NCBI GenBank assembly: GCA_002049455.2
Contig: KV918842.1
Location: forward strand, 1-64,000
Direction: 5' to 3'
DNA length: 64,000 bases
From: Porphyra umbilicalis
Lineage: Eukaryota > Rhodophyta > Bangiophyceae > Bangiales > Bangiaceae
The translations under genes and the position numbers were made by a program. The notes under the pieces were generated by a model. The model ran no database searches. It saw only the letters and a program-made list of their open reading frames with translations, and had not been told where the DNA came from. Below are positions 1 through 64,000 of the stretch, piece by piece. Each line of letters opens with the position of its first letter. The first letter of the stretch is position 1.

Positions 1-387
1 CTGTTTGGGGCGGTCCGCCGCCCCCACCCGTGCCCGGTGGGGCGGGCGCAACCCATTGCCCGAGCGGCGTCGGTGGCAGCCACAGCGGCGTCGACCACGT
101 ATGGTGTGACGGCGGCGCACAATGGCGCCTCGCCGTTTCATCGGTCGACGCCACTGCCGCCTCCGCCGCCGCGGCGGTCGGCCCTGCCGCCGCCGCCGCC
201 CCGGTCGGCAACGGCGCCGCCGATGCCGACGAGCGCGGCGCGCCCGACGGCGGCGAGTGTGTCGCCCCTCGACATGCGCCTCGTGTCGCGAATGCTCGAG
301 GACGCAGCGTGGGATGGGAGCTGGCCGGCGTCGCCCGTGTCGCCGCCGCCGCTGCGGTCGGCACTGGCTCGGATGGGGCTCGAATGA
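1..387 (+). CDS. 3' end of an unidentified Pro/Ala-rich protein (truncated by window edge)
   Basis: The frame beginning at base 1 is open until a TGA at 385-387. The product is rich in Pro, Ala, Arg and Ser with several short poly-Pro tracts, and ends in a more ordinary-looking tail (PLDMRLVSRMLEDAAW near its end). Third codon positions are nearly all G or C, as in the recognised genes downstream. Base composition falls sharply right after the stop, a pattern also seen at the DRG2 and metacaspase 3' ends. The start presumably lies upstream of the window. I do not recognise the family, and a low-complexity artefact in GC-rich DNA is possible. Confidence 0.45.
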   Translation: MFGAVRRPHPCPVGRAQPIARAASVAATAASTTYGVTAAHNGASPFHRSTPLPPPPPRRSALPPPPPRSATAPPMPTSAARPTAASVSPLDMRLVSRMLEDAAWDGSWPASPVSPPPLRSALARMGLE

Positions 388-1851
388 TGAGATCGTGTTT
401 TTACTCGGTGGCTTTTCTTCCTTGCTTTTACTCCGCTGTACTATGTCTGCCCCATGTGGTGCCTTCCTCGGCACCCCATCACTGCTTTCTTTTCCATGCT
501 TGGATGGATAGCAGGACTTTCAACGCAAAAAATGGTAGTCTTCCATGCTTTTTTCTCCTCTCCTTCTGTATCTTTGCAATGACGGCAAACATGATCGAAG
601 TGCCGGCACTCAGCATCATCGACCGCAAAAGCGCCCCCACTACCCTGGTCGCTGCGACGTTCAGAAGCTGAGTTTCCACTCCGTGTCACTCGCGGTGGCG
701 TGTGTGACGGCCTCGCCAGGTCCACCCCCCCCGATCGACTACAGCCGGTCGCCAGCTGGCTCTTGACCGCCAGCCGCGCTGTCTGGCTGCCACCCCAGAT
801 CCGCGTCTGCCGGCCACGTCACGGACCGAACGCCGGCGTCTCTGGTCCTGCTCCAACTGCCGCCCCCCCCCTCCCATTGGCAGATCTCGAGTCAAGGCGT
901 GGCCATACACGACAGTCTCTGTCCCAATTGGGAGGGGAGGCCACTTACAAACACTGCCGGCCTCGATGGCGGCTGCCGAGGCCACCCATTTCGATGCGCA
1001 CTGCCGACGCACAGCACGTTGTCAAATTGGGTCACGGAGAACTTAAAATATATGCGAACCGTGAGAGGTCGTGAGAGAAATGTTTTTCCATGCAGCAAAC
1101 CTCGTGACACCATCCTCGCAAATGTCGCTGTGTCGATCTCTAAAAGGCTCTGTCTGAGAAGGCTTTCTGACACCCCCAGAGACCTTCTTACCCCACCCAC
1201 CTGGTCACCCCTACCCATGTGCGTACTCGTCTACTCCCAATAGCTGCGGGCACCGCCCAACCACGGACACTTGTGCTTGCCTCCTTTCCTGTCCTCTCCC
1301 ACTCCTTTCTCCTGCTGGCAGGGGGGGGGGGGCGAGGGGGGCTGCACATACATGCCGAGGGGGTCGGGGAGGATGGGGGCGCAAACGGTGTCGCTAGAGT
1401 GGGACGGCTGCTGGCATTGCCGTGCAGAGCTCTGGCAGGGTCATGGGGCAGGTCCTCCTTGCGCGATCAAACGGCACCCTTCACACCCAGTTCAAGGCAG
1501 ACTTGGCGTACACAGTATGCATTCTTGCGGGCACATGGAGACCTCTGCTCGGACGCCTCACCGTCGTAGCTTGTGTCAGCCAGACTTTGTTCAGTACCTG
1601 TTGGCATGATAGTCTGCTACCAATGGGGACCCAGGATGCGCCCCCGGTCAACCGGGCAGCCAACCAGCGGGCTGGAAAACGTCAAGCCTTGTGCTTGGGG
1701 ATAGCGGGGCGATTAATAATAATTCGAAGTGCTGGGCGGCGCCAATGCGCGCCCTCGGCATGTGTGCAGGTGACTGCCATGCTGCCCCCAGCCCCGCTCC
1801 TGGCTGCCGCCCAAGTGCACAAGTGCTGCGAACATCCCCGCTCGCTCTCCT

Positions 1852-1989
1852 GGCCGACCGCTCGGCCCACCCTCCTGGCGGACCGCCCCGCCCACCCTCT
1901 GGTCGACCGCCCCACCCACCCTCCTGGCCGGAAGCCCCGGCCACCCTCTGTTCGATCGCCCCGCCCACCCTCCTGCCGACCGCCCTCGT
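1852..1989. repeat. Imperfect 24-25 bp tandem repeat, about 5.5 copies
   Basis: Successive units resemble GACCGCCCCGCCCACCCTCC, beginning at about 1852, 1877, 1901, 1926, 1950 and 1975. Units alternate between 24 and 25 bases and differ by a few substitutions, as in an ageing minisatellite. Confidence 0.75.
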
Positions 1990-3261
1990 TCCTGTCGTAT
2001 TCTTATCTGCATCCCCTCCATCCCACGCATTCTCTCCAGCTCGCACGGGGGCGGGGGGGAGTCACTCTACGACGGGCCGGACGACGTTTGCAGTCGCTGG
2101 ACTAGTGGTGGTGGCGATTGGGTGGGGATCCACACTGGCGCAGTGTGGATAGTGTGACGCGCGCGGTGGGTGGGTGGTGGATGGGTTGGATGAACTGACC
2201 ACGTACTTCTTTTTCGTGTTCGCTCGCCCGTCCCCCATGTATCCTTACCATGCATATGTGCGATGGCTTCCTCTTTCTTGGCTTCTGTTTCTTTGCAAAC
2301 CAATGGGTGTTGCTGACATCGAAGTCGAGTAACTTGTGTCATACGCACAAGCATGCGTGGTGTCCGCGAGTCGCTGACATGGTGAGCTTGCTGTTGTCCG
2401 GTGGCCTGTAGCTCTGTCAGAGTTTGCGGCTGTGTGCAGTTAGCTACATGTCTGCGTGACTCTGTAGCACACCGTGGCTTTCTTATCGATTTCGTGTCTG
2501 CTCTGCCACCCGTGCCCGCGCCGAGCAACAATAAAGCGACCGTGTCTTTCAATGCATCTTTGGCATGTATCCTCAATGCTGGCCGGTGTCACATCCTTTC
2601 CTCCGTCAGGGTCTTGCTCCACTTCTTCCCCGAGACCTCCGAGGGATCATTGCGGCGAGTCTCGCAACATATGTCTCGAAGGATGTGAACTTCTCCTTAA
2701 AGATTGGGCAAAGAGGAGTTATGTACTCATTTTCGATCTCTCTCTGAACGCAAAGGGGTCGAGCAGCAATACGGTTCGGCCTTGTTGCAGATACCTTGGA
2801 ACCTGACACGAGATTTCATCAACGCGCTGTGCGGGGGAGGCGGGGCGGGTTGACGGCGGACGGGGCTTCTTCCCGACCAATCGATTCGGGGTACCTCGAG
2901 ACCCCTTTCAGCACCACCTTCCTTCGCACAACGGGTCATGGACGGTGTCAGCACAGCCTGAGCGCGTTTCTTGGACGATCGCGGGCGCAACAGAGGAGCA
3001 CAGCCACGCCTCGTCCATGGCTGCCTGTAGTGTCGCGATGGCACGGCCCTCACGGACCTTGCCATGGCGGACGCCCACGGATGCCGTGCTGGAGACTGCC
3101 CGCAACGCAGCAGCGGCAGGAGCTCCTGCAAGGCCCCATCCTACCAGCAGATTCGGGGCCATGTCGACAGCGGCGGTCCTCCGATCGGCCGTCAGATCAA
3201 GTCTATCGGTGTGCCGTTTGGCAATCCAATGGCCAAGGGCAACTCTATCAGAAGGTCATTT

Positions 3262-3326
3262 GGCCATATCCTGCGCCACATTGCTATCCTTCGCGCCAAA
3301 TCTGCGCAGGATGGCCAGAAGGATAG
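3262..3326. repeat. Interleaved inverted repeats
   Basis: Two inverted repeats are interleaved in order A-B-A'-B'. GGCCATATCCTGCGC (from about 3262) pairs with GCGCAGGATGGCC (to about 3316), with a 2-base bulge, and GCTATCCTTC (about 3284-3293) pairs with GAAGGATAGC (about 3317-3326). In RNA this order would give a pseudoknot-like fold. No gene is nearby and no function is assigned. Confidence 0.45.
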
Positions 3327-4199
3327 CTATAGCCATCCTTTGTGCCAAAGACGTAGACCAATAGAACGACGAGCAACAGCGTCTGTCGATCGCGCCAGTT
3401 CGGAATTGTTGTGGCTACCTTGCCACAGGCCCTCTGTGCGCGGACTTCGAACCATGCAAGGCGATCATCTGTGCTGAAAGGTGCTTTGCGAGTCATCCAA
3501 GAGGTATGGGCCTCCAGAAGGGGGTGAGCAGCTGGAATAGCATGTATTGCACAAGACTTGACCGATAGTGATGCTCTTGGCCATAGCAAAAAAAAATATG
3601 GCCAGATGGCGATAGCACAATGGCCCACGGATAGACTTCCTCTAACAGCCTCCTCTAACAGCCTCCGCTCCAGCGCATCCTTCCCCACCTGCTGCCCTAG
3701 GGGAAAATGGGACTCTCAGAGGGCCACAGCTACTGTATAGTGAGGGTAGATCAGTCGGTCCATGCAGTCGTGTCCACTCGATGAGCAGGGATGCTTTGCT
3801 TCTCACAAAAACTGGATCCACTTCATCCGCTGCATCGGCTTGGACCGCTTCCTGAGCCAACCAAACCGCGGTTTTGCGTCGTGTGCTCACGCATCGAGGT
3901 CCAGTTGTCGTGTGAAGCACAATGCACAATATCATTAAAAGTGGCCTGCAAGGACTGGAATGCAAGACTCGCGACCCATATTCTCTTGTAAACGATTCTA
4001 TTCCCTGGCCTTTAGGACAGGGTGCTCTCAAAGTGTAGTGATGCACATATATATTTAGATTACGGTACTTGCTCTCCGTTTCAGAGGTGGCAGTCTGCAT
4101 TCGTGTCCTCAGGAATCTGAGGGCGTGTCGGCGTTGGAAGGGTCGCGATGTCGCTAAAAGCAAATAGAGTTAGGCGGCTGAGAAGGACTGTCCTGCCAC

Positions 4200-5704
4200 A
4201 TGGGTCACAGAGCCCGGGCGGTGTCTGCTCCCCTGCCACCCCCCACCGCCCCGAGTTGCGCGCAGCGACGGCGCGCAGCGACTTCCAGGGTTTGACGCGC
4301 CCGCGATGACCCGCGGGTGATCGTGCCTGCGCGCCGGCTGCTGTCGCGGCGGCTGGTCGGCGGTGTCTGACGCCATCTAGCGGCGCGGTTAGAGGCGCCC
4401 CGTCGCGCGGTGGTCGGTCCCACCCGCCCGCCCGTGCGCCCTATCGGCCGCCCCGCCCGCCGTGCGCAGGTGCGCTGCGCCGCGGAGTGACGGCCCCTGC
4501 CGTGGGCATCGCGCGACGCCGGCGGGCCGCCGCTGCTGCGGTGGCGGCGGCGGCACCCCTTTCCCCGCCCCACGTTCCCCACGCCATGTCAACGTGGCTG
4601 TACGTGCCCCCGTGCGCGCTCGCGGCTATGCAGCCGGCCGGCGTGCCCGGTATCGATGCGTCGCCAAGCGCGCCACCGCCTGAAGGCCAGGCTATTGCAT
4701 CTACGTGCCTGGAACTATTGTTAGCAAAGCTTCTATACGGCTGTCGGAACACGTTGCGTTTTAAGCCCGGATGGCAACCGTTGATTGGCGCAAAGGGTGG
4801 GCCGAATTTGTAAAAGTATTGGATGTTGGCTGGAACAGAAACGCCAGTTGCGTGCAGACACGTGGCAGCCCCCCCTCGACGGGCCCGCCAAGCGGCGTGG
4901 TGGCGGCGGTGGCTCCACAGTCTCTCTATGCACGAATGGAGCATTCGTGCATTTGCCGCGGACATCACGGGGCAGAGGGTGTGACAGAGGCGGGGGCGCA
5001 CGCCGCCGACGAAGCGGGTGGGGGAGCCGCCGCTCTGCAAGGCCCACCGCGCGGGTGCAGCGTCAGACCCTGTCTGCCGGTGCGCCAGGTCTATTCTTGT
5101 TGCGCATGCCGGAGAACCGGGGGATTGTCGCCGGTGGCAGCCGAAGCGGACGGGGCTGCAGCGGGTGGACGAGGCGTAAAGATCTGCTTGGCTACCACTG
5201 CAAAGGGATGGGGGAGGCGCCACAGTTATAGAGGGTGCGTGTGTCCGATGTGTAGCAGAAAGGATGTGCCGGCGCCAGGCAGGCAAACGCCGGCAGCGGC
5301 CAAGACAGGGCAACTCAGCGGACCCGTGGATTGATGCGGATCGCGTCGTAACCCCCGCGGCTTTGTGGCCACCGGGAAGCCTCTTTTCCGCTCGGGATGC
5401 ACAGTTCTTTGGCACTCGTCGAACAGCAAGTGGAGTGGGAAATCTCATTTTCCCAGCCATTGCCAATCGCCGTTTGTGGAAGGGCAGATGTTGCACCCTC
5501 TTACAGGGCCCGACAACGACGGTTCGACCCCCCTTTTTCTGGCGCCTTGAGCACCTCCCGTTTGTATGCGGAGCACAATAGCTCCGAGTTCCCCCAAGAG
5601 TGACAAGAGATCTCTGAGTCCGTTTCTGTTGTCGAAAGGAATGTGCGAGGCCGGGAAGCACGAAAAAAAAAGGTGCCAAAAAAGTGCATCAAATGATGCC
5701 CAGG
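4200..5704. other. GC-rich block (4200-4700) then spacer, no convincing gene
   Basis: A CpG-dense block at 4200-4700 is followed by lower-GC DNA. A 412-residue minus-strand open frame spans 4441-5679, but it begins with TTG and has a Cys/His/Arg-rich composition typical of a chance reading of GC-rich DNA. Bases 4729-4750 are identical to 45596-45617, so a small dispersed repeat lies here. Confidence 0.4.
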
Positions 5705-6023
5705 GCATCAAATGTGGCGCCTTACGATAGAATCCTCATTGCACTTGAGGTCGGTCGTTCTGACATATGGCCGCTTGAAGTTTTCTACAATTCTACGGTC
5801 GCTTGGAAACGCCCCGCAGTAGGGCCGTCAAGCCCGATTCTTGAGATCGAGGAGAAATGTGCAAGAACGCACTTGACGATAACTTGGTGACTTTCGGTCA
5901 GATTGATGTGGAGACAGCTTCATTGGACAGGTCTCGGTGAGCTGAGTCGAATGGTGTGTCAAACTCCAAAATCACGTTTGCTCAAACAATGAGGATTCTA
6001 TCGTAAGGCGCCACAAATGATGC
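5705..6023. mobile_element. 319-bp MITE-like element with 37-bp terminal inverted repeats
   Basis: Bases 5705-5741 are the reverse complement of 5987-6023 at 35 of 37 positions. The core of the arm includes GGCGCCTTACGATAGAATCC. The 319-bp unit has no coding capacity, as expected of a non-autonomous DNA transposon. A clean target-site duplication is not evident. The left end lies beside a further short palindrome (GCATCAAATGATGC, near 5686-5699), which may reflect nested or imprecise insertion. Confidence 0.75.
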
Positions 6024-7130
6024 ACTCGGTAGAATAGACACTAGTGCAGACACGTGGCCGACAGTGGTCATGCATAGCGCCGAATGAGCGTTCCCACGGG
6101 ACGCTCCACGAGCCGAATAGCGGCCGGTGCTACGACGCCGCATCATTTTTTTTTTTTTTCCGTCTCTTTCGCATAAGAACAAGATGCCCGTGGGCTTCCT
6201 GTTGGTGTGTCCCACGCCTGCTGGCACTTGTTTCCCAGGGCTGTGCGTCCATCAATGTGCGGAAAAAAGCACTTGTTTGCGTCCACCCGCTGTACAACCG
6301 CACAAAACACACGGCCACGACCCGACCCACACGCCCAAGCACCGCCCCCACCCGGCGCACGAACCCCCCGCCAGACGCCGCTGCGGCGGGTGGCGGGCGA
6401 CCCGCTGGCCGCCCCGCCCCGGCACGCGCGCACGGGTGGCAGTGACGGCGGCGGTGCGGGCGCGCGGCGGCCGCCAGCGGCCGCCGCAAACCACCACCGA
6501 CGCGGCACACCCGACACGTGAAAAAAAACCCAAAAAAAAAAACCGTTACGTGCGGCGGGGGAGGGGGGGGGGGGGGGGAACGGCCGCCACCCGCCCCCCC
6601 CACCTGCCGACGGCCACACTGGCGGCAGCGCGCCGCCGCCCGCGGCGGGGCGCAGCAACCCCCCGCCGGCGGCACGCGGCGCGCGACGGGCCGGGCGGTG
6701 GCGCCACCGCCGCCGCCGCCGCGCGCCGGCCGCCGCCGCGGGGCGCCAACGGGGCGGCCGCGCGCGGCGACAACGCCCGTCCCTTGCGACTCGGCGAGAA
6801 ACAGGCGCAAGTGTAAGACAAAGATGCCGCGGCATCACCGACGGCAAAGCCGACGGGGCGGGCGGGCGCCGCGCCGCCGCCGGCGGGCCGCGCGCGTCGT
6901 GCGGCCGCCGGGCGACTGGCGCGCGGGGCACCGACCCGCAGGCGTGGCGCGCGACGCGGGTGGCACCGCCACCGGTACGTCGGCTGCCCGCCGCCGCCTT
7001 GTCACCAGTGACCACCACGCACGCACCCTCTCCCCCTTCCACACCGCCATCCCCTCAGGCGCTCTCGGCCTCACCCCCCGCCCCCCCCTCACCCCCTCCC
7101 CCCCCCCCCCCCCAGCCAGCGGCCGCCGCC
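6024..7130. other. GC-rich spacer downstream of the methyltransferase gene, no gene seen
   Basis: From about 6340 the sequence becomes extremely GC-rich, with an A-rich island (6520-6541), a long G run near 6563-6580 and a C run just before 7115. All frames are open for long distances because AT-rich stop codons are rare, so the overlapping open frames are not evidence for genes. It probably includes the 3' UTR of the minus-strand methyltransferase. Confidence 0.45.
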
Positions 7131-8267
7131 TCAATATTCTGGATAGTCAATGTTGTGCCGCCGGATCAGGGACGTTGCGCGCTTGGTCGCCCGCACGACC
7201 CACCGCTCGTAGAGGAGCGCGAGCTCCGCCGGCGCCAAATCCCCCACCATCATCCCCGCGGAGCGAAGGTGGAAGAGCAGCATCCCCGCCGTCACACTAA
7301 TGTTAAACGATTGGGTAAAGCCGGTCATCGGCACAAACACCTTGACGTCGGCCGCGTCGCGGAGCGCCTGCGACAGCCCCCGCTCCTCATTCCCAAACAT
7401 GACGCACACCTTGCCGAGCGCCGGGAAGTCGACCGCCTCCACCGGCACCGCGTCCGCGTCGAGGCAGGTGGCGACGAGCTTCAACCCCCGCCCCCGCACC
7501 GCCTCAATGGCGTCCGCAACGTGCCCGTAGCGGCGCACCGACAGCCACTGGTCGGCGTTTTTGGTCACCCCCGCCCCGTAGCGGAACGGGTCGTACGCCT
7601 CCACCGCGTGCACCGTTTGGATGCCGAGGCCCTCGGACGTGCGGAGGACGGCGGCGCCATTGTGGGGGTCCCGCAAGTTCTCCACCAGCACCTCCACGCG
7701 GGCGGTGCGGGTGGCGAGGACGGCCTCGATGCGCGCGAGGCGGGCGGGCTTGAGCGACTGCCGCAGCAGCTCCAAGACGGGGGTGCGGGGGATGAGCGTG
7801 CCGTACATGGCCGACGCGGCAACGCCCGCCGCCGTCGTGACGGCCGACGGCGCGTGGCGGGGCATGTCGAAATCCCGCGCCGCGTCTGCGGCAGCGGCGA
7901 CGCGCGCCGACTTGGCTTCCGCTGCCCGCCGGCGGCGGGCGACGGAGCGGGACTCTTTGAGGTGCAGCGCCGTCGCGTCGTCCGTGTCGGGGGCGGGGGG
8001 GGGGGGGGCGCCCGACGCGACCGACGCTGCCTGCGCCGCCGCGGTGGCGGCGCCGGCGGTGGCGGCGCCGGCGGCCGCGGCGCCCGCCGTCACCGCGGGC
8101 GTGTCGGCCAGGCGGGTGCGCGCGAGCCCATTCGACACCGCGTCGACGGCGGCGGGCGGGGGCGCGGCCGCCGGCGCGGCGGCGGCCGCGGAGGAGGACG
8201 CAGACGCAGCAGGAGCAGAAGCGGTGGGTGGTTCAACAGCGGGAGTGTGCACCGCCCCGTTGCTCAT
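7131..8267 (-). CDS. TrmH/SpoU-family RNA 2'-O-methyltransferase
   Basis: SPOUT-superfamily enzyme, predicted to transfer methyl from S-adenosylmethionine to a ribose 2'-OH in tRNA (guanosine-18 type) or rRNA. The 378-residue product shows the three SpoU motifs: motif 1 [14 protein letters not shown] (N203, R209), motif 2 FGNEERGLS (291-299) and motif 3 [16 protein letters not shown] (313-328, N322). The catalytic domain (about 155-378) is the size of a compact bacterial TrmH and resembles it over its whole length. The first ~150 residues are Ala/Pro-rich low complexity and could hold an organelle transit peptide (inference). The start is the first ATG giving a compact N-terminus; an in-frame ATG upstream at 8677 would run across a G/C homopolymer. 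It lies head to head with mitochondrial EF-G. Family is secure, exact RNA substrate is not. Confidence 0.9.
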
Positions 8268-8628
8268 AATGGACGCGCCGTGCACGGGGGGGGGGGGGGA
8301 GGGAGGGGTGGCTGTAGCGACGAGAAGGGGGCGGCGGGGGCGGTGGCTCGAGCGACTGCGCCGGCCGCCGTGTCCCGCGTGTGCCGTCGCCGGGCGAAAA
8401 GGGCGGTCGCCGGCGGCGGGCGCCGCGCACGCTGATTGGACGATCGCGTCGCCGTTGCTCTCTCGTGTAAGACGGGCCGATTGTTGTTGGGCGCGCCAGA
8501 AGTCGTGCGCGTGTCGCGATCCGCCCGGGCGACCGCCGCCGCCGGCGGCGCGTGGCGGCCGCTCTGTCTGGCCGCGGTCCCCCCTGCCCCCTCCCCCCGA
8601 CCGTCGTCCGCTCCCCCCCCCCCAAACA
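8268..8628. promoter_or_regulatory. Shared head-to-head promoter interval
   Basis: These 361 bp separate the start codons of the minus-strand methyltransferase and plus-strand EF-G, so both promoters must lie here or overlap the two 5' ends. The interval is GC-rich with G/C runs and no obvious TATA box. A shared bidirectional promoter is inferred from layout only. Confidence 0.4.
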
Positions 8629-9650
8629 ATGCGGCGGCTGGTATCACAGCTAGCATCAAAATGGCCACTCCGTAGCATTTCCAGCCCCCTCACCCCCGCC
8701 CGCCGTCACAGACCGCTGGCGGCGGCGGCGGCGGCGGCCGAGGGCGACGGCACCGGCAACGACGCGGCGGCGGCGGCCGCCGCCGACGACCGGGCGGCGG
8801 GGGCGACGCGCAACCTCGGCGTCATTGCGCATGTGGATGCGGGCAAGACGACAACGACGGAGCGCATGCTCTACTACGCGGGCGCCCTGCGCGCCATGGG
8901 CGGTGCGTTGCCGCGCGGGCGGGGGGGGGGGGCGGCGGGGGGTGGGGGGGGGCAGACTCCCTGGCGCGCACCGGGACGGGCACCACGGCGGGCGCGCGTG
9001 CGGGCACCGTCGGGCGGGCAGCACGCGGTGGGTGCCTGTCGGCGTGACGCAAGGCGTGGCGCCGTGGGGCTTTATCCGCAAGCGCCGGCGGACCGGGCCG
9101 GCGGTGGCGGGGTGCCACCGCGGCGGGCGACCGCGCTGGGCGTGTCTGGGGTCGTGGCCGCCGCCCCCCCTCGCAGCGTAACTGACGTGCCCCCCGTCGC
9201 GCCACTCTCCTGTGGCCGTCCCCCCTTCCCCCGCATGCCCCCGCCTCCCCCTCCTCCACCCCCTCCCGCCCCCCCCCCCCCCCGCAGACGTTGACGCCGG
9301 CTCGACGGCCATGGACTACCTCCCCGCGGAGCGCGCGCGGGGCATCACCATTGCCGCCGCGTCAACGTCCTTCCCCTGGCGCGGCACCCGCCTCTCCCTC
9401 ATTGACACGCCCGGCCACGTCGACTTTACGGTGGAAGTCGAGCGCACCCTCCGCGTCATGGACGGCGCCGTTGCGGTCGTGGACGCGGCGGCGGGGGTGC
9501 AACCGCAAACGGCAACGGTGTGGCGGCAAGCCGACGCGCACGGCCTCCCGCGGGTGGTCTTTGCCAACAAGATGGACCGCCCGGGCGGCACCGTTGCCGC
9601 CGTCTGCGCGTCGCTGCGGCGGCGGCTCGGGCGGCCGCCGCCGCCGCCGC

Positions 9651-9687
<37 letters not shown>

Positions 9688-10435
9688 GGGGACGGCGGCC
9701 GTCACCGCCGCCGCCGCCACGCCCCCCCAACCCGCCCCGTGGGTACCGTGGGCCCCCCTCCCCGTGCAGCTGCCGCTCTTCCGCACCCCCGGCGGGTCCG
9801 TGTACGCCACCCCCGCCAACGGGTGCCGCGTCTCGGACGACGACGCGCTCGCCGGCGTCGTCGACCTCGTGCGCGGGCGGGCGCTCGTGTGGGACCACAC
9901 CGACGGCACGGGCGGGACGGTGCGGGCGACGGCGCTGCTGGCGCCCGCGGCGGGCGGGTGGGTGGCGCCGGAAGACGCGGGGCTGGGCGGCGCCGCCGAC
10001 GGGGGGGCGCTGCTCGACGCGGCGGCGACGGGGCGGGAGGCGCTCCTCGCGGCACTCGCCGAGGGGGACGACCGCGTGTGTGACGCGTACCTGCGGCAGG
10101 GGGACGGTGGGGGTGGCGGTGGGGGGGGGGGGACGGGCGGGTGGGCGCCGCGGGCCTCGACGGGGGGGTGGTGGCCGCCGCCCTGCGGGCGGCGGTGCTC
10201 GACCGGACGGTCGTGCCCGTGTTGGTCGGCGCCGCCCTGCGCAACGTCGGCGTGCAGCCGCTGCTCGACGCGGTGGTCGACTACTTGCCGTCGCCGCTGG
10301 AGCGACCGCCCGTGTGGGGGGTGGTGGGGGGGGAGGGGGGGGGACGGGGGGGGGGGGCGCGGCCTGGGGGGGGGGGGGGGGGGGCGCCGCCGCCCGCCGT
10401 CGGCGGCGGCCAAACGCCGTCGGGGGGCGTCCCCA

Positions 10436-10469
<34 letters not shown>

Positions 10470-10974
10470 CGGCACGAGTGCCAACGTCCGGGGGCGCAGA
10501 CGACGCGCCCCCCCCCCCCCCCAGCGGGTGCCCATCGCCCTGTCGGCGGGCGCGCCGCTCGTGGCCCTCGCCTTTAAAGTCACCCACGACGCCCACCGCG
10601 GGCGCCTCGTGCACGTGCGCCTCTTTGGCGGCACCCTCCCCCGCCGCTCCACGCGCCTGCGCAACAGCCGCACGGGCGCCGTCGGGGTGCCCGCCGCCCT
10701 CCTCCGCGTGCGCGCCGACGCGGTGGAGGCGCGCCACCGGGCGGCGGCGGGGGAGGTGCTCGCGCTGGCGGGGCTCCCGGCGGCGGCGACGGGCGACACG
10801 CTGACGGCGGCGGACGAGGGGGGGCGCTGGGGGGGGGGGGGGGGTCCACCTCGCGGGCGTCGCCACCCCGCCGCCCGTCTACTCCGTGGCCCTCACGCCC
10901 GAGGGGGGGGGGGGGGGAAGGCGCTCGCCGCGCCGCTGGCGGCGCTCCTCGCTGAAGACCCGTCGCTGTCGGCC

Positions 10975-11014
<40 letters not shown>

Positions 11015-12072
11015 ACGGCGGTGACGGCGGCGGCGACGACGGGGCGGTGGTGCTCGCCGGCCAAGGGGAACTGCACTTGGAGGTGGCGGTCGCGCGGCTC
11101 GGCGCCCTCGGCGCCCCGCGCCTGCGCGTGTCGCCCCCGCGGGTGGCGTGGCGCGAGGGCGTGACGGCGCCCGTGGCGCGCGCGACGAGCGTGTTGGATC
11201 GGACCATTGGGGGGGCCCGCCTCACCGCCGCCGTCACGCTGTCGGTGACGCCGTTGCGGTTTGGGGGCGGGGGGGGGGGGGCGGCGGCGACGACGCTGCC
11301 GCCGACGGGGCACTGGCAGACGCTGGGGCGGGGGCGGACGAGCGGGGCAACTGGGTCGACGTGCGCCTCGACGCCCTCGACGGCAGCGACGGGGGTCGGG
11401 GCGACGACGGCGCGGGGTGGGACCTGCCCCCCGAGCGGCGGCACGCCATCCGCGCGGCGGCGGCGGGGGCGTTGGAGCGGGGTCCCCTCCTCGGCGCGCC
11501 GCTCCTCGGCGTCGGCCTCACCGTGCACGTGCCGCCGCCCGCCGCCGCCGCCGCTGGCGCCGCCGCCGCCGCCGCCGCCGCCGCGGGGGCGCCCGGCCTC
11601 GGGGAGCCGTCCCTCCCCCTCCCCGCCCTCCGCTCGGCGGTGGCGGCGGCGGTGGCGGCGGCGACCGCCGCCGCCGCCCCCCGCGTCGTGGAGCCGCTCA
11701 TGGACGTGGCGCTCGACGTGCCGGCGTCGTGTGTGGGCGACGTTGTCGCCGCGCTCACCGACCCGCGGCGGCGGCGGGGCGTCGTCCTCGGCGTCGACGT
11801 GGACGATGGCGGGGGCGCGGCGGCGGCGGGGGCGGCCGCCCCCGGCGGGGGGGTGGCGGCGCGTCTGCGGCGGCGGCGGCGGCCGCCGCCGCCGCCGACG
11901 CGGCGGCGGCGCGCGCGCACCTCACCGCGCGGGTGCCCGTGGAGGGGCTCCTCGGCTGGGCGAGCCGCCTCCGCTCCCTAACGGGGGGGGAGGGGGGTTC
12001 GTCGCCCACTTTGGGGGGTACGAGGTGTGCTCGGCAGAGGCGCGCGTCGTGCGGGAGGAGCGGGGGTACTGA
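8629..12072 (+). CDS. Mitochondrial translation elongation factor G (one intron; frame changes at G runs)
   Basis: GTPase that catalyses ribosomal translocation. The N-terminus ([16 protein letters not shown]) is basic with no acidic residue, like a mitochondrial presequence. G1 is AHVDAGKTT (residues 67-75). Exon 1 ends at 8902; after an intron (8903-9287) the chain resumes with [16 protein letters not shown], then DTPGHVDF (G3) and NKMD (G4). Domain II (FKVTHD), GQGELHLEV, domain IV ([10 protein letters not shown]) and domain V ([10 protein letters not shown]) follow in family order to a TGA at 12070-12072. The conserved blocks sit in different frames, with shifts at G runs near 10120-10140, 10828-10844, 10902-10917, 11263-11280, 11846-11853 and 11981-11999. 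Poly-Gly and Gly/Pro insertions make it longer than bacterial EF-G. Since conservation continues across every break, assembly indels are likelier than decay. EF-G1 versus EF-G2 was not resolved. Confidence 0.9.
8903..9287 (+). other. Intron of the EF-G gene
   Basis: The donor is G|GTGCGT at 8902/8903 and the acceptor is CGCAG|AC at 9287/9288, after a strong pyrimidine tract (poly-C at 9271-9283). Removal joins the exon-1 frame, split within a GAC codon, to [18 protein letters not shown], exactly where EF-G needs the switch-I region. The intron is 385 bp and GC-rich. Confidence 0.8.
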
Positions 12073-14004
12073 GCGTTGGGGGGGGGGGGGGGGGGGGGGC
12101 GCCACCTCTGGGGACGACGACGGCGCGCGGGCGCCCGCGGGCGCCGGGCGCCGCGTCAGTCTGCCGGGCGCGCGGGCGCCCGCGGGGGGCGCCGAGCGGC
12201 CGCCGCGCGGGCGGCGCGGCCACGTGCGCCCCGCGGGGGGTGCCGGCGGGGCGAGCGGCCGCGCCGCGCGCGCGGCGGCGGCGGCGGCGCGCCGGCGGGG
12301 GGGGGGGGGGCCGTCTGCTGACGCCGTGACGGTGCGCGTCGTCGGGGCGGTGCGTCTGGCTCCTGCGGCGGTGCGCCCCGCCCACGCCCAGTTAAGGGCG
12401 GACATCAGGATTGAGACACGTTTTTGCATTACAGCAGCCACGTAAGAATTCCCACAAGAATGAACATCCTTTTCCGGCGCAGATGATCCCCTTGTGACTG
12501 CTACGAACGTCGGTCTTGCTCCTACCCCACCGTCTTTACCGACCCCCCCAGACCCCAGGAATTGTCCTATTGATACTGCAGTGTGCTTCTTCCTCTTTCT
12601 TCTGCGCCGGCGGAGTTTCTGTCGCTTGCCTCAGTCCTGCCATTTCGTCGTCGTCCGCCGCCGCCACCCCCCCGCCGCTGGGCGCGCAATAATTCGTGCA
12701 TATGGCTCTGAACCAAGCGTGAACCAGAAGGTATTTTTACCGTCGTGCATGCAGCCTTATGAAACTCATGACGCTGATCAATGCTGCGTGGTTTGTTACG
12801 CGATTCTGACTCTTCCTCCGCTGTGCTCAAAGTTTGTTTTTTTCGCAATTTTTCGCGTTTTTCTGTCAGGGCGAGGGAACAACTGGGGGAGGAAAAGCTG
12901 TCACTGGGGTACATAGTGCACCGCAATGAACCCGCCCACGTCTTTTCAGTCTTCATGGGCGCCGGGGAGCGCCGGGGTAGTGATCAGACACTCATATTCT
13001 GATGCCGCTAGTTTTTTTTCCAGACAAGCCGCAAGTTGGGCACTGTGCCGGCCGCCCACTCTCGACCGGACAAGAACATGTGGTGATGCGGTGCGTCACC
13101 GCCGCCGTTCCCGATCGAGTGCCAGCGCGAAGTTGACTCAGGAATACGATTGGCTGCGTCGGCCGTCTTTCTTTGTCTGAATGAGGCGGACGGTGCAAGA
13201 GACCGCGAAAATTTGGGCTCCCACAAGATGCGATATGGCCACCTCAGGTTGGATGCCGAGACACGAGAGCTAAATGTTAGACACGAAGATCGACACGCAT
13301 GACACGTACTCCAAACCAGTGCAACACGTTGGAAATCGCTTACATGGGCCTATGTAGCCAATAGATGAAGCGGAATCCTGATGTCCGCATCTGACCCGTC
13401 TTAACTGGGCGTGCGCCGCGCGCGTGCCGCGTCGTCGGTTGTGCTGGTGGGGGGTCCAGCCGCAGCGACGCGCGGGACGGCGGCGCGTCCGCGCCGCGCG
13501 CGCGCCGGCGGGCGCCCAGACCCGACGTGGCGCCGCCGCCGCGTGCGCGCCAGCGTGGAGCGGCTTGTACTGTACGCACGTGGCGAAAACGGAAATTTTT
13601 GTGTCGTGACCTTTTTGTTGTGCAAGGGCGCTCTTGTGGGCGTGACTTTTTTTCATAGAATTCGCATTCGATGGAAATGCCATCTCGGCCTAAGTCCCCA
13701 CCAGGTGGGATGTGGCGGACCGCGTGCGCACCAGCGCCTTGCTCGCGGGCGCCCGCGTCGAGCACTGCTGCGGCCGTCGTGCGCGGTGGCCCGCCGCGGC
13801 ACGCTTGTTCCGGCGTGCGATCCCCTCACGGGTTGGACGTTCACCCCCCGTACCTTCCCTTTTCCCCTCTGCTTCTTCTCCGATTGCGGCTTCCGTTGTT
13901 TGTTGGTGCCGACGCGCCGCCCGCCGGCGTGTGCCGCGTCGCTGCGCCCGCGGCTGTCCCCGTCGCCGCCCCCGTCGCGGGCCGCCCGCCCGCTCCTCGC
14001 CGCC
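12073..14004. other. Spacer between EF-G and DRG2, no gene seen
   Basis: It starts with a G run at 12080-12100 and a CpG-rich patch (to about 12370) that is probably the EF-G 3' end. It then drops to average GC until about 13400 and rises again before the DRG2 start. Open frames are short or shadow-like. No RNA gene was recognised. Confidence 0.5.
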
Positions 14005-15108
14005 ATGGGCATCCTTGAGCGGATAAAGGACATTGAGGCGGAGATGGCCAAGACGCAGAAGAACAAGGCGACCGAGTACCACCTGGGGCTGCTCAAGTCC
14101 AAGCTCGCCAAGCTCCGCTCCCAACTCTTGGAGGGCCCCAAAACGGGCGGCAACTCGGCGGACAAGCAGTTTGAGGTGGTCAAGTATGGGGACGCGCGGG
14201 TGGCGCTCATCGGCTTCCCGTCGGTCGGCAAATCGACGCTCCTCTCGACGGTGACCAAGACCAAGTCGGAAGCCGCGTCGTACGAGTTCACCACACTCAC
14301 CTGCATCCCCGGCATCCTCGAGTACAAGGGCGCGACCATCCAGCTGCTCGACCTGCCGGGTATCATTGAGGGGGCCTCCCAGGGCAAGGGCCGCGGCCGC
14401 CAGGTCATTGCCGTGGCGCGGTCGGCGGACCTGGTGCTCCTGATGCTCGACGCGACCAAGAGTGACGTGCAGCGGCGGTTGTTGGAGCAGGAGCTCGAGA
14501 TGGTCGGCATCCGCATCAACCGGTCGCCGCCCAACGTGTACTACAAGCCCAAAAAGACGGGGGGCGTGTCGTTCAACGCCACCGTGCCGCTGACGCACCT
14601 CAATTCCAAGCTGTGCATTGCGATCCTCCGCGACCGCTCCGTCCACAGCGCCGACGTGATTGTGCGGGAGGACGTGACCGTCGACCAATTCCTGGACGTG
14701 GTCGAGGGCAACCGCCAGTACATCAAGTGCCTGTACGTGTACAACAAGGTCGACGCGGTGTCGCTGGAGGAGGTGGACCGGCTGGCGCGGCAGCCCAACA
14801 CCGTCGTCATTAGTTGCGAGAACCGGCTCAACATTGACACGCTCATTGAGCGCATTTGGAACACCCTCGCGCTGTGCCGGGTGTACACCAAGAAGCGGGG
14901 GGCGGCGCCGGACTTTGGGGACCCGCTCGTCCTCCGGGAGGGCGCGCGCGTTGAGGACGCGTGTCGGACCATCCACCGGTCTCTGGCGGACGCGTCACAG
15001 GTCAAGTACTGTTTGGTGTGGGGGGCGTCGACCAAGCACAACCCCCAACGTGTGGGGTTTACGCACCTGCTGGCAGACGAGGACGTGGTGCAAGTTGTCA
15101 AAAAGTGA
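14005..15108 (+). CDS. DRG2: DRG2-like developmentally regulated GTP-binding protein
   Basis: Cytosolic translation-associated TRAFAC GTPase; DRG2 proteins bind a DFRP2-type partner and polysomes. The 367-residue product has family length and starts [15 protein letters not shown], matching the DRG2 (not DRG1) N-terminus. G1 is GFPSVGKST (70-78), G3 is DLPG (116-119) followed by the DRG signature [20 protein letters not shown] region, and G4 is NKVD (247-250). The S5D2L-type insertion and a C-terminal TGS domain (about 290-367, ending [10 protein letters not shown]) are present. The ATG has a good context (CGCCATGG) and fits the family start. The open frame extends upstream to 13411 without conservation. 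Single exon, no frame breaks. Confidence 0.96.
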
Positions 15109-15720
15109 GGCGTGTTTTGTTTCCACTTGCGTTCCGCCTCTCCTGGAGTCTGTGTCACTGCCAATTGACCGCAATTGCAATCACCATACCGCAGCGTCAG
15201 CAGCAACTCCGCATGAGTGCGACCACAGCAATGCAACCGACAGCTGTTTCCTCGTCATGACTGTACTCTAAGCAACAGGGTGTGGACCAATCAGCTTACC
15301 TTTTGGCTGGCTCGCAGATTTTCGGCGATACAAGGTCTTGGTTGGCTCGTGCGCGCACCACGAATGGCGCGCAGCCAGCACACCACAGCAGAACGGACGC
15401 GTTGCACCAGCCTCGTCTGCGGGTGCTGGCCTGCCATTCACGCGGCCCCTTCACGCGACTCCTTCACGCCTCCTCTTCTCGCTGCACCCGTGGCTTTTGT
15501 TGAGACCAGCCGCCTGGCCTCCCGCCCTCCTCGCGCACCTCCCAGCAGGGTGTGCGCCGAGACCAAGCACGTAGCAGATCGGCTCGTCGTCGTCGTCGTT
15601 GGGCCTGGTCGCCCCGCCGCGCCTTGCGTTTTTCTTGCGCGCGGTGCGTTTTACTTCTCTCCGTCCCGAAGCTTCCTCTACCTTCCCACACACGCCGCGT
15701 TCGCAGCGGCAGACGTCGCC
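15109..15720. promoter_or_regulatory. Upstream region of the metacaspase gene
   Basis: 612 bp between the DRG2 stop and the metacaspase ATG, same strand, of moderate GC. It must hold the DRG2 3' UTR and the metacaspase promoter and leader. No clear TATA element or repeat was seen; the leader becomes pyrimidine-rich near 15460-15700. Confidence 0.35.
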
Positions 15721-17328
15721 ATGAGCGGCGAACCACCCCCAGACACCTGGACCAGTCGTGATGCCGGCGCTGGTGCCGGTGGCGGCGGTAGCGGCTACCC
15801 CCCGTACGGGCAGGGCGGGTACGGCGCTCCCCCGTCGGGCGGGGCCTACGGCGCACCTACACCAGGCGGGGGCTATGGGCAGCAGCCCGGCTATCGCCAA
15901 CCACCGCCCGGGTCGGACGCCGAGTACGAGGCGCGCATTGCGCGGGAGAATAGCAGCAGCGTCGGTGGCAGCGGGGCGTCGCTCGGCTCCTACCCGCCGC
16001 AACAACAGCCGTATGGCCATGCGCCGAACCAGCAGCAGTACCCAGGCCACTACGGTGGTTCTTACCAGGCCCCTCAGGAGCAGCAGTACGGTGCTCCCGC
16101 CCGCCACGCGCCGTCGTACGCGTCGCAGCAGCCGCCTTCCAACTATGGCGCGGCGCCGCCCATGCAATACGTGCCGACACCACACGTGCCGTTTGGTCCC
16201 GCCCACCCCGCTGTCGGCTATCAGGCGCCGCCCAACGCGCCGGCGCCCGTGTACGGCCCCGCCGCGTCGGGCCCCGTGACGGGGTGGAGCCCGTCTGGCC
16301 GCAAACGTGCGCTGCTCATCGGCATCAACTACAAGGGCACCCCAGCCGCACTCGCTGGCTGCGTCAATGATGTGCGCTTCATCCAGTACCTGTTGTCATC
16401 CAAGATGGGCTTCCGCCCGTGCGACACGGTCATCCTGACGGACGAGGTGGTCAACGTCCCCGGCGCTCGGATGGGCAAGCCGACCCGCGCGGCCATCCTT
16501 GGGGAAATGCGGGCATTGGTAACGGGTGTCCAGCCGGGTGACTCGCTCTTCCTCCACTTTTCCGGCCACGGTAAGCAGATTCCGGACCTGAGCGGCGACG
16601 AGGATGACGGGTTGGATGAGGCCATCCTGCCGTCTGACTACCAGCGGTCAGGCCACATTGTCGACGACGAGATGTACCACGTCTTGGTGCGCGCGATGCC
16701 GCGGGGCGTCCGCCTCACTGCTATTATTGACGCGTGCCACTCGGCGACGGGCTTGGACTTGCCGTACGTGCATGGCGCGCCCGGGGCGGGGCCCCGAGGG
16801 TCCACACTCGTTGCGGAAGGACCCCGCGGCGGCCTCACCAGTCTGCTGGCGGGCGGTGGGGGGGGTGGTGGCAACGCCGCCTTGGCCAGCCTTGCCATGG
16901 CTGCCCTGGCCGGCGGCAAGAAGCCCATGATGGGCGGCGGTGGCGGTGGCGGCGGCGGCTCCCTCGGCTCTCTTTTGTCCGGGGTGTTGATGAGCGCGTC
17001 GGGCCGCCCCATGACCGGCAAGCAGCAGGCGCGGCTGGTGGAGAAGCGCAAGCCCAACCCCGACGCCGGCGAGGTGATTGCGTTTAGCGCGTGTGCCGAC
17101 CACCAGACGGCGGCGGACACGCACGGGGCGGTGGGCGGCTACGCTACGGGCGCGTGCACGTACAGCTTCATCCAGGCGATCGAGCACGGCGGGCGGGATT
17201 GGCACCAGTACACGTACGAGAGCCTCCTTGTCGAGATGCGAAAGAAGATGCGGACCAAGGGGCTCAAGCAGATACCGCAGTTGACGAGTTCCTTCCCAAT
17301 GAGCATCTCGTCGCGTTTCTTGGTGTGA
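15721..17328 (+). CDS. Type I metacaspase
   Basis: Cysteine protease of clan CD cleaving after Arg/Lys, linked to programmed cell death and protein quality control. The 535-residue product starts with a Pro/Gln/Gly/Tyr-rich prodomain (about 1-190), the mark of type I. The p20 region begins at RKRALLIGINYKGT. The catalytic His is in FSGHGKQ (H283) and the catalytic Cys in DACHSATGLDLPY (C339). The p10 part carries FSACADHQTAADTH and ends TSSFPMSISSRFLV. A Gly-rich insertion of about 110 residues separates p20 from p10, longer than usual. Unlike EF-G, the frame is intact through these Gly runs. The ATG is preceded by GTCGCC. Zinc fingers of the LSD1 type, found in some plant homologues, are absent. 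Confidence 0.96.
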   Translation: MSGEPPPDTWTSRDAGAGAGGGGSGYPPYGQGGYGAPPSGGAYGAPTPGGGYGQQPGYRQPPPGSDAEYEARIARENSSSVGGSGASLGSYPPQQQPYGHAPNQQQYPGHYGGSYQAPQEQQYGAPARHAPSYASQQPPSNYGAAPPMQYVPTPHVPFGPAHPAVGYQAPPNAPAPVYGPAASGPVTGWSPSGRKRALLIGINYKGTPAALAGCVNDVRFIQYLLSSKMGFRPCDTVILTDEVVNVPGARMGKPTRAAILGEMRALVTGVQPGDSLFLHFSGHGKQIPDLSGDEDDGLDEAILPSDYQRSGHIVDDEMYHVLVRAMPRGVRLTAIIDACHSATGLDLPYVHGAPGAGPRGSTLVAEGPRGGLTSLLAGGGGGGGNAALASLAMAALAGGKKPMMGGGGGGGGGSLGSLLSGVLMSASGRPMTGKQQARLVEKRKPNPDAGEVIAFSACADHQTAADTHGAVGGYATGACTYSFIQAIEHGGRDWHQYTYESLLVEMRKKMRTKGLKQIPQLTSSFPMSISSRFLV

Positions 17329-17927
17329 CGGTGGGCGCGTGTCTTACATTCTTTTTCGCGTCTCTGCTTGTGGGGTGTCTGTGTAAGTGCAGACGAGATG
17401 ATCCTTTTTGTGTGCCCGTTGCCGCGTCGTGTGCAACAGGCTTCCTTCTATGTTCTCCCCTGCTCCGGTCAGGAAACACCGCTCATCGCGTGTCTTCATC
17501 GTCACTTTGGTAGTTTTTTTTGAACTAAAAAACACTGCCAGTATATATACGCTGGGACCAACACTGGCCTTCGGCTGTCCGCGTCCTCTCCTACACAATC
17601 CCCATGGCAGCTTTCAGCAGGTTGGTTAGCCACGCACCCGCGCGCAAAACACAAGGGCCTGGTATGCTCCACGACCAGGAGCCCCAACGGACCAAGGTCA
17701 AGCCAGCAGAAAAGCCCACCCTGGTGCGTCGCACCATGGTCACGCGCGCTGCGTCCGTGTGGGACCACCAGCGATTGCCTTACAATCTGAGTGCTGGTAG
17801 ACAACAATGGTTCGCCTGCCTGCCGCAGTCTCGGCGCTTCTTTCTCCACACCTACTGCACCGCGGTGCCGGACGGCCGTCCGGCTCTCTGAGCGAAACGC
17901 ACCACTTATAGAGCAGCCCCCGACGCC
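17329..17927. other. Spacer between convergent metacaspase and glycosyltransferase genes
   Basis: About 600 bp between two 3' ends, lower in GC than the flanking genes, with an AT-rich patch near 17510-17550. It should contain both polyadenylation regions. No gene or repeat was identified. Confidence 0.45.
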
Positions 17928-20020
17928 TTACGGGCCCTCTGCGGCCGCTTGCCGCGCACACACTCGCGCCGCGACGGCGAGAACATCTGCCTCTAGGCGA
18001 TTCACATCCACCACCAGCGGCAGGTTGCGGGCGCAGCGAAAGGCCACCGGGCACCCTCCCCCTCCCGGCGGTTGCGTGATACCCCACCCGCCCGTCCCCG
18101 GCGGCGGTGATGGCGGCGAGGCCCCCCCCGCCGTGCCCTCGCCCGGCCACCGGCCCGTCGCCGCGCGCGTTGCGTCCGCCACCGCCCGCACATACGCGTC
18201 GGCAAGCGCCGTACACGCCGTCGCCGCGCCCAGGTCGCCCCGCCGTTTGGTCTCACCGCCGCCACTGCCGCCGCCACCGCCGCCGTCACCCGGCCCAGGC
18301 GCCGCCGCCGCGGCGGCCGCCCGCACGCACGCGGGGTAGCCCGACACGTCTGGCGCGGCCACGTGGAGGGTGTGGGCGACGCCAAACGCGGCGGCGAGGC
18401 CCGCATACGGCGGCGCGGTCATGCCCCACGGGGTCACCTCGACGATTTCCCCCACGCGCGGCCGGAGAAACACCCCGTTGGTCAACCCCGCCCCGTGGGC
18501 GCCAATGAGCACGTCTTGGGCGGCGGCCGCCTCCTTTTGGCGACGGAAGGAGGAGGCGTCAAACCGCAGCGCCGTCACGTTGAGGTGCGCGTGCGACGCG
18601 AGGCGCCCGAGCACCGCGCCAGCGTCGACGAGCACCCGCGGGGGGGGGCGGAGGAGCACGCCGACGCGCACGACGCAGGGGGGGGGGAGGGGGGCGGGGG
18701 GGAGGGGGCGAGACCCCGACGCACGCGCGGGAGACGCAAGCGGCGGCGTGGCGGCGGCGGCGGCATGACTAGCGGCCGCAGGCGCGGGAGGCCGAGGGCG
18801 GCCAGCACCGGCGCGCCCGGCGGGAAGAGCCCCTCGGGCACGCAGTTGTACGCCAAGTCTGTCGACAGCACGGACCGGTAGAGGACGGGGAGTGGTCGGC
18901 CGGTGGCGGCGTCGAGCGTCGGCTCGTCCGCGCCCGTCACCTGCCCCGCCTTCCAAAGCTGCACCTCGACGCCCGCCCCGCCGCCACTGTCGCCGCCACC
19001 GCCACGCACGATATCAGAGAGGAGGCCCCGCACCCACCGGCCAGCAGGGCTGGTGAGCGTGCCACCGATGAGCTTGTCGACGCCCGCAATGACCAGGCGC
19101 AAAGGCGCCCGCCCGGCGCCCCCCCCAACCGCGCACGCGGTGCCCGCCTCGGCCACAACGCCGCCCGCCGATGGCGCGGGCGTGTAGCAGGTGACGTTCC
19201 CCCCCCAGGCGGGCAGGCGGGGAAACGCGGCGGGCGCCGCCAACGGCAGCAGCACATCCGAGAGGAAGTGAGGAATGTGGTCGCGCACCGGCGCGGCGCC
19301 CGGAAGGAGAAACAGGTCCCGCGTCGCCGAGCCGTACACGGACCGGCATGGGGGTGGGGACGGCGCGCCCGCCAACCCCGACGCAAACGTCAGCGGCGGG
19401 AGGCCGCACCGCCGCAGCGCGGCGCGCGTGGCCGGCGCGTCCATCCATGCGGGCAGCAGCAGGGAGCCGTTGACGTGGACGCCCACGTTGTGCAACCGAC
19501 AAAAGGTCGGCCGCCCGTCCAGGTGGGAGGCGCGGCCGCCGTCGGCGGCCGCCGAGGAGCGGCACAAGCCCGCGCCGCGCGCCGCCCGGTCGCCAACGGG
19601 CACGGGGGGGAGCGTGTGCACCTCGAGGGCGGGGCGGAGGAGGGGGGACCCGGGCGGTGGCCGTCCCGCGCCGCCAATGGGCCCATCGTTATCTGTGGCG
19701 CGGGCGGTGAGGCGGACGAGCTCCACCTCCACGCCGCCCTCGTCGGGAACAACGTCAAAGGGGTCCTCGGTGGACACCTCCCCGGGCATCTGTGGCGGCG
19801 GTCGCGGCGCCGGTGTGGAGTCAGCGCCACCACCAGCTTTGCCGAGTGCGGGCCGCTGCTCGGCACGGACGGCTTGCAACCACTCGTCGACCGACGACAG
19901 CAGCGGCAGGGGAGGACATAGCAGGATGCCGGCCGACACGACGGTCAACACCATTGCCAGCCGCAGCACGTGTCTCGTAACCACACCCGGGGCGTTTGCC
20001 GGCCGCAGGCGGCAGGCCAT
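17928..20020 (-). CDS. GT61-family (DUF563) glycosyltransferase, type II membrane protein
   Basis: Predicted Golgi/ER-lumenal glycosyltransferase related to EOGT, POMGNT2 and plant xylosyltransferases. From ATG at 20020 the chain has a short basic tail, then a membrane anchor (about residues 17-40, VLRLAMVLTVVSAGILL). The lumenal part shows HIPHFLSDVLLPL, SVLSTDLAYNCVPEGLFPPG and the family hallmark VLIGAHGAGLTNGVFL near the C-terminus, with stop TAA at 17928-17930. The conserved parts lie in two frames: the N-terminal three quarters in one, the AHGAGLTN block in another. The change falls in the G/C run region at about 18670-18710, so an assembly indel is likely. The frame is open upstream to an ATG at 20452, which would add a long low-complexity tail; the shorter start suits a type II anchor. 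Acceptor and donor sugar are unknown. Confidence 0.82.
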
Positions 20021-20873
20021 CGCGGAAAAGCTCGGGTGCGCCCGTCGCAAAAAGTCCCCAAACGGTTGGCCAGTGGGGGAGGCAGGGGATTGGGGCGTGC
20101 CGCAGCCATCCCACCGACTCGACGAGGAGCACTTGCCCCCATACCCCTGACTGCTGCTGTCGCCTCTAACGGCCTTGCTCTCAAAGCTGCTGCTGCCACC
20201 GCCGCCGCCGCCGTTCTCATCGCGGCCAGCCGAGCCGACCGCCCACCCTCCGACCCCCGACCGCCCACCCCTGCGGGCGTCCGCCCGCCCGACACGCTCC
20301 CGGCTTGGCGGCATGCCGTCGGTCCACGCAGGCGGCTCCACCCCCGCCGCACGCTTCTTCCTCTCGGCCCGCCCGACGGCCGGCAAGCGCTCGTCGCGCT
20401 CACAAACGCCACCGCAGCGCCGCCCACACCACCCACAGTGCGGGCCGTCCATGGGGCGGCACGACGCCGACGGCGGCGGGACGTCGACGCCCCTGGGCGT
20501 GACCCAACGGCAGCGGCTGCGTGCGCGTCGTTGGGCAGCGGCGGGGGGTCACCGGGGCCGGGGGCTCAACAGGTGGGGAGGGCGCAGGTGGCGGCGGTGG
20601 CGGCGGCGGCGGCGGCGGCGGTACTGGTGGCGGCGCGGCGTGCGGCGGGGTGTAGAGGCGCCCGCAGGGGCAGCACGGTGCTCGGCGCGGGGCGGGGGCG
20701 TGACGGTACTCTGTCGCCTGCACTCACGGCCCGGCAGCCGCACGCATCGGGCACGCGCCACACCGGTGGGACCGTCGTGGCGTCGTGGGCGAGCGGCGGC
20801 GGCAGGTCATTGCCAGGGGCCGTGGACAGCGGCGGCGCAAGTCGCCGCCGCGAGCCCGCCCAACCTCGGTACA

Positions 20874-21170
20874 ATGCGTGGCGCTGCACGCCCGCTCAAG
20901 CCCGGCCCACTCCACGGTGGCCCCGTGGCGGCGGCCGCGCGACGGGCCGACGGCGGCGCTTACGGAGCCCCAGGGCGGGCTCTACCGCAACCGCGGCCGC
21001 GCTCGACTGACATCCCGGCCGCTGGATGCCGACACCACGGCGGTGGCGGCGAGGGCGCCGCCAACGCCGCCATCGAGCAGCTCCTGGCCGCAACGCCAAG
21101 CGCCAACACGGCGATCATCTCGACGGTCGTGTCGTTGGAGCCATTCGGCAGAGTCATTGGCGTCATCTGA
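20874..21170 (+). CDS. Possible small unidentified protein
   Basis: The frame starting ATG at 20874 encodes 98 residues ending in a normal-looking helical/strand tail (AAIEQLLAATPSANTAI then VVSLEPFGRVIGVI). It is divergent from the glycosyltransferase. Overlapping open frames exist in this GC-rich block, so only the non-repetitive C-terminus argues for it. No family recognised. Confidence 0.25.
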   Translation: MRGAARPLKPGPLHGGPVAAAARRADGGAYGAPGRALPQPRPRSTDIPAAGCRHHGGGGEGAANAAIEQLLAATPSANTAIISTVVSLEPFGRVIGVI

Positions 21171-22425
21171 CTAGGAAGTCGATGAGGCCAACTGAGGAGT
21201 CGTTGGTGTGGTGGCGGGCTGGGACGGCATCCCCCGCAATACTGCCAGGGCACCGCACAGAGCATTCAATTGCAGGTAACGAGGGGGAGGACGTCTAAGA
21301 CGCCCATGCGCTTGCATATGACGGCCGTAGGCTGGCACCAGGAGGAATGCCTTTTCGTGCTGCAACCGTCGGTCGACGGGAGAACTCATTAGCGAAGCTT
21401 CTATTTAGTAGGGATCCATTCGCGTTCTCAACACTCAGGCAGCCACGTTGCATGAAATTGATGGCCCTGGTCTGTTTGATGGTCACCCTCTAGGCCATGT
21501 GATTGGATGATCCCATCTGTACGCCTAATCACGCGTATCCACGTTTCAGCATTCGATGGCCTACGATCGCTCTGGTCCAGAAGGATTACACACGCAAGCG
21601 ATTACAGATTCCGCCCAAAGCGTTTACAGATGCCTTCGGGGAACCCCCACTGTACAGTATACACTCCACACCAAGGCCCAGAAATGGTCAGCAGCGCGCC
21701 TGCACTGCCTCTCCGCTCTCTTCCGTCGTTTCGCCATCTTGTCATCTGGCCCCTCCGTCGGGCCTTTCACACCACCACTCCATCGTCGTCACCGCACCGC
21801 CATGCTCTCTCTTCGACGCGCGCGCCGCATCCGCTCCCTCTTCGGGCCCGCGCTCCGCATCCGCCCCATTTTTTGCCCCCCCTCCTCCCCCTTTCTCTTG
21901 CCGCATCTGTCCCATTCTTTGCCCCCCTCCCTCCCCCCATCCGCACGCCATACAAGTCGCGCTGTACTGACGTTCGTTTTTTTCCTCCATGTGTTTCACG
22001 TCCTTCCCCGTTCCCCCCCCCGGCCCCTGCCAGAGTGTTTACTCATCTCTTGTTCATTTCTTGAGGCATCTGGCGGCCTCCGCTGTCGACCTCCCCCTGC
22101 GTGTGGCGGCGCGCCGGGTGCTGTGCTTGTTTGCTTTGCTGACCATTGCTTTATACTGAGAACCATACGACAAAGATGAAGATATCAAATGGGGACCGAC
22201 AATGGGGACGCGACAACTGGAGAAGAGAAAAAGACACAGCGACAACTGGGGAAGAAAAGAGGGACCCAACGCAGTACACGTGGCACCTCTTGGACGGTAT
22301 GTCCGACGCGATCGAGGTGCCGCCACGTATTGACATGAAGGGGAAAACGTTCAGTGTGATACAGTCTACACGCTACACAACACAGACGAGCCACGACACG
22401 CACCTACATCAAAAGAGATGTACTA
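21171..22425. other. Spacer with pyrimidine-rich tract, no gene seen
   Basis: Lower-GC DNA. Bases 21830-22030 are strongly C/T-rich with repeated TCCGC/CCCC words. Bases 21389-21405 nearly repeat 4721-4737. Around 22206-22260 the words GCGACAACTGGGGAAGA and a near copy occur twice. No coding frame with credible composition. Confidence 0.4.
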
Positions 22426-23364
22426 CTAGCGCTTCTCACTTCGAATACACGCAGCCTCAGTCTCACTCCGAAGGAGCGAAGCCTCACGTACAACCATTGT
22501 GCGCAGTGCCTCACGCCGCGCAACCTCATCGGGGTCACCGCGCCCATGCTCTTGTTCGTACCACGCGGGCCCCCCACCACCACCACCCCACTTGCCCCCG
22601 CCGCCGATGACTTTCTCATCCTTCTCAACCTTGACGTGTGCCCCCGGCTCAACCTTCACGGTAAATCCCGTGAGGTTCTTCGCGATGGCCTCGGGAGAAG
22701 ACAGAGTGGGTGCCATTGGCTCGACCTTGAACTTCATAGTGATCATACGCTGCAAGAACAACGAGGAAGCCCTCCCGGTCCCGGGCACGTACACGACCGG
22801 ATTCTGAACACGGAGGGGAGTGGCGCGCGGGACGGGTGGTAGCAGCCCCGTGCCAACAGCCGCGTTGGCAGCCCCTGTGCCAGTCGGGTACAGTAGGGCG
22901 CAAGCTGCGACCCACCCAATTGTGTCGAACGACCGCGCGCCCTCGCCGACCACAGAGTTTGTCGGCGACGCCTCCGCCGCGGCCGCCGGCATTCGCCGCG
23001 TCAGCGCGTCGCATGTCGTGGACGCGGCCTTGCACCGCCGCATGCGCCGCCGCCGCCGTCGCTCACGCGCGGCGACTCTCTTGGCCGCCCACATAGTGGC
23101 GACCTCAAAGTTGCTCGCGGCGGCAGCGACCTTCTGCTCCTTCCGACGTCGTCCGCGCTTGCGCAAGGTAGACTCGGCGGCAGCAAGGGCGACCGCCGCC
23201 TGCTCGTCGCTCGGGTCGACCGCGGCTGCGACTGCCGCGTTCCTCACAAGGAAGACTAGCTTCCACTCCCCGTCGGACAGGCCGCACCCCATCCCGGACG
23301 AAGAGGTGTCCGAAGGCTCCGTGGACTCCCAGTCCGAAGCCGTCGGGGACGTGGACGACGACAT
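22426..23364 (-). CDS. Unidentified basic protein with three SUMO-consensus-like sites
   Basis: From ATG at 23364 (MSSSTSPTASDWESTEPSD) the frame codes for 312 residues. It has an acidic Ser-rich N-terminus, a strongly basic middle (LRKRGRRRKEQK, ARERRRRRRMRRCK) that could be a nuclear localisation or nucleic-acid-binding region, and a C-terminal part with three Psi-K-x-E motifs close together (FKVE, VKVE, VKVE). The open frame continues upstream to 23985, but that part crosses tandem repeats and is Cys/Arg-rich, so I take the later ATG. No family recognised. It lies at the edge of the repeat-rich region and could be transposon-encoded. Confidence 0.5.
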   Translation of the reverse strand: MSSSTSPTASDWESTEPSDTSSSGMGCGLSDGEWKLVFLVRNAAVAAAVDPSDEQAAVALAAAESTLRKRGRRRKEQKVAAAASNFEVATMWAAKRVAARERRRRRRMRRCKAASTTCDALTRRMPAAAAEASPTNSVVGEGARSFDTIGWVAACALLYPTGTGAANAAVGTGLLPPVPRATPLRVQNPVVYVPGTGRASSLFLQRMITMKFKVEPMAPTLSSPEAIAKNLTGFTVKVEPGAHVKVEKDEKVIGGGGKWGGGGGGPAWYEQEHGRGDPDEVARREALRTMVVREASLLRSETEAACIRSEKR

Positions 23365-24537
23365 GGTCACCCCTACACGGTGCGCCGGTGTCGTGCCGTA
23401 GCTCGCGCGCAAGTCCGCACCACACAAGACGACATGGTGCCTCGCGGCGCACCGCCACCGCTCCGCTGCCACAACCGCCCTCCGCCACCGCTCCGCCACC
23501 ACAGCGGCCCTGGTCTGACGCGACAGCGTCGACACGGCGGCCGCGACCGCGTATGTCACGGGCACACGGAAGCAACGCCGACAGCGGCCGTACAGCGGCC
23601 GCCGGACGCGCGCGGTCGTCGCGACAGCGTGCGCCACAGGCGCACAGCAAGATGTGACAGCGTCGACACGGCGGCCGTACAGCGGCCGCCGGACGCACAC
23701 GGAAGCGACACCCACAGAGGCGGTACAGCGGCCGCCGGACGCGCGCGGTGACCCGCAACACACGCCGCACAGCGACTGCAATAGGCCAGTGTGCGACCAC
23801 AGCACGGACCACATGGCGCCTGACACCGTACAGCCGCCCGCTTCACGCGGTGTGCGCCTCCCCCATCTACGCCAACCAGTCGCCTTCATCCTGTGCAGGT
23901 GCCTGTCCGCACGCAGAGCCCCACCCGTGACGGGTGACGGAACGGGTCGGGCCTCGGCATCCCGTCGGCGAGGCATTCGGCACACTCAAGTCCCGGCGCT
24001 TTAGGATCCCCTCTGTCCGAGCAGCGGTCGCACCATAAATGACATTCGGTGGCCTGCGTCGTGGCGCGACAAAATAATGTGCTTGCTGGGGGGCACCCAA
24101 TATGCGACGATGGGGTGGCCATTGCAGCCCCCACCGCAACGGTCAGTCACGTCGGCCAGAGGCCGCCCTCGCTCGTTGTGGGTGGAAATATACAGCATCC
24201 TCCAGTTCCCAGGGCTGTTGAGGGAGCACTTGCTAAATTTTTTGGCGGCACACGACGCGTCCCGGTGCCGGCGCCGGTGATCACACAGCCAGCCCGTGTT
24301 CCGCTGCTACCCGTCGGGACGCCTGACCTAGACCAGGGGGTGCATCGTCTACAGACACGCACGTCGCATGACCCCCCCCCCCCCCCCGCTCCCCCATCCT
24401 TCTGCCCCCCGCATAGTCGGTCCACCCGCCACCCACCCACCAACACACGCCACCGACCCGCCCCCTCCACCCACAAACCCACCCACCAACCCCCCCTCCC
24501 CGTACCACCCGCTCGTCGACAGACGTCCACCGTGAAA
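23365..24537. other. Divergent intergenic region with direct repeats
   Basis: This lies between the divergent starts of two unidentified genes. It contains a repeat array at 23540-23750 and an 18-base C run at about 24371-24388 followed by a CCACC-rich leader. Promoters for both genes should be here but no clear TATA box is visible. Confidence 0.4.
23588..23750. repeat. Direct repeats of a CG-rich word
   Basis: The word GTACAGCGGCCGCCGGACGC occurs three times, at about 23590, 23674 and 23723, each followed by a variant of RCRCGG. It is interspersed with repeats of GTCGACACGGCGGCC (near 23526 and 23659). Spacing is irregular (84 and 49 bp). Confidence 0.65.
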
Positions 24538-25929
24538 ATGCCCGGTCGCCGGCCTCCAGACGAGGCTATCCGCACCTGGGGTGCGGGCGCCAAGCGTATG
24601 CGGCGGCAGAGAGTGCAGTTTGAGACGGCATGGTCGGCGATGCAGACGGCGACGGCCGAAACGCACTCGTCTCGCATGCGGGACTTGCACGACACTTTGC
24701 GGCGGCTGCAGGACACTCGGGGCGCACTCCTTGCCTTTATCCGCGCGGCGCCACCCGGCCAGCCCGGACGCGGCAACGCCGAAGCCGCGGCCACCAAGTT
24801 CGCCCTGTTTGTGGATGCCTGTGTGGCCCATGTTGGGACACTCCAAGTTGGCCACCCCCCCCACGCGACACCATCCCCAGTGGTTGGCGAAGGGTCTGGC
24901 GCCCCCTCCGCCGCCTGCGTACCGGCAAGAGGACTGGTCGGTGTGCCGGTGGTGGACGGTGAACCGTCGCAGCGTCTACCGGCGGCGACCGTCCATGCTT
25001 GTGACGACCCCACGGAACGCGCGCGAGACTATGGCACGCCGGCAAGGGGAGCGGGGACCGTATGTTGGGCGGCCGCCACTCCTTCTAATGTGCGTACCGT
25101 AGCGGGCGCGTTGTGGGTAGGTGGGGCGGACGACGGAGATGCGTCCCAAGTACGGGCCGGGGGCGCTCCATCGTCGCCATCCGGCCAGTCGCCACCGGGT
25201 ACACCTGGTGTGGGCGAGGGACAACCGGTGGGCGTCATCAAACGGGTGGCGCTTACAAGTCTCGCGGTGCCAGCGGGCACCGTGTCTGGGGCCTCGGTCG
25301 CCCCTCCGGCGACTGCTTTGGGGGCACACGAAGCTGCCGGAGGCAACGCCGCGGCAACGTCGTCATCACCTGTAGGCGACCACTTGGCGGCCGTCCTCCA
25401 TGCGCCGCTGGTTGCCGCGGCAATTGAACAACACGTGCTGTTACAGCACCTGCCTCCGTCGGACGGTGCGTTGTTTTTGGAGGTGCAAACAGCCATGACG
25501 CGAATGGCAGCAAGTGCCGTGACATCGACGTCGACCGCCACCCACCAGCGCGCGTGCCGGGACGCCGGCGCGGTCATGGTGACTCTGGTACGAGGGCTCA
25601 AGGCCAGTGGGGTACGGCCCGCACCCGGGGCGTCGGGTCACCGCACCCCCCCGTGCCGGGTGCCCCTTCACCCCACGAGCCAGTCGGGGCGACTGTCACG
25701 GGGGGGAGGCTCCCGCTACGGGGGGGGGGCGACTACTCTGGCGGGTACACACGCGGTGGTCAGTGTACCGGACGGTCGGGCCCCACTGGGAGATTGTGCG
25801 TCACCCGTGACCAGGACAGCGCACGTGGAGAAAGTCGTCATGTCGCCAATGGGACAGCCCTCCGTGACACCCGCACACGGGAACATGGTCGCAACGTCGA
25901 AGGGTGACGTGGAGCATGCGCAGCAATGA
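24538..25929 (+). CDS. Unidentified protein, possible mobile-element gene
   Basis: ATG at 24538 (GAAAATGCCC) opens a 463-residue frame to TGA at 25927-25929. The N-terminal ~90 residues look like a basic then helical segment (KRMRRQRVQFETAWSAMQ, then SRMRDLHDTLRRLQDTRGAL), which could form a coiled coil. The rest is Gly/Ala/Pro/Thr-rich with one helical patch (VAAAIEQHVLLQHLPPSDGA). No catalytic motif was recognised. The frame is open upstream to 24049, but the ATG follows a C-rich leader, so I start here. It is divergent from the 312-residue gene and immediately precedes a repeat module at 26155. Confidence 0.5.
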   Translation: MPGRRPPDEAIRTWGAGAKRMRRQRVQFETAWSAMQTATAETHSSRMRDLHDTLRRLQDTRGALLAFIRAAPPGQPGRGNAEAAATKFALFVDACVAHVGTLQVGHPPHATPSPVVGEGSGAPSAACVPARGLVGVPVVDGEPSQRLPAATVHACDDPTERARDYGTPARGAGTVCWAAATPSNVRTVAGALWVGGADDGDASQVRAGGAPSSPSGQSPPGTPGVGEGQPVGVIKRVALTSLAVPAGTVSGASVAPPATALGAHEAAGGNAAATSSSPVGDHLAAVLHAPLVAAAIEQHVLLQHLPPSDGALFLEVQTAMTRMAASAVTSTSTATHQRACRDAGAVMVTLVRGLKASGVRPAPGASGHRTPPCRVPLHPTSQSGRLSRGGGSRYGGGATTLAGTHAVVSVPDGRAPLGDCASPVTRTAHVEKVVMSPMGQPSVTPAHGNMVATSKGDVEHAQQ

Positions 25930-26154
25930 GCTTGGGGGGAAGTGAACGCTTTCCCCTGTGTCTTTGGTGTCCCCAGAGGCCTCATTGCCTTTTCCTCAGC
26001 GTACCCTCATTCCCTTTATCTTGGCTGCCCTCGGTTCTGGCGACCCCCACACCGCCACCGCACGGAGCCGCCACCCGTCACCGACCATGGCGGCGGCACC
26101 TCTCTCGCAACCGCGTAATCGAGTCAACACGGTCGCTACGATGCGTGCCGGAAA

Positions 26155-26400
26155 TTGATCAGATATTTTCGACACGCATCAGTTGGAGTGTGGGAATTTG
26201 GAGAGAACGGCCGTAGAAGGTCTTTTCGACAGCAAGACCGACACTTTGACCCAGTGAGCGACACTTTAACCCACTGACCGACACTTTGACCCGATGACCG
26301 ACACTTTAAGCCAGTGACCGACACTTTAACCATACGATGGACACTTTAACCCCTGTAATCGACAGTTCAACCCTATGCTCCATACTCCGAACATTGATTC
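26155..26400 (+). repeat. Repeat module, copy 1: leader plus array of ~20-bp units
   Basis: A leader (TGATCAGATATTTTCG) is followed by about 70 bp, then TTTCGACAGCAAGACC and five to six diverged units of GACACTTTAACCCAGTGACC at 26241-26345. The same order recurs at 35281 and 38752, and the array alone at 45957, always in this orientation. It could be the end or promoter of a mobile element. Confidence 0.75.
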
Positions 26401-26428
26401 GACCTGTCTGTCAGCCCTGGTCGCGACC

Positions 26429-27075
26429 CTCTGCATCCGAATGGAAACGGGACGCAACGCCAGCATCCATTGCCACGCAACGGACACCGGGCCTTCGCCC
26501 AACGCCCGAGCTGCACTTGCCGTGTACGACCACCGCGCCTGTTCCCGAACCCTCGCACCCCCCCGCCCACATCTTCCTCCCATCCCTGCTGCCGACCTGT
26601 CACCCCCGCACCGCCTGTGCCTGTCTGGCTCCGCACCCGTGCGCCCCTTCCACGGCTGGCTTCCCGGCGGGGGCTCTTCATCCGAATTCAAACGGGACGC
26701 AACGCCAGCGTCCATTGCCCGACTACCACGCAACGGGCACCCGTCCTTCGCCCAGCGCCCGAGCTGCACTTGCCGTGTACGACCACCGCGCCTGCTCCCG
26801 ACCCTCGCACCCCCCGCCCGCACCTTCCTCCATCCCTGTTGCCGGCCTGGCACCCCCGCACCGCCTGTGCCTGTCTGGCTCCGCACCCCCCGCCCGCACC
26901 TTCCTCCCATCCCTGTTGCCGGCCTGTCACCCCCGCACCGCCTGTGCCTGTCTGGCTCCGCACCCCCCGCCCACATCTTCCTCCCATCCCTGCTGCCGAC
27001 CTGTCACCCCCGCACCGCCTGTGCCTGTCTGGCTCCGCACCCGTGCGCCCCTTCCACGGCTGGCTTCCCGACGGA
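26429..27075 (+). repeat. Tandem duplication with internal ~77-bp repeats
   Basis: A ~250-bp block (about 26429-26680) is repeated at 26681-27075. Within the second copy a unit of about 77 bp is present three times (around 26812, 26889 and 26966), versus once in the first. The unit includes CACCGCCTGTGCCTGTCTGG and CTTCCTCCCATCCCTG. The block lies just before the ATG at 27092 and could be its promoter or leader. Confidence 0.75.
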
Positions 27076-27091
27076 GGCCAGCGCGTTCACG

Positions 27092-28021
27092 ATGGACGGC
27101 TCGGACGCGACAGCTGGGGCCCTTCCGTCCGCTGCACCCCTGTCTTCGGTGCGAACACTCGCCGAACGCGTGGACGGGCGACATGGGTCCGCGGCGGCCG
27201 GAGACCGCCACAGTGTCTCTGTGGCCGACGTGACGGCAGACTGCGTGGACGTTTCATCCATTCTTTCGCATGGCTTCGGTGCACACGTGACCACTGTGCT
27301 TGTAGAGCGCTTCAAGTGGTCCTACTTTCTTCACGCGGACAACGCAGACGTCGTGCAATTATTGGCGCGCCTGGGTCGCCAGCTTCTACGTACTACCGAG
27401 GCCTCCCCGGTGACACTACCGGTTTTTGACCGCCTACTGTCGAGCCTCATCTTCCTGACGGTGAACGCACGAGTATGGGCTGCGCTGAGGACGGGCGACT
27501 CCCCGCACGTCGGGGAGTCAAGTAGCGTTGACGCCCTGCCCATGGTGACAAGGGGGCCAACACAAGCCGCGGCTGCACGCCCACCCCTCGCCGCAGAGGT
27601 ACCGTTTTCACAAGCTTCCAGTGCAATGGTGGCGCACGCGCGTGGGGCTGTCGTGGCGCCCACTCCAGCGTCCGACGCCCTGCGACCTGTCGCCGACCAC
27701 GCTCCCGTCGCTGTCGTCGACATCACGCTGGTCGCCCTCGTGTGTGACATCCTCCTTCTCATTCTCGAGGCCGGACAGTCTGTGGCGCTCCACCCTTTGT
27801 CGGCGTCATGTTGGCTCTTTCTGAAGGGTGCCCTTTCCCGCGGTCGGTGGCCTCCGCAGGCGGGTGCTATGCTGCGCGCAGCATGTCAAAGAGACGTCAG
27901 CGTCGTTTCAAAGGCCGTTACAACCTTTGCTGGGGTGGACCACACGCCCGTGCCCGGGGTGAGGACCCTCCGACTGAATATCCGGACGGGCTCGGACATA
28001 TGCGCGAGCTCCACACCCTGA
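27092..28021 (+). CDS. N-terminal fragment of a Sen1-like helicase gene
   Basis: ATG at 27092 (MDGSDATAGA) opens 309 residues. After a low-complexity start come hydrophobic helical segments (HVTTVLVERFKW, LLSSLIFLTVNARVWAAL, VVDITLVALVCDILLLILE) like the helical-repeat N-terminal region of Sen1/senataxin. From about 27970 this frame loses protein character while the frame starting at 28000 takes over, so I infer a frameshift and not a real C-terminus. Family link is inferred mainly from the helicase domain further downstream. Confidence 0.45.
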   Translation: MDGSDATAGALPSAAPLSSVRTLAERVDGRHGSAAAGDRHSVSVADVTADCVDVSSILSHGFGAHVTTVLVERFKWSYFLHADNADVVQLLARLGRQLLRTTEASPVTLPVFDRLLSSLIFLTVNARVWAALRTGDSPHVGESSSVDALPMVTRGPTQAAAARPPLAAEVPFSQASSAMVAHARGAVVAPTPASDALRPVADHAPVAVVDITLVALVCDILLLILEAGQSVALHPLSASCWLFLKGALSRGRWPPQAGAMLRAACQRDVSVVSKAVTTFAGVDHTPVPGVRTLRLNIRTGSDICASSTP

Positions 28022-28521
28022 TATGGTTTGGCTTGGCGCAGACCCTGGACAAGGCAGACGCGGCCTGCGCTTCCAGTTTTGCTTGTGACCTGGACACGGT
28101 CAGCCTTTTTAGTGCGCTCCCCGGTGTGTTGGCGCTCATCCCCCCGTCGTACGCCCCCACCGGGAGCGCGCTGTGGCGCTGGTGTCGGGCTCTGTGTGAC
28201 GTCGCTGCACGCATCCTTGACGCTGTGAACGCGACGGCGCAGTCGGTACTCGGCAGTGGAACGCTCTTCCAAGGGTCCGACGCCGACTATGATGGGGAAC
28301 GTCGAGAACTCATTATGCGAGACGCGCTTGGGTGGCTGCTCTCCCCACCTCCGCCACCAGAGGACGCTAGCAGCTTGCCACGTGCTGCAGTGTCGCTCAT
28401 CAAGACGGAGATTGGGTTGGTCTCGGGAGGGGGGGGGCTGCGGGGCACGGTTGGCGTTGGGGGTCTGGGGCGTGTGTCATCACCCTTGCTCGTCTGCTTT
28501 CTACCGGTCCCCGCCGACTAA
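28000..28521 (+). CDS. Second fragment of the Sen1-like gene (shifted frame)
   Basis: The frame from ATG 28000 (MRELHTLIWFGLAQTLD) continues the helical character (LFSALPGVLALIPPSY, WCRALCDVAARILDAVN) for 173 residues and stops at TAA 28519-28521. It holds a Psi-K-x-E-like site (IKTE). The stop overlaps the ATG of the next fragment (TAATG). I read it as part of one broken gene; a separate small gene is less likely. Confidence 0.4.
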   Translation: MRELHTLIWFGLAQTLDKADAACASSFACDLDTVSLFSALPGVLALIPPSYAPTGSALWRWCRALCDVAARILDAVNATAQSVLGSGTLFQGSDADYDGERRELIMRDALGWLLSPPPPPEDASSLPRAAVSLIKTEIGLVSGGGGLRGTVGVGGLGRVSSPLLVCFLPVPAD

Positions 28522-29009
28522 TGCCACATGCGGTGGCCGTCGTGAGCCTGTCGGCGCTCAAGTTGTTGGACGTCGCGGCTTCCCAGTACGCCTTGCACCC
28601 GGGGGACCGCACGCCGCTGGCGCTGTTTGGGGCGTGTGCCGCGTTTGCCGACGCGAGTCGCACGTGCGGTGCCTCGGCTTCTGCTCGTCGTGCGGACGGC
28701 GACGATGCCGGCGGGGGCGGGGGCGGGCCTACAATGCACGCTCACGACGACCTCCGTGCCACGGTGGAGGCACTGCGGGGTGTTGGCGACGTTGCGTGGA
28801 GCGTGCCAGCAATTGAGAACGTGCTCAAGGCCGTCTTAATGCGCTGTGTTCGCGCATTGGCGAACTCACGGCGCATTGCACATGGCAGCTGGGCGGAGGC
28901 GGAGCACACGTACAAGGTGGACGTCGTTGGCACCTTCTTCGATGCTCTACCCTGGCTCTGGCAGCTGCACACGGCGCGGCGGGTGGTATCCCGGACAGCA
29001 CTGAGATGA
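28521..29009 (+). CDS. Third fragment of the Sen1-like gene (shifted frame)
   Basis: A 162-residue frame with strong helical content (SLSALKLLDVAASQYAL, VPAIENVLKAVLMRCVRAL, VVGTFFDALPWLWQL) typical of an alpha-solenoid. It starts at an ATG overlapping the previous stop, and its TGA (29007-29009) overlaps the next ATG at 29006 (ATGA). A Gly-rich loop ([10 protein letters not shown]) lies at about 28700-28730. Confidence 0.4.
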   Translation: MPHAVAVVSLSALKLLDVAASQYALHPGDRTPLALFGACAAFADASRTCGASASARRADGDDAGGGGGGPTMHAHDDLRATVEALRGVGDVAWSVPAIENVLKAVLMRCVRALANSRRIAHGSWAEAEHTYKVDVVGTFFDALPWLWQLHTARRVVSRTALR

Positions 29010-29749
29010 TGCTGTGGCGGGTAGTGGGACACATATTCCCACCCAAGCTGCGGTCGTCATCAACGGGGCGGCGACCACTGTTCCCCTACTCGCGGCGCAT
29101 CGTCATTTCCGCATTGGCGCACATGGCGGCCGCAGGGAACCTGCGCCGGACCGATAAATGCCGGACCATGGTCGTCGAGTTTCTCCCCACACTGCAGCAG
29201 TACCAAAACTCCCTGAAGCGGACGGGAAAGTCGGCCCAATGGCTTGGCATTCACTCCAACTTGCTGGCCTGGGTGCAAGAGGCGGTCGCGACGGCAGCGG
29301 TCGACCCAGACACCATTGACAATACTGGGGGTGCAAGTGGTGGTGGCGCAAGTGGTGGCGGTAGCGGCGGAAGGCTGGCGTCGGGACGCAGTCGGTGGGG
29401 GGGCGGCGGCGGGGGGGGGGGGGGGGCCAGACATGACTGGGGGGGTGGTGGCGCAGTGGTGGCGGTAGCGGCGGAAGCGCTGGCGTCGGTGACGCAGTCG
29501 GTGCAGTGGACGGCAGCAGCGACGGCGCCTGCGCGGCCCGTACTGGCGGTTCCGGTAGTGGTGGCGACCCAGACACCATTGACAATACTGGGGGTGCAAG
29601 TGGTGGTGGCGCAAGTGGTGGCGGTAGCGGCGGAAGCGCTGGCGTCGGTGACGCAGTCGGTGCAGTGGACGGCAGCAGCGACGGCGCCTGCGCGGCCCGT
29701 ACTGGCGGTTCCGGTGGTATGGCAACATGGACATCATTCTTGCCGCTGA
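29006..29749 (+). CDS. Fourth fragment of the Sen1-like gene with Gly-rich duplicated linker
   Basis: The first ~95 residues are protein-like (YSRRIVISALAHMAAAG, MVVEFLPTLQQYQNSLKR, LLAWVQEAVATAAV) and end the helical region. After 29310 the frame enters Gly-rich duplicated DNA (29308-29740), where the true frame probably changes at the G run near 29412-29426. Confidence 0.35.
   Translation: MMLWRVVGHIFPPKLRSSSTGRRPLFPYSRRIVISALAHMAAAGNLRRTDKCRTMVVEFLPTLQQYQNSLKRTGKSAQWLGIHSNLLAWVQEAVATAAVDPDTIDNTGGASGGGASGGGSGGRLASGRSRWGGGGGGGGGARHDWGGGGAVVAVAAEALASVTQSVQWTAAATAPARPVLAVPVVVATQTPLTILGVQVVVAQVVAVAAEALASVTQSVQWTAAATAPARPVLAVPVVWQHGHHSCR
29308..29740 (+). repeat. Duplicated Gly-coding block, period about 263 bp
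   Basis: The block around 29308-29390 (CCATTGACAATACTGGGGGT through GGTGGCGGTAGCGGCGGAAG) recurs at about 29571-29640. A second block (GACGCAGTCGGTGCAGTGGA and flanks) is present near 29487 and 29648. This is a tandem duplication inside the linker of the broken helicase gene. Confidence 0.65.
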
Positions 29750-29908
29750 CGATGCCGGTGGCGACCGTGGTGGCAGGGACGGGCGTGACGTCATTGACGT
29801 CGATCGAGTGCGTGCTGCCACTGACAGCAGCGGGGCCGACACCGGCGACGTGGTCGACATCGACGGAGCGGACGGTGGCCGTGTGGATGGGGACGGCGGG
29901 GATGGTAA

Positions 29909-30715
29909 TGTGGCGGTGGCGACGTCGTCGTCGACCTGTGCAGTGAGGACGATGACGAGGTGGAGCTGATGGCTGTGTTTTTAGCACCACGACCGCTGCA
30001 GCCACCGCCAGTGTCGGGGGTGCTGCTTGAGGCATGTCGCCCCCGCCGCCGTTTTGCCGACACGGCGGGTGTATCGACGGTGTTTGACGTCGACACCATG
30101 GACGTTACGGACGTGGACCACGTGCAGGCGCCACGGCCATCTGAGGTCCCGCGAGCACCCCGGGTGTCCGCAAGGCGGATGACACAGTCACCACCACTGT
30201 CCCCGGTTCTACCTGCTTCGGCGGTACCGCCGTCGCCTTTGGAGCGGCCGCGGTCCCCGGTTCTACCTGCGTCGGCGGTACCGCCGTCGCCTTTGGAGCG
30301 GCCGCGGTCCCCGGTTCTACCTGCGTCGGCGGTACCGCCGTCGCCTTTGGAGCGGCCGCGGTCCCCGGTTCTACCTGCGTCGGCGGTCCCGCGTCCCTTT
30401 GGAGCGGCCGCGGTCCCCGGTTCTACCTGCGTCGGCGGTACCGCCGTCGCCTTGGGCGCCGCCCCGGTCACCGCGCCGTCCGCCCTTTGGAGCGGCCGCG
30501 GTCACAGCACGTGCCCCCGCCTCGCGCGGTGCCATATCGACATGTGCCAGCGACATCTTCGTCACCACCCCCGTCGCATGCATCACGGTCTCTACCCGGC
30601 CCCGCCTCACCCCAAGCGTCAAGTGCGGGCGACGCACCCGTGCGTCAACTCCCAAACCCCCGCGCCGAGTACGGTCTGTCGGTACTGGCGTCTTCCACGG
30701 ATGGCTGGGTGTTGA
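29909..30715 (+). CDS. Acidic linker fragment of the Sen1-like gene, with SIM-like motif
   Basis: In this frame a SUMO-interaction-like motif, DVVVDLCSEDDDEVEL, is encoded at about 29921-29968, followed by MAVFLAPRPLQPPP and acidic/hydrophobic sequence (FDVDTMDVTDVDHVQ). Another frame just upstream (29727-29930) is Asp-rich with GDVVDIDGADGG. The segment then enters an 18-residue repeat (30202-30510). It is probably a disordered linker between the helical N-terminus and the helicase domain. The frame is lost near 30500. Confidence 0.35.
   Translation, partial: CGGGDVVVDLCSEDDDEVELMAVFLAPRPLQPPPVSGVLLEACRPRRRFADTAGVSTVFDVDTMDVTDVDHVQAPRPSEVPRAPRVSARRMTQSPPLSPVLPASAVPPSPLERPRSPVLPASAVPPSPLERPRSPVLPASAVPPSPLERPRSPVLPASAVPRPFGAAAVPGSTCVGGTAVALGAAPVTAPSALWSGRGHSTCPRLARCHIDMCQRHLRHHPRRMHHGLYPAPPHPKRQVRATHPCVNSQTPAPSTVCRYWRLPRMAGC
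30202..30510 (+). repeat. 54-bp minisatellite, about five copies
   Basis: Units begin CCGGTTCTACCTGCGTCGGC at about 30202, 30256, 30310, 30364 and 30416. The first three are 54 bp apart (18 codons, so frame is kept), the fourth is 52 bp, and the last is extended. They encode a Pro/Ser/Leu-rich repeat (LPASAVPPSPLERPRSPV). Confidence 0.8.
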
Positions 30716-31343
30716 GGACGGGATGGGCCACGCCGACAGCGTCGACAGCGTCTCGTGTTTGTCACCTGTGCACGCGGCGGCCGGCTGGCAGCGCGTGGTG
30801 CTCGCCGTTTCTGTGGATCGAGCGCGGCAGGGACTTCATCTCCTGGCGACAATGTGTGGTCACGGGGCCCCTCGGCGGGGGGTGGCGGGTCCAGTGTCGG
30901 TCAGCACGCGGCTGCTATTCAAGCACCCTCAAGTGTTGGTGGCGCATGTGAACGCACGTGCCGACGCGTTCCATCAACACCTCGCCACGGCGTCGTTCGT
31001 GGACCAGTCACAAGCACGTGGAATTTGTTGATCAAGGTCCCATGCCCCGCACGCTCCCCGCGGCATCCAACGACGCTGTCAACCGGGTCCGTGGCGGCGT
31101 CGGGACACGCCATCAACGCAGAACAGGCGTCGACCGGGGCCGCGACATTCCCAGCGTACTGGACGTTGACGTCGGCGTGTTGTGCAACGTGTGGTTCCCG
31201 GTGTGGGATGACAACCACACGCAGGACGCCACCAGTCGAGCAGTTGACGCGGTGCTGACCAGACGCGTCTTTCAAGACGCCAAGGACGGAGAACCGCGAC
31301 GGGTACAACTGATGGTCACCATACGGGGACGATTACCTCGCGC

Positions 31344-33202
31344 GTGCCCATCCTCGGTGGCACTGAGCGTGACGGCAGATGCGAGTTCAGACGCCGCAGA
31401 GTTTCACGGCCTCGCGCGCTGGGAATCCCTGCCGTGGACCTGCAGGCGTCCCTGGCCATGTACACCCCGCCGGCTGCGTACGTGCCCACGACGCATTCTG
31501 CCCACGGCAGCGGCTATCGTACGGACGCGCGCGTCGCCGAGTTTGGCGCCGACCTGGACGACTCGCAGCGGAGCGCCGTCTGTTTGGCACTCGACGCAGT
31601 GCTGGGGGGCGGGACCGTGGGGGTGGCGACGTCACCACACAGCTCATCAACGGTCCACCTGGGACCGGCAAGACGCGCACTCTCGTGGCGCTGGTTCGGT
31701 GTGTCGAGGCCGCAGGGTTGGACGCGCTGGTTGTGTCGCGGACCAACGTGGCAGCCAACGAGGTGCTCGCTGCGCTGCACGAACACTTTCCAAGTGAATC
31801 GACCATCTCGCGGGACGCGCGACGTGTCGTCCGTATTGGCATGGCCCCACCCGACGGGCACCCGGCGTCGCAAGCGCACGTCGACGCCGTCGTCGCCCGG
31901 TGTGTGGCTGCCGAACACCCCCATGTGCAGGCAGAGTACGAGGCGGCAAGCGGCCTCGTGGCGTCACTGACGGCTGGCCCCCGTCGGCACGACGGTTACC
32001 CCGCGCCGCCGGACCAACACGCGGTCGCCCGCGCCGTCGACGCACAAGAGCGACTGCGTCGGGCAGAAAAGGCCCTCGACGCCGCAACCCGGTCAACCCG
32101 TCGTGCTGTCTGCGCGACTGCCCGGATGCTCGTGACGACTATTGCCTCGAGCGTTTTATCCGACATTGGTGGCCGCGGCTGCAGCCTCATCATTTGTGAC
32201 GAGGCCGCTGCGGTCAGCACCCCAGCTGTCGTTTCTTCTGTCGTGCGAGCCCCGCGGTGTGGTCGAGGTGGCGCCGACGGTGGCCGCGGTGGTGACAGTG
32301 GGCGACGGCGCGGCGACACTGACCCGGCAGACACCACACGTTGTGTCGTACTGGTCGGAGACCCAGCTCAGCTACCACCGAGCGCCGGCCCAGTCGCCTA
32401 TCGCGGTGCGACGGTCGCAATGGGGCTGAGTGCGTTTGAACGGTGCGTGTCGGGTCGTCGACACGTGTGTACGACGCTGCGACACCAGTACCGGATGCGG
32501 CCGGCGCTCTCTCGCATCCCCTACCTTCTTTTCTACGCTCGTACAACCGGGTCCCGTCATCAACCACACAGCGCGCGGTTGGCGGCTCTGGACGTCCCGG
32601 GGGGGCACCCGCCGTGGATGGCGAACATCCCGGCCGTCCTCGTCGAATCAACCTCAACGTCTGCTTTGCGTCACCAAGGCCGCGACGTGGGCTCGTGTAG
32701 CGTACGCAACGACTTTGAGGTGACGCTCGTCAAGCGTTCCCTCGTCAACATCATTCGAGCGTGGCACGCGGCGGCGGCGCCTCACGATCTGCGGGTTCGC
32801 GTCGTGGCGCCGTATGCGGCGCAGGTGGCCGCACTGGCGGTGGCGGTGGCCGACGTGACTGCGGAACACGTCACTCGGGTGCGGAGCTCCGTGTGCCGGC
32901 TCACCGTCAAAGTCGACACGGTTGATGCCAGCCAAGGGGCGTCCGACCACGTTCTCATACTGTCCCTGTGTCGTACGGCACGTGCAGAAGACCTGGGTAC
33001 GCGGCGGGCGGGCATCGGTTTTGTGGGGGACCACCGTCGAATGAACGTCGGTTTGACACGCGCGGCACTGCACGTCCACGTCGTTGGTGACATTGATTGC
33101 ATCGTGGCCGCCAGCCCGATCTGGCGCCAGTGGTTTCGTGCCGTGCGTGAGGAAGTGCGAGGCGGCTCCCCGCTTTACGCTGTCCGTGACACTGTACGGT
33201 GA
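31344..33202 (+). CDS. UPF1/Sen1-type SF1B helicase domain
   Basis: RNA/DNA helicase of superfamily 1B, closest in motif pattern to Sen1/senataxin. A Q-motif-like LDDSQRSAVCLAL is encoded at about 31555-31595 in one frame. A shift near 31620-31640 then enters the main frame: Walker A GPPGTGKT (31652-31675), Walker B CDEAAA (about 32195-32212), motif III VGDPAQLPP (32354-32380), YRMRP (about 32490), VDTVDASQGASDHV (motif V) and GDHRRMNVGLTRA (motif VI). The stop is at 33200-33202. All helicase motifs look intact, so this domain was functional until recently, while the upstream gene is spread over several frames. It overlaps the 3' part of a convergent minus-strand frame. The locus lies between repeat modules at 26155 and 35281 and may be mobile-element cargo. 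Confidence 0.85.
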
Positions 33203-34771
33203 CATGGCCATTGCCGACACGTTGCCACGGACGGATTGGTTTCTTCCATCTGTGTGTGCCGGTCGTTGTTCAGGGTGTGGGGTGCCGGGGGTATAGCGTG
33301 ACGCGGGCGTTTGTGCTCGGACTGAGAGGGGCGTGCCACGCACTCCCAATCCATCATGGCGTGCAGCTAGTAGAACAAGAACCACGGCGTTTGTACAGGC
33401 GCCGGCCCAACGGGGTTTAGCCGACACCAGGAAACATCTCGAGCCGCCATCCGGCTCATCAATACCCTCCCCCCGAGGCACCCACGAGGTCCTCTTCCTC
33501 TGCTGAGACACACACCCACCACAACACCTGTACAGGCGCCGACCTAACAGTGTATGGTCCACACAAGAAACATCACGAGTCGCCATCCGACTCATCAGCA
33601 CTCCCCCGGAGCCCCCCGTCACGTCCTCTTCCTCTGTTGAGACACACGCCTCATCCAACTTGCGGTTGCCGGCCTCCCGCAGCACTGTCTCACGGGTGGC
33701 AAGCTTTGCCATTGCCGCTGCGTTCTCCGCCACCAGCTGTCGTTCCGTCGCGTTCGCAACCCACTCGTGGATGGTACGCACACAGGCAAGGTTGACAGGA
33801 GCAGGCCCGCCCTCCATGAATGCCGGTCCGGGCCCCTGCGACGCACGCACACCCGCGGCAGTGTTGGTCGTGCCGACGACCCCCCCCAAGGCCGTAGAAT
33901 ACATGGTCTCGACGGGCGCACCGGAGGCGGCAGGAGTAGACAAAGGCGGTGCCGTGGGCGGTCGCGCGGGGGTACCTCGTGCGGCGGCAGACAAAGCAGC
34001 GGCAGCTGCACTGACGAGCGTCATGGGAGCATGGGCGGTGCCCGTCGCCGGTGCGACCGCGTCGTTGGTGGCAACTGGTACCTGGGCATATAGTGCCGCG
34101 GCCCACATCGGGGCGGTGTCGACAGGCGTGTTGACCGCCGCAATCGCGGCCGGCGCACCGCCCGTCGGGGTGGCGAGCGCCGAGGGGCCTGCCGGTTGGT
34201 TGACCACGGGGAGCGTCGGCAAAGGTACCACCGGGGCGGACCGCCGGCGACCGTCGGGCGTTGCCTTCCAGCGACCGTTCTTGTTGTGCCGTTCGGAGTA
34301 TAGCGCGTTGTACCTGGTCCGCAGCGCGGGAGCTGGTAGCCCTTGTCGTTCTTGCCGCGGGATGCCGTAGGCCACAGAGTTGACATCCGCACACGCGTCG
34401 TCATTGTCACTACCACCGCCCGTTTGTCTTGCCACGTAGGGCTCGGGTGGCCACGGTACGGCAGGGAGCGTCTTCTGTCGAACAGTCGTGAAATCCCGCT
34501 GGCTCTGGCGCAGCTCTTGGAATACGGCGTAGGCCAGCTGGTCGTGGCTCTTGTACGCGCCGGCAAGCAACTCCACCAGAGCGGCCACATTGTCGTGCAG
34601 CCGGTCGCGCTTGCGTGCTCGAGAGGCAGCACAACGGGCCCGGTTGGACATCTGCTGGCCTTCCTTGGAGCGAGAAGCACATGGTTGCTTCGCGGCGGGG
34701 TCACGACCGAGGCGGATGAGCGCCACCTCCACGGCCTCGTAGAAGTCGACACGCTGTGACGACGACGCCAT
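32654..34771 (-). CDS. Unidentified protein with a bZIP-like basic region
   Basis: From ATG at 34771 (MASSSQRVDFYEAVEVAL) the frame runs to 32654. Residues 43-54 read NRARCAASRARK, matching the bZIP basic-region pattern N-x7-R, and are followed by L-rich sequence (DRLHDNVAALVELL). The expected first zipper Leu is replaced by Asn, so dimerisation by a normal zipper is uncertain. The middle is Ala/Pro/Thr-rich. It ends conserved-looking at TIHEWVANATERQLVAENAAA and TREAGNRKLDEACVSTEEED-like sequence near 33640-33780. Beyond that the frame crosses a 139-bp tandem duplication and runs antisense to the helicase for ~550 bp, so the true stop is probably near 33400-33600. Codon bias is strongest at 33650-34770. 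Family unknown. Confidence 0.5.
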   Translation of the reverse strand: MASSSQRVDFYEAVEVALIRLGRDPAAKQPCASRSKEGQQMSNRARCAASRARKRDRLHDNVAALVELLAGAYKSHDQLAYAVFQELRQSQRDFTTVRQKTLPAVPWPPEPYVARQTGGGSDNDDACADVNSVAYGIPRQERQGLPAPALRTRYNALYSERHNKNGRWKATPDGRRRSAPVVPLPTLPVVNQPAGPSALATPTGGAPAAIAAVNTPVDTAPMWAAALYAQVPVATNDAVAPATGTAHAPMTLVSAAAAALSAAARGTPARPPTAPPLSTPAASGAPVETMYSTALGGVVGTTNTAAGVRASQGPGPAFMEGGPAPVNLACVRTIHEWVANATERQLVAENAAAMAKLATRETVLREAGNRKLDEACVSTEEEDVTGGSGGVLMSRMATRDVSCVDHTLLGRRLYRCCGGCVSQQRKRTSWVPRGEGIDEPDGGSRCFLVSAKPRWAGACTNAVVLVLLAARHDGLGVRGTPLSVRAQTPASRYTPGTPHPEQRPAHTDGRNQSVRGNVSAMAMSPYSVTDSVKRGAASHFLTHGTKPLAPDRAGGHDAINVTNDVDVQCRACQTDVHSTVVPHKTDARPPRTQVFCTCRTTQGQYENVVGRPLAGINRVDFDGEPAHGAPHPSDVFRSHVGHRHRQCGHLRRIRRHDANPQIVRRRRRVPRSNDVDEGTLDERHLKVVAYATRAHVAALVTQSRR
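33392..33655. repeat. 139-bp tandem duplication at the 3' end of the bZIP-like gene
   Basis: TGTACAGGCGCCG begins at 33392 and again at 33531. The following ~125 bp match with scattered changes, including the words CGCCATCCGRCTCATCA and GTCCTCTTCCTCTG. Because 139 is not a multiple of three, the two copies are read in different frames. Confidence 0.75.
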
Positions 34772-35016
34772 TCGTCCCGACGATATGGACTGGCCGAGCA
34801 AGGTAGTGAGGGGCGCCTCCAGTTGGACACACCCTCAGGTGTGGGCGGGGGCAGGGGGGGGGGGGGGGGGGGGGGGGGGGAGAGGGAAGGATGGGGTGAG
34901 AGTGCCAGTTGTTGTAAAGGCAGCAAAGCGGGGGGGTTGAGCGGAACGACAGCCAACCACCCGGTTGCAGCCGGAGCAACCGTGTCAGCAGCTCGTGCGA
35001 CGCAGCGTGTGATGTA

Positions 35017-35148
35017 CAGCCGTTCTCTCAAAAACCTCGCACGCCGACTGTTGCGCCGCTCTGACAAAGCGGCCGCTGCGACCTCGTGAAGGCCGATTTG
35101 TCAGAGTGGTGCAACAGCGGGCGTGCGAGATTTTTGAGAGAACGGCTG
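35017..35148. mobile_element. 132-bp palindromic MITE flanked by TA
   Basis: Arms 35017-35068 and 35097-35148 (52 nt each) are inverted copies with about 5 mismatches; the outer end reads CAGCCGTTCTCTC. The element is flanked by TA on both sides (35015-35016 and 35149-35150), as expected for Tc1/mariner or pogo-type TA insertion. The loop is only 28 bp, so it is a foldback, non-coding element. Confidence 0.8.
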
Positions 35149-35280
35149 TATTTGGTGACGCGGGTGGGGGCGCGCCCGCCCCTCGGTGAGCGTGGCGGCG
35201 CCCGGTGCGTCCGTGCGGCCGGCGCGCCGGCACGCGCCACACGGGCCGCGAATGAGGTACTTCAGCTCGACATTTACGAA

Positions 35281-35507
35281 TGATCAGATACTTTCGGTAC
35301 ATCGTTTCATCCGTCCTACGACTGAGTGAGAAGTGGGTTCACACAACTGTATTTCGACAGAAAGACCAACACTTTAACTCAGTGATCGACACTTTAACCC
35401 AATGACCGACACTTTAACCCAGTGGTCGACACTTTAGCCCATGGTACCGAGCTTCAGGTGGATAGCAGGCCACTTCGAATGTGTATTCACACGTCGTCGT
35501 CATCCGT
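35281..35507 (+). repeat. Repeat module, copy 2
   Basis: Leader TGATCAGATACTTTCG, then ATTTCGACAGAAAGACC, four units of the GACACTTTAACCCAGTGACC family (35371-35440), then a post-array block (GGTACCGAGCTTCAGG and CCACTTCGAATGTGTATTCA). The same order occurs at 38752. Confidence 0.75.
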
Positions 35508-36197
35508 AAATGTCACGCCCCTCGTGCCCGGCGCACTACCCCTAAGTACGAAGACGTACCGTACACGATTCTGGGGGGCCCCGAGCAGAACGGCACCACC
35601 TCCCATCTCCCAATGGTGGTGTTCAAGCAGCTGACGCTACCACCGAGGCCGTTGAGTGGTGCCGGGGGGCGCGTGCGACCACCCGGCGGCAAGCGTACAG
35701 GCGACCGTTGCGGCTGCACGGTGCATGCAAGGCCGCGGCCTTGCCGTGCGGCTAAGCGGTCGCCAGCGATGCCCCGTCATGGTGACGGGGGGGGGGAAGC
35801 GCCTGCCTGGCGGGTTGACGTGGCGGCGCACGGGGACACGCACACGCCGTCGCGGCCGCTCCGCGGTGAATTCAATGGCACGGGAAGACGGAGCCACACG
35901 GGTGCGCACGGGGAAAAGGAGCAGGCGTGCCTTTGGTGGTGTTTTTTCTCACTACCTTAGCTCGAGCGCACGCCTGCCGGTGAGCGCGAGCACAGTCGTC
36001 CCGCCGGCGAGAATTGTGTCGAGAGTACAGGTCTTTCTGGTCTTCTTTCCCGTGCCCGGGGCTAGTCCCCGGGCGCGGGCTCTCTTATACGCTCTGAGCG
36101 GTGCCCGCTCCACTCGCCCACTCGTCACTCGGTTCGGCTGCTGGCCAAACGGTTCGGGTCCGTTGGGCAGCGCGCTAGCCACGCTGCCGCCCTTGTG

Positions 36198-38488
36198 CTA
36201 CAGTCGAACAGACGCGCCGCCCCTGCCCCCTTCCGGCCGTACGCCGTCGTCGCATCGGGCCCGTCGCAGTGGTTCAACCATTCTGCACCTCTCCGCCGCC
36301 GCCGACGCCTCGGTCCTGCCTTTCGCTCCAAGTGCCGGCGCGCGGGCGCGGACCACTTGGGAGGTGCCCCCCCTGCGCCCGCGTGCCAACAGTGCTTCAC
36401 TGCATGTCGGAGCACCGCCAGGGATGGTGTCGCCCTCCCCGTGGTCCCCGCAAGGCAGAGGCCACGACGCGTCGGGTGCAAGAGGGTTACTACTCCTGCC
36501 GGCGCCGCTGCGACGGACGTTCCTCGTCGCGGGACGCCCCCGACCACCCGAGGAGCGGGCTCGGCCCCGCTCCGTTGTGGTCGACATCCGGGGCCCGCTG
36601 GCGCCCCCCCCAGGCGTCCCCATCTGCCCGGTGCACAGGCGCTCGACTTCGGCGTCCAGGGCCTGGCGGCCTACCTGCGGCCCGAACGTCGTGCGAACCG
36701 CGTCAAGGAGCGTTTCGTACGCGACCTGGAGGGTGGCACCCTGCATGTCCCGCAGTGCCCGACGGAAGACCGTCGCGTCGCGGCAGCGCATGTGCGCCAA
36801 AGCCAGGCCAGGGTCTCGGGCGGCGCCGTCCGCGCGGCCCATGCCGCAGACTCCTCCTGACGGATCGCGCGCACCGCCGCGACGACGCGCGCGGTGGACG
36901 CAAGGGGCTCCCGCGGGGGCTCTTGCGCGGCGTCCAGGACACCCCAAAGCGCCTCATCCTCCGACAATGGGACGACGGCCGCCGGGGCGTCCGCCGAAGG
37001 CGACGCGGGCGCCCTTGAATCGCCCGGGTGTGACGGGGTGGAGGGAGTCTTGGTCGTGGGGGTGCCCGGTGGGACGCCGACTGGGCCGCGCTACGCTGGG
37101 ACCTCGCTGCCGGGGAGCCGCCGTCGGGGCTTGGCGGTGGGGACGTCCGCTCCGCCGGCGACCCGGGTGCCGACGCCGAGCACGCTCGCGGGGGCACACC
37201 GGATGCCCCCGGACTCGGTGGTGCACGGAGTGGGCTCTCAGGCGTACGGCGCGACACCGCGGGAAATCCCCGGCGGGGTGGAGAAGCTCGAACGCGTAGA
37301 CCATCTCGGGTGCGTAGGCGACACGGATGGCTGCGACCGAACCGTCCGGGAACCGGTTCGTAACGTCCGACTGGTGCACCTCCTCCCATGGGACGAGGGT
37401 AGGCCCTGCCGCGCGGCTGCAAAACACAGGGGCCACGAGGGATCGGCCACCCCAGTGCCGAGCACGTTCAAGGGGATGCGCGTGATGAGGTGTGGCAACT
37501 CACCCGGCAGCCGGTACATGAGCTGTCGTACACGTAACTCTGCAAACCAGGTGGCGGCCACCTTCGCCACGAGTTCAGCGAGCAGTGTGTGCCGTAAGGG
37601 GCGCTTGCGTGCCACAAGCGCGCCCCGAAAGTATGTGACGACCAGCGGCCACGTGGGCGCCAACGAGAAGGGCAGTTCACGAAAGATGTCGGGTACCTCC
37701 GGCAGCCAGCGGCGCATCGTTTCCGGTGAAGCGTCTTTGAAGAAGGAGCTCGCCCAGGGGGGGCAAATGAAGCCCTGGCGGGCGACCTGGCACGTCGCCT
37801 CCTGCACGGCGCGCCGGGGGGGGCGGTTGACGGGACGAGGTGACCCTCACCCTGACACACAAACTCCTCCCAATTGAACCACGCCTCCGCGTCCTCCGTC
37901 TGCGGGTCGTCCGCGTGCTGCGATAGGAGCATCTGCACCGACAAGATGTAGGACTCGTCGCGGGTGCAAGTAGCCACGGCAGCTCACTCTCAAAGACGCC
38001 CACCCGGTCCGCGTAGACGGCTGTAGGCCACGCCCGCCGCAAGCGGGCAACGCCTTCGCAGCCACGACGACGTCCACACGGTCGCGGTCCATGCACCGCA
38101 GGGTGTTGAACGAGCCCCACCGGGCGAAGCGGAAAAACACGTCGGGGAGGTGTTCTTTCTCCGGGTGGCAGAGGACCTCGTTGCAAAACACGAGCACCTC
38201 GAGTGTTGTCCGATGATGGCCGCGTGGACCGGTGACCGGGTCGCCATGAAACTCGCCCAGCGGTCGCGCAGAAGCTGCGCGATCGCCCGTCTTGAAGACG
38301 TCCACGAACCCGCACGGGGTGCCCCACTGCCGGAGGCGCATACGCGCAATAGCAGTCACGCGGTTGGTGTAGGCGACTGCCCGCACCTTTGCCTCCGCCT
38401 TGGCACGACTGTGCTCCTGATGGGGCATGCCGTCGAGGTCGAACGGGGTCCAGCGGCGTAGGTCCGCATCGTCCATCGCACCGTCCAT
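36198..38488 (-). pseudogene. Frame-broken minus-strand gene resembling the antisense gene of the LTR retrotransposon
   Basis: From ATG at 38488 (MDGAMDDADLRRWTPFDLDG) a protein-like frame includes VFCNEVLCHPEKEHLPDVFF and RFARWGSFNT to about 38010. Protein-like sequence then continues in other frames: YILSVQMLLSQHADD (about 37930), the segment WPLVVTYFRGALVARK with LVAKVAATWFAEL (37500-37680), VYAFELLHPAGDFP (37290), ALWGVLDAAQ (36930) and LLDAVRTTFGPQVGRQ (36690). At least four frame changes, most not in homopolymers, argue for decay. The 37.5-37.7 kb segment has the same spacing of Leu-Pro, Tyr/Trp-Pro, Glu-Val and Arg-x-Pro residues as part of the antisense gene at 55889-58348, so a relic of a related element is possible. 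That link is by eye only. Confidence 0.45.
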
Positions 38489-39361
38489 CGCGGCCCGACC
38501 CCGGGTGTGTGACGGTCGCCGCCGCCGTGGGTGTCGACCAACCCGAAAGAACGTGACTCCCAAGGCTCCGGCACGCGCCGATAAAGTCGCTCGTGCGACT
38601 TGGGGGGCGCCGGGTGACAGGGACAGGGACACGCTGGCTCGCTGGCACCAGCCGGGGACCGTTTGGAACTGGAACGGGGATTTGCGCGGCGAACGAATGA
38701 TCGGGTCTGGGAAACGATCTCAGTAGGTCACAGTAGTTCCCAGTTGCCCACAACAGATACTTTGAAATTGATGTAACGCCAATCCCTCTGTTGGTCGATA
38801 GAAGTTTATTTCGACAGAAAGACCGACACTTTAACCCAGTGAGAGACACTTTAACCCGTGATCGACACTTTAACCGATGACGACACTTTAACCCAGTGAC
38901 CGACACGTTAACCGATGTTACCGAACTTGAAGCGGGTGTAGACCACTTTGAAAGTGTATTTAAGACTCGATGGGCGGCTGCTGTTCAATTGACACGACTC
39001 GACGCAACTACTGATCCGACGGCAGCAACATTCAGAAACGGGAAGCCCAACAGCCCGGCGGGAATTTGATCCTCGGTGTCGAGGTCACAGGTTTTTGTCT
39101 GTGTCGGGCGCTGGGCAACGTCTTGCTTGGCGGATGGTTGCGGTGTGTTGGTCTGTCCCCTCAGCTCGCGCGGCGAGCAGCCGGGCTGTGCGTTCACGCC
39201 GACCCCCGCTCGACCCCCTTGACGCGTGCGCCCGGTCGAGGGGCGGCTTTCTGGGCGCCCGCCCCCGGTCTGTGGACCCCCTTGGCGCGTGCGCCCAACC
39301 CCCCCCCCCCCCCACTCCTCTCTCCACCTCTTTTCCTCCACCCCCGTCGTCGCCGCACGTC

Positions 39362-39721
39362 ATGGAGGCCCGGCGTCTGGCGGCGCATGTCGTTCGCTCC
39401 CCTGGCCGGCCTGCAGCGGCTGCTGCCGAAGCCGGGGACGCCTTCCTGGACCTTGTACACCGCGAGTACCCGCTGGCGGCGTGCCATCCGCTGGCATCGG
39501 AGCGCACGCGGGTGGGGATGATGGACCATCTGATGGCAATGGATGTTGTCATTACCATGATCTTTGACTCTGACGAGCTGGGTAGGGAGCTTGCCCCCTT
39601 TTACGACGGCGTCTTGGACGCGGCCGGTATACGTTCGGCCGTAGGTAGCTGGGTGCTGCACGAGCAGATTGAGAGTGGGCACCGTGTTGGGTGGGTGCCG
39701 CGCGCCGTTGGGCTGATGTAA
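39362..39721 (+). CDS. Small unidentified protein inside the repeat-module element
   Basis: ATG at 39362 opens 119 residues to TAA at 39719-39721. The product looks like a compact soluble helical protein (MDHLMAMDVVITMIFDSDE, LGRELAPFYDGVLDAAG, WVLHEQIESGHRVGWVP) without low complexity after residue 25. It is preceded by a C run (39299-39312) and CT-rich leader like other starts here. No family recognised. It lies between the two conserved ends of the 38.8-40.7 kb element, so it is likely element-encoded. Confidence 0.5.
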   Translation: MEARRLAAHVVRSPGRPAAAAAEAGDAFLDLVHREYPLAACHPLASERTRVGMMDHLMAMDVVITMIFDSDELGRELAPFYDGVLDAAGIRSAVGSWVLHEQIESGHRVGWVPRAVGLM

Positions 39722-40152
39722 AGAACTGTGTGTGTGCCCCCATCCTGTCTGGGCTCTGATCTGGTCTCTTCTCTTGTACTCCTGTACGTCCACCCACCGC
39801 ACCGTAAAGACAAGCGGCAGGATGGAGGTAATGATAGATGCGCGACGATACCAGGCCCTGTGTGTCACACCACGTGACAATTTGAGGTGAGGAGACGACG
39901 CGTAGGCCGTACGCCCCGCTCCCCTTTTCCGTGCAGCACTTTGGTGTGCTTTTGCACGTCCTCTGGTGCGCGTGCACCCATGTGGACTGCCGCCGCCTTT
40001 GTTGATAAAAGCCCGTGGAACAGCACGTGGGCCCAGCTGACAAGCAGACTCCGAGGGTATGCCACTCGACACAGATGGAAATGCGTGACCACGAAGCGAA
40101 GCACGACAGCCCCCACGCATATTTTCGGAGCGGCACTGACGCCACAAACTCA

Positions 40153-40692
40153 TCAAACGTCCCACACATAGAAGGCATTGGGGTAGAAGCACACGGCCTT
40201 GTGGTCCTCGAGGGGTACACCCAGCGCAGCCGGCACGGCGACGTAACCAAGGCGCGTTGCCAGGGCCCCAAATTCAGAAACCACCCGTTCCGTTGTCCTC
40301 GGTACCGAGGTTGGCAAAGAGCACCGCGACACGTCTGATGCCCCGTCTTTCACGTGCCATCTCAGGTGCGTGCAGTCGCGGACTTGCGGTGGGCACTGTA
40401 GCTCCTTAGACACAGGCTGCAGCAGGCCGTGGTGGGTGTCGGCGTGAGGCGCGTCCGCCACCGAGCGCTCGAATGCCGGTGTTGAGTCGTCCCTGAGACG
40501 CCCCGTGCTCTCGGATTCCTCATTGTCCTCCTCGTCCTCATTGTCCTCATTGTCCTCATTGTCCTCATTGTCCTCCTCGTCCTCATTTTCATCCTCGTCC
40601 TCATTGTCCTCATTGTCCTCATTGTCTTCATTGGCCTCAATGTCCTCAATGACCTCATTGTCCTCATTGACCCTTTTCTTCATTTTCCTCAT
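40153..40692 (-). CDS. Asn/Asp/Glu-repeat protein of the repeat-module element
   Basis: ATG at 40692 opens 179 residues. The first ~65 are almost purely Asn, Asp and Glu because the frame reads a 9-bp microsatellite (AGGACAATG on this strand). The remainder (RDCTHLRWHVKDGASDVSR; ERVVSEFGALATRLGYVAV) is protein-like and stops at about 40153. Another minus-strand frame continues with protein-like residues (MCGTFDEFVASVPLRKYAWG), so a frameshift near 40155 is possible. Function unknown. Confidence 0.35.
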   Translation of the reverse strand: MRKMKKRVNEDNEVIEDIEANEDNEDNEDNEDEDENEDEEDNEDNEDNEDNEDEEDNEESESTGRLRDDSTPAFERSVADAPHADTHHGLLQPVSKELQCPPQVRDCTHLRWHVKDGASDVSRCSLPTSVPRTTERVVSEFGALATRLGYVAVPAALGVPLEDHKAVCFYPNAFYVWDV

Positions 40693-40735
40693 TGTCCTTT
40701 TAGTTTAGTATCCTCATTGTCTTCATTGTCTGTTT
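40515..40735. repeat. 9-bp microsatellite CATTGTCCT
   Basis: About 24 imperfect copies of CATTGTCCT with CTCGTCCT and CTTCATTGTC variants. The equivalent array at 46400-46540 marks the right end of the deleted copy of the element. Confidence 0.85.
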
Positions 40736-41218
40736 TGTCAGGCTGTGCATGCGACATCGACCGCCGCCACCGCTAATCTCTCGCCGCCGCCTGCTCCATC
40801 CAGTTCTTTTCCATTTTCACACTCGCATGACGTGATGGAGGAAGCCACAGACACCTTTGGTCCACCAAGCCCGCGCCACCGCGCGATATCTTTCCGCGAG
40901 AACGAATCATTTTGAAACATGACAATGTCACCCCCTTGTCCCGGTCACTCGCAGGCCGATGTCTTCGATATTGGGAAGTGGGCCAAACCTGACATGTCAC
41001 CATCTGCCCCTGCAAGCTACAAGGAAGGGTGCCGCTCGAAAAAATTTTAGCAAGCGTTGAATCACTCGAAACGACTCCAGGTCAGATAGGATTCCGCACC
41101 CTGTCCTCGAGAGCGTGCATCGGACCTGATCCCACTCGCCGCTGCGTGCCTCACTTAGAACCAACCCCATCCCCGTACGTCTTCTCTTCCATCCCCCCGT
41201 CACTGTCTCTCTTTGGCG

Positions 41219-42172
41219 ATGGCTGTTTCGGGCGCCGAGCGCAATCGGAAGTACAAGGAGCGGAAGCGCCTGGGCTTAGGGCCCGCTCAGCGTGGATCCC
41301 CGCGCATATCCACCACGACCGAGGAGCGAGCGGTCGCTCTCGCCGCTGGTCGGGTCTACAAGCAGCGGAGTCGGGCCGCCAGGCGGGGGTGCACCTCCCC
41401 CCTGAATGCCCCACGCGTCTCGACCGGGTGCCGCCCCATCACACCAGTCAACGCTGGCAGCGGGCCTGCGGCTGGGAGTGCACTAGCCGCGTCCAACGAC
41501 GCTACCGCTGCTCAAGCTGATGACGCAGTTGCCGAGCGCGATGATTGTCTCCTACCCGCGGCTCGCCCCTCTTCTGATCCCTCTTTACTTCCTTTGGGTG
41601 ATTCTTATCTGCATGCGTTTGGAGATGACCGCGAGGAGCTTCAGAGCAGCGTGGTCCGAAGCGCGGACTCTGAGTCTTGCGCCGATCGGGGCGCAGCCGC
41701 GATGCGGGCGTCTACCTGGGCGGTGGGGGGCCCTTTGGAGCTGGCGCGTCGTGCGTTGAGTATTGGTGGACAGGGTCACTGGATGTTCTCGCTGGGTATC
41801 TCGCGGTCTTTGACGGCCAACGTCCAAGCTGAGATGCGCGCTCTCGCTGGGTCGGGGCTCGTCACGACGATCTTCAACTCGAAAAGCGTGAGGGCTATTG
41901 TCGCACAGGGACGGTCCGCGGACCGAGGCCGCTGCATGGTGCACCTGTGCGACGAAGCAGCAGCCGCGATTGGTGGTGCGCCCGGCCTCAGGGCAATGGT
42001 TGCGGCGCTGTCAGGGCTCTCGTTGCCCGTGCAACGCCGCGTGCCGGTGCACAGCTGTGCCTTTGTTCGGGAACAGGGCCATGAGCGGCCGCAAGCGACA
42101 TTTCTGCGGCTGATCAGCCTGCCGCCACGAAAAGACACGACTGAGATGTCGAACGACAGGAAAAAGTCCTAG
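41219..42172 (+). CDS. Unidentified protein, probably element-encoded
   Basis: ATG at 41219 (MAVSGAERNRKYKERKRLG) opens 317 residues to TAG at 42170-42172. The N-terminus is basic, with an N-R-K-x-K-E-R-K-R run that could be a nuclear localisation or DNA-binding segment. The second half is globular (LELARRALSIGGQGHWMFSL; MRALAGSGLVTTIFNSKSV; GAPGLRAMVAALSGLSLPVQ). No catalytic motif identified. It lies inside the inverted-repeat-bounded interval 40912-43783, which suggests a transposon gene. The frame is intact and free of homopolymer breaks. Confidence 0.55.
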   Translation: MAVSGAERNRKYKERKRLGLGPAQRGSPRISTTTEERAVALAAGRVYKQRSRAARRGCTSPLNAPRVSTGCRPITPVNAGSGPAAGSALAASNDATAAQADDAVAERDDCLLPAARPSSDPSLLPLGDSYLHAFGDDREELQSSVVRSADSESCADRGAAAMRASTWAVGGPLELARRALSIGGQGHWMFSLGISRSLTANVQAEMRALAGSGLVTTIFNSKSVRAIVAQGRSADRGRCMVHLCDEAAAAIGGAPGLRAMVAALSGLSLPVQRRVPVHSCAFVREQGHERPQATFLRLISLPPRKDTTEMSNDRKKS

Positions 42173-42307
42173 CACGTAGTGGTCTGGAGCGCGTGCCCTG
42201 GTAATGCTGAATGGTCACAAAGGTCTGTCGCCAATCTGTCGCATCTATCCTTAGGGATGATGCCACCGCCTCGCTCGTTCGGTCATTTCGGGTTACGAGC
42301 CGGCGAC

Positions 42308-43467
42308 ATCGTCACCGCCGGCAGAATCCCCATCCAACCGAGTTTTAGATGGGCCTTGGATGTTGTCTCATCACTTTTTGGATGTTGACGGATGGGCGTC
42401 ACCCGCTCATCCAAGCCCATCCATCAGAGTTTTCGATGGGATATCGCTGGGCTTTGGATGGGCTTTGGATGTGCGTTCTGAGATGATGGCGTAGTCCCGA
42501 GTTCCGCCCGTGAGTTCTTCGAGTCTGGGTGGCCCGCTCGAGAGACAGCGTGTGATCCTCGGCAGGCTCGGCCGTTTCATTTTCAGAAGCCCCGAAGTAC
42601 AACCAAGAGACCATGTGATTGGCTACCAGTCGCACGTGGTTTGGCCACACCGCGCAGAAGTTTGGGCCGATGCACTTGGTCTGCTGGTACCACAAGTATA
42701 TTATTTTGTAGCATGCCAATGGCACATGCCTTGATTGGAGCCCGCCGTCCTCACGACCGACTCCGAATCCAACGAGGTGAAGTCGCGGCGGAGGCAAAGC
42801 TGCAGCGTTCGTGACTCCAGTGCCACATCGCATGCACGGGCGACCTCGCAATGGGCTTGCAGCGTCCATGACTTCCAAAAGCACTGTGCAAGTGACGGAT
42901 ATTTTGCACTCTCACAGCGAATAGCGGAGCGCTGCGTGGAGCACGGCGTTTTGCGATGTCTCCGACTCTTCGCGATTTTCGAGGCCAAGTCATCTCCTGT
43001 CGCTGTCTGTCGGCGTGAAGAAGACGACCGTCGGTCTGGTCGTTTCGTGGACGACGCGGACACAATCTACAAGATTTGAATGTCAATTACTATGAATCGT
43101 GGGAGTTGCATCGCAGAACAGCAAGAATTGACCTCGTGCCACCGACGCCGCCGAGCACGGCGGACAGGATGGGACTGATATGGGGGTTACAGTTAGCAAG
43201 GGCCCGCCACAAGAGCAGAAATGATGCTGGCCAAATGAGATGGCGGGATTTCTCCGCGGCCGTGACGAGGGCCGGAAAGAAACGGCTGTGCTGCACAAGA
43301 ACCCGATGACTGTTGACTGGCCTTGGTCGAGGAAGCCCATCCAAGTAACTCTTTGGATGGGGAATCGGGGGGCGCTCACAGACGTCAAAAACGCCCATCC
43401 ATCAGAGTTTTGGATACGGATAGGCTTTGGATGGGGACGGATGGGGATTCTGCCGGCGGTGACGATT
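42308..43467. mobile_element. Nested foldback-like unit with 28-bp inverted repeats
   Basis: ATCGTCACCGCCGGCAGAAT followed by CCCCATCC (from 42308) reappears inverted at 43438-43467 without mismatch over 28 bp. Next to each end are multiple GGATGGGC/GCCCATCC words, plus the word CCCATCCATCAGAGTTTT in direct orientation (42418 and 43403). The interior (42500-43300) has only short frames on both strands. Confidence 0.6.
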
Positions 43468-43987
43468 CCTGGGCGCTGCAATTGCCAGAGGCTGCTGCCA
43501 CCTGCCGGTGCGGCGATTGGAGTGGGTACGGCGGCGTGGGCCCGAATGATCTGGACGTGCGTCTCAGGCATCGGATGTCGTGGTCGGAGCCACTGAATCC
43601 AATCCTTTTTCATCATGTCGCGCAGGTGGCCGTTCTTTTTTGTCTGGCACCTTGCCTTTCTGAGCAACTTTCCATGCGATGTGTGACGATGTCAGGTTCA
43701 AAGATTGATATTTTGGGTTGAGGTGGTCGGCCTTCAGGTATCAACGAGAGGGGTGTGACAATGTCAGGTTTCAACCATCGTTTCCTTTCATTCACAAGTC
43801 ACGGGAAGTAGCCGTCTGGAGGTGCTTCACTGACATTCCCATATCCCCTGAGCAGCTGCGACGCAGATGAGGCGCACTTTCTTGGGCGCTAGGCTCGGCG
43901 CCTTTGCCCATCTCTCCATGGCCCCTCCGGTGTCGGCAGGCACATTTTCATTCCCGCTATCGAATCGTTCCTTTCCGTTGCCCGCAG

Positions 43988-45631
43988 CGGGCCGTGCCCC
44001 CCCCCTCCTCATCGGACGGTGGCGGCACGACAGGTGGCGGCTGCGGAGCCACCATCGCTGAATCCGTTGGCGACGGCTGACTGGCGGCATCTTTACGGGT
44101 TCCCGAGATGGGTGGCTCGCCGGCGGCGGCGGGGCGTCCCCTCCCGGTTCCCCCCCCCCCTCCCCCCCCCCGCCATTGTCGATGCGGCCGTTGCGGAGCT
44201 TCTCCACACCCCGCGGGCGGAGCTCGAGGCGCACCTCGCCACCGGCGCGGCGGTGGCGGTCGCTGCCTGGACGGCCGCGCCGGCGATCGCCGCCGCGCGC
44301 CTGCTGTGGCGCTACTATGCGCGCCACGGACGGGGGGGGGAGGCTACGGCTGGACTCCTCGCGTTGGGCGACGCGCGGGATGCGCCAGCGGCGGCGCGGG
44401 GGGGGTGTGGGGGGGGGGGGAAGAGGAGGAGGGGTGTGGGGGGGGGGGGAGAGGGGGAGGGGGGGGGGGCGACCCGCCCCGCCGCGTGTGGTGGCGCCAG
44501 GGGGGGGGGGGGGAGGTGGCCCCCGCCCCGCCGCCGCGGCGGCCGTCGACGGCGGCGGCATGGGTGGCGGCCGCGGGTGCCCTCGCCGCCGCCGCTGCGC
44601 GGCTCGTGCCGTCGCCACGGGCCCCCGCCCCATACGCGACCGGCGCCACGCACACCGGCTTGTAGGTCGCTACGGCGGCAGCTGCGGCCGCCGCCGCCGC
44701 CTCGTTTGGCGCCGCCGCGTCGGCGTCGCGCGCTCCCACGGGCGCTGCCGCCGCCGGCGGCGGCACCGGCGGCGACACCCCGTCGACCGCCGCCGCCGCC
44801 GCCACCGACGGCGACGGGGGCCACGACGCAGACCATCCGCCGTGATGCCTCGCAGCCCTCGTCGCGAACCTGTCGCTCGGAGTCCACGTGGCGGCGGCGG
44901 CGGTGGGAGGCGGCCGCGGCGGCGGGGCGGCCCGCGCTGACCTTGTGGCTTCCCGGCCGGGCGCTGCCGTGGCGGCGGTGGCGGCGAAGCTCATCGCCGC
45001 CCTCGATGTGGCCGCAGTGAAGATGCGCATGCGGATGGCGCTGCTGCGGCGTGCGGCGGCGGGTTGGGTGGCAGCAGCGACGGATGCGACAGCCACCGGC
45101 GGCAGCGCCGACACGTCCCGGTCCGACGGCGCCGCGGCGGCGGCGGCGGCGCTTGACGGCCGCGTCTTCGACCTGTCGACGCTCTTTCACGCCTGCATCA
45201 GCCCGTGGGCGCTGCCGCGGTCGGCGATCGCGGCACTCCTCGTTGGAGACGCGCCCACCGAGCGGTCGGTCGTCGGGGCGATGTGGGCCGACCGTTCGGA
45301 CCGCCTGCCGGTCGCGTCGGGCGTGAACGATAGGGAGCAGCTGGCGGGAGCGGGCACCACCATATCGGCGGTCGCCACCTCCCGCTTGACCTCCCTCGCG
45401 GCGCTCGCGAGGGCGGGGGGGGCGGCGGCGGCGGGAGCGGGTGGTCCCCCACCGCTGCAGAGCGGCCCATCGAGGTCGCCACCGCCGCCGCCGCGCCGGC
45501 GTGTGCGTATGGGGCGGCAGCGGGGGGTAGTGGGGCCGTTTTTTGAATGCAACGGACATTTGTCAAAAAGATCGAGGCTGACGATCATACGAGCGGCTTC
45601 TATACGGCTGTCGGAACGCGTCGGGTGTTGA
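43988..45631 (+). pseudogene. Nucleoporin Nup155-like C-terminal region (fragment, frame-disrupted)
   Basis: Structural scaffold nucleoporin of the inner ring (Nup155/Nup170 family) if intact. One frame encodes VDAAVAELLHTPRAELEAHL then RLLWRYYARHGRGGEATAGL (about 44170-44360), the pattern of the Nup155 C-terminal solenoid. After G-rich DNA (44398-44515) another frame encodes AAVAAKLIAALDVAAVKMRM and LDGRVFDLSTLFHACISPWA with VVGAMWADRSDRL (44970-45310), which fit the later Nup155 helices in order. Only about the last quarter of the family length is present and no upstream exons were found; the sequence just upstream is transposon-like. A plausible splice acceptor (TTGCCCGCAG) ends at 43987. 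The last ~25 codons read into a dispersed repeat (45596-45617). Family inferred by eye. Confidence 0.5.
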
Positions 45632-45956
45632 AAGCGTCTACAGGGAATCCACAAAAGCGCACAAAGGTGGAGAAGTACAAGCACAACGGACAAGGTGGGA
45701 GACTTGGGATGGCCAGGGGGAGGGACAGAGTGGAATGCTGAAGGCGCTGGGGAGCAGCGAGCTAGAGTGCGTGCATGTGCCGGAGCGCCGGTCGTCGTTG
45801 CCTTGTCGCACCAACAACCACACCGCAGCATCTCCTCGTCTCAAGAGTTGATAGTGCAATTTGGGTACACAACTACGCGTATGATCCGGCGACGGCAGAG
45901 GCGCGGCCAAACTGACCGCCCGCGACCAGACATAACTCCGCTGCCGACGACCCGAT

Positions 45957-46550
45957 GATCGACACTTTAACACAGTGATCGACACTTTAACCCAGTGACC
46001 AACACTTTAACCCAGTGATCGACACTTGAACCCAGTGATCGACACTTTAACCGGTGGTACCGAACTTGAAGCGGGGTGTAGACCACTTTGAAAGTGTATT
46101 TAAGACTGCGCGGGCGGCTGCTTTTCAGTTGGCACGACTCGACGCAACTAGCGATCCGACGGCAGCAACCGCGACGGTGTCGCCTGGCCGAAGCGCGAGT
46201 CGGCGCTCTCGCACTCATGCCCGGCGGTGGTGGTGGTGGAGACGCGTGCCGCGTGTTGGTGGGTGTCAGTGGGTGTCGGTGGGTGTCAGTGGGTGTCGGT
46301 GGGTGTCGGTTGGTGTCGGCGTGGGGCCCGTCTGCCACCGAGCGCCCGAATGCCGGTGTTTGGTCGTCCCAGAGACGGCTGCCCCGTACTCTCGGATGCC
46401 TCAATGTCCTCATTGTCCTCATTGTCCTCCTTGTCCTCCTTGTCCTTTTTCTTCAATTTCCTCATTGTCCTTATTGTCTGTTTCCTCATTGTCCACATTG
46501 TCCTGGTGTTCCTCATCGTCCTCATTGTCCCCGCCCCCCCCGCCCCTCAC
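45957..46550 (+). mobile_element. Internally deleted copy of the repeat-module element (copy 4)
   Basis: Five ~20-bp units (45957-46053) are followed by the same post-array block as at 38912-39035 (CCGAACTTGAAGCGGGGTGT; ACCACTTTGAAAGTGTATTT; CGACTCGACGCAACTA). After a short (GTGGGTGTCG)n stretch (46254-46320) comes the same right-end block as at 40433-40520 (CACCGAGCGCCCGAATGCCG) and the CATTGTCCT microsatellite. About 1.4 kb of interior present at 39.0-40.4 kb is missing. Confidence 0.65.
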
Positions 46551-47348
46551 CAGGTATAGTGGGGGGTCTCTAGTGCAGCGGCGCCGCCGAGGCGACCGAC
46601 ACCAGCCGTGATGGTCCAAATTCTCACCTCACACGACCGACCAACCCCACCGCCACGACGACTCGTGCGGCCGGGTTTCATCCATGTCGGCGCGTTCAAC
46701 ACCAGGAAGGAGGGGGTGTTTCGGCAAGGTGGTCGCACGCCCCGGTGGGATGGACGTGGGGTCGTCGCAGCGCTGCGGCTGGGCCCATCTGTCGGACCCG
46801 TGGGATCTGTATGGCGAGCATGTGCTCTATGCGGCGACGCCGCCGCACCGCAGCGGTCGGCAAGACGTCGTCCAGGCGTCTCCATGATGGCCAACGGTGG
46901 CGTTCAACGCGCCACACCCCTTCTGTCCGTGCCACGCCCGCGCGTATGACGTCACAATTTTCCACACCCCATCCCCGCGGAGGGGGGGGGGGGGGGGCGG
47001 AGGGGGGACTCGCGGTGCCCGTTCGTCCGTACATTGTCTGCTCCCACCGTCGAGTGCCGACCCACCGGGTGCCGACCCGCCGACCCACCGCCCAGCTTCT
47101 CCCACGGCCGCCGGTGCCCGCATGGCGGCCTGTGGGTACACCCACCTGCACGCTCCGGCGGCGGCGTGGCGCGTGGAGCCGAGGAAGGAGGAGAGCGCGG
47201 CGGGAGTGCCTGCACGCAAGGCTGTGTTTGTGTCGTGCGCTCGGCCGGCCTGCAACCAGCTCCTAGACCGTCTCGCAGGGTGGTCTGGTCCCGTCCGTGT
47301 CGTGTGACGGTCCGCGGCAAGCCAGCCACCGCTACCCGCGCCGTTTCC
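46551..47348. other. Spacer upstream of the Fanzor gene, no gene seen
   Basis: Open frames on both strands overlap and lack recognisable domains. A G run lies at 46983-46998. If the Fanzor gene belongs to a transposon its left end should be in or before this region, but I found no inverted counterpart downstream of 61455. Confidence 0.4.
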
Positions 47349-47355
47349 TATAAAA
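47349..47355 (+). promoter_or_regulatory. TATA box of the Fanzor gene
   Basis: A consensus TATAAAA stands in otherwise very GC-rich DNA, 141 bp before the ATG at 47490. Transcription would start near 47380, giving a leader of about 110 bases. Confidence 0.5.
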
Positions 47356-47489
47356 TGTGCGATGGGTGCTGGCGCCGTGCACAACCATGCGCCCACAGGC
47401 CTGGCCGCCGTGCCGCCCCGCGCCGACACCCCTTGCGGGCGGCAAGGGCGCGCCACCGCCTTGAGGACGTCAAGCCCCCCCCCGCCCGT

Positions 47490-50136
47490 ATGCTCTCGTC
47501 CCCCACCATGGACGCCCAGTCGTCGACCGACGAGGAGGAGGCGCCCGGCACGTCGTCAGCGCTTCGGGCGCGTCGTAGCGGCCGTTGTCCCACGACGCGG
47601 CGCCCCACAACGACCACCAGTTTGGCGACAGCGCCGCCCCGCGAGGCGACGGCGAGCGGCATGGACAATGGCGACAATGGCGAAGGTGTGGCTGGGCCTG
47701 TTGGCGCAGACCTCGACGACGACGACGAGGTCACACGCCTCGGTACGGCCGGCGAGGACGCGGCAATCAAGGTGGGTGGCCACCTCGACAGCGCGCGGCA
47801 GAGTGCGGCGTCTGCCGTGCGGTCGGCGACGGTGGAGGTTGCCGCCGCCGTCGCCGCGTGTGAGGCGGCCGGTGATGCGGGGCCGGTGGCGAGCTTGCGT
47901 GCCGCGAGTGCCCTCCTGGCCAAGCTCCTCGCATCAAAGCCTGTGCACGCGCGGGGCACTGAGTCGCCCGCGTCGGCGGCGATGGACGACACCACGTCGG
48001 CCTCTACTGCCGTGCTGCAAGCCGTCGCCGCGGTGACGGTGCCGCCGCCCCGGCCACCCGCACCAGACGAGGGCGCCGCGGCACCCCCCGCCGATGCCGA
48101 CACAAGAGCCGACGCCTACGCCCGGGTGGCGTGCAGGCGCCTCTGCGCGCGAGCGCGTCACGCGGCCGGCAGCGTCTTGTCGGCGGTCAAGGGCCTGATC
48201 CCCATGGTGCAGCTCGACGCGGGGGACCACGCGGGCGACGACGATGGCGACGGCAATGGTGGCGATGCTGGCGCCACGGCGCGCGGCGGCGGCGGCACGC
48301 GTGGCCGCCAGCGTCGATGCGGCGGCTGCGTGGCGACGGGGCACAATGTGCGGACGTCTCCAGCCGACGCAGCCGCCAAGGCGGCGCACGCGGCGCGTGG
48401 CGAGGCGGCCAAGGCGGCCAAGGGCGCCAAGGCCGGCAGCGGAAACAACAAGTGCAGTGCGTGCCACGCGCGTGGCCACACCCGGGACAGCGCTGTGTGT
48501 CCGCTGCGAGCCGTCACCCACGGCTGGTCGGGCCACAATGCGGACCGCGGGCGCGACTTGGGGTGCGTCGACCAGCACCGCATGATGGGGGAGATGACGA
48601 CGACCGTTCCCGTGTCGGTCGACCGGTTTTTGGGTGTCCGACGACGGCTGGCGCGAGGGCGGCCGGCAAACGCTTTGCCCCCAACGGGGCGCCCGCCTAC
48701 GACGTCGAGCCGTCGCGCGCCGACGGGGACCGCCGACACCGTCGCAAACGCTGCCGCGGGGGCGGCCGCGCTGACCGAGTTGGCCACGGCACAGACGTAT
48801 TATCTGCGGCTCATGGCCATTGTCATGGACGGCACGATGCGGTACCTGCTCGAGCGCGTCGACGGTGGTGGCGGCGGGCGAAGTGCGGGCGGGGGCGGCG
48901 GCGGTGGCGGCGGCCACCTTCGCCGCACGCTCGACGAGTTTATCGCGGCCGTGCCGGCGTCGCTCACAAGCAACCACGGGCTTGCCTGGAAGCAGGCCGC
49001 TTCGACCATCTCTTGTCGCGGTGTCCACGCGTTTGGCGGCGCCCCCCGGAGGGCGTGCGTCGATTGCTCGGGTAGAGGCGCACACGTAAAGCCCCGCGGG
49101 GACATCAAGGCCGCCGCCCAAGGCGACGGCGACTACTCTGCCTTTGTGGCGGCGTCGGCGGTGGTGGCAGACGCGGTGACCGAGCCAAGCCAGTTGCCGT
49201 GCAGCTTGCTGCTGCCGAGTCCGGGCGACACGTCTGGTTGGGCCACCGTGGCGACGGCTTTTGAAAACCACTATGTGACACACGTCACGTCGGCGGTCAA
49301 GGCCATTGCCAAGCGCATCGTCCTCGACGTCTACCCGCAGACCCCCGGCGGTCTCGACGGACAGCGCCGCGCGGCACTGATTGCGGCCCTCATTGCCGGC
49401 CTGCAAGCCGCCGACGGCACGCGCCCGCCGTCGTTCAAGTGGCCGGCGGGCAAAGTGTCTGCTGCGGATGGGGCTGCCATGGCGGCCGGGGCCACGCTGG
49501 CGCACGACACTGTGCTAGTCTACGCCGGTGGTGACGGTCGGCGGCGCTGTCTCCTGCAGCTCGACACGTCGACCCTGCGACAGCGGCCGCTGCACGTCTA
49601 CCCGCTGCTCCACTATGCCCAGCTGTTGTGCATCCGTGCCGGCATCGAGGCGACCGACGTCACCCGGCCGAACCGCCACGTGCACCGCGTACGCGCGCGT
49701 CGGCGGCGCGCTGCTCCGACGGCGCCTGGCGTCCGCTGGGGTGTCGCTCCCAGCGTCGACAACCGACGGGCTGTTCATTCAAACGCTTCTGCGCCACGCG
49801 CGCATTGTCGGCGGCAAGACGGTGGTCGGGCCCTCCATCGTGTCGGACGGTGTCGGCGTGCACTTTACGATACGGCACCTCGCCACCGCCGCGTCGACGG
49901 CGGCCGCTCGGCGGGCGCGGCGTAAGGCTGCAAGTGACGGTCGTGGGGGGGGGGGGGGGGCACCGAGACGGTGAGCGTGCGGACGCAGCTGGACCGCATG
50001 GCGTTTTCGCCCGACGTCGTCAAGGAGCTGGCGTTTGTTGGGTGGGACCCGGGCGTCGCGTCGGTTGTCGCTGCCTACTGCCCCGGGGCGGTGCCGTTTG
50101 TTCAGTCACCTGCGCCGCACCTGCACGCGTATCGGG
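47490..50136 (+). CDS. Fanzor (eukaryotic TnpB-like) nuclease, 5' part up to the retrotransposon insertion
   Basis: First part of a large RNA-guided nuclease of the Fanzor/TnpB family. ATG at 47490 or 47508 (CACCATGGAC). An acidic, Ala-rich N-terminus is followed by two zinc-knuckle-like motifs: CGGCVATGHNVRTS (from 48318, last Cys replaced by Ser) and CSACHARGHTRDSAVC (48453-48500). The 48.6-49.7 kb part is helical/mixed (YYLRLMAIVMDGTMRYLLER; HVTSAVKAIAKRIVLDVYP; LHVYPLLHYAQLLCIRAG). The frame shifts by one near 49676-49690, giving TAYARVGGALLRRRLASAG, and again at the G run 49948-49959. RuvC-I is then encoded as LAFVGWDPGVASVVAAY, with the catalytic Asp codon at 50046-50048. The chain is cut at 50136 by the LTR element and resumes at 59163. 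Nuclease identity rests mainly on the 3' part. Confidence 0.8.
50132..50136 (+). other. Target-site duplication (left), TCGGG
   Basis: TCGGG directly precedes the 5' LTR and is repeated directly after the 3' LTR at 59158-59162. A 5-bp duplication is normal for Ty3/gypsy integrases. Confidence 0.9.
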
Positions 50137-50502
50137 TGTTGCATTCGGCAGGGGCTAAGTCCAGTACTTGTGCCCCTGCCGGGACTTGCGCCCGTCTCTC
50201 CGTACTTCGGATTGCGGCCTGTGGGACGGCAGTCCCTCCCTAAATAGCCCCCCTATTCGGGCCAGGGGTTACTCTTTCGTCTCTCCTTTTCGTCTGTTTT
50301 CGTCTTGTTATTACGCCGCCAGCCTTGCCCCGCGCCGCCCCGTCTTGCTCGCCATCTAAATCTTGGGGTCCCTCTCGAGTCCTAGCCTTTGAGCGCCTTT
50401 GCGGCGTCTAGGTCCTCTCGGTAGGTTGACCCTTTAGGTCCTTCTCTTTTGTACTGTCAGTTTGGTTCTAGGGTATTTGTTCGCGCCTTCTTTGTTGCCA
50501 CA
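50137..50502 (+). repeat. 5' LTR (366 bp)
   Basis: Begins TGTTGCATTCGGCAGGGGCT and ends TTCTTTGTTGCCACA. It matches the 3' LTR except for seven substitutions and no indels. It follows the duplicated target TCGGG. Confidence 0.97.
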
Positions 50503-50504
50503 CT

Positions 50505-50519
50505 TGGTGGAGCAGCAGG
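50505..50519 (+). other. Candidate primer binding site
   Basis: TGGTGGAGCAGCAGG starts two bases after the 5' LTR. The TGG start is complementary to a tRNA CCA end, as in LTR retroelements. The priming tRNA was not identified. Confidence 0.5.
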
Positions 50520-50743
50520 GGAGAGGGCGTCGTCCCTTTCGAGGGACGCCTCTCCTCTCGCGAGCCCCGGCCACAACGGTGCGGACGCCCCTGACGGTTC
50601 ACGTGACGTGACCACTTTGTGGTCCCGGTCACCCGGCGGCTGTTGCTGCAGGCCGGGGGAGTCGCTCGACGGTGCCCGACGGGCCGTGGTGCCGTCGTGT
50701 CCGGGTTTGTGCTATCTCGAGACAAGAAGCCAACCTATCTCCG

Positions 50744-52444
50744 ATGGCGAGCGGGGGTGCCGATCCCCCGCGCTTTGCCCCCCCTCATGATACGGGCGCT
50801 GACGCTCGGCGTACGGCCGACGGGTCAGCCCCTGCGACTACGACTCCCCCTCTTCCCCACGATGCCTCTGGTCTCCCCGATCCAACCGCAGCGGCTCCGG
50901 CTTCGGGCGGCTCGGGCGCTTCCCTCGGCGATACTAATCGTCGCGCGGAGCAATCGGTGGTCGCCAAGTTAACGACGCTTGTGTGTACGTTGGCCGCTTC
51001 CGTCCGAGAGCTACGCGCCGACGTGACAACGTTGCGCGACCCAACTGGGACGTTGCCGATGTCGACCGCTAGTGGACCCTGGCCCACTGACCCAACACCG
51101 GCAAACACCCCGGCCCCGCGCGACCGGCCCCGGTCGCGCAGGTCCGCTGCCTCAACGTCGCCGTTGGCCTCGCGGAGCGCGGGCGTACGATCGGATCCCG
51201 ACGCCCGCTCTTCGCGGTCTGCCGATGACGACGAGCCGCCCCTAGACCCCAGCAGCAGCAGCAGCAGTGACAGCACCGGCCCCGCGCGCCACCGCGTTCG
51301 CTCGCGGCGCCGCACCCGCACGCGGGTCACCGGTCGGACAGCTTCGACGCCAATGGCGGTCATCCCCTGGCCGCTCCCCTTGACGTCCAAGCATGGCCCG
51401 TTCTCGTCGCTGCTCGACTTCCGCCGCTACCTCGTCCGCAATGCGGATCCGACGTATGGCCGGTCGAAAACAAGCCAACTCCGCAGGCACCATCGCCTGC
51501 TGGACGGTCCGTTCCACGGCGTCGCGCTCTTCGATGGCTCGGATCCGCTGGCCGTCCTGGCGCTCCTCACTCGCTTCCGCACAGCCGCGGACGAAATGGA
51601 TGTCACTCTGGGCGAGGCCCCGTACCTCCTCGCCTACCGCATTGGCGGTGAGGCCAAGGACTACTTCGTCCAGGAAACAAATGACCCACACGGCAGCGCC
51701 GTCGGTACCAGTTTCCCGCACACGAGCAACTATCTGTTGACCCGCTATGCACCCGAGGACGCCCTGCACACCGCCGAAATGGCCCTCCGTACCGCGGAGC
51801 AGCGCCAAGACGAAGGCGAGCGCGCTTTCTATCAGCGGTTGATGCGGCTCGGCCGACAGCTCATGGGTATGTACGACCCGGGGCAGCTACGGTACCTGTT
51901 CCTGAAGGGGCTCCACCCCTCGGTACGTGCCCAAGCCGAGCTGGCCGACCGCACATGAGCCACCTTCGACAAACTCGTGGCGCTTGCGCAGAAGATCGGC
52001 GATGGGCTCCGCTCGGACAAGGTCAGCACCGGCAAAGCCGACCGGTACGCCAAGGCCAAGAACGTCCTGCAGCTGGGCTCCAGGAGCGGAGCGAAAGCCG
52101 AACCGGTCCTGTGGGCGGCGCCACCAGCGACGACGTCGGAGGCCACGCCGCCACAGAGCCGGAACCCCATGGATCGGCCTCTACCGCAGCAGCCGTTCCA
52201 GGCATTCAACCCTACGCCACCGGCGGCCCGGACGCCGTCGGCCAGAACGGCAACCCACTGGCCTCCCCGACCGGGCGGTCCGGCGGGACGGCCGGCTCTG
52301 GTCCACCTGAGCCAGGTGCAGTGCCACCGCTGCCGCGGTTTCGGTCACTACGCCCGCGCATGTCCTTCGCCCGACCGGGCGATGGGGACAGGTGCGCCGC
52401 CTGCGGTCGCGCCGGGACCCCCTGGCGCGGCCCGTCCTGCTTAA
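50744..52444 (+). CDS. gag: Retrotransposon Gag with CCHC zinc knuckle (one in-frame TGA)
   Basis: Structural protein that packages element RNA. From ATG at 50744 (MASGGADPPRFAPPHD) a Ser/Pro/Arg-rich N-terminus is followed by the Gag-like capsid region (FDGSDPLAVLALLTRFRTAA; LTRYAPEDALHTAEMALR; ERAFYQRLMRLGRQL; YLFLKGLHPSVRAQAEL), the signature arrangement of Ty3/gypsy Gag. A TGA at 51956-51958 interrupts the frame right after that region; the same frame continues (DKLVALAQKIGDGL) to a zinc knuckle CHRCRGFGHYARAC (52322-52363) and ends at TAA 52442-52444. The TGA could come from CGA by one C-to-T change. An open extension upstream to 50672 begins with GTG and is not used. Confidence 0.9.
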
Positions 52445-52635
52445 CGCCCAAGTCGGATGCAATACGCGATGGCCGCCATCGCCGGGGACCCCTGGGGTGA
52501 TCCGCTGGTGCCGGACGACACCGGCTCCCTCAGCGGAGACGAGACGGTCGGCGCCTCGCCCGGTGATCTGCAACCGGATCCGAGTCCAACGGTGGACCCG
52601 CCTGCCCCTGCCGGGCCGGGAAACTAACACGGGGC

Positions 52636-53486
52636 GTGCCGCTAGCGGCTCGGCCGCCCCGTGCCGCCCCCAGCCCGCAGGGTCCGAAGATACGGGTACA
52701 CCGTGTCTTGGCTCCGGTATACCGGCAGTATACCATCCCCGCGGCCCTCAGCTTTGACAAGGCTCGCATGCGGCTCATGACACCGACCCTGGATACAGGC
52801 GCCGGGCCCTCCATCATTCGGGTGGACGCCCTGCCCAAGGGTTGGGAGCGGCGGTTGCATCGACGCCCTCATTTGCCCCACATTGTGGACGCAAATGAAA
52901 ACCCTATCTCCGCCCGAGGCATGATCACCCTGCGCCTGCGCTCCGGTGGCTTCGCCACGGACGTCGACTTTGTCGTCGTCCCGCGCCTCGCCGTCCCTGT
53001 GCTGCTCGGCACCAGTTTCATCAACCGCCATGTCGAGGCGCTCTACCCGCGCCGTCAACGCGTCAGATGGTCCACCGATGCTTCGGTGCCCATTTTATCG
53101 TGCACGGCACGCGGCAAGAAAGAACGCCGCCGATCCCCGAGGGATGCGACGGTGCGCCTCGCGCAGCGGCGGGTGCTGCCCTCGCAAACCCGTACGGCCC
53201 TGCTGGTCACCGCCGACCTCGCTGGTCAGGTCCTAGTCGCGCCGTACGACCGCCTTCACAAGCATCACCGCTGTCAAACGGCGCGTGGCCTGGCCGTCGT
53301 TGTCCCGGGGCAACGCTTCAGCGTTGAAGTCGCTAACCTCAGCGACAAACCGGTCTGCCTCCGCAAGAGAACTATCCTCGCTACCGTTAGCCCGGTCGAC
53401 GATATCGACTGCCTGCTCGTCACTGACGACGCGGCATCGCCCACCGCGGCCGCAGAAGCGGTGCTAGACCAAGTCGATCTCTCTGG
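52636..53486 (+). CDS. pol: Retrotransposon aspartic protease and inter-domain region
   Basis: Retropepsin-type protease: the active site LDTGAGPSII has its Asp codon at 52792-52794, followed by the flap region (ISARGMITLRL) and the C-terminal VPVLLGTSFINRHVEALY. After it comes a beta-rich stretch (GLAVVVPGQRFSVEVANLSD) that precedes reverse transcriptase in related elements, but the frame passes directly into the RNase H tail at about 53487 in another frame. No YxDD or other reverse transcriptase motif exists anywhere in the element. The protease is in a different frame from gag (frame 1 versus frame 2). The start codon is not defined; the polyprotein probably continues from gag by frameshift. 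Confidence 0.88.
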
Positions 53487-53489
53487 CGT

Positions 53490-55892
53490 ACCGACCACGA
53501 ATGCCTCAGTTGGATCTACCGGCTGACGACGGCCACCGGTCGTCTGCTCCGTTGGCGCCTCCGCCTAGCAGAGTTCGACTTCGAGGTGAAGTACAAGAAG
53601 GGAGCGAACCACCACCTCCCCGATTCCCTGTCCCGCGTACCCACGACGGGTCTGGACAAGAGGGAGCTGGACGACGACATCCCATGCTTCCTGCTGGCTC
53701 AGGCCGCAAGGGGCACGGACGCCAACAACTTCTCGGCGCCGTTACCGCCTCCCCCTATCACAGCGGAGGAGCTCCTTCGCGCACAAGGCGCGGATGGCCG
53801 ATGCCAGCAGCTACGCGCCGTGATCGACTCGGGAAAGCCGACGCGGTTCGTCCTCGATGAGGAAGGCCGCCTCGTGCGCCGTCAGCCAACGACGGACGTT
53901 ATGCAAGTATACATCCCCGAGGCCCTACGCTCCCGCGTGATGGGCCTCGAGCACTACCCGACGACCAAAGGTCACCCTGGGGTGCAGCGGATGTACGCCG
54001 CCATGAAGCGTTGCTTCTATTGGGAGTCGATGATCGTCGACCTGTACGACTTCGTCCGGCAGTGCCCGCCGTGCGCGAAGAACCGGCTGCAGGAGCGACG
54101 GCATACGTCCCCCATGACCCTGTTCCCGTCAAAGGAACCGTTGACCGAGGTTGGCATTGACATCCTCGGACCGCTGCTCAACACGGTTGACGGCAACCGG
54201 TATGTGTTCGTCATGTCCGACCGCTCCTCGAAGCTAACCCGTACGGTTGCGCTCCGACGTATCACCGCCGTCACGGTCGCGTCGGCGTTCCTGACCGCAT
54301 GGGTCGCGGCCTACGGGCCCCCCGACTGCGTCCTATCGGACCAGGGTCGACAGATGGACAACGCGTTCTTCCGCGCCGTCATGAAGATGTTGGGCACGAG
54401 GTGCAAGTACACGACGCATTACCATCCGCAGACCAACGGTCAGGTGGAACGGTATAACCGTACGCTGCTGAACCAGATCCAGGCCTTCTGTGAGGAGCAC
54501 CCGCGACAGTGGGATCGCCTCCTCCCCGCCCTGAGCCTGGCGTACAACACCTGCCCGCATAGGGCCACCGGTATGGCGCCGTTCGACCTCCTAATCCCCC
54601 GCCGTATGCCCAACCTCACGGTTGAGGGCCTCGCTGGCTCGTCCCCGCTGGCATCCGCCGATGGCTCCCCGCTCATGGTGAAGCGCGCAATCATCCAGGG
54701 CTTGAAAAAGCTCATCCCGACGGTGCGCGCTTCCCTCGACAAGTACCAGGCTCGCTATAAGCGAGACTAGGACAGCCGGGTACGGCCGAAGAACAATGAC
54801 CTGGTGGTCTGTGACTTCGTCTACCTCCGCTCCCACCGCGGGGGGCACAAGCTGCTGTCCACGGCCCTTGGCCCGTTCGAGATTCTCTATACGGACGGCA
54901 CCTACTTCGTAATCGACCAAGGCGATGGCGAAGGACGGGTCAACAGTAACGACGTCACACCGGCACCGCGCCCGGTGCCGGGACCGGATGCCCAGCCGCA
55001 TCGGCTTACACAGACCCCGCTCCCCGACGTGAATGCCTCCGATGAGGATCCGACCTGGGAAATCGACCGGCTGTTGGCTATTCGCCACGACACCGATAAC
55101 GGCATCGTGGCGAAAGTTCGGTGGGCCACTTATGGCCGGGGCGATGATTCGTGGGAACCCATTTCGGGTTTACCGAAACATCTCGTCATCCGCTTAGCGA
55201 AGCAGAAGAAGTTTACGCTTCCCGACGACGCCTTCCCGACGACGCCGGTCGTCCTCGCCCCGCCCCCGCGGCAACCCAATTGGGTCTGCGTCGCGGTCCA
55301 GCAGCACACCGACGAGACGGGTGCCATGCTCGTCGATGTGCGCTGGGCGTCCCCAGCGGCAAGCCACGAGGAGACCGTCCCTGCCCTTTGGACATCCTCC
55401 CTCCTCGCGGAGTTTCCCGACGACCCGCCGGCTGCCCACTGGGCATTGGGCCGCCCCGCCTTCGAGAAACTCGACGCGGTCTGGGGCCCCCATACGGTCG
55501 ACCTGTTTACCACCGCCGCGGCCACCCATCTACCCCGGTTCCTGCCCCTGTCCCCCGCGGACGCCGCGCGCGGCTGCGCCGCGGCGTTCTCGGTCGACTG
55601 GGCGGTCGAGAACGGGTGGGCCAACCCCCCCTTTTCTTTCCTACCGCAGGTCCTCGCCCGCATCACCTCCTATCCATGTGACATCACCCTCGTCGCCCCG
55701 CGCTGGCAACACCAGTCCTGGTGGACGCTCGCGACGCGCTACTGCGCCGCTCGGGTGCAACTCAACCCCCCCTATCCTACGTTCACGGTGGCAGGCCGCA
55801 CCGCCCCCTCCCCGCCGCCCGTGTGGCGCGTCGTGATCTTCCGCTTTGAGAAGGCCCACACCTTACGGGTCAACGCCTGCGCCACCGCTTAG
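53490..55892 (+). CDS. pol: RNase H tail, integrase and chromodomain of the retrotransposon (one in-frame TAG)
   Basis: Starts inside RNase H (TDHECLSWIYRLTTATG, then YKKGANHHLPDSLSRV). Integrase follows: an HHCC zinc finger (LEHYPTTKGHPG with CPPCAKN), then the DDE core with Asp codons at 54159 and 54339 and Glu at 54447 (GIDILGPL; LSDQGRQ; TNGQVERYNRT). TAG at 54768-54770 interrupts the frame just after YQARYKRD; the same frame resumes with an SH3-like integrase tail (VVCDFVYLRSHRGGHKLLS). A chromodomain (WEIDRLLAIRHD to VRWATYGRGDDSWEP, about 55050-55190) follows. The last ~150 residues (GPHTVDLFTTAAATHLPRF; WANPPFSFLPQVLARI; LVAPRWQHQSWWTL) resemble a domain found in some DIRS and Ty3 elements. 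Stop TAG is at 55890-55892. Confidence 0.93.
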
Positions 55893-58348
55893 CGGTGCCG
55901 CTGCCGAGGACCTGTGGGCCGCTCGTCCCCCGACTCGTCGCTGTCGTCATAGACGAACCGCTCGTCGGCAGAGGCCACGCGGTCCGCCGCCCGCACTTCG
56001 TCCAGGATACGACCAATGTCGTCCTCCAGGTGCGTCGCGCGGCGGAGTTCTTTGACGACCTTGACGACGCCGTCCATCGCCTCCCCCATCGTGCGGTCGC
56101 TAGACGTCCGCAGGGGCGCGTGCAGCCGGTCCACGCCACTACGCAGCACCCGGCTGATCGCCAGCCCCACGGCGCCAGCCGGCGCGCCGCCCGTCGCGTC
56201 CAAGCGCTTCACGGCCGCCGCCGAAAGGTGCGCCCGGAGCGCGTCGCCTTCAGGCGCAATGGACCCCTCGCGGTACCACTTGTGGTGCGCCGCGTAGGGG
56301 GGCTCCACCTCGTGCCCCTCGGACGACCTCGGGCGTTTCCCCCGCGTGGTCCCCCCGCTCCGCCGCGACCCGGTTGCCCCCGCCGTCGACCGGGCCGCCC
56401 CATCGGCACCGACCGGCGACCGGCCGCGCCGCGCGTCGCCCGGTCGGGGCGCCGCCCCGCCGCCGTCCGCCCGCCCTGACGCTCCACCGGACGCCGGCGG
56501 CTTCCGCCGGCGCGTCGACGCCGTTGGCGGTGACCACGACCGCTGGCTACCACCCGCGGATTCCCCCATCGCCGCCGCGCCACTCCGTTGCGACGGCGCC
56601 GGCGGCGACGTTGCCCGTCCCGGCGTCGGCCCGCGCCGAGGGCGAGGCGTCCCGCGTCCCGGCGGCGGTGTCCGCGTGCGTCGCGGCGGGGGCGTAGGTG
56701 ACCGCGACCGGCGCGGCCCCGCTCGCGGCCGTTGAGGCGACGGTGCCCGGCGCGACCCCGTTGCCCGACGTGACGACCCCCGAACGGGCGATCGTGTCCG
56801 CGTGGTCGACGCCGACGCCGACGGGGACCGCGACGGCACCCACTGGGCGTCGTCCCGGGCACGCCCGCTCGGCGGCGACCGCGACGGGGACCGTGACGGC
56901 ACCCACTGGGCGTCGTCCCGGGCGCGCCCCCTCGGCGACGACCGCGATGGCGACACGGCCCGCCATGACGGCGATCCCGAGCCTGCCACCGCCGCGTCCT
57001 CCCGGGCCGCGTCGCTGCCCCTGCCCCGGGTGGGCCCCGCCCCCAAGTTCCCGGACGCCCCCGGCGGCCCCCGCGCCGTGGAGCTCCGCGACGTCGCGCG
57101 CTCGGCCCGACTTGGGAAGTCGACGCCCCTAGCGTCCAACGCTAGTCGAAACCCGTATGGGTTCGCCGCGTCGTCCGCCTCCGTCGGCAACGGCGTCTGC
57201 CCGAGCGGCAAACCCGCAGCCGACACGACGTCTCCCCATTCGGGGAGCAGCACCGCCATGCCTTGGAGCAGCCGCTGCAGCCGGGCGTGCTCGTCAGCAC
57301 TCCCCTCCGCCATGTCGTCCAGCCGGAGACGCTCCAGCCGGTGGAGAAGGTCTGGGGAGATGCGGTGGACCCGCCCGCCGGCGAGGTCCGCCAGCAGCGC
57401 GATGGCGGTGAGCTGCACGCGCTCCACCACGTACATGTCCCACAGGCAGCTGCGGTCGTCCCCCATCATGCGGTCGTAATAGTACGACAGCACGGTGGGG
57501 TACGCCACGTGCAGCCCCCGCGGCAGCTCCAACTCGCCCAGCGCCTCCGGCACGCGCCGCCAGCCGGCTCAGTTCAAGCCCTTGGCATGGTGGCCGGCCG
57601 TCATCAGGTACGGGACGTCGTCGCCCTTGCGCGCCCGAACGTCCACCTCCTTTCGCGCTTGGTTTACCGCCACGCGGTCGCCCTCCGCCAAAAGGAGCGT
57701 CAGGTCCCGCCCAACCCCCTCGGGTTTCGGCCAGGAGCTGATGTCCGGGCACTCGTACGGCAGGACCGCCCGTGGCGCCGCCCCCGCGTCCACACGACGG
57801 GCGTTCTTGTCCGCCGCCTCTTCGTAGTAGTACGCCGCCGCATCCATCGCCTCCCGGTGCTGCGCCTCGGCGGCCTGCACGTACCCGAGGTCCGCCGACG
57901 TCCGTAGATACGGAAGCGACAACTCCGTCAGGTACTCAGCTGGTGGGGTCACCGCGTCCGGCATGAGGCTCATAAGGCGGCCCCAGCAGTGCGCCACCCA
58001 CGGCACCCACTCGCGGAGGACCGCCTCGTTCTCGTTCACCCTCACGAAGGCGTACGCCGTCCGGACGAACCACGACGGCAACGCCGTCCCGAAGCGCACC
58101 ACCTCGCGGCTGAAGCGGACGGCCAACTCGCCATCGCACCGCTGCGAGTGCACCTCGTGGATGCCGCCGTGCCAGTACGCCATGCGTACGCCGGCCTGCA
58201 TGCGCTCGACCGCCGGCTGGTTCCGCGGGTCTGGCCCCGGCACCCGCTCCCGCTCCGGCACCTCGTCGTGGTCCGCCAATACGCACTCGGCGTACCGCCG
58301 CAACCCCGCCCTCAACGCGTCCCGCAAGGAAGGCGCGATGTAGACCAT
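55889..58348 (-). CDS. Antisense gene of the LTR retrotransposon, RS-rich protein (one in-frame TGA)
   Basis: From ATG at 58348 (MVYIAPSLRDALRAGLRR) the frame runs to TAA at 55889-55891, interrupted once by TGA at 57569-57571. The N-terminal ~380 residues are globular and helical (FVRTAYAFVRVNENEAVL; YLTELSLPYLRTSADL; YPTVLSYYYDRMMGDD; LLADLAGGRVHRISPDLL). A long Arg/Ser/Pro-rich region follows (about 56400-57000, including a 66-bp duplication coding ARDDAQWVPSRSPS). The C-terminus is acidic and helical (MDGVVKVVKELRRATHLEDD; FVYDDSDESGDE). Its stop overlaps the pol stop on the other strand. No domain recognised. Antisense genes in Ty3/gypsy elements are uncommon; it may be an accessory or a captured gene. 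Confidence 0.75.
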
Positions 58349-58544
58349 CGCCGCCGCTTCCCCGGTCGCCGCCGTCCGCCCAAGTCGGCAGCACGCCAAC
58401 GCCGATGGCGTCCGCGCGTGCCGCCTCCGTCGCCGCCGACCGCGTCGTCGTCCCCGTCGTTGCCCTCCGCCGCCGGCGCCCCGCGTTCTTCAACGCTGCC
58501 CCCGCCGGTCCCCGCACGGCGGTATGACCGCCTCGCCGCCGCTC

Positions 58545-58710
58545 GCCGCCGCGTGCTGCCCGCGCGCGCGCCCCCACGCGGTCCGCGTCGGCTGGTGGCC
58601 CCGCCCTGTGCCCTCGCGCTGGCGCCGCTCGCCGCCGCGTGCTGCCCGCGCGCCGCCCCCACGCGGTCCGCGTCGCCTGGTGGCCCCGCCCTGCGCCCTG
58701 GCGCTGGCGA
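58545..58710. repeat. ~82-bp tandem duplication before the 3' LTR
   Basis: GCCGCCGCGTGCTGCCCGCG begins near 58545 and again near 58630. Both copies run through CACGCGGTCCGCGTCG and TGGTGGCCCCGCCCTG with a few substitutions. It lies upstream of the antisense gene start, so it may be part of its promoter. Confidence 0.75.
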
Positions 58711-58783
58711 CCCCCGCGCGGCTGCTCGGCCCGAGCGGCCCCGCATCCGTCCTTGCTGGCGGGTGACCGCCAGGTCCTGGCCC

Positions 58784-58791
58784 GAGGGGGG
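58784..58791 (+). other. Polypurine tract
   Basis: GAGGGGGG immediately precedes the 3' LTR, the position at which plus-strand synthesis is primed in LTR retroelements. Confidence 0.6.
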
Positions 58792-59157
58792 TGTTGCATT
58801 CGGCAGGGGCTAAGTCCAGTACTTATGCCCCTGCCGGGACTTGCGCCCGTCTCTCCGTACTTCGGATTGCGGCCTGTGGGACGGCTGTCCCTCCCTAAGT
58901 AGCCCCCCTATTCGGGCCAGGGGTTACTCTTTCGTCTCTCCTTTTCGTCTGTTTTCGTCTTGTTATTACGGCGCCGGCCTTGCCCCGCGCCGCCCCGTCT
59001 TGCTCGCCATCTAAATCTTGGGGTCCCTCTCGAGTCCTAGCCTTTGAGCGCCTTTGCGGCGTCTAGGTCGTCTCGGTAGGTTGACCCTTTAGGTCCTTCT
59101 CTTTTGTACTGTCAGTGTGGTTCTAGGGTATTTGTTCGCGCCTTCTTTGTTGCCACA
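58792..59157 (+). repeat. 3' LTR (366 bp)
   Basis: Same length as the 5' LTR, with seven substitutions. It ends in CA at 59156-59157 and is followed by TCGGG. Confidence 0.97.
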
Positions 59158-59162
59158 TCGGG

Positions 59163-61455
59163 CGTACCGGGCGCTGCGGATTGCGGGCGATGCGCTCGCG
59201 CGGGCGGCCATGGCCGCGACCGCCGCCGCCGAGTGCCTCGTGCGGCGGGGTGGTCGGGTTTTGCCGACCGTCGACGCGCTAAACGCCAAGTTGGCCGACG
59301 TTGCGCGCACTGCCAAGACCGCCGCGGCCAGTCTACCCGTCGGCGGCGGTGAAGCAGTGGCGCGTCCGGCCAAGAAGCGCGTGCGGGGTGCAGACGGTCC
59401 GCCGTCTGGGGACGGCAAGCGTCCTTCAAAGCGGGCCCGTTGTGCCCGCGACGTGTCGACAACAGGGTTGCAACAGCGCTCCCAGTCGGCAAGTGCGCCC
59501 CCGCGACCAACGGCGCCGACAGACGCGGTGGATCCCCCCCCCCCAAGCGCCGGTGGTACAAGCAGCCGGCCTTTGGCGACGAGTGGCTGACCCCGATTCA
59601 ACGGCAAGAGGTGGCCCGCAAGCGGGGCACGAGCGCCCCCGGCCGCCGCCGGGCCATCCTCACGCGCATGCGCGCCACCGCGCACGCCACGATCAATGGC
59701 GGCAACGTCCAACCGTGGCACCTGTCCAACCACGTGTGTGTGTGGATGGGCAAGGCGGCCCTGTTCAAAAAGACGGCGCACACGACGGCGGCTGTGAAGG
59801 CCAAGACAGACGCGGCGGCGCACGCAGAGGCAGCATGGCGTTCAGTGTCGGTCGACAGTGGGGCACACGCCGCGTGCGTCGTGCAGCGCGCGGCGCAGGA
59901 CAAACGCCAGACGGCGGCGGCATTGCGCACGGTAGAGCGAGTGGCGGCTGCGGCGGCCGCTGCTGCACCCGCTGCGCCCCCGCAGCTCGGCGCGCCCGGC
60001 ACGTCGCTGCCGTCGGCCGACCGCTTGCGCGTGTTGTGTGCCGCACTCAAACGTGCGGCCGCCGCCGGGGGGCGCCGGCGCGTGCGCGTCCCGCCCACTG
60101 GTGCGACGCTGGTCGTCTCCAAAGGCGCGTACCGCGAGGCGACGGGCGCCGGTATGACGAGGCGCGCCGAGGCGGCAGCGGTGGCGGCGTGGGCGGCGGC
60201 ACACCCAGGCGTGCCGCGCGAGTCACTGACGGCCGGGTGCTCCCTCAAGGTCACGACGTGGGGCGCGTGGGTTGTGGCGGCCACTGCGCGCATTGCGCGC
60301 ACCTACACAGACGCCTATCAGGCGGCGTACAGGGCGGCCGCGACGTACGGTAAACGCAAGGCGCGGCTACACGCCCTCATCCAGCGCAACCGGTACGCGG
60401 CGGTGCTGGCGCGCCGCTTGACGGGCGGTTTGCTGCGGCGCACGGTGGACGGTACCAAGGCGGTGTTGGCGATTGGGCGGTGTCGGCCGCGCGCCGGCAG
60501 CGTCGACCTCGTGCGGCGCATGGCCAAACACGTGCACCTCTTGTACGTGGACGAGCACAATACGAGCCAGACGTTTGCAGAGTGCGGCCACGGCTTGTGC
60601 AACACGTACGTGTCGCCCGACTCGCCGGTCGACCTGACGCCCCTCAAGGCGGCAAGCAGTTACGCACATCGCGCGTCGGCGTCGGCGGCCAAGCGCGCCT
60701 CGCCCCTCCGCGGCGGCCGGCGCGCGCGACGGGGTGTGACGACCGGCAGTCGGTCGGGTCCACGCGACGGTGCGGCTGCCCAGCGCGCCAAGGAGCACGC
60801 AGAGGCGGTGCGGACAAAGGTGCTGCAGGCGATTGCGGCTCACGGCAAGTGGGCGTTTGGGACCGACCCGCTGGCGCTGTGGGGGGTCAAGCTGTGCACC
60901 AACGTCGCGTGTCCCGCGACGTACGTCGGGCGAGACACCAACGCGGCGCGCAACATGTCCAAGATTGCCATCAGGAGCATGCAGGGTCGGAGCGTCTACC
61001 CCCACATCCGGGGGTACACCGTGTCACGCACGCCGCCCCAGGACGACCCTGTCCAGGCGGTGCGGCACACGGCTGCGATCGAGGCGGGTACCTACGAGGC
61101 CGGCTACGGGTGGACGCGCTGTTCACCCACGTCGTGCGAGCGTTGGCGCCGACCTGTCGTCACCGACCCGGCGGTCGTGGAGGCCGGGACGACCCCGGCG
61201 GTCGCGGAGGCCGGGACGGCCCCCACGGCCGTGCCAGTGGCGGCGCCAACGGTGCGGGTAGAGGCGCTGGGTGTGGTGGCAGACGGGGCGCACGACGCAG
61301 CTGCTGCGTCGGCAAGCGGTGACCTGGCGACGAGTAACGTCGGCCAGATGGCTGCTGCCAGCCCCGCGCCAGCCTTCGGGCACAGCCACTCGTCTTCGAG
61401 CCGCCTCGAGCGAAAATTCGTAGACTGTTCACCAGGTTCATCTCGTGGGGTGTGA
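59163..61455 (+). CDS. Fanzor (eukaryotic TnpB-like) nuclease, 3' part with RuvC-II, zinc site and RuvC-III
   Basis: Continuation of the gene at 47490-50136: with the LTR element and one TCGGG removed, the codons TAT-CGG-GCG-TAC run through. After a basic segment (PAKKRVRGADG; KRPSKRARCARD) the frame shifts at the C run 59536-59546 into KRRWYKQPAFGDEWLTPIQ. RuvC-II is LLYVDEHNTSQTFAECGHG (Glu codon 60553-60555). A zinc site of two CX4C pairs has Cys codons at 60583, 60598, 60895 and 60910. RuvC-III is YVGRDTNAARNMSKIA (Asp codon 60934-60936). This order (D, E, zinc ribbon, D-x-N-A-A-R-N) is diagnostic of TnpB/Fanzor. The protein ends with a Val/Ala/Pro-rich tail at TGA 61453-61455. The joined coding length would be about 1,650 codons, large for the family. 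Frame breaks lie at a C run and at the insertion, so activity now is doubtful. Confidence 0.9.
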
Positions 61456-61505
61456 ATAGGGAGCTTCGCTCCTCACCTCTTCCAGAGGTGACTACTGGTT
61501 GATAG
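61456..61505 (+). ncRNA. Candidate guide-RNA scaffold or 3' hairpins of the Fanzor gene
   Basis: Two hairpins follow the stop at once: GGAGC-TTC-GCTCC (61460-61472) and a 7-bp stem TCACCTC/GAGGTGA with a 5-base loop (61473-61491). Fanzor and TnpB guide RNAs are transcribed from the 3' end of the nuclease gene and reach past it, so the position fits. The hairpins could equally be an mRNA 3'-end structure. The guide segment and element end were not located. Confidence 0.3.
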
Positions 61506-63241
61506 TTGGAAATGGACAGAATTCATACTCTGCTCGTGAAGATCAACGAACTTTAGAACCATCATTGGACGAAGCGTGAGACAGTCTGGCCACTGACACC
61601 TGTAGTACACACAGGTAATGTATGCCTTGCTACAATATTGAGCTTTCTGTGGTTGCAGTGTTCCTGAAGGAGCGACGTGCAGCGATGCCCTGGGCTCTGT
61701 GTGCCGTGATGTCCCCCGCATGGTGGTCAGAGCGCCTATACACTCAATATCCGTTTATGTATCACCCCCCCACACGCACAGCCATGCAGGAAAACGTGGC
61801 CTACAAACGTCCGCGCCGCGACCAGAAATAACTTCTGTCCTGCTCCACAGTGGCAGGGGGGCCGATTCTGGACATGCTTGCTCTCCCAGTTACATGACAG
61901 GGTGTCATATAACCAGAGCGCATATAAGCGGATATTGACTGTATGGTGCTTTGCTGAGAAATGGAGCATGCACGTTTGCGCAAACAAACATGCACACCCA
62001 AAGACTGCGAGCATTGACCCGTGCTGCAGGGAGACCCATTATATTACCCGGTGATGTGTGACATGTCAAGCATCCCGACCAGGTTCGCCGGGCCCTTGGG
62101 CCGACAAAGGCTGACAGCAGCTGGAAAACCGCACTCTGAGTGACCCGGTGGCAAGTACCTGCTGACACCCGCGGTGGTCTTTGTGAAACGATGCCAGAAC
62201 ATGCACGCTGACAGCCTAATCAGGACAAGACTTCTTAAGCCACCGGCCACAGCGGTGCCGTCAGGAGCGTCCCCCCTAACCGGCCCCTCATGTTTGTTCG
62301 CAGAGGCTGAATCGGCCTCCGAACATGCATGTCGTTTGAGGAGTTCTTGCAATTCTTTTCTGTCCGTTCGGTCCGTTCATTGGCCCTCCGAACACGTGAG
62401 CCCCGTGCCCAGTAGATCGCCTATGTTCATTGACATCGAGACGTGTCACTGACATTCTTTTGACCAATCATCATCGATGAAGGGTACAGCAGTGACTGGA
62501 TCCAGCCCACCTGCGTTTCTTCTGGGGCACCAGATGGCACAGGTGCGCAGTCTCTGTCTTGTGGACTGTAGAGACCCGGCTCAAATACTGTGAAACTAGG
62601 CCGCCTGACTCAGCCAATGGGCACGTGGTCACATTCATTGAACCGGCAATCTGACAGGGTTTGGGCAGCGTTCTTGACATTGAATCATGAGAAGTCATTG
62701 GCTGCATGAAGAGCCTTCAGTCCCCTGTCTTACCATGTGCCAGTAGGTGGCTGTGGCTTTCGCCGGTCATGCCAGGAGCAATTGCACTTGGGACGCTATC
62801 GGTCCCCTGAAGCCAGGTGAGAGACGATCTGATGGACATCCTGACATCGGTCCACATCGGCAAACGTTTGCACTCGCAAACGTGCATGCTCCATTTCTCA
62901 GCAAAGCACCATACATCAGAACCTTGGCTTGGACGCATTTGCGGGCAGAGAGAACGATAAATACCTCAAGAAAATGTTGCGACCATCGTATTTTATAGAT
63001 GCATGCCAAGCCTCCAACAGAAACTACTTTCTACGTTGGGAATGATGCATCATCTGGAACAGACGTTGTCGAGCGCCGTTATGGCCAGGTTCCGCGCATT
63101 TAAAACCACCAGCGCCCTTTTCCTCGAGACGTCGGCCTCCAGCGGTCGCGCGGCCTGACGATCGGAACACCAACCACCAGTGACGCTGCAGCCCCACCAC
63201 ACGGATCCCACGATTCTTGCTGCCGACAACCGACGTCCGAG
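61506..63241. other. Spacer with inverted-repeat elements, no gene seen
   Basis: AT-richer DNA between the Fanzor gene and the peroxidase gene. It contains a pair of perfect 41-bp inverted repeats (61940-61980 and 62875-62915) and a shorter inverted pair (about 61737-61763 and 61924-61945). The last ~250 bp are the peroxidase promoter and leader. All frames are short. Confidence 0.45.
61940..62915. mobile_element. 976-bp unit bounded by perfect 41-bp inverted repeats
   Basis: TGTATGGTGCTTTGCTGAGA and the next 21 bases (61940-61980) recur exactly inverted at 62875-62915. The interior has no coding frame but several copies of an ACATGCACG/AACATGCAT word (near 61990, 62198 and 62321). Perfect arms imply recent activity or gene conversion. 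No target duplication is obvious, so these could be subterminal to a larger element. Confidence 0.65.
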
Positions 63242-64000
63242 ATGGTGTCTGAGCTGGAGACCGCAGTCCGTGCCGACCTGGCGGCGTTGATCAAGGAGAA
63301 GAACTGCCACGGCATCATGGTTCGCGTGGCGTGGCACGACGCGGGTACGTTCAGGCCTGTACTTCTGTCGCGGTCCTTTTGTGACGACAGTACCGCTTAT
63401 TGTGCGACCGCTTTAGTTTGGTCTACAGCGGGGCGCTCCACGCGCCACACCCGATGGATTCCTAGTGCGTGCTGTTCGTGTGATTTTCTATCCCCCTTCT
63501 TGTCTCGCCCAAGGCGTCGTCTGGCATATTACTCGTCCGTACCGTTGATCCTAACGCTTTGGTGTTCTAGCTCTGCCCTGGATCATTGCCCGGCCGTTGC
63601 TCTGGTGCTGGTCGTTGGACGAGTGCAGGCACGTACAACACGCATGACGGCACTGGTGGCGCCAACGGCTCGCAGCGCTTCGCCCCCGAGTGCACCCACG
63701 CTGCCAACGCAGGTCTAAACATTGCCCGCGACATGTTGCAGGCGATCAAGGACAAGCACCCCGACATCAGCTACGCGGATCTGTACCAATTGGCGTCGAT
63801 TGTGGCGATTGAGGATGCCGGTGGCCCAGCCATCCCCTTCCGCATGGGCCGCAAGGATGCGGAGGCCCCCCAGTGCACGCCTGACGGCCGCCTGCCCGAC
63901 GCGGACAAGCGTATGCCCCACCTGCGCGATATCTTTTACCGCATGGGGTTCAACGACGAGGAGATTGTGACGCTGTCGGGCGCCCACACGCTTGGCGCCG
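63242..64000 (+). CDS. APX: Ascorbate peroxidase (class I heme peroxidase), 3' truncated by window edge
   Basis: Reduces hydrogen peroxide using ascorbate. Exon 1 (63242-63344) starts [16 protein letters not shown] and carries the distal heme motif [12 protein letters not shown] with R28, W31 and H32. A 284-bp intron (63345-63628; donor G|GTACGT, acceptor GTGCAG|GC) is followed by exon 2: [14 protein letters not shown], then [21 protein letters not shown], the substrate-loop region, and the proximal heme ligand motif [13 protein letters not shown] at the window end. The start fits cytosolic forms without a transit peptide. Sequence is cut about midway, so the ascorbate-binding Arg and the C-terminus are not visible; a cytochrome c peroxidase-like relative cannot be fully excluded. 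Confidence 0.92.
63345..63628 (+). other. Intron of the ascorbate peroxidase gene
   Basis: Donor GTACGT and acceptor TGCAG are both consensus. Splicing joins G + GC into a Gly codon and restores [12 protein letters not shown] across the junction. Length 284 bp, with lower GC than the exons. Confidence 0.9.

Follow-up and report, generated by a model that had tools for sequence, protein, structure and literature searches.

The 64,000-nucleotide window of the Porphyra umbilicalis genome analyzed here (contig KV918842.1, positions 1 to 64,000, forward strand) contains the motifs of a large Fanzor-type nuclease on either side of an LTR retrotransposon, which raises the questions of what protein the divided gene encodes and to what mobile element it belongs. 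The reading that we favor, and consider fairly probable, is that the window holds a large but damaged Helitron2-like transposon, the last gene of which specifies a Fanzor-like RuvC nuclease of very great length, and that the two operate by the mechanism proposed below. Beyond the LTR split itself, the larger story is that of a repeated Fanzor-like gene at the end of a long element.

Anatomy of the Split Gene

The features of the gene and of its insert are:

47508..50136, + strand: Fanzor-like gene, 5' part up to the insertion, with RuvC-I GWDPG at 50040-50054
48453-48500: knuckle-like CSACHARGHTRDSAVC in the 5' part of the Fanzor-like gene
50132..50136, + strand: target site duplication (TSD) TCGGG, left copy
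50137..59157, + strand: LTR retrotransposon, 9,021 bp, with LTRs at 50137-50502 and 58792-59157
59158..59162, + strand: TSD TCGGG, right copy
59163..61455, + strand: Fanzor-like gene, 3' part, with RuvC-III RD at 60931-60936 and the stop at 61453-61455

The motif order proposed in the first-pass annotation was confirmed. GWDPG (Asp codon at 50046) lies before the LTR element, while the RuvC-II Glu (codon at 60553, within YVDEHNTSQTFAECG at 60544-60588, the RuvC-II/TNB region), CTNVAC (60895-60912) and RDTNAARN (60931-60954) lie after it. CGHGLC and CTNVAC are both CX4C in the window copy, as had been read. The gene is also as unusually large as claimed, with ~1,640 codons counting from the Met at 47508 and 1,921 codons stop-to-stop in the open relative L023. 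The zinc knuckle proposed for the N-terminus, however, scored below the Pfam cut-off (16.8 vs. 22 bits).

The LTR insertion splits the Fanzor-like gene, and it is precise: the 9,021-bp element is flanked by the 5-bp TSD TCGGG, and its LTRs, of 366 nt each with TG...CA ends, show 7 differences (3 transitions and 4 transversions; K2P 0.019; 98.1% identical). Uninterrupted relatives in the same genome, which are paralogues and not alleles, carry contiguous HLHAYRAYRALR and thus display the empty site. This Ty3-type LTR element separates the RuvC-I Asp from the remainder of the nuclease. Like Ty3-type chromodomain LTR retrotransposons, the insert has a protease frame followed by an integrase, a weak chromodomain match (E-value 5.2e-4, below cut-off) and a 5-bp TSD; unlike them, it has two long antisense frames, and no reverse transcriptase domain was found in its scanned frames. 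The antisense frames precede the 3' LTR, in a region common to other copies of the insert.

Excision of the insert with one TSD (9,026 nt) had been proposed to restore the reading frame. The GWDPG register does resume beyond the insert as RAYRALRIAGDALARAAMA, but it stays open for only ~140 codons before the stop at 59,588-59,590, and the conserved reading moves to another register ahead of RuvC-II, at a poly-C run near 59,533. Upstream of the insert, GWDPG is in the register of the long N frame (46950-49922), with two stops in between, and the conserved piece at 49705-49890 reads in another. A break near 49,657 is private to the window copy, being absent from the five close relatives compared (L017, L018, L020, L024, and L027), and the register returns at a poly-G run near 49,950. 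The first pair of the zinc ribbon, CX2C (CAEC) in relatives, is FAEC in the window copy, the only one of the 13 rows covering this column with Phe at the first Cys. The high identity of the LTRs is in keeping with the view that the gene was recently disabled, but the window copy is also frame-broken and has lost a zinc Cys.

The Fanzor-like Gene Is Repeated in the Genome

The locus had been treated as a lone one. It is instead one of at least 56 copies, as the RuvC-III stretch has 56 DNA matches in the genome. The same genome has light-harvesting genes (10 PF00504 matches over 9 contigs), in line with an algal host. The 3' part of the window gene matched Pfam PF07282 with an E-value of 5.3e-4 and 20.5 bits, below the cut-off of 26.3 bits, and L023 reached 26.0 bits in the same kind of single-protein scan. 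The PF07282 genome search returned 32 matches, all of them flagged as exceeding the cut-off, of which seven did so only together with their neighbors in the frame, and the profile matched all 11 rows of our alignment A2 (best E-value 3.8e-8). GWDPG is found in the window copy and most covering rows, the exceptions being DSG (L027) and DPS (L009). Little or no variation affects the RuvC-II Glu, the ribbon and the RuvC-III Asp, either among the copies or in close metagenome relatives.

These copies bear on whether the family is an ordinary transposon relic, that is, a dead nuclease family of pseudogene copies whose 3' identity comes from gene conversion. L023 is the only tabulated copy that is unbroken over its whole length, and the window copy is split, has lost a zinc Cys and carries a private frame break, all of which would suit a relic. 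We nevertheless consider a relic very unlikely, given that L023 is a single open frame over 1,921 codons, six fetched copies have no break between RuvC-I and RuvC-III, many frame breaks coincide with long runs of G or C, which may have been misassembled, and dN/dS is below 1. The latter varied from 0.27 to 0.30 (N part) and 0.41 to 0.43 (C part) between subfamilies, and from 0.41 to 0.66 within subfamilies (five comparisons; 0.30-0.83 for parts thereof).

Relationship to Fanzors

In Fanzors, RuvC-I contains DPG and the RuvC-II Glu is located six residues upstream of a zinc-finger CxxC (Yoon et al., 2023; PMC10711439). The candidate acidic residues of the intact relative P0001 are D1124, E1622, and D1749 of RuvC-I, RuvC-II, and RuvC-III, respectively, and E1622 is six residues before a CxxC formed by C1629 and C1632, the first ribbon pair. 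P0001 further contains TSQT, the ribbon cysteines C1629/C1632 and C1736/C1741, and, after six residues, RD at 1748-1749, an arrangement that matches the published Fanzor motif ([TS][TS]xx with a four-Cys ribbon, then x(5,50) RD). The window copy departs from this four-Cys ribbon in having Phe at the position of C1629. Composition shuffling of the intact relative never produced the full motif (0 of 20,000) and gave a relaxed RuvC-II/ribbon/RD motif four times in 20,000. The DPG and the Fanzor-specific position of the Glu support the Fanzor-type layout recognized in the first pass.

Other features fall outside the published ranges. The RuvC-I to RuvC-II distance of P0001 is 498-500 residues, compared to 120-160 in the regular expression of Yoon et al. 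and 125-275 in Bao and Jurka; 103 residues separate its ribbon Cys pairs, and its second pair is CX4C, whereas the Yoon pattern has 12-18 residues between two CxxC pairs. Like the Fanzor1 proteins SpuFz1, GtFz1, and PpFz1, the protein has DPG, a Glu six residues upstream of CxxC, a zinc ribbon, the RuvC-III Asp and a home in eukaryotic transposons. Fanzor1 proteins, however, have up to about 800 residues (Yoon et al., 2023), compared to about 1,640-1,920 codons here, and the D-to-E distance is 158 in SpuFz1 (D383 and E541) vs. 498 here; the 103 residues within the zinc ribbon and the knuckle-like N-terminus also set the protein apart from Fanzor1.

With TnpB, Cas12f, and Cas12m, the protein shares the TNB motif and the RuvC-III pattern. 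A 32-aa piece aligned with Cas12m, Cas12f, and TnpB chains, at E-values of 0.076-1.1 and with two PRDM9 zinc-finger chains ranked above them. In this alignment the Glu of our protein falls at the Pro of YVDPYHTSQTCSFCGH. The Glu here is at the alternative position, and similarity over the full length was not significant.

A homologue search with the 1,921-residue protein gave no match. The profile A2 search, in which 7,994 candidates were scored and whose word filter and length limits may hide distant relatives, gave 12 matches at E-values up to 10, all of them close metagenome relatives (64-94% identity over 16-65% of the query) and none a Fanzor in the PDB. By sequence, the PDB yielded no significant full-length match and NCBIfam no match for the Fanzor-like protein, and none of 11 pattern matches on viral contigs was confirmed. 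Over the nuclease, these comparisons do not point to a sequence relationship with known Fanzors. AlphaFold models from shallow alignments had pLDDT values of 31.3 (11 close rows, 711 aa) and 32.9 (12 rows, 361 aa), too low to be usable. Because of the D-to-E distance of 498, the 103-residue ribbon insert, the CX4C pair and the lack of relatives found outside the family, we call the protein, on its sequence features, a Fanzor-like variant and not a strict Fanzor. It may be RNA-guided.

Alternatively, a Fanzor-derived protein may have lost RNA guiding and taken another transposon role, e.g., that of a nucleic-acid binder or strand nuclease, with the extra domains replacing the guide system. Such a loss would be consistent with the very unusual size and insertions, the knuckle-like N-terminus (below cut-off), the relaxed DPG of L027 and L009, and the within-subfamily dN/dS values given above. 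It is at odds with the near-invariance of the RuvC-II Glu, ribbon, and RuvC-III Asp, and we regard it as unlikely.

The Element That Carries the Gene

The Fanzor-like variant is the last gene of a long element with the following features:

21389..61498, + strand: long Helitron2-like element, ~40.1 kb with the LTR insert and ~31.1 kb without the insert and one TSD
21389..21403, + strand: 5' terminus TTAGCGAAGCTTCTA, its first base placed to within about 1-2 nt
21391-21399, + strand: 5' asymmetric inverted repeat (ATIR) AGCGAAGCT
31373..33199, + strand: Upf1/IGHMBP2-like SF1 helicase frame (Pfam AAA_12, 1.2e-30; AAA_11, 1.8e-17)
61462..61470, + strand: 3' ATIR AGCTTCGCT, reverse complement of the 5' AGCGAAGCT
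61474..61490, + strand: 3' terminal hairpin CACCTCT-TCC-AGAGGTG, followed by ACTACTGG and the end at 61498

Both edges are sharp: 28 of 41 non-self matches begin within 21,384-21,393 (40 of 520 candidates scored), and the 3' edge is sharp in 20 of 20 tabulated copies. Interior segments recur on other contigs with order and orientation kept. The stop of the Fanzor-like gene is 43 nt ahead of the 3' end, and a terminal 21-mer is found 438-566 bp downstream, on the same strand, in 39 of the 56 RuvC-III loci. Conversely, a RuvC-III match within 700 bp is missing from 27 of 66 element ends, and L051 looks like an element that shares the terminus but lacks a Fanzor gene. A retroposon origin, with 5' truncation and a fixed 3' end, was dropped when the common 5' end was found.

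Helitron2 elements have a 5' ATIR 0-2 bp and a 3' ATIR about 20-30 bp from the respective ends, a 3' terminal hairpin, a 5' hairpin involving the ATIR, a T-rich target and no TSD (Bao and Jurka, 2013). Taking TTAGCG as the element end, the 5' ATIR here begins 2 nt inside, and the 3' ATIR ends 28 nt short of 61498. The 3' hairpin, 4 nt before CTGG, was matched once in the window and in none of 100 shuffles. Its stem is mostly kept, with a different loop, in L009 and L010, and shows single-side changes in L020, L022, and L023; in the 3' alignment the stems are conserved, the changes are single-sided and no compensatory pair was seen. At the 5' end, a weak 5-bp stem was predicted (-2.6 kcal/mol; 40-nt fold, DNA parameters requested). 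The target is T-rich (T at -3 in 9 of 10 and at -2 in 8 of 10), and no TSD of at least 4 bp was present in any of the five copies with both ends complete, a sixth (C21) being without an exact 5' end. Given that the ATIR positions, 3' hairpin, T-rich target and lack of a TSD match the published anatomy, we assign the element as Helitron2-like.

The closest counterparts are CRe-1/2/3 of Chlamydomonas (Bao and Jurka, 2013), which likewise carry a Fanzor gene in non-autonomous Helitron2-type elements with ATIRs, conserved 3' ends, a T-rich target and no TSD where the 5' end is complete. In contrast to them, the element here is tens of kb long, has a helicase gene aboard and encodes a far longer protein.

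The helicase frame matched PDB helicases, SMUBP-2 and UPF1 among them, and its region is repeated at 97-99% on C78 (three times) and C173 and partly, at 87-93%, on C120, C258, and elsewhere on C82. For Rep, there was neither a Pfam match in the scanned frames of the window element nor an HUH-type frame with a following Tyr motif. Helitron_like_N had 28 matches elsewhere in the genome, none of them on C82 or on any contig with a Fanzor copy in the PF07282 or RuvC-III searches, and the termini of the element were not found in four RepHel loci of 3.5 kb each, stretches that may not extend to the RepHel ends. The element is apparently non-autonomous. Replitron is the name of a further mobile-element class, and the ends could belong to a Replitron-like or unknown type, which would leave the nuclease reading unaffected. 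The lack of a RepHel in the element and of a common terminus in the four short RepHel loci, the weak 5' hairpin and the Upf1-like helicase would agree with this assignment, but the ATIR positions, 3' hairpin, T-rich target and missing TSD are those of Helitron2, and we consider it rather doubtful.

Proposed Mechanism and Significance

As a Helitron2-like transposon, the element would be mobile as single-stranded DNA, with Rep supplied in trans. In a transcript of its 3' end, the terminal hairpins would serve as scaffold and the adjoining host bases as guide. The 3' hairpin with ACTACTGG is a candidate 3' end of this scaffold, which would end ...CACCTCTTCCAGAGGTGACTACTGG and be followed by the locus-specific flank. 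The nuclease would be directed to the empty target site, whose T-rich 5' side would act as target motif and whose 3' side would match the guide, and cutting of that site would help the element be kept or copied. More tentatively, each insertion may automatically come with a guide that matches its own empty site, which would be cut by a nuclease roughly double the size of the largest Fanzor1s (Yoon et al., 2023), and elements that have this terminus but lack the Fanzor gene may be served in trans. Third-position conservation at the 3' end spans about 1 kb, which fits gene conversion as well as RNA constraint, and scanning the window for tRNAs and for Rfam families (gathering threshold) gave no matches.

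According to Saito et al. (2023), some Fanzors co-occur with Helitrons, and a cut-and-copy role was suggested for single-stranded DNA transposons; the present element bears on why eukaryotic transposons retain Fanzors. A Fanzor-like gene of ~1,640-1,921 codons would also extend the range of sizes among Fanzor-type proteins. Dozens of copies place the gene next to the Helitron2-like 3' terminus, some with a frame that stays open through the nuclease, and the same terminus also occurs without the gene nearby, so that the source of the guide, a possible action in trans and any benefit to copy number are testable in one genome.

The Fanzor-like Protein

The interrupted gene of the window (47508..61455, plus strand) had been read in the first-pass annotation as a Fanzor from its RuvC-I, RuvC-II and RuvC-III motifs and two Cys pairs, and each of these motifs was found, at the exact positions. 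The key residues are as follows in P0001, the long Fanzor-like protein used for residue numbering:

P0001: D1124 (of DPG), E1622, C1629, C1632, C1637, C1736, C1741 and D1749

The Glu of RuvC-II lies six residues upstream of CxxC. The same spacing is described for Fanzors by Yoon et al. (PMC10711439), and in TnpBs this Glu is typically found about 50 residues upstream. Thus, the RuvC-II call was right in the Fanzor scheme. A 32-amino-acid piece aligned with the Cas12f chain 9nzo as YVDPYHTSQTCSFCGH, with the Fanzor-like Glu opposite a Pro of 9nzo; 7 of the 12 chains listed for it were of Cas12 or TnpB type (E 0.076–1.1), and two PRDM9 zinc-finger chains ranked at the top.

The Glu position and the DPG agree with the Fanzor layout. 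Other features fall outside the published Fanzor patterns: 103 residues lie within the ribbon, the second Cys pair is CX4C, and the D-to-E distance is 498 residues. The Pfam scores of single proteins were slightly below cut-off. The sequence search returned 12 close metagenome proteins (64–94% identity, 16–65% of the query covered) and no other relatives at E ≤10 among the 7,994 candidates scored, and two attempts at structure prediction yielded no usable model. Given these observations, the protein is classed as a Fanzor-like variant and not as a Fanzor member; it probably functions like a Fanzor. Large Fanzor1s, according to Yoon et al. (PMC10711439), reach about 800 residues and have insertions in the REC, RuvC and zinc-finger domains; the Fanzor-like protein lies further along the same trend of size and insertions.

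The Repeated Gene Family

Across the 83.8-Mb assembly (665 contigs), the profile search gave 32 hits to PF07282, and a 27-base RuvC-III pattern had 56 matches with ≤2 mismatches, compared to 0 for the reversed control. Among the 20 regions fetched for comparison, the RuvC-I to RuvC-III interval was open in six copies (L013, L017, L018, L021, L023 and L027), and L023 had a single frame that ran uninterrupted from stop to stop over 1,921 codons, with its first Met at residue 98. The copies fell into two subfamilies, one of which consisted of the window copy, L017, L018, L020, L024 and L027 (90–97% DNA identity); identity of this subfamily to the other copies was about 77–89% over long alignments.

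Between subfamilies, dN/dS (Nei-Gojobori; two pairs for each part) was 0.27–0.30 for the N part and 0.41–0.43 for the C part. Within subfamilies, it was 0.41–0.66 in five comparisons, and separate parts ranged from 0.30 to 0.83. Synonymous divergence between subfamilies dropped from about 0.34 to 0.08–0.10 over the last 330 codons, and third-position identity rose from 0.67–0.86 to 0.88–0.96 in the last ~1 kb of the gene. Gene conversion and nucleotide-level constraint each explain this low 3′ divergence.

Ends and Class of the Carrier Element

The gene stop lies 43 nt upstream of the 3′ end of the carrier (window 21389..61498, plus strand). All 20 tabulated copies ended in ...GACTACTGR followed by T (L027, which is without this end, is omitted); in six further 3′ ends the next base was T in five and G in one. 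The terminal 21-mer occurred 66 times with ≤1 mismatch (control, 0) and was found 438–566 bp downstream, on the same strand, for 39 of the 56 RuvC-III loci. The other 27 ends had no RuvC-III match within 700 bp. Counted within these 27 are five distant termini, which lie about 8.76 kb past RuvC-III at near-identical distances in the copies on contigs C38, C116 and C447, and about 16.9 kb past it in those on C55 and C288; here, transposition may possibly have read through to a later terminus. In L051 (C89:97400-98150; 751 bp compared), only the final 39 nt were common to the Fanzor copies, and the 666 bp upstream were unrelated sequence with no Fanzor gene.

At the 5′ edge, 40 of 520 candidates were scored and gave 41 non-self matches, which started at 21,384–21,393 in 28 cases, at 21,406–21,434 in 10 and later in 3. 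The 5′ ends carried TTAGCGAAGC in 10 of 10 compared, and an eleventh (on C21) lacked it. Window segments 22,000–29,100, 29,000–34,100, 34,000–39,000 and 45,600–46,800 recurred on other contigs with order and orientation kept, and the region is therefore read as one long element. On contigs for which both sides were listed, 13 of 16 5′-side places had a same-strand 3′ end 16.3–84.5 kb downstream, some of these spans containing nested copies; those on C3, C23 and C111 had none. The counterpart of window about 29,000–34,100 was seen three times in the same orientation in C78:115000-148000.

The 5′ side of the target was T-rich (T at −3 in 9 of 10 and at −2 in 8 of 10), and no target site duplication (TSD) of 4 bp or more was present in any of the five copies with both complete ends. 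The element agrees with Helitron2 (Bao and Jurka) in the positions of its terminal inverted repeats (ATIRs), 3′ hairpin, T-rich target and lack of a TSD. A non-autonomous Helitron2-like element is therefore the most that can be claimed, since no Helitron Rep/helicase (RepHel) protein was found in it and the hairpin at its 5′ end is weak. Within the element lies a helicase frame:

31373-33199: Upf1/IGHMBP2-like SF1 helicase frame, within the element, 97–99% identical to repeats elsewhere

In a likely mode of action modelled on OMEGA systems, a guide RNA scaffold would end in the 3′ terminal hairpins, the host bases adjoining the 3′ end would serve as guide, and the T-rich 5′ side would be the target motif. 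A Fanzor within a Helitron2 element is already known. The passages compared in PMC3627910, PMC10711439, PMC10432273 and PMC11423790 contain no mention of this protein size, gene position against the terminus or carrier size, and openly licensed full-text literature gave no match for Fanzor with "giant transposon" or for "giant Helitron."

The LTR Retrotransposon and Damage to the Window Copy

The insert (50137..59157) is flanked by a perfect 5-bp TSD, and its two 366-nt LTRs, which have TG...CA ends, differ at 7 positions. It parts RuvC-I from the remaining nuclease, and an active nuclease is therefore not expected from the window copy. Its removal had been proposed to restore the frame; the GWDPG register does go on past the site, for about 140 codons only. 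An empty site, which the earlier reading proposed to look for as an allele in other strains, exists at the level of paralogues, since copies elsewhere in the genome have uninterrupted HLHAYRAYRALR. The conserved reading of the window copy shifts register near 49,657, at poly-G near 49,950 and at poly-C near 59,533, and Phe replaces the first zinc Cys. The break near 49,657 was absent from all five close relatives. The length of the poly-G and poly-C runs differs from copy to copy, and shifts at such runs may in part be assembly error.

The frames of the LTR element encode a protease, an integrase and a weakly matching chromodomain; none of the scanned frames showed a reverse transcriptase domain. 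The 42 non-self matches to the LTR family (25 of 423 candidates scored) all started at or after window 53,486, hence the 5′ part of the window copy seems different from theirs. This difference, together with the lack of a detectable reverse transcriptase upstream, suggests a deletion or a recombinant. Between the integrase and the 3′ LTR are two antisense frames:

55889-58399, minus strand: two long frames of 554 and 276 amino acids

Eighteen other places match the LTR element over >5 kb at 89–98% identity, antisense frames included, and the region of these frames is thus part of the LTR family. Neither frame matched NCBIfam, and no Pfam match was obtained with the 554-amino-acid frame or a longer stop-to-stop form of the other.

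Genomic Surroundings

A class I peroxidase-like frame was read by eye after window 63,243, with no tool match. Other frames outside the element are as follows:

9182-17325: elongation-factor-like GTPase, DRG-like GTPase and caspase-domain (C14) frames

The profile search of the assembly gave 10 matches to light-harvesting proteins (PF00504) on 9 contigs, which makes an alga the probable host. The G+C content of the window is 67%.
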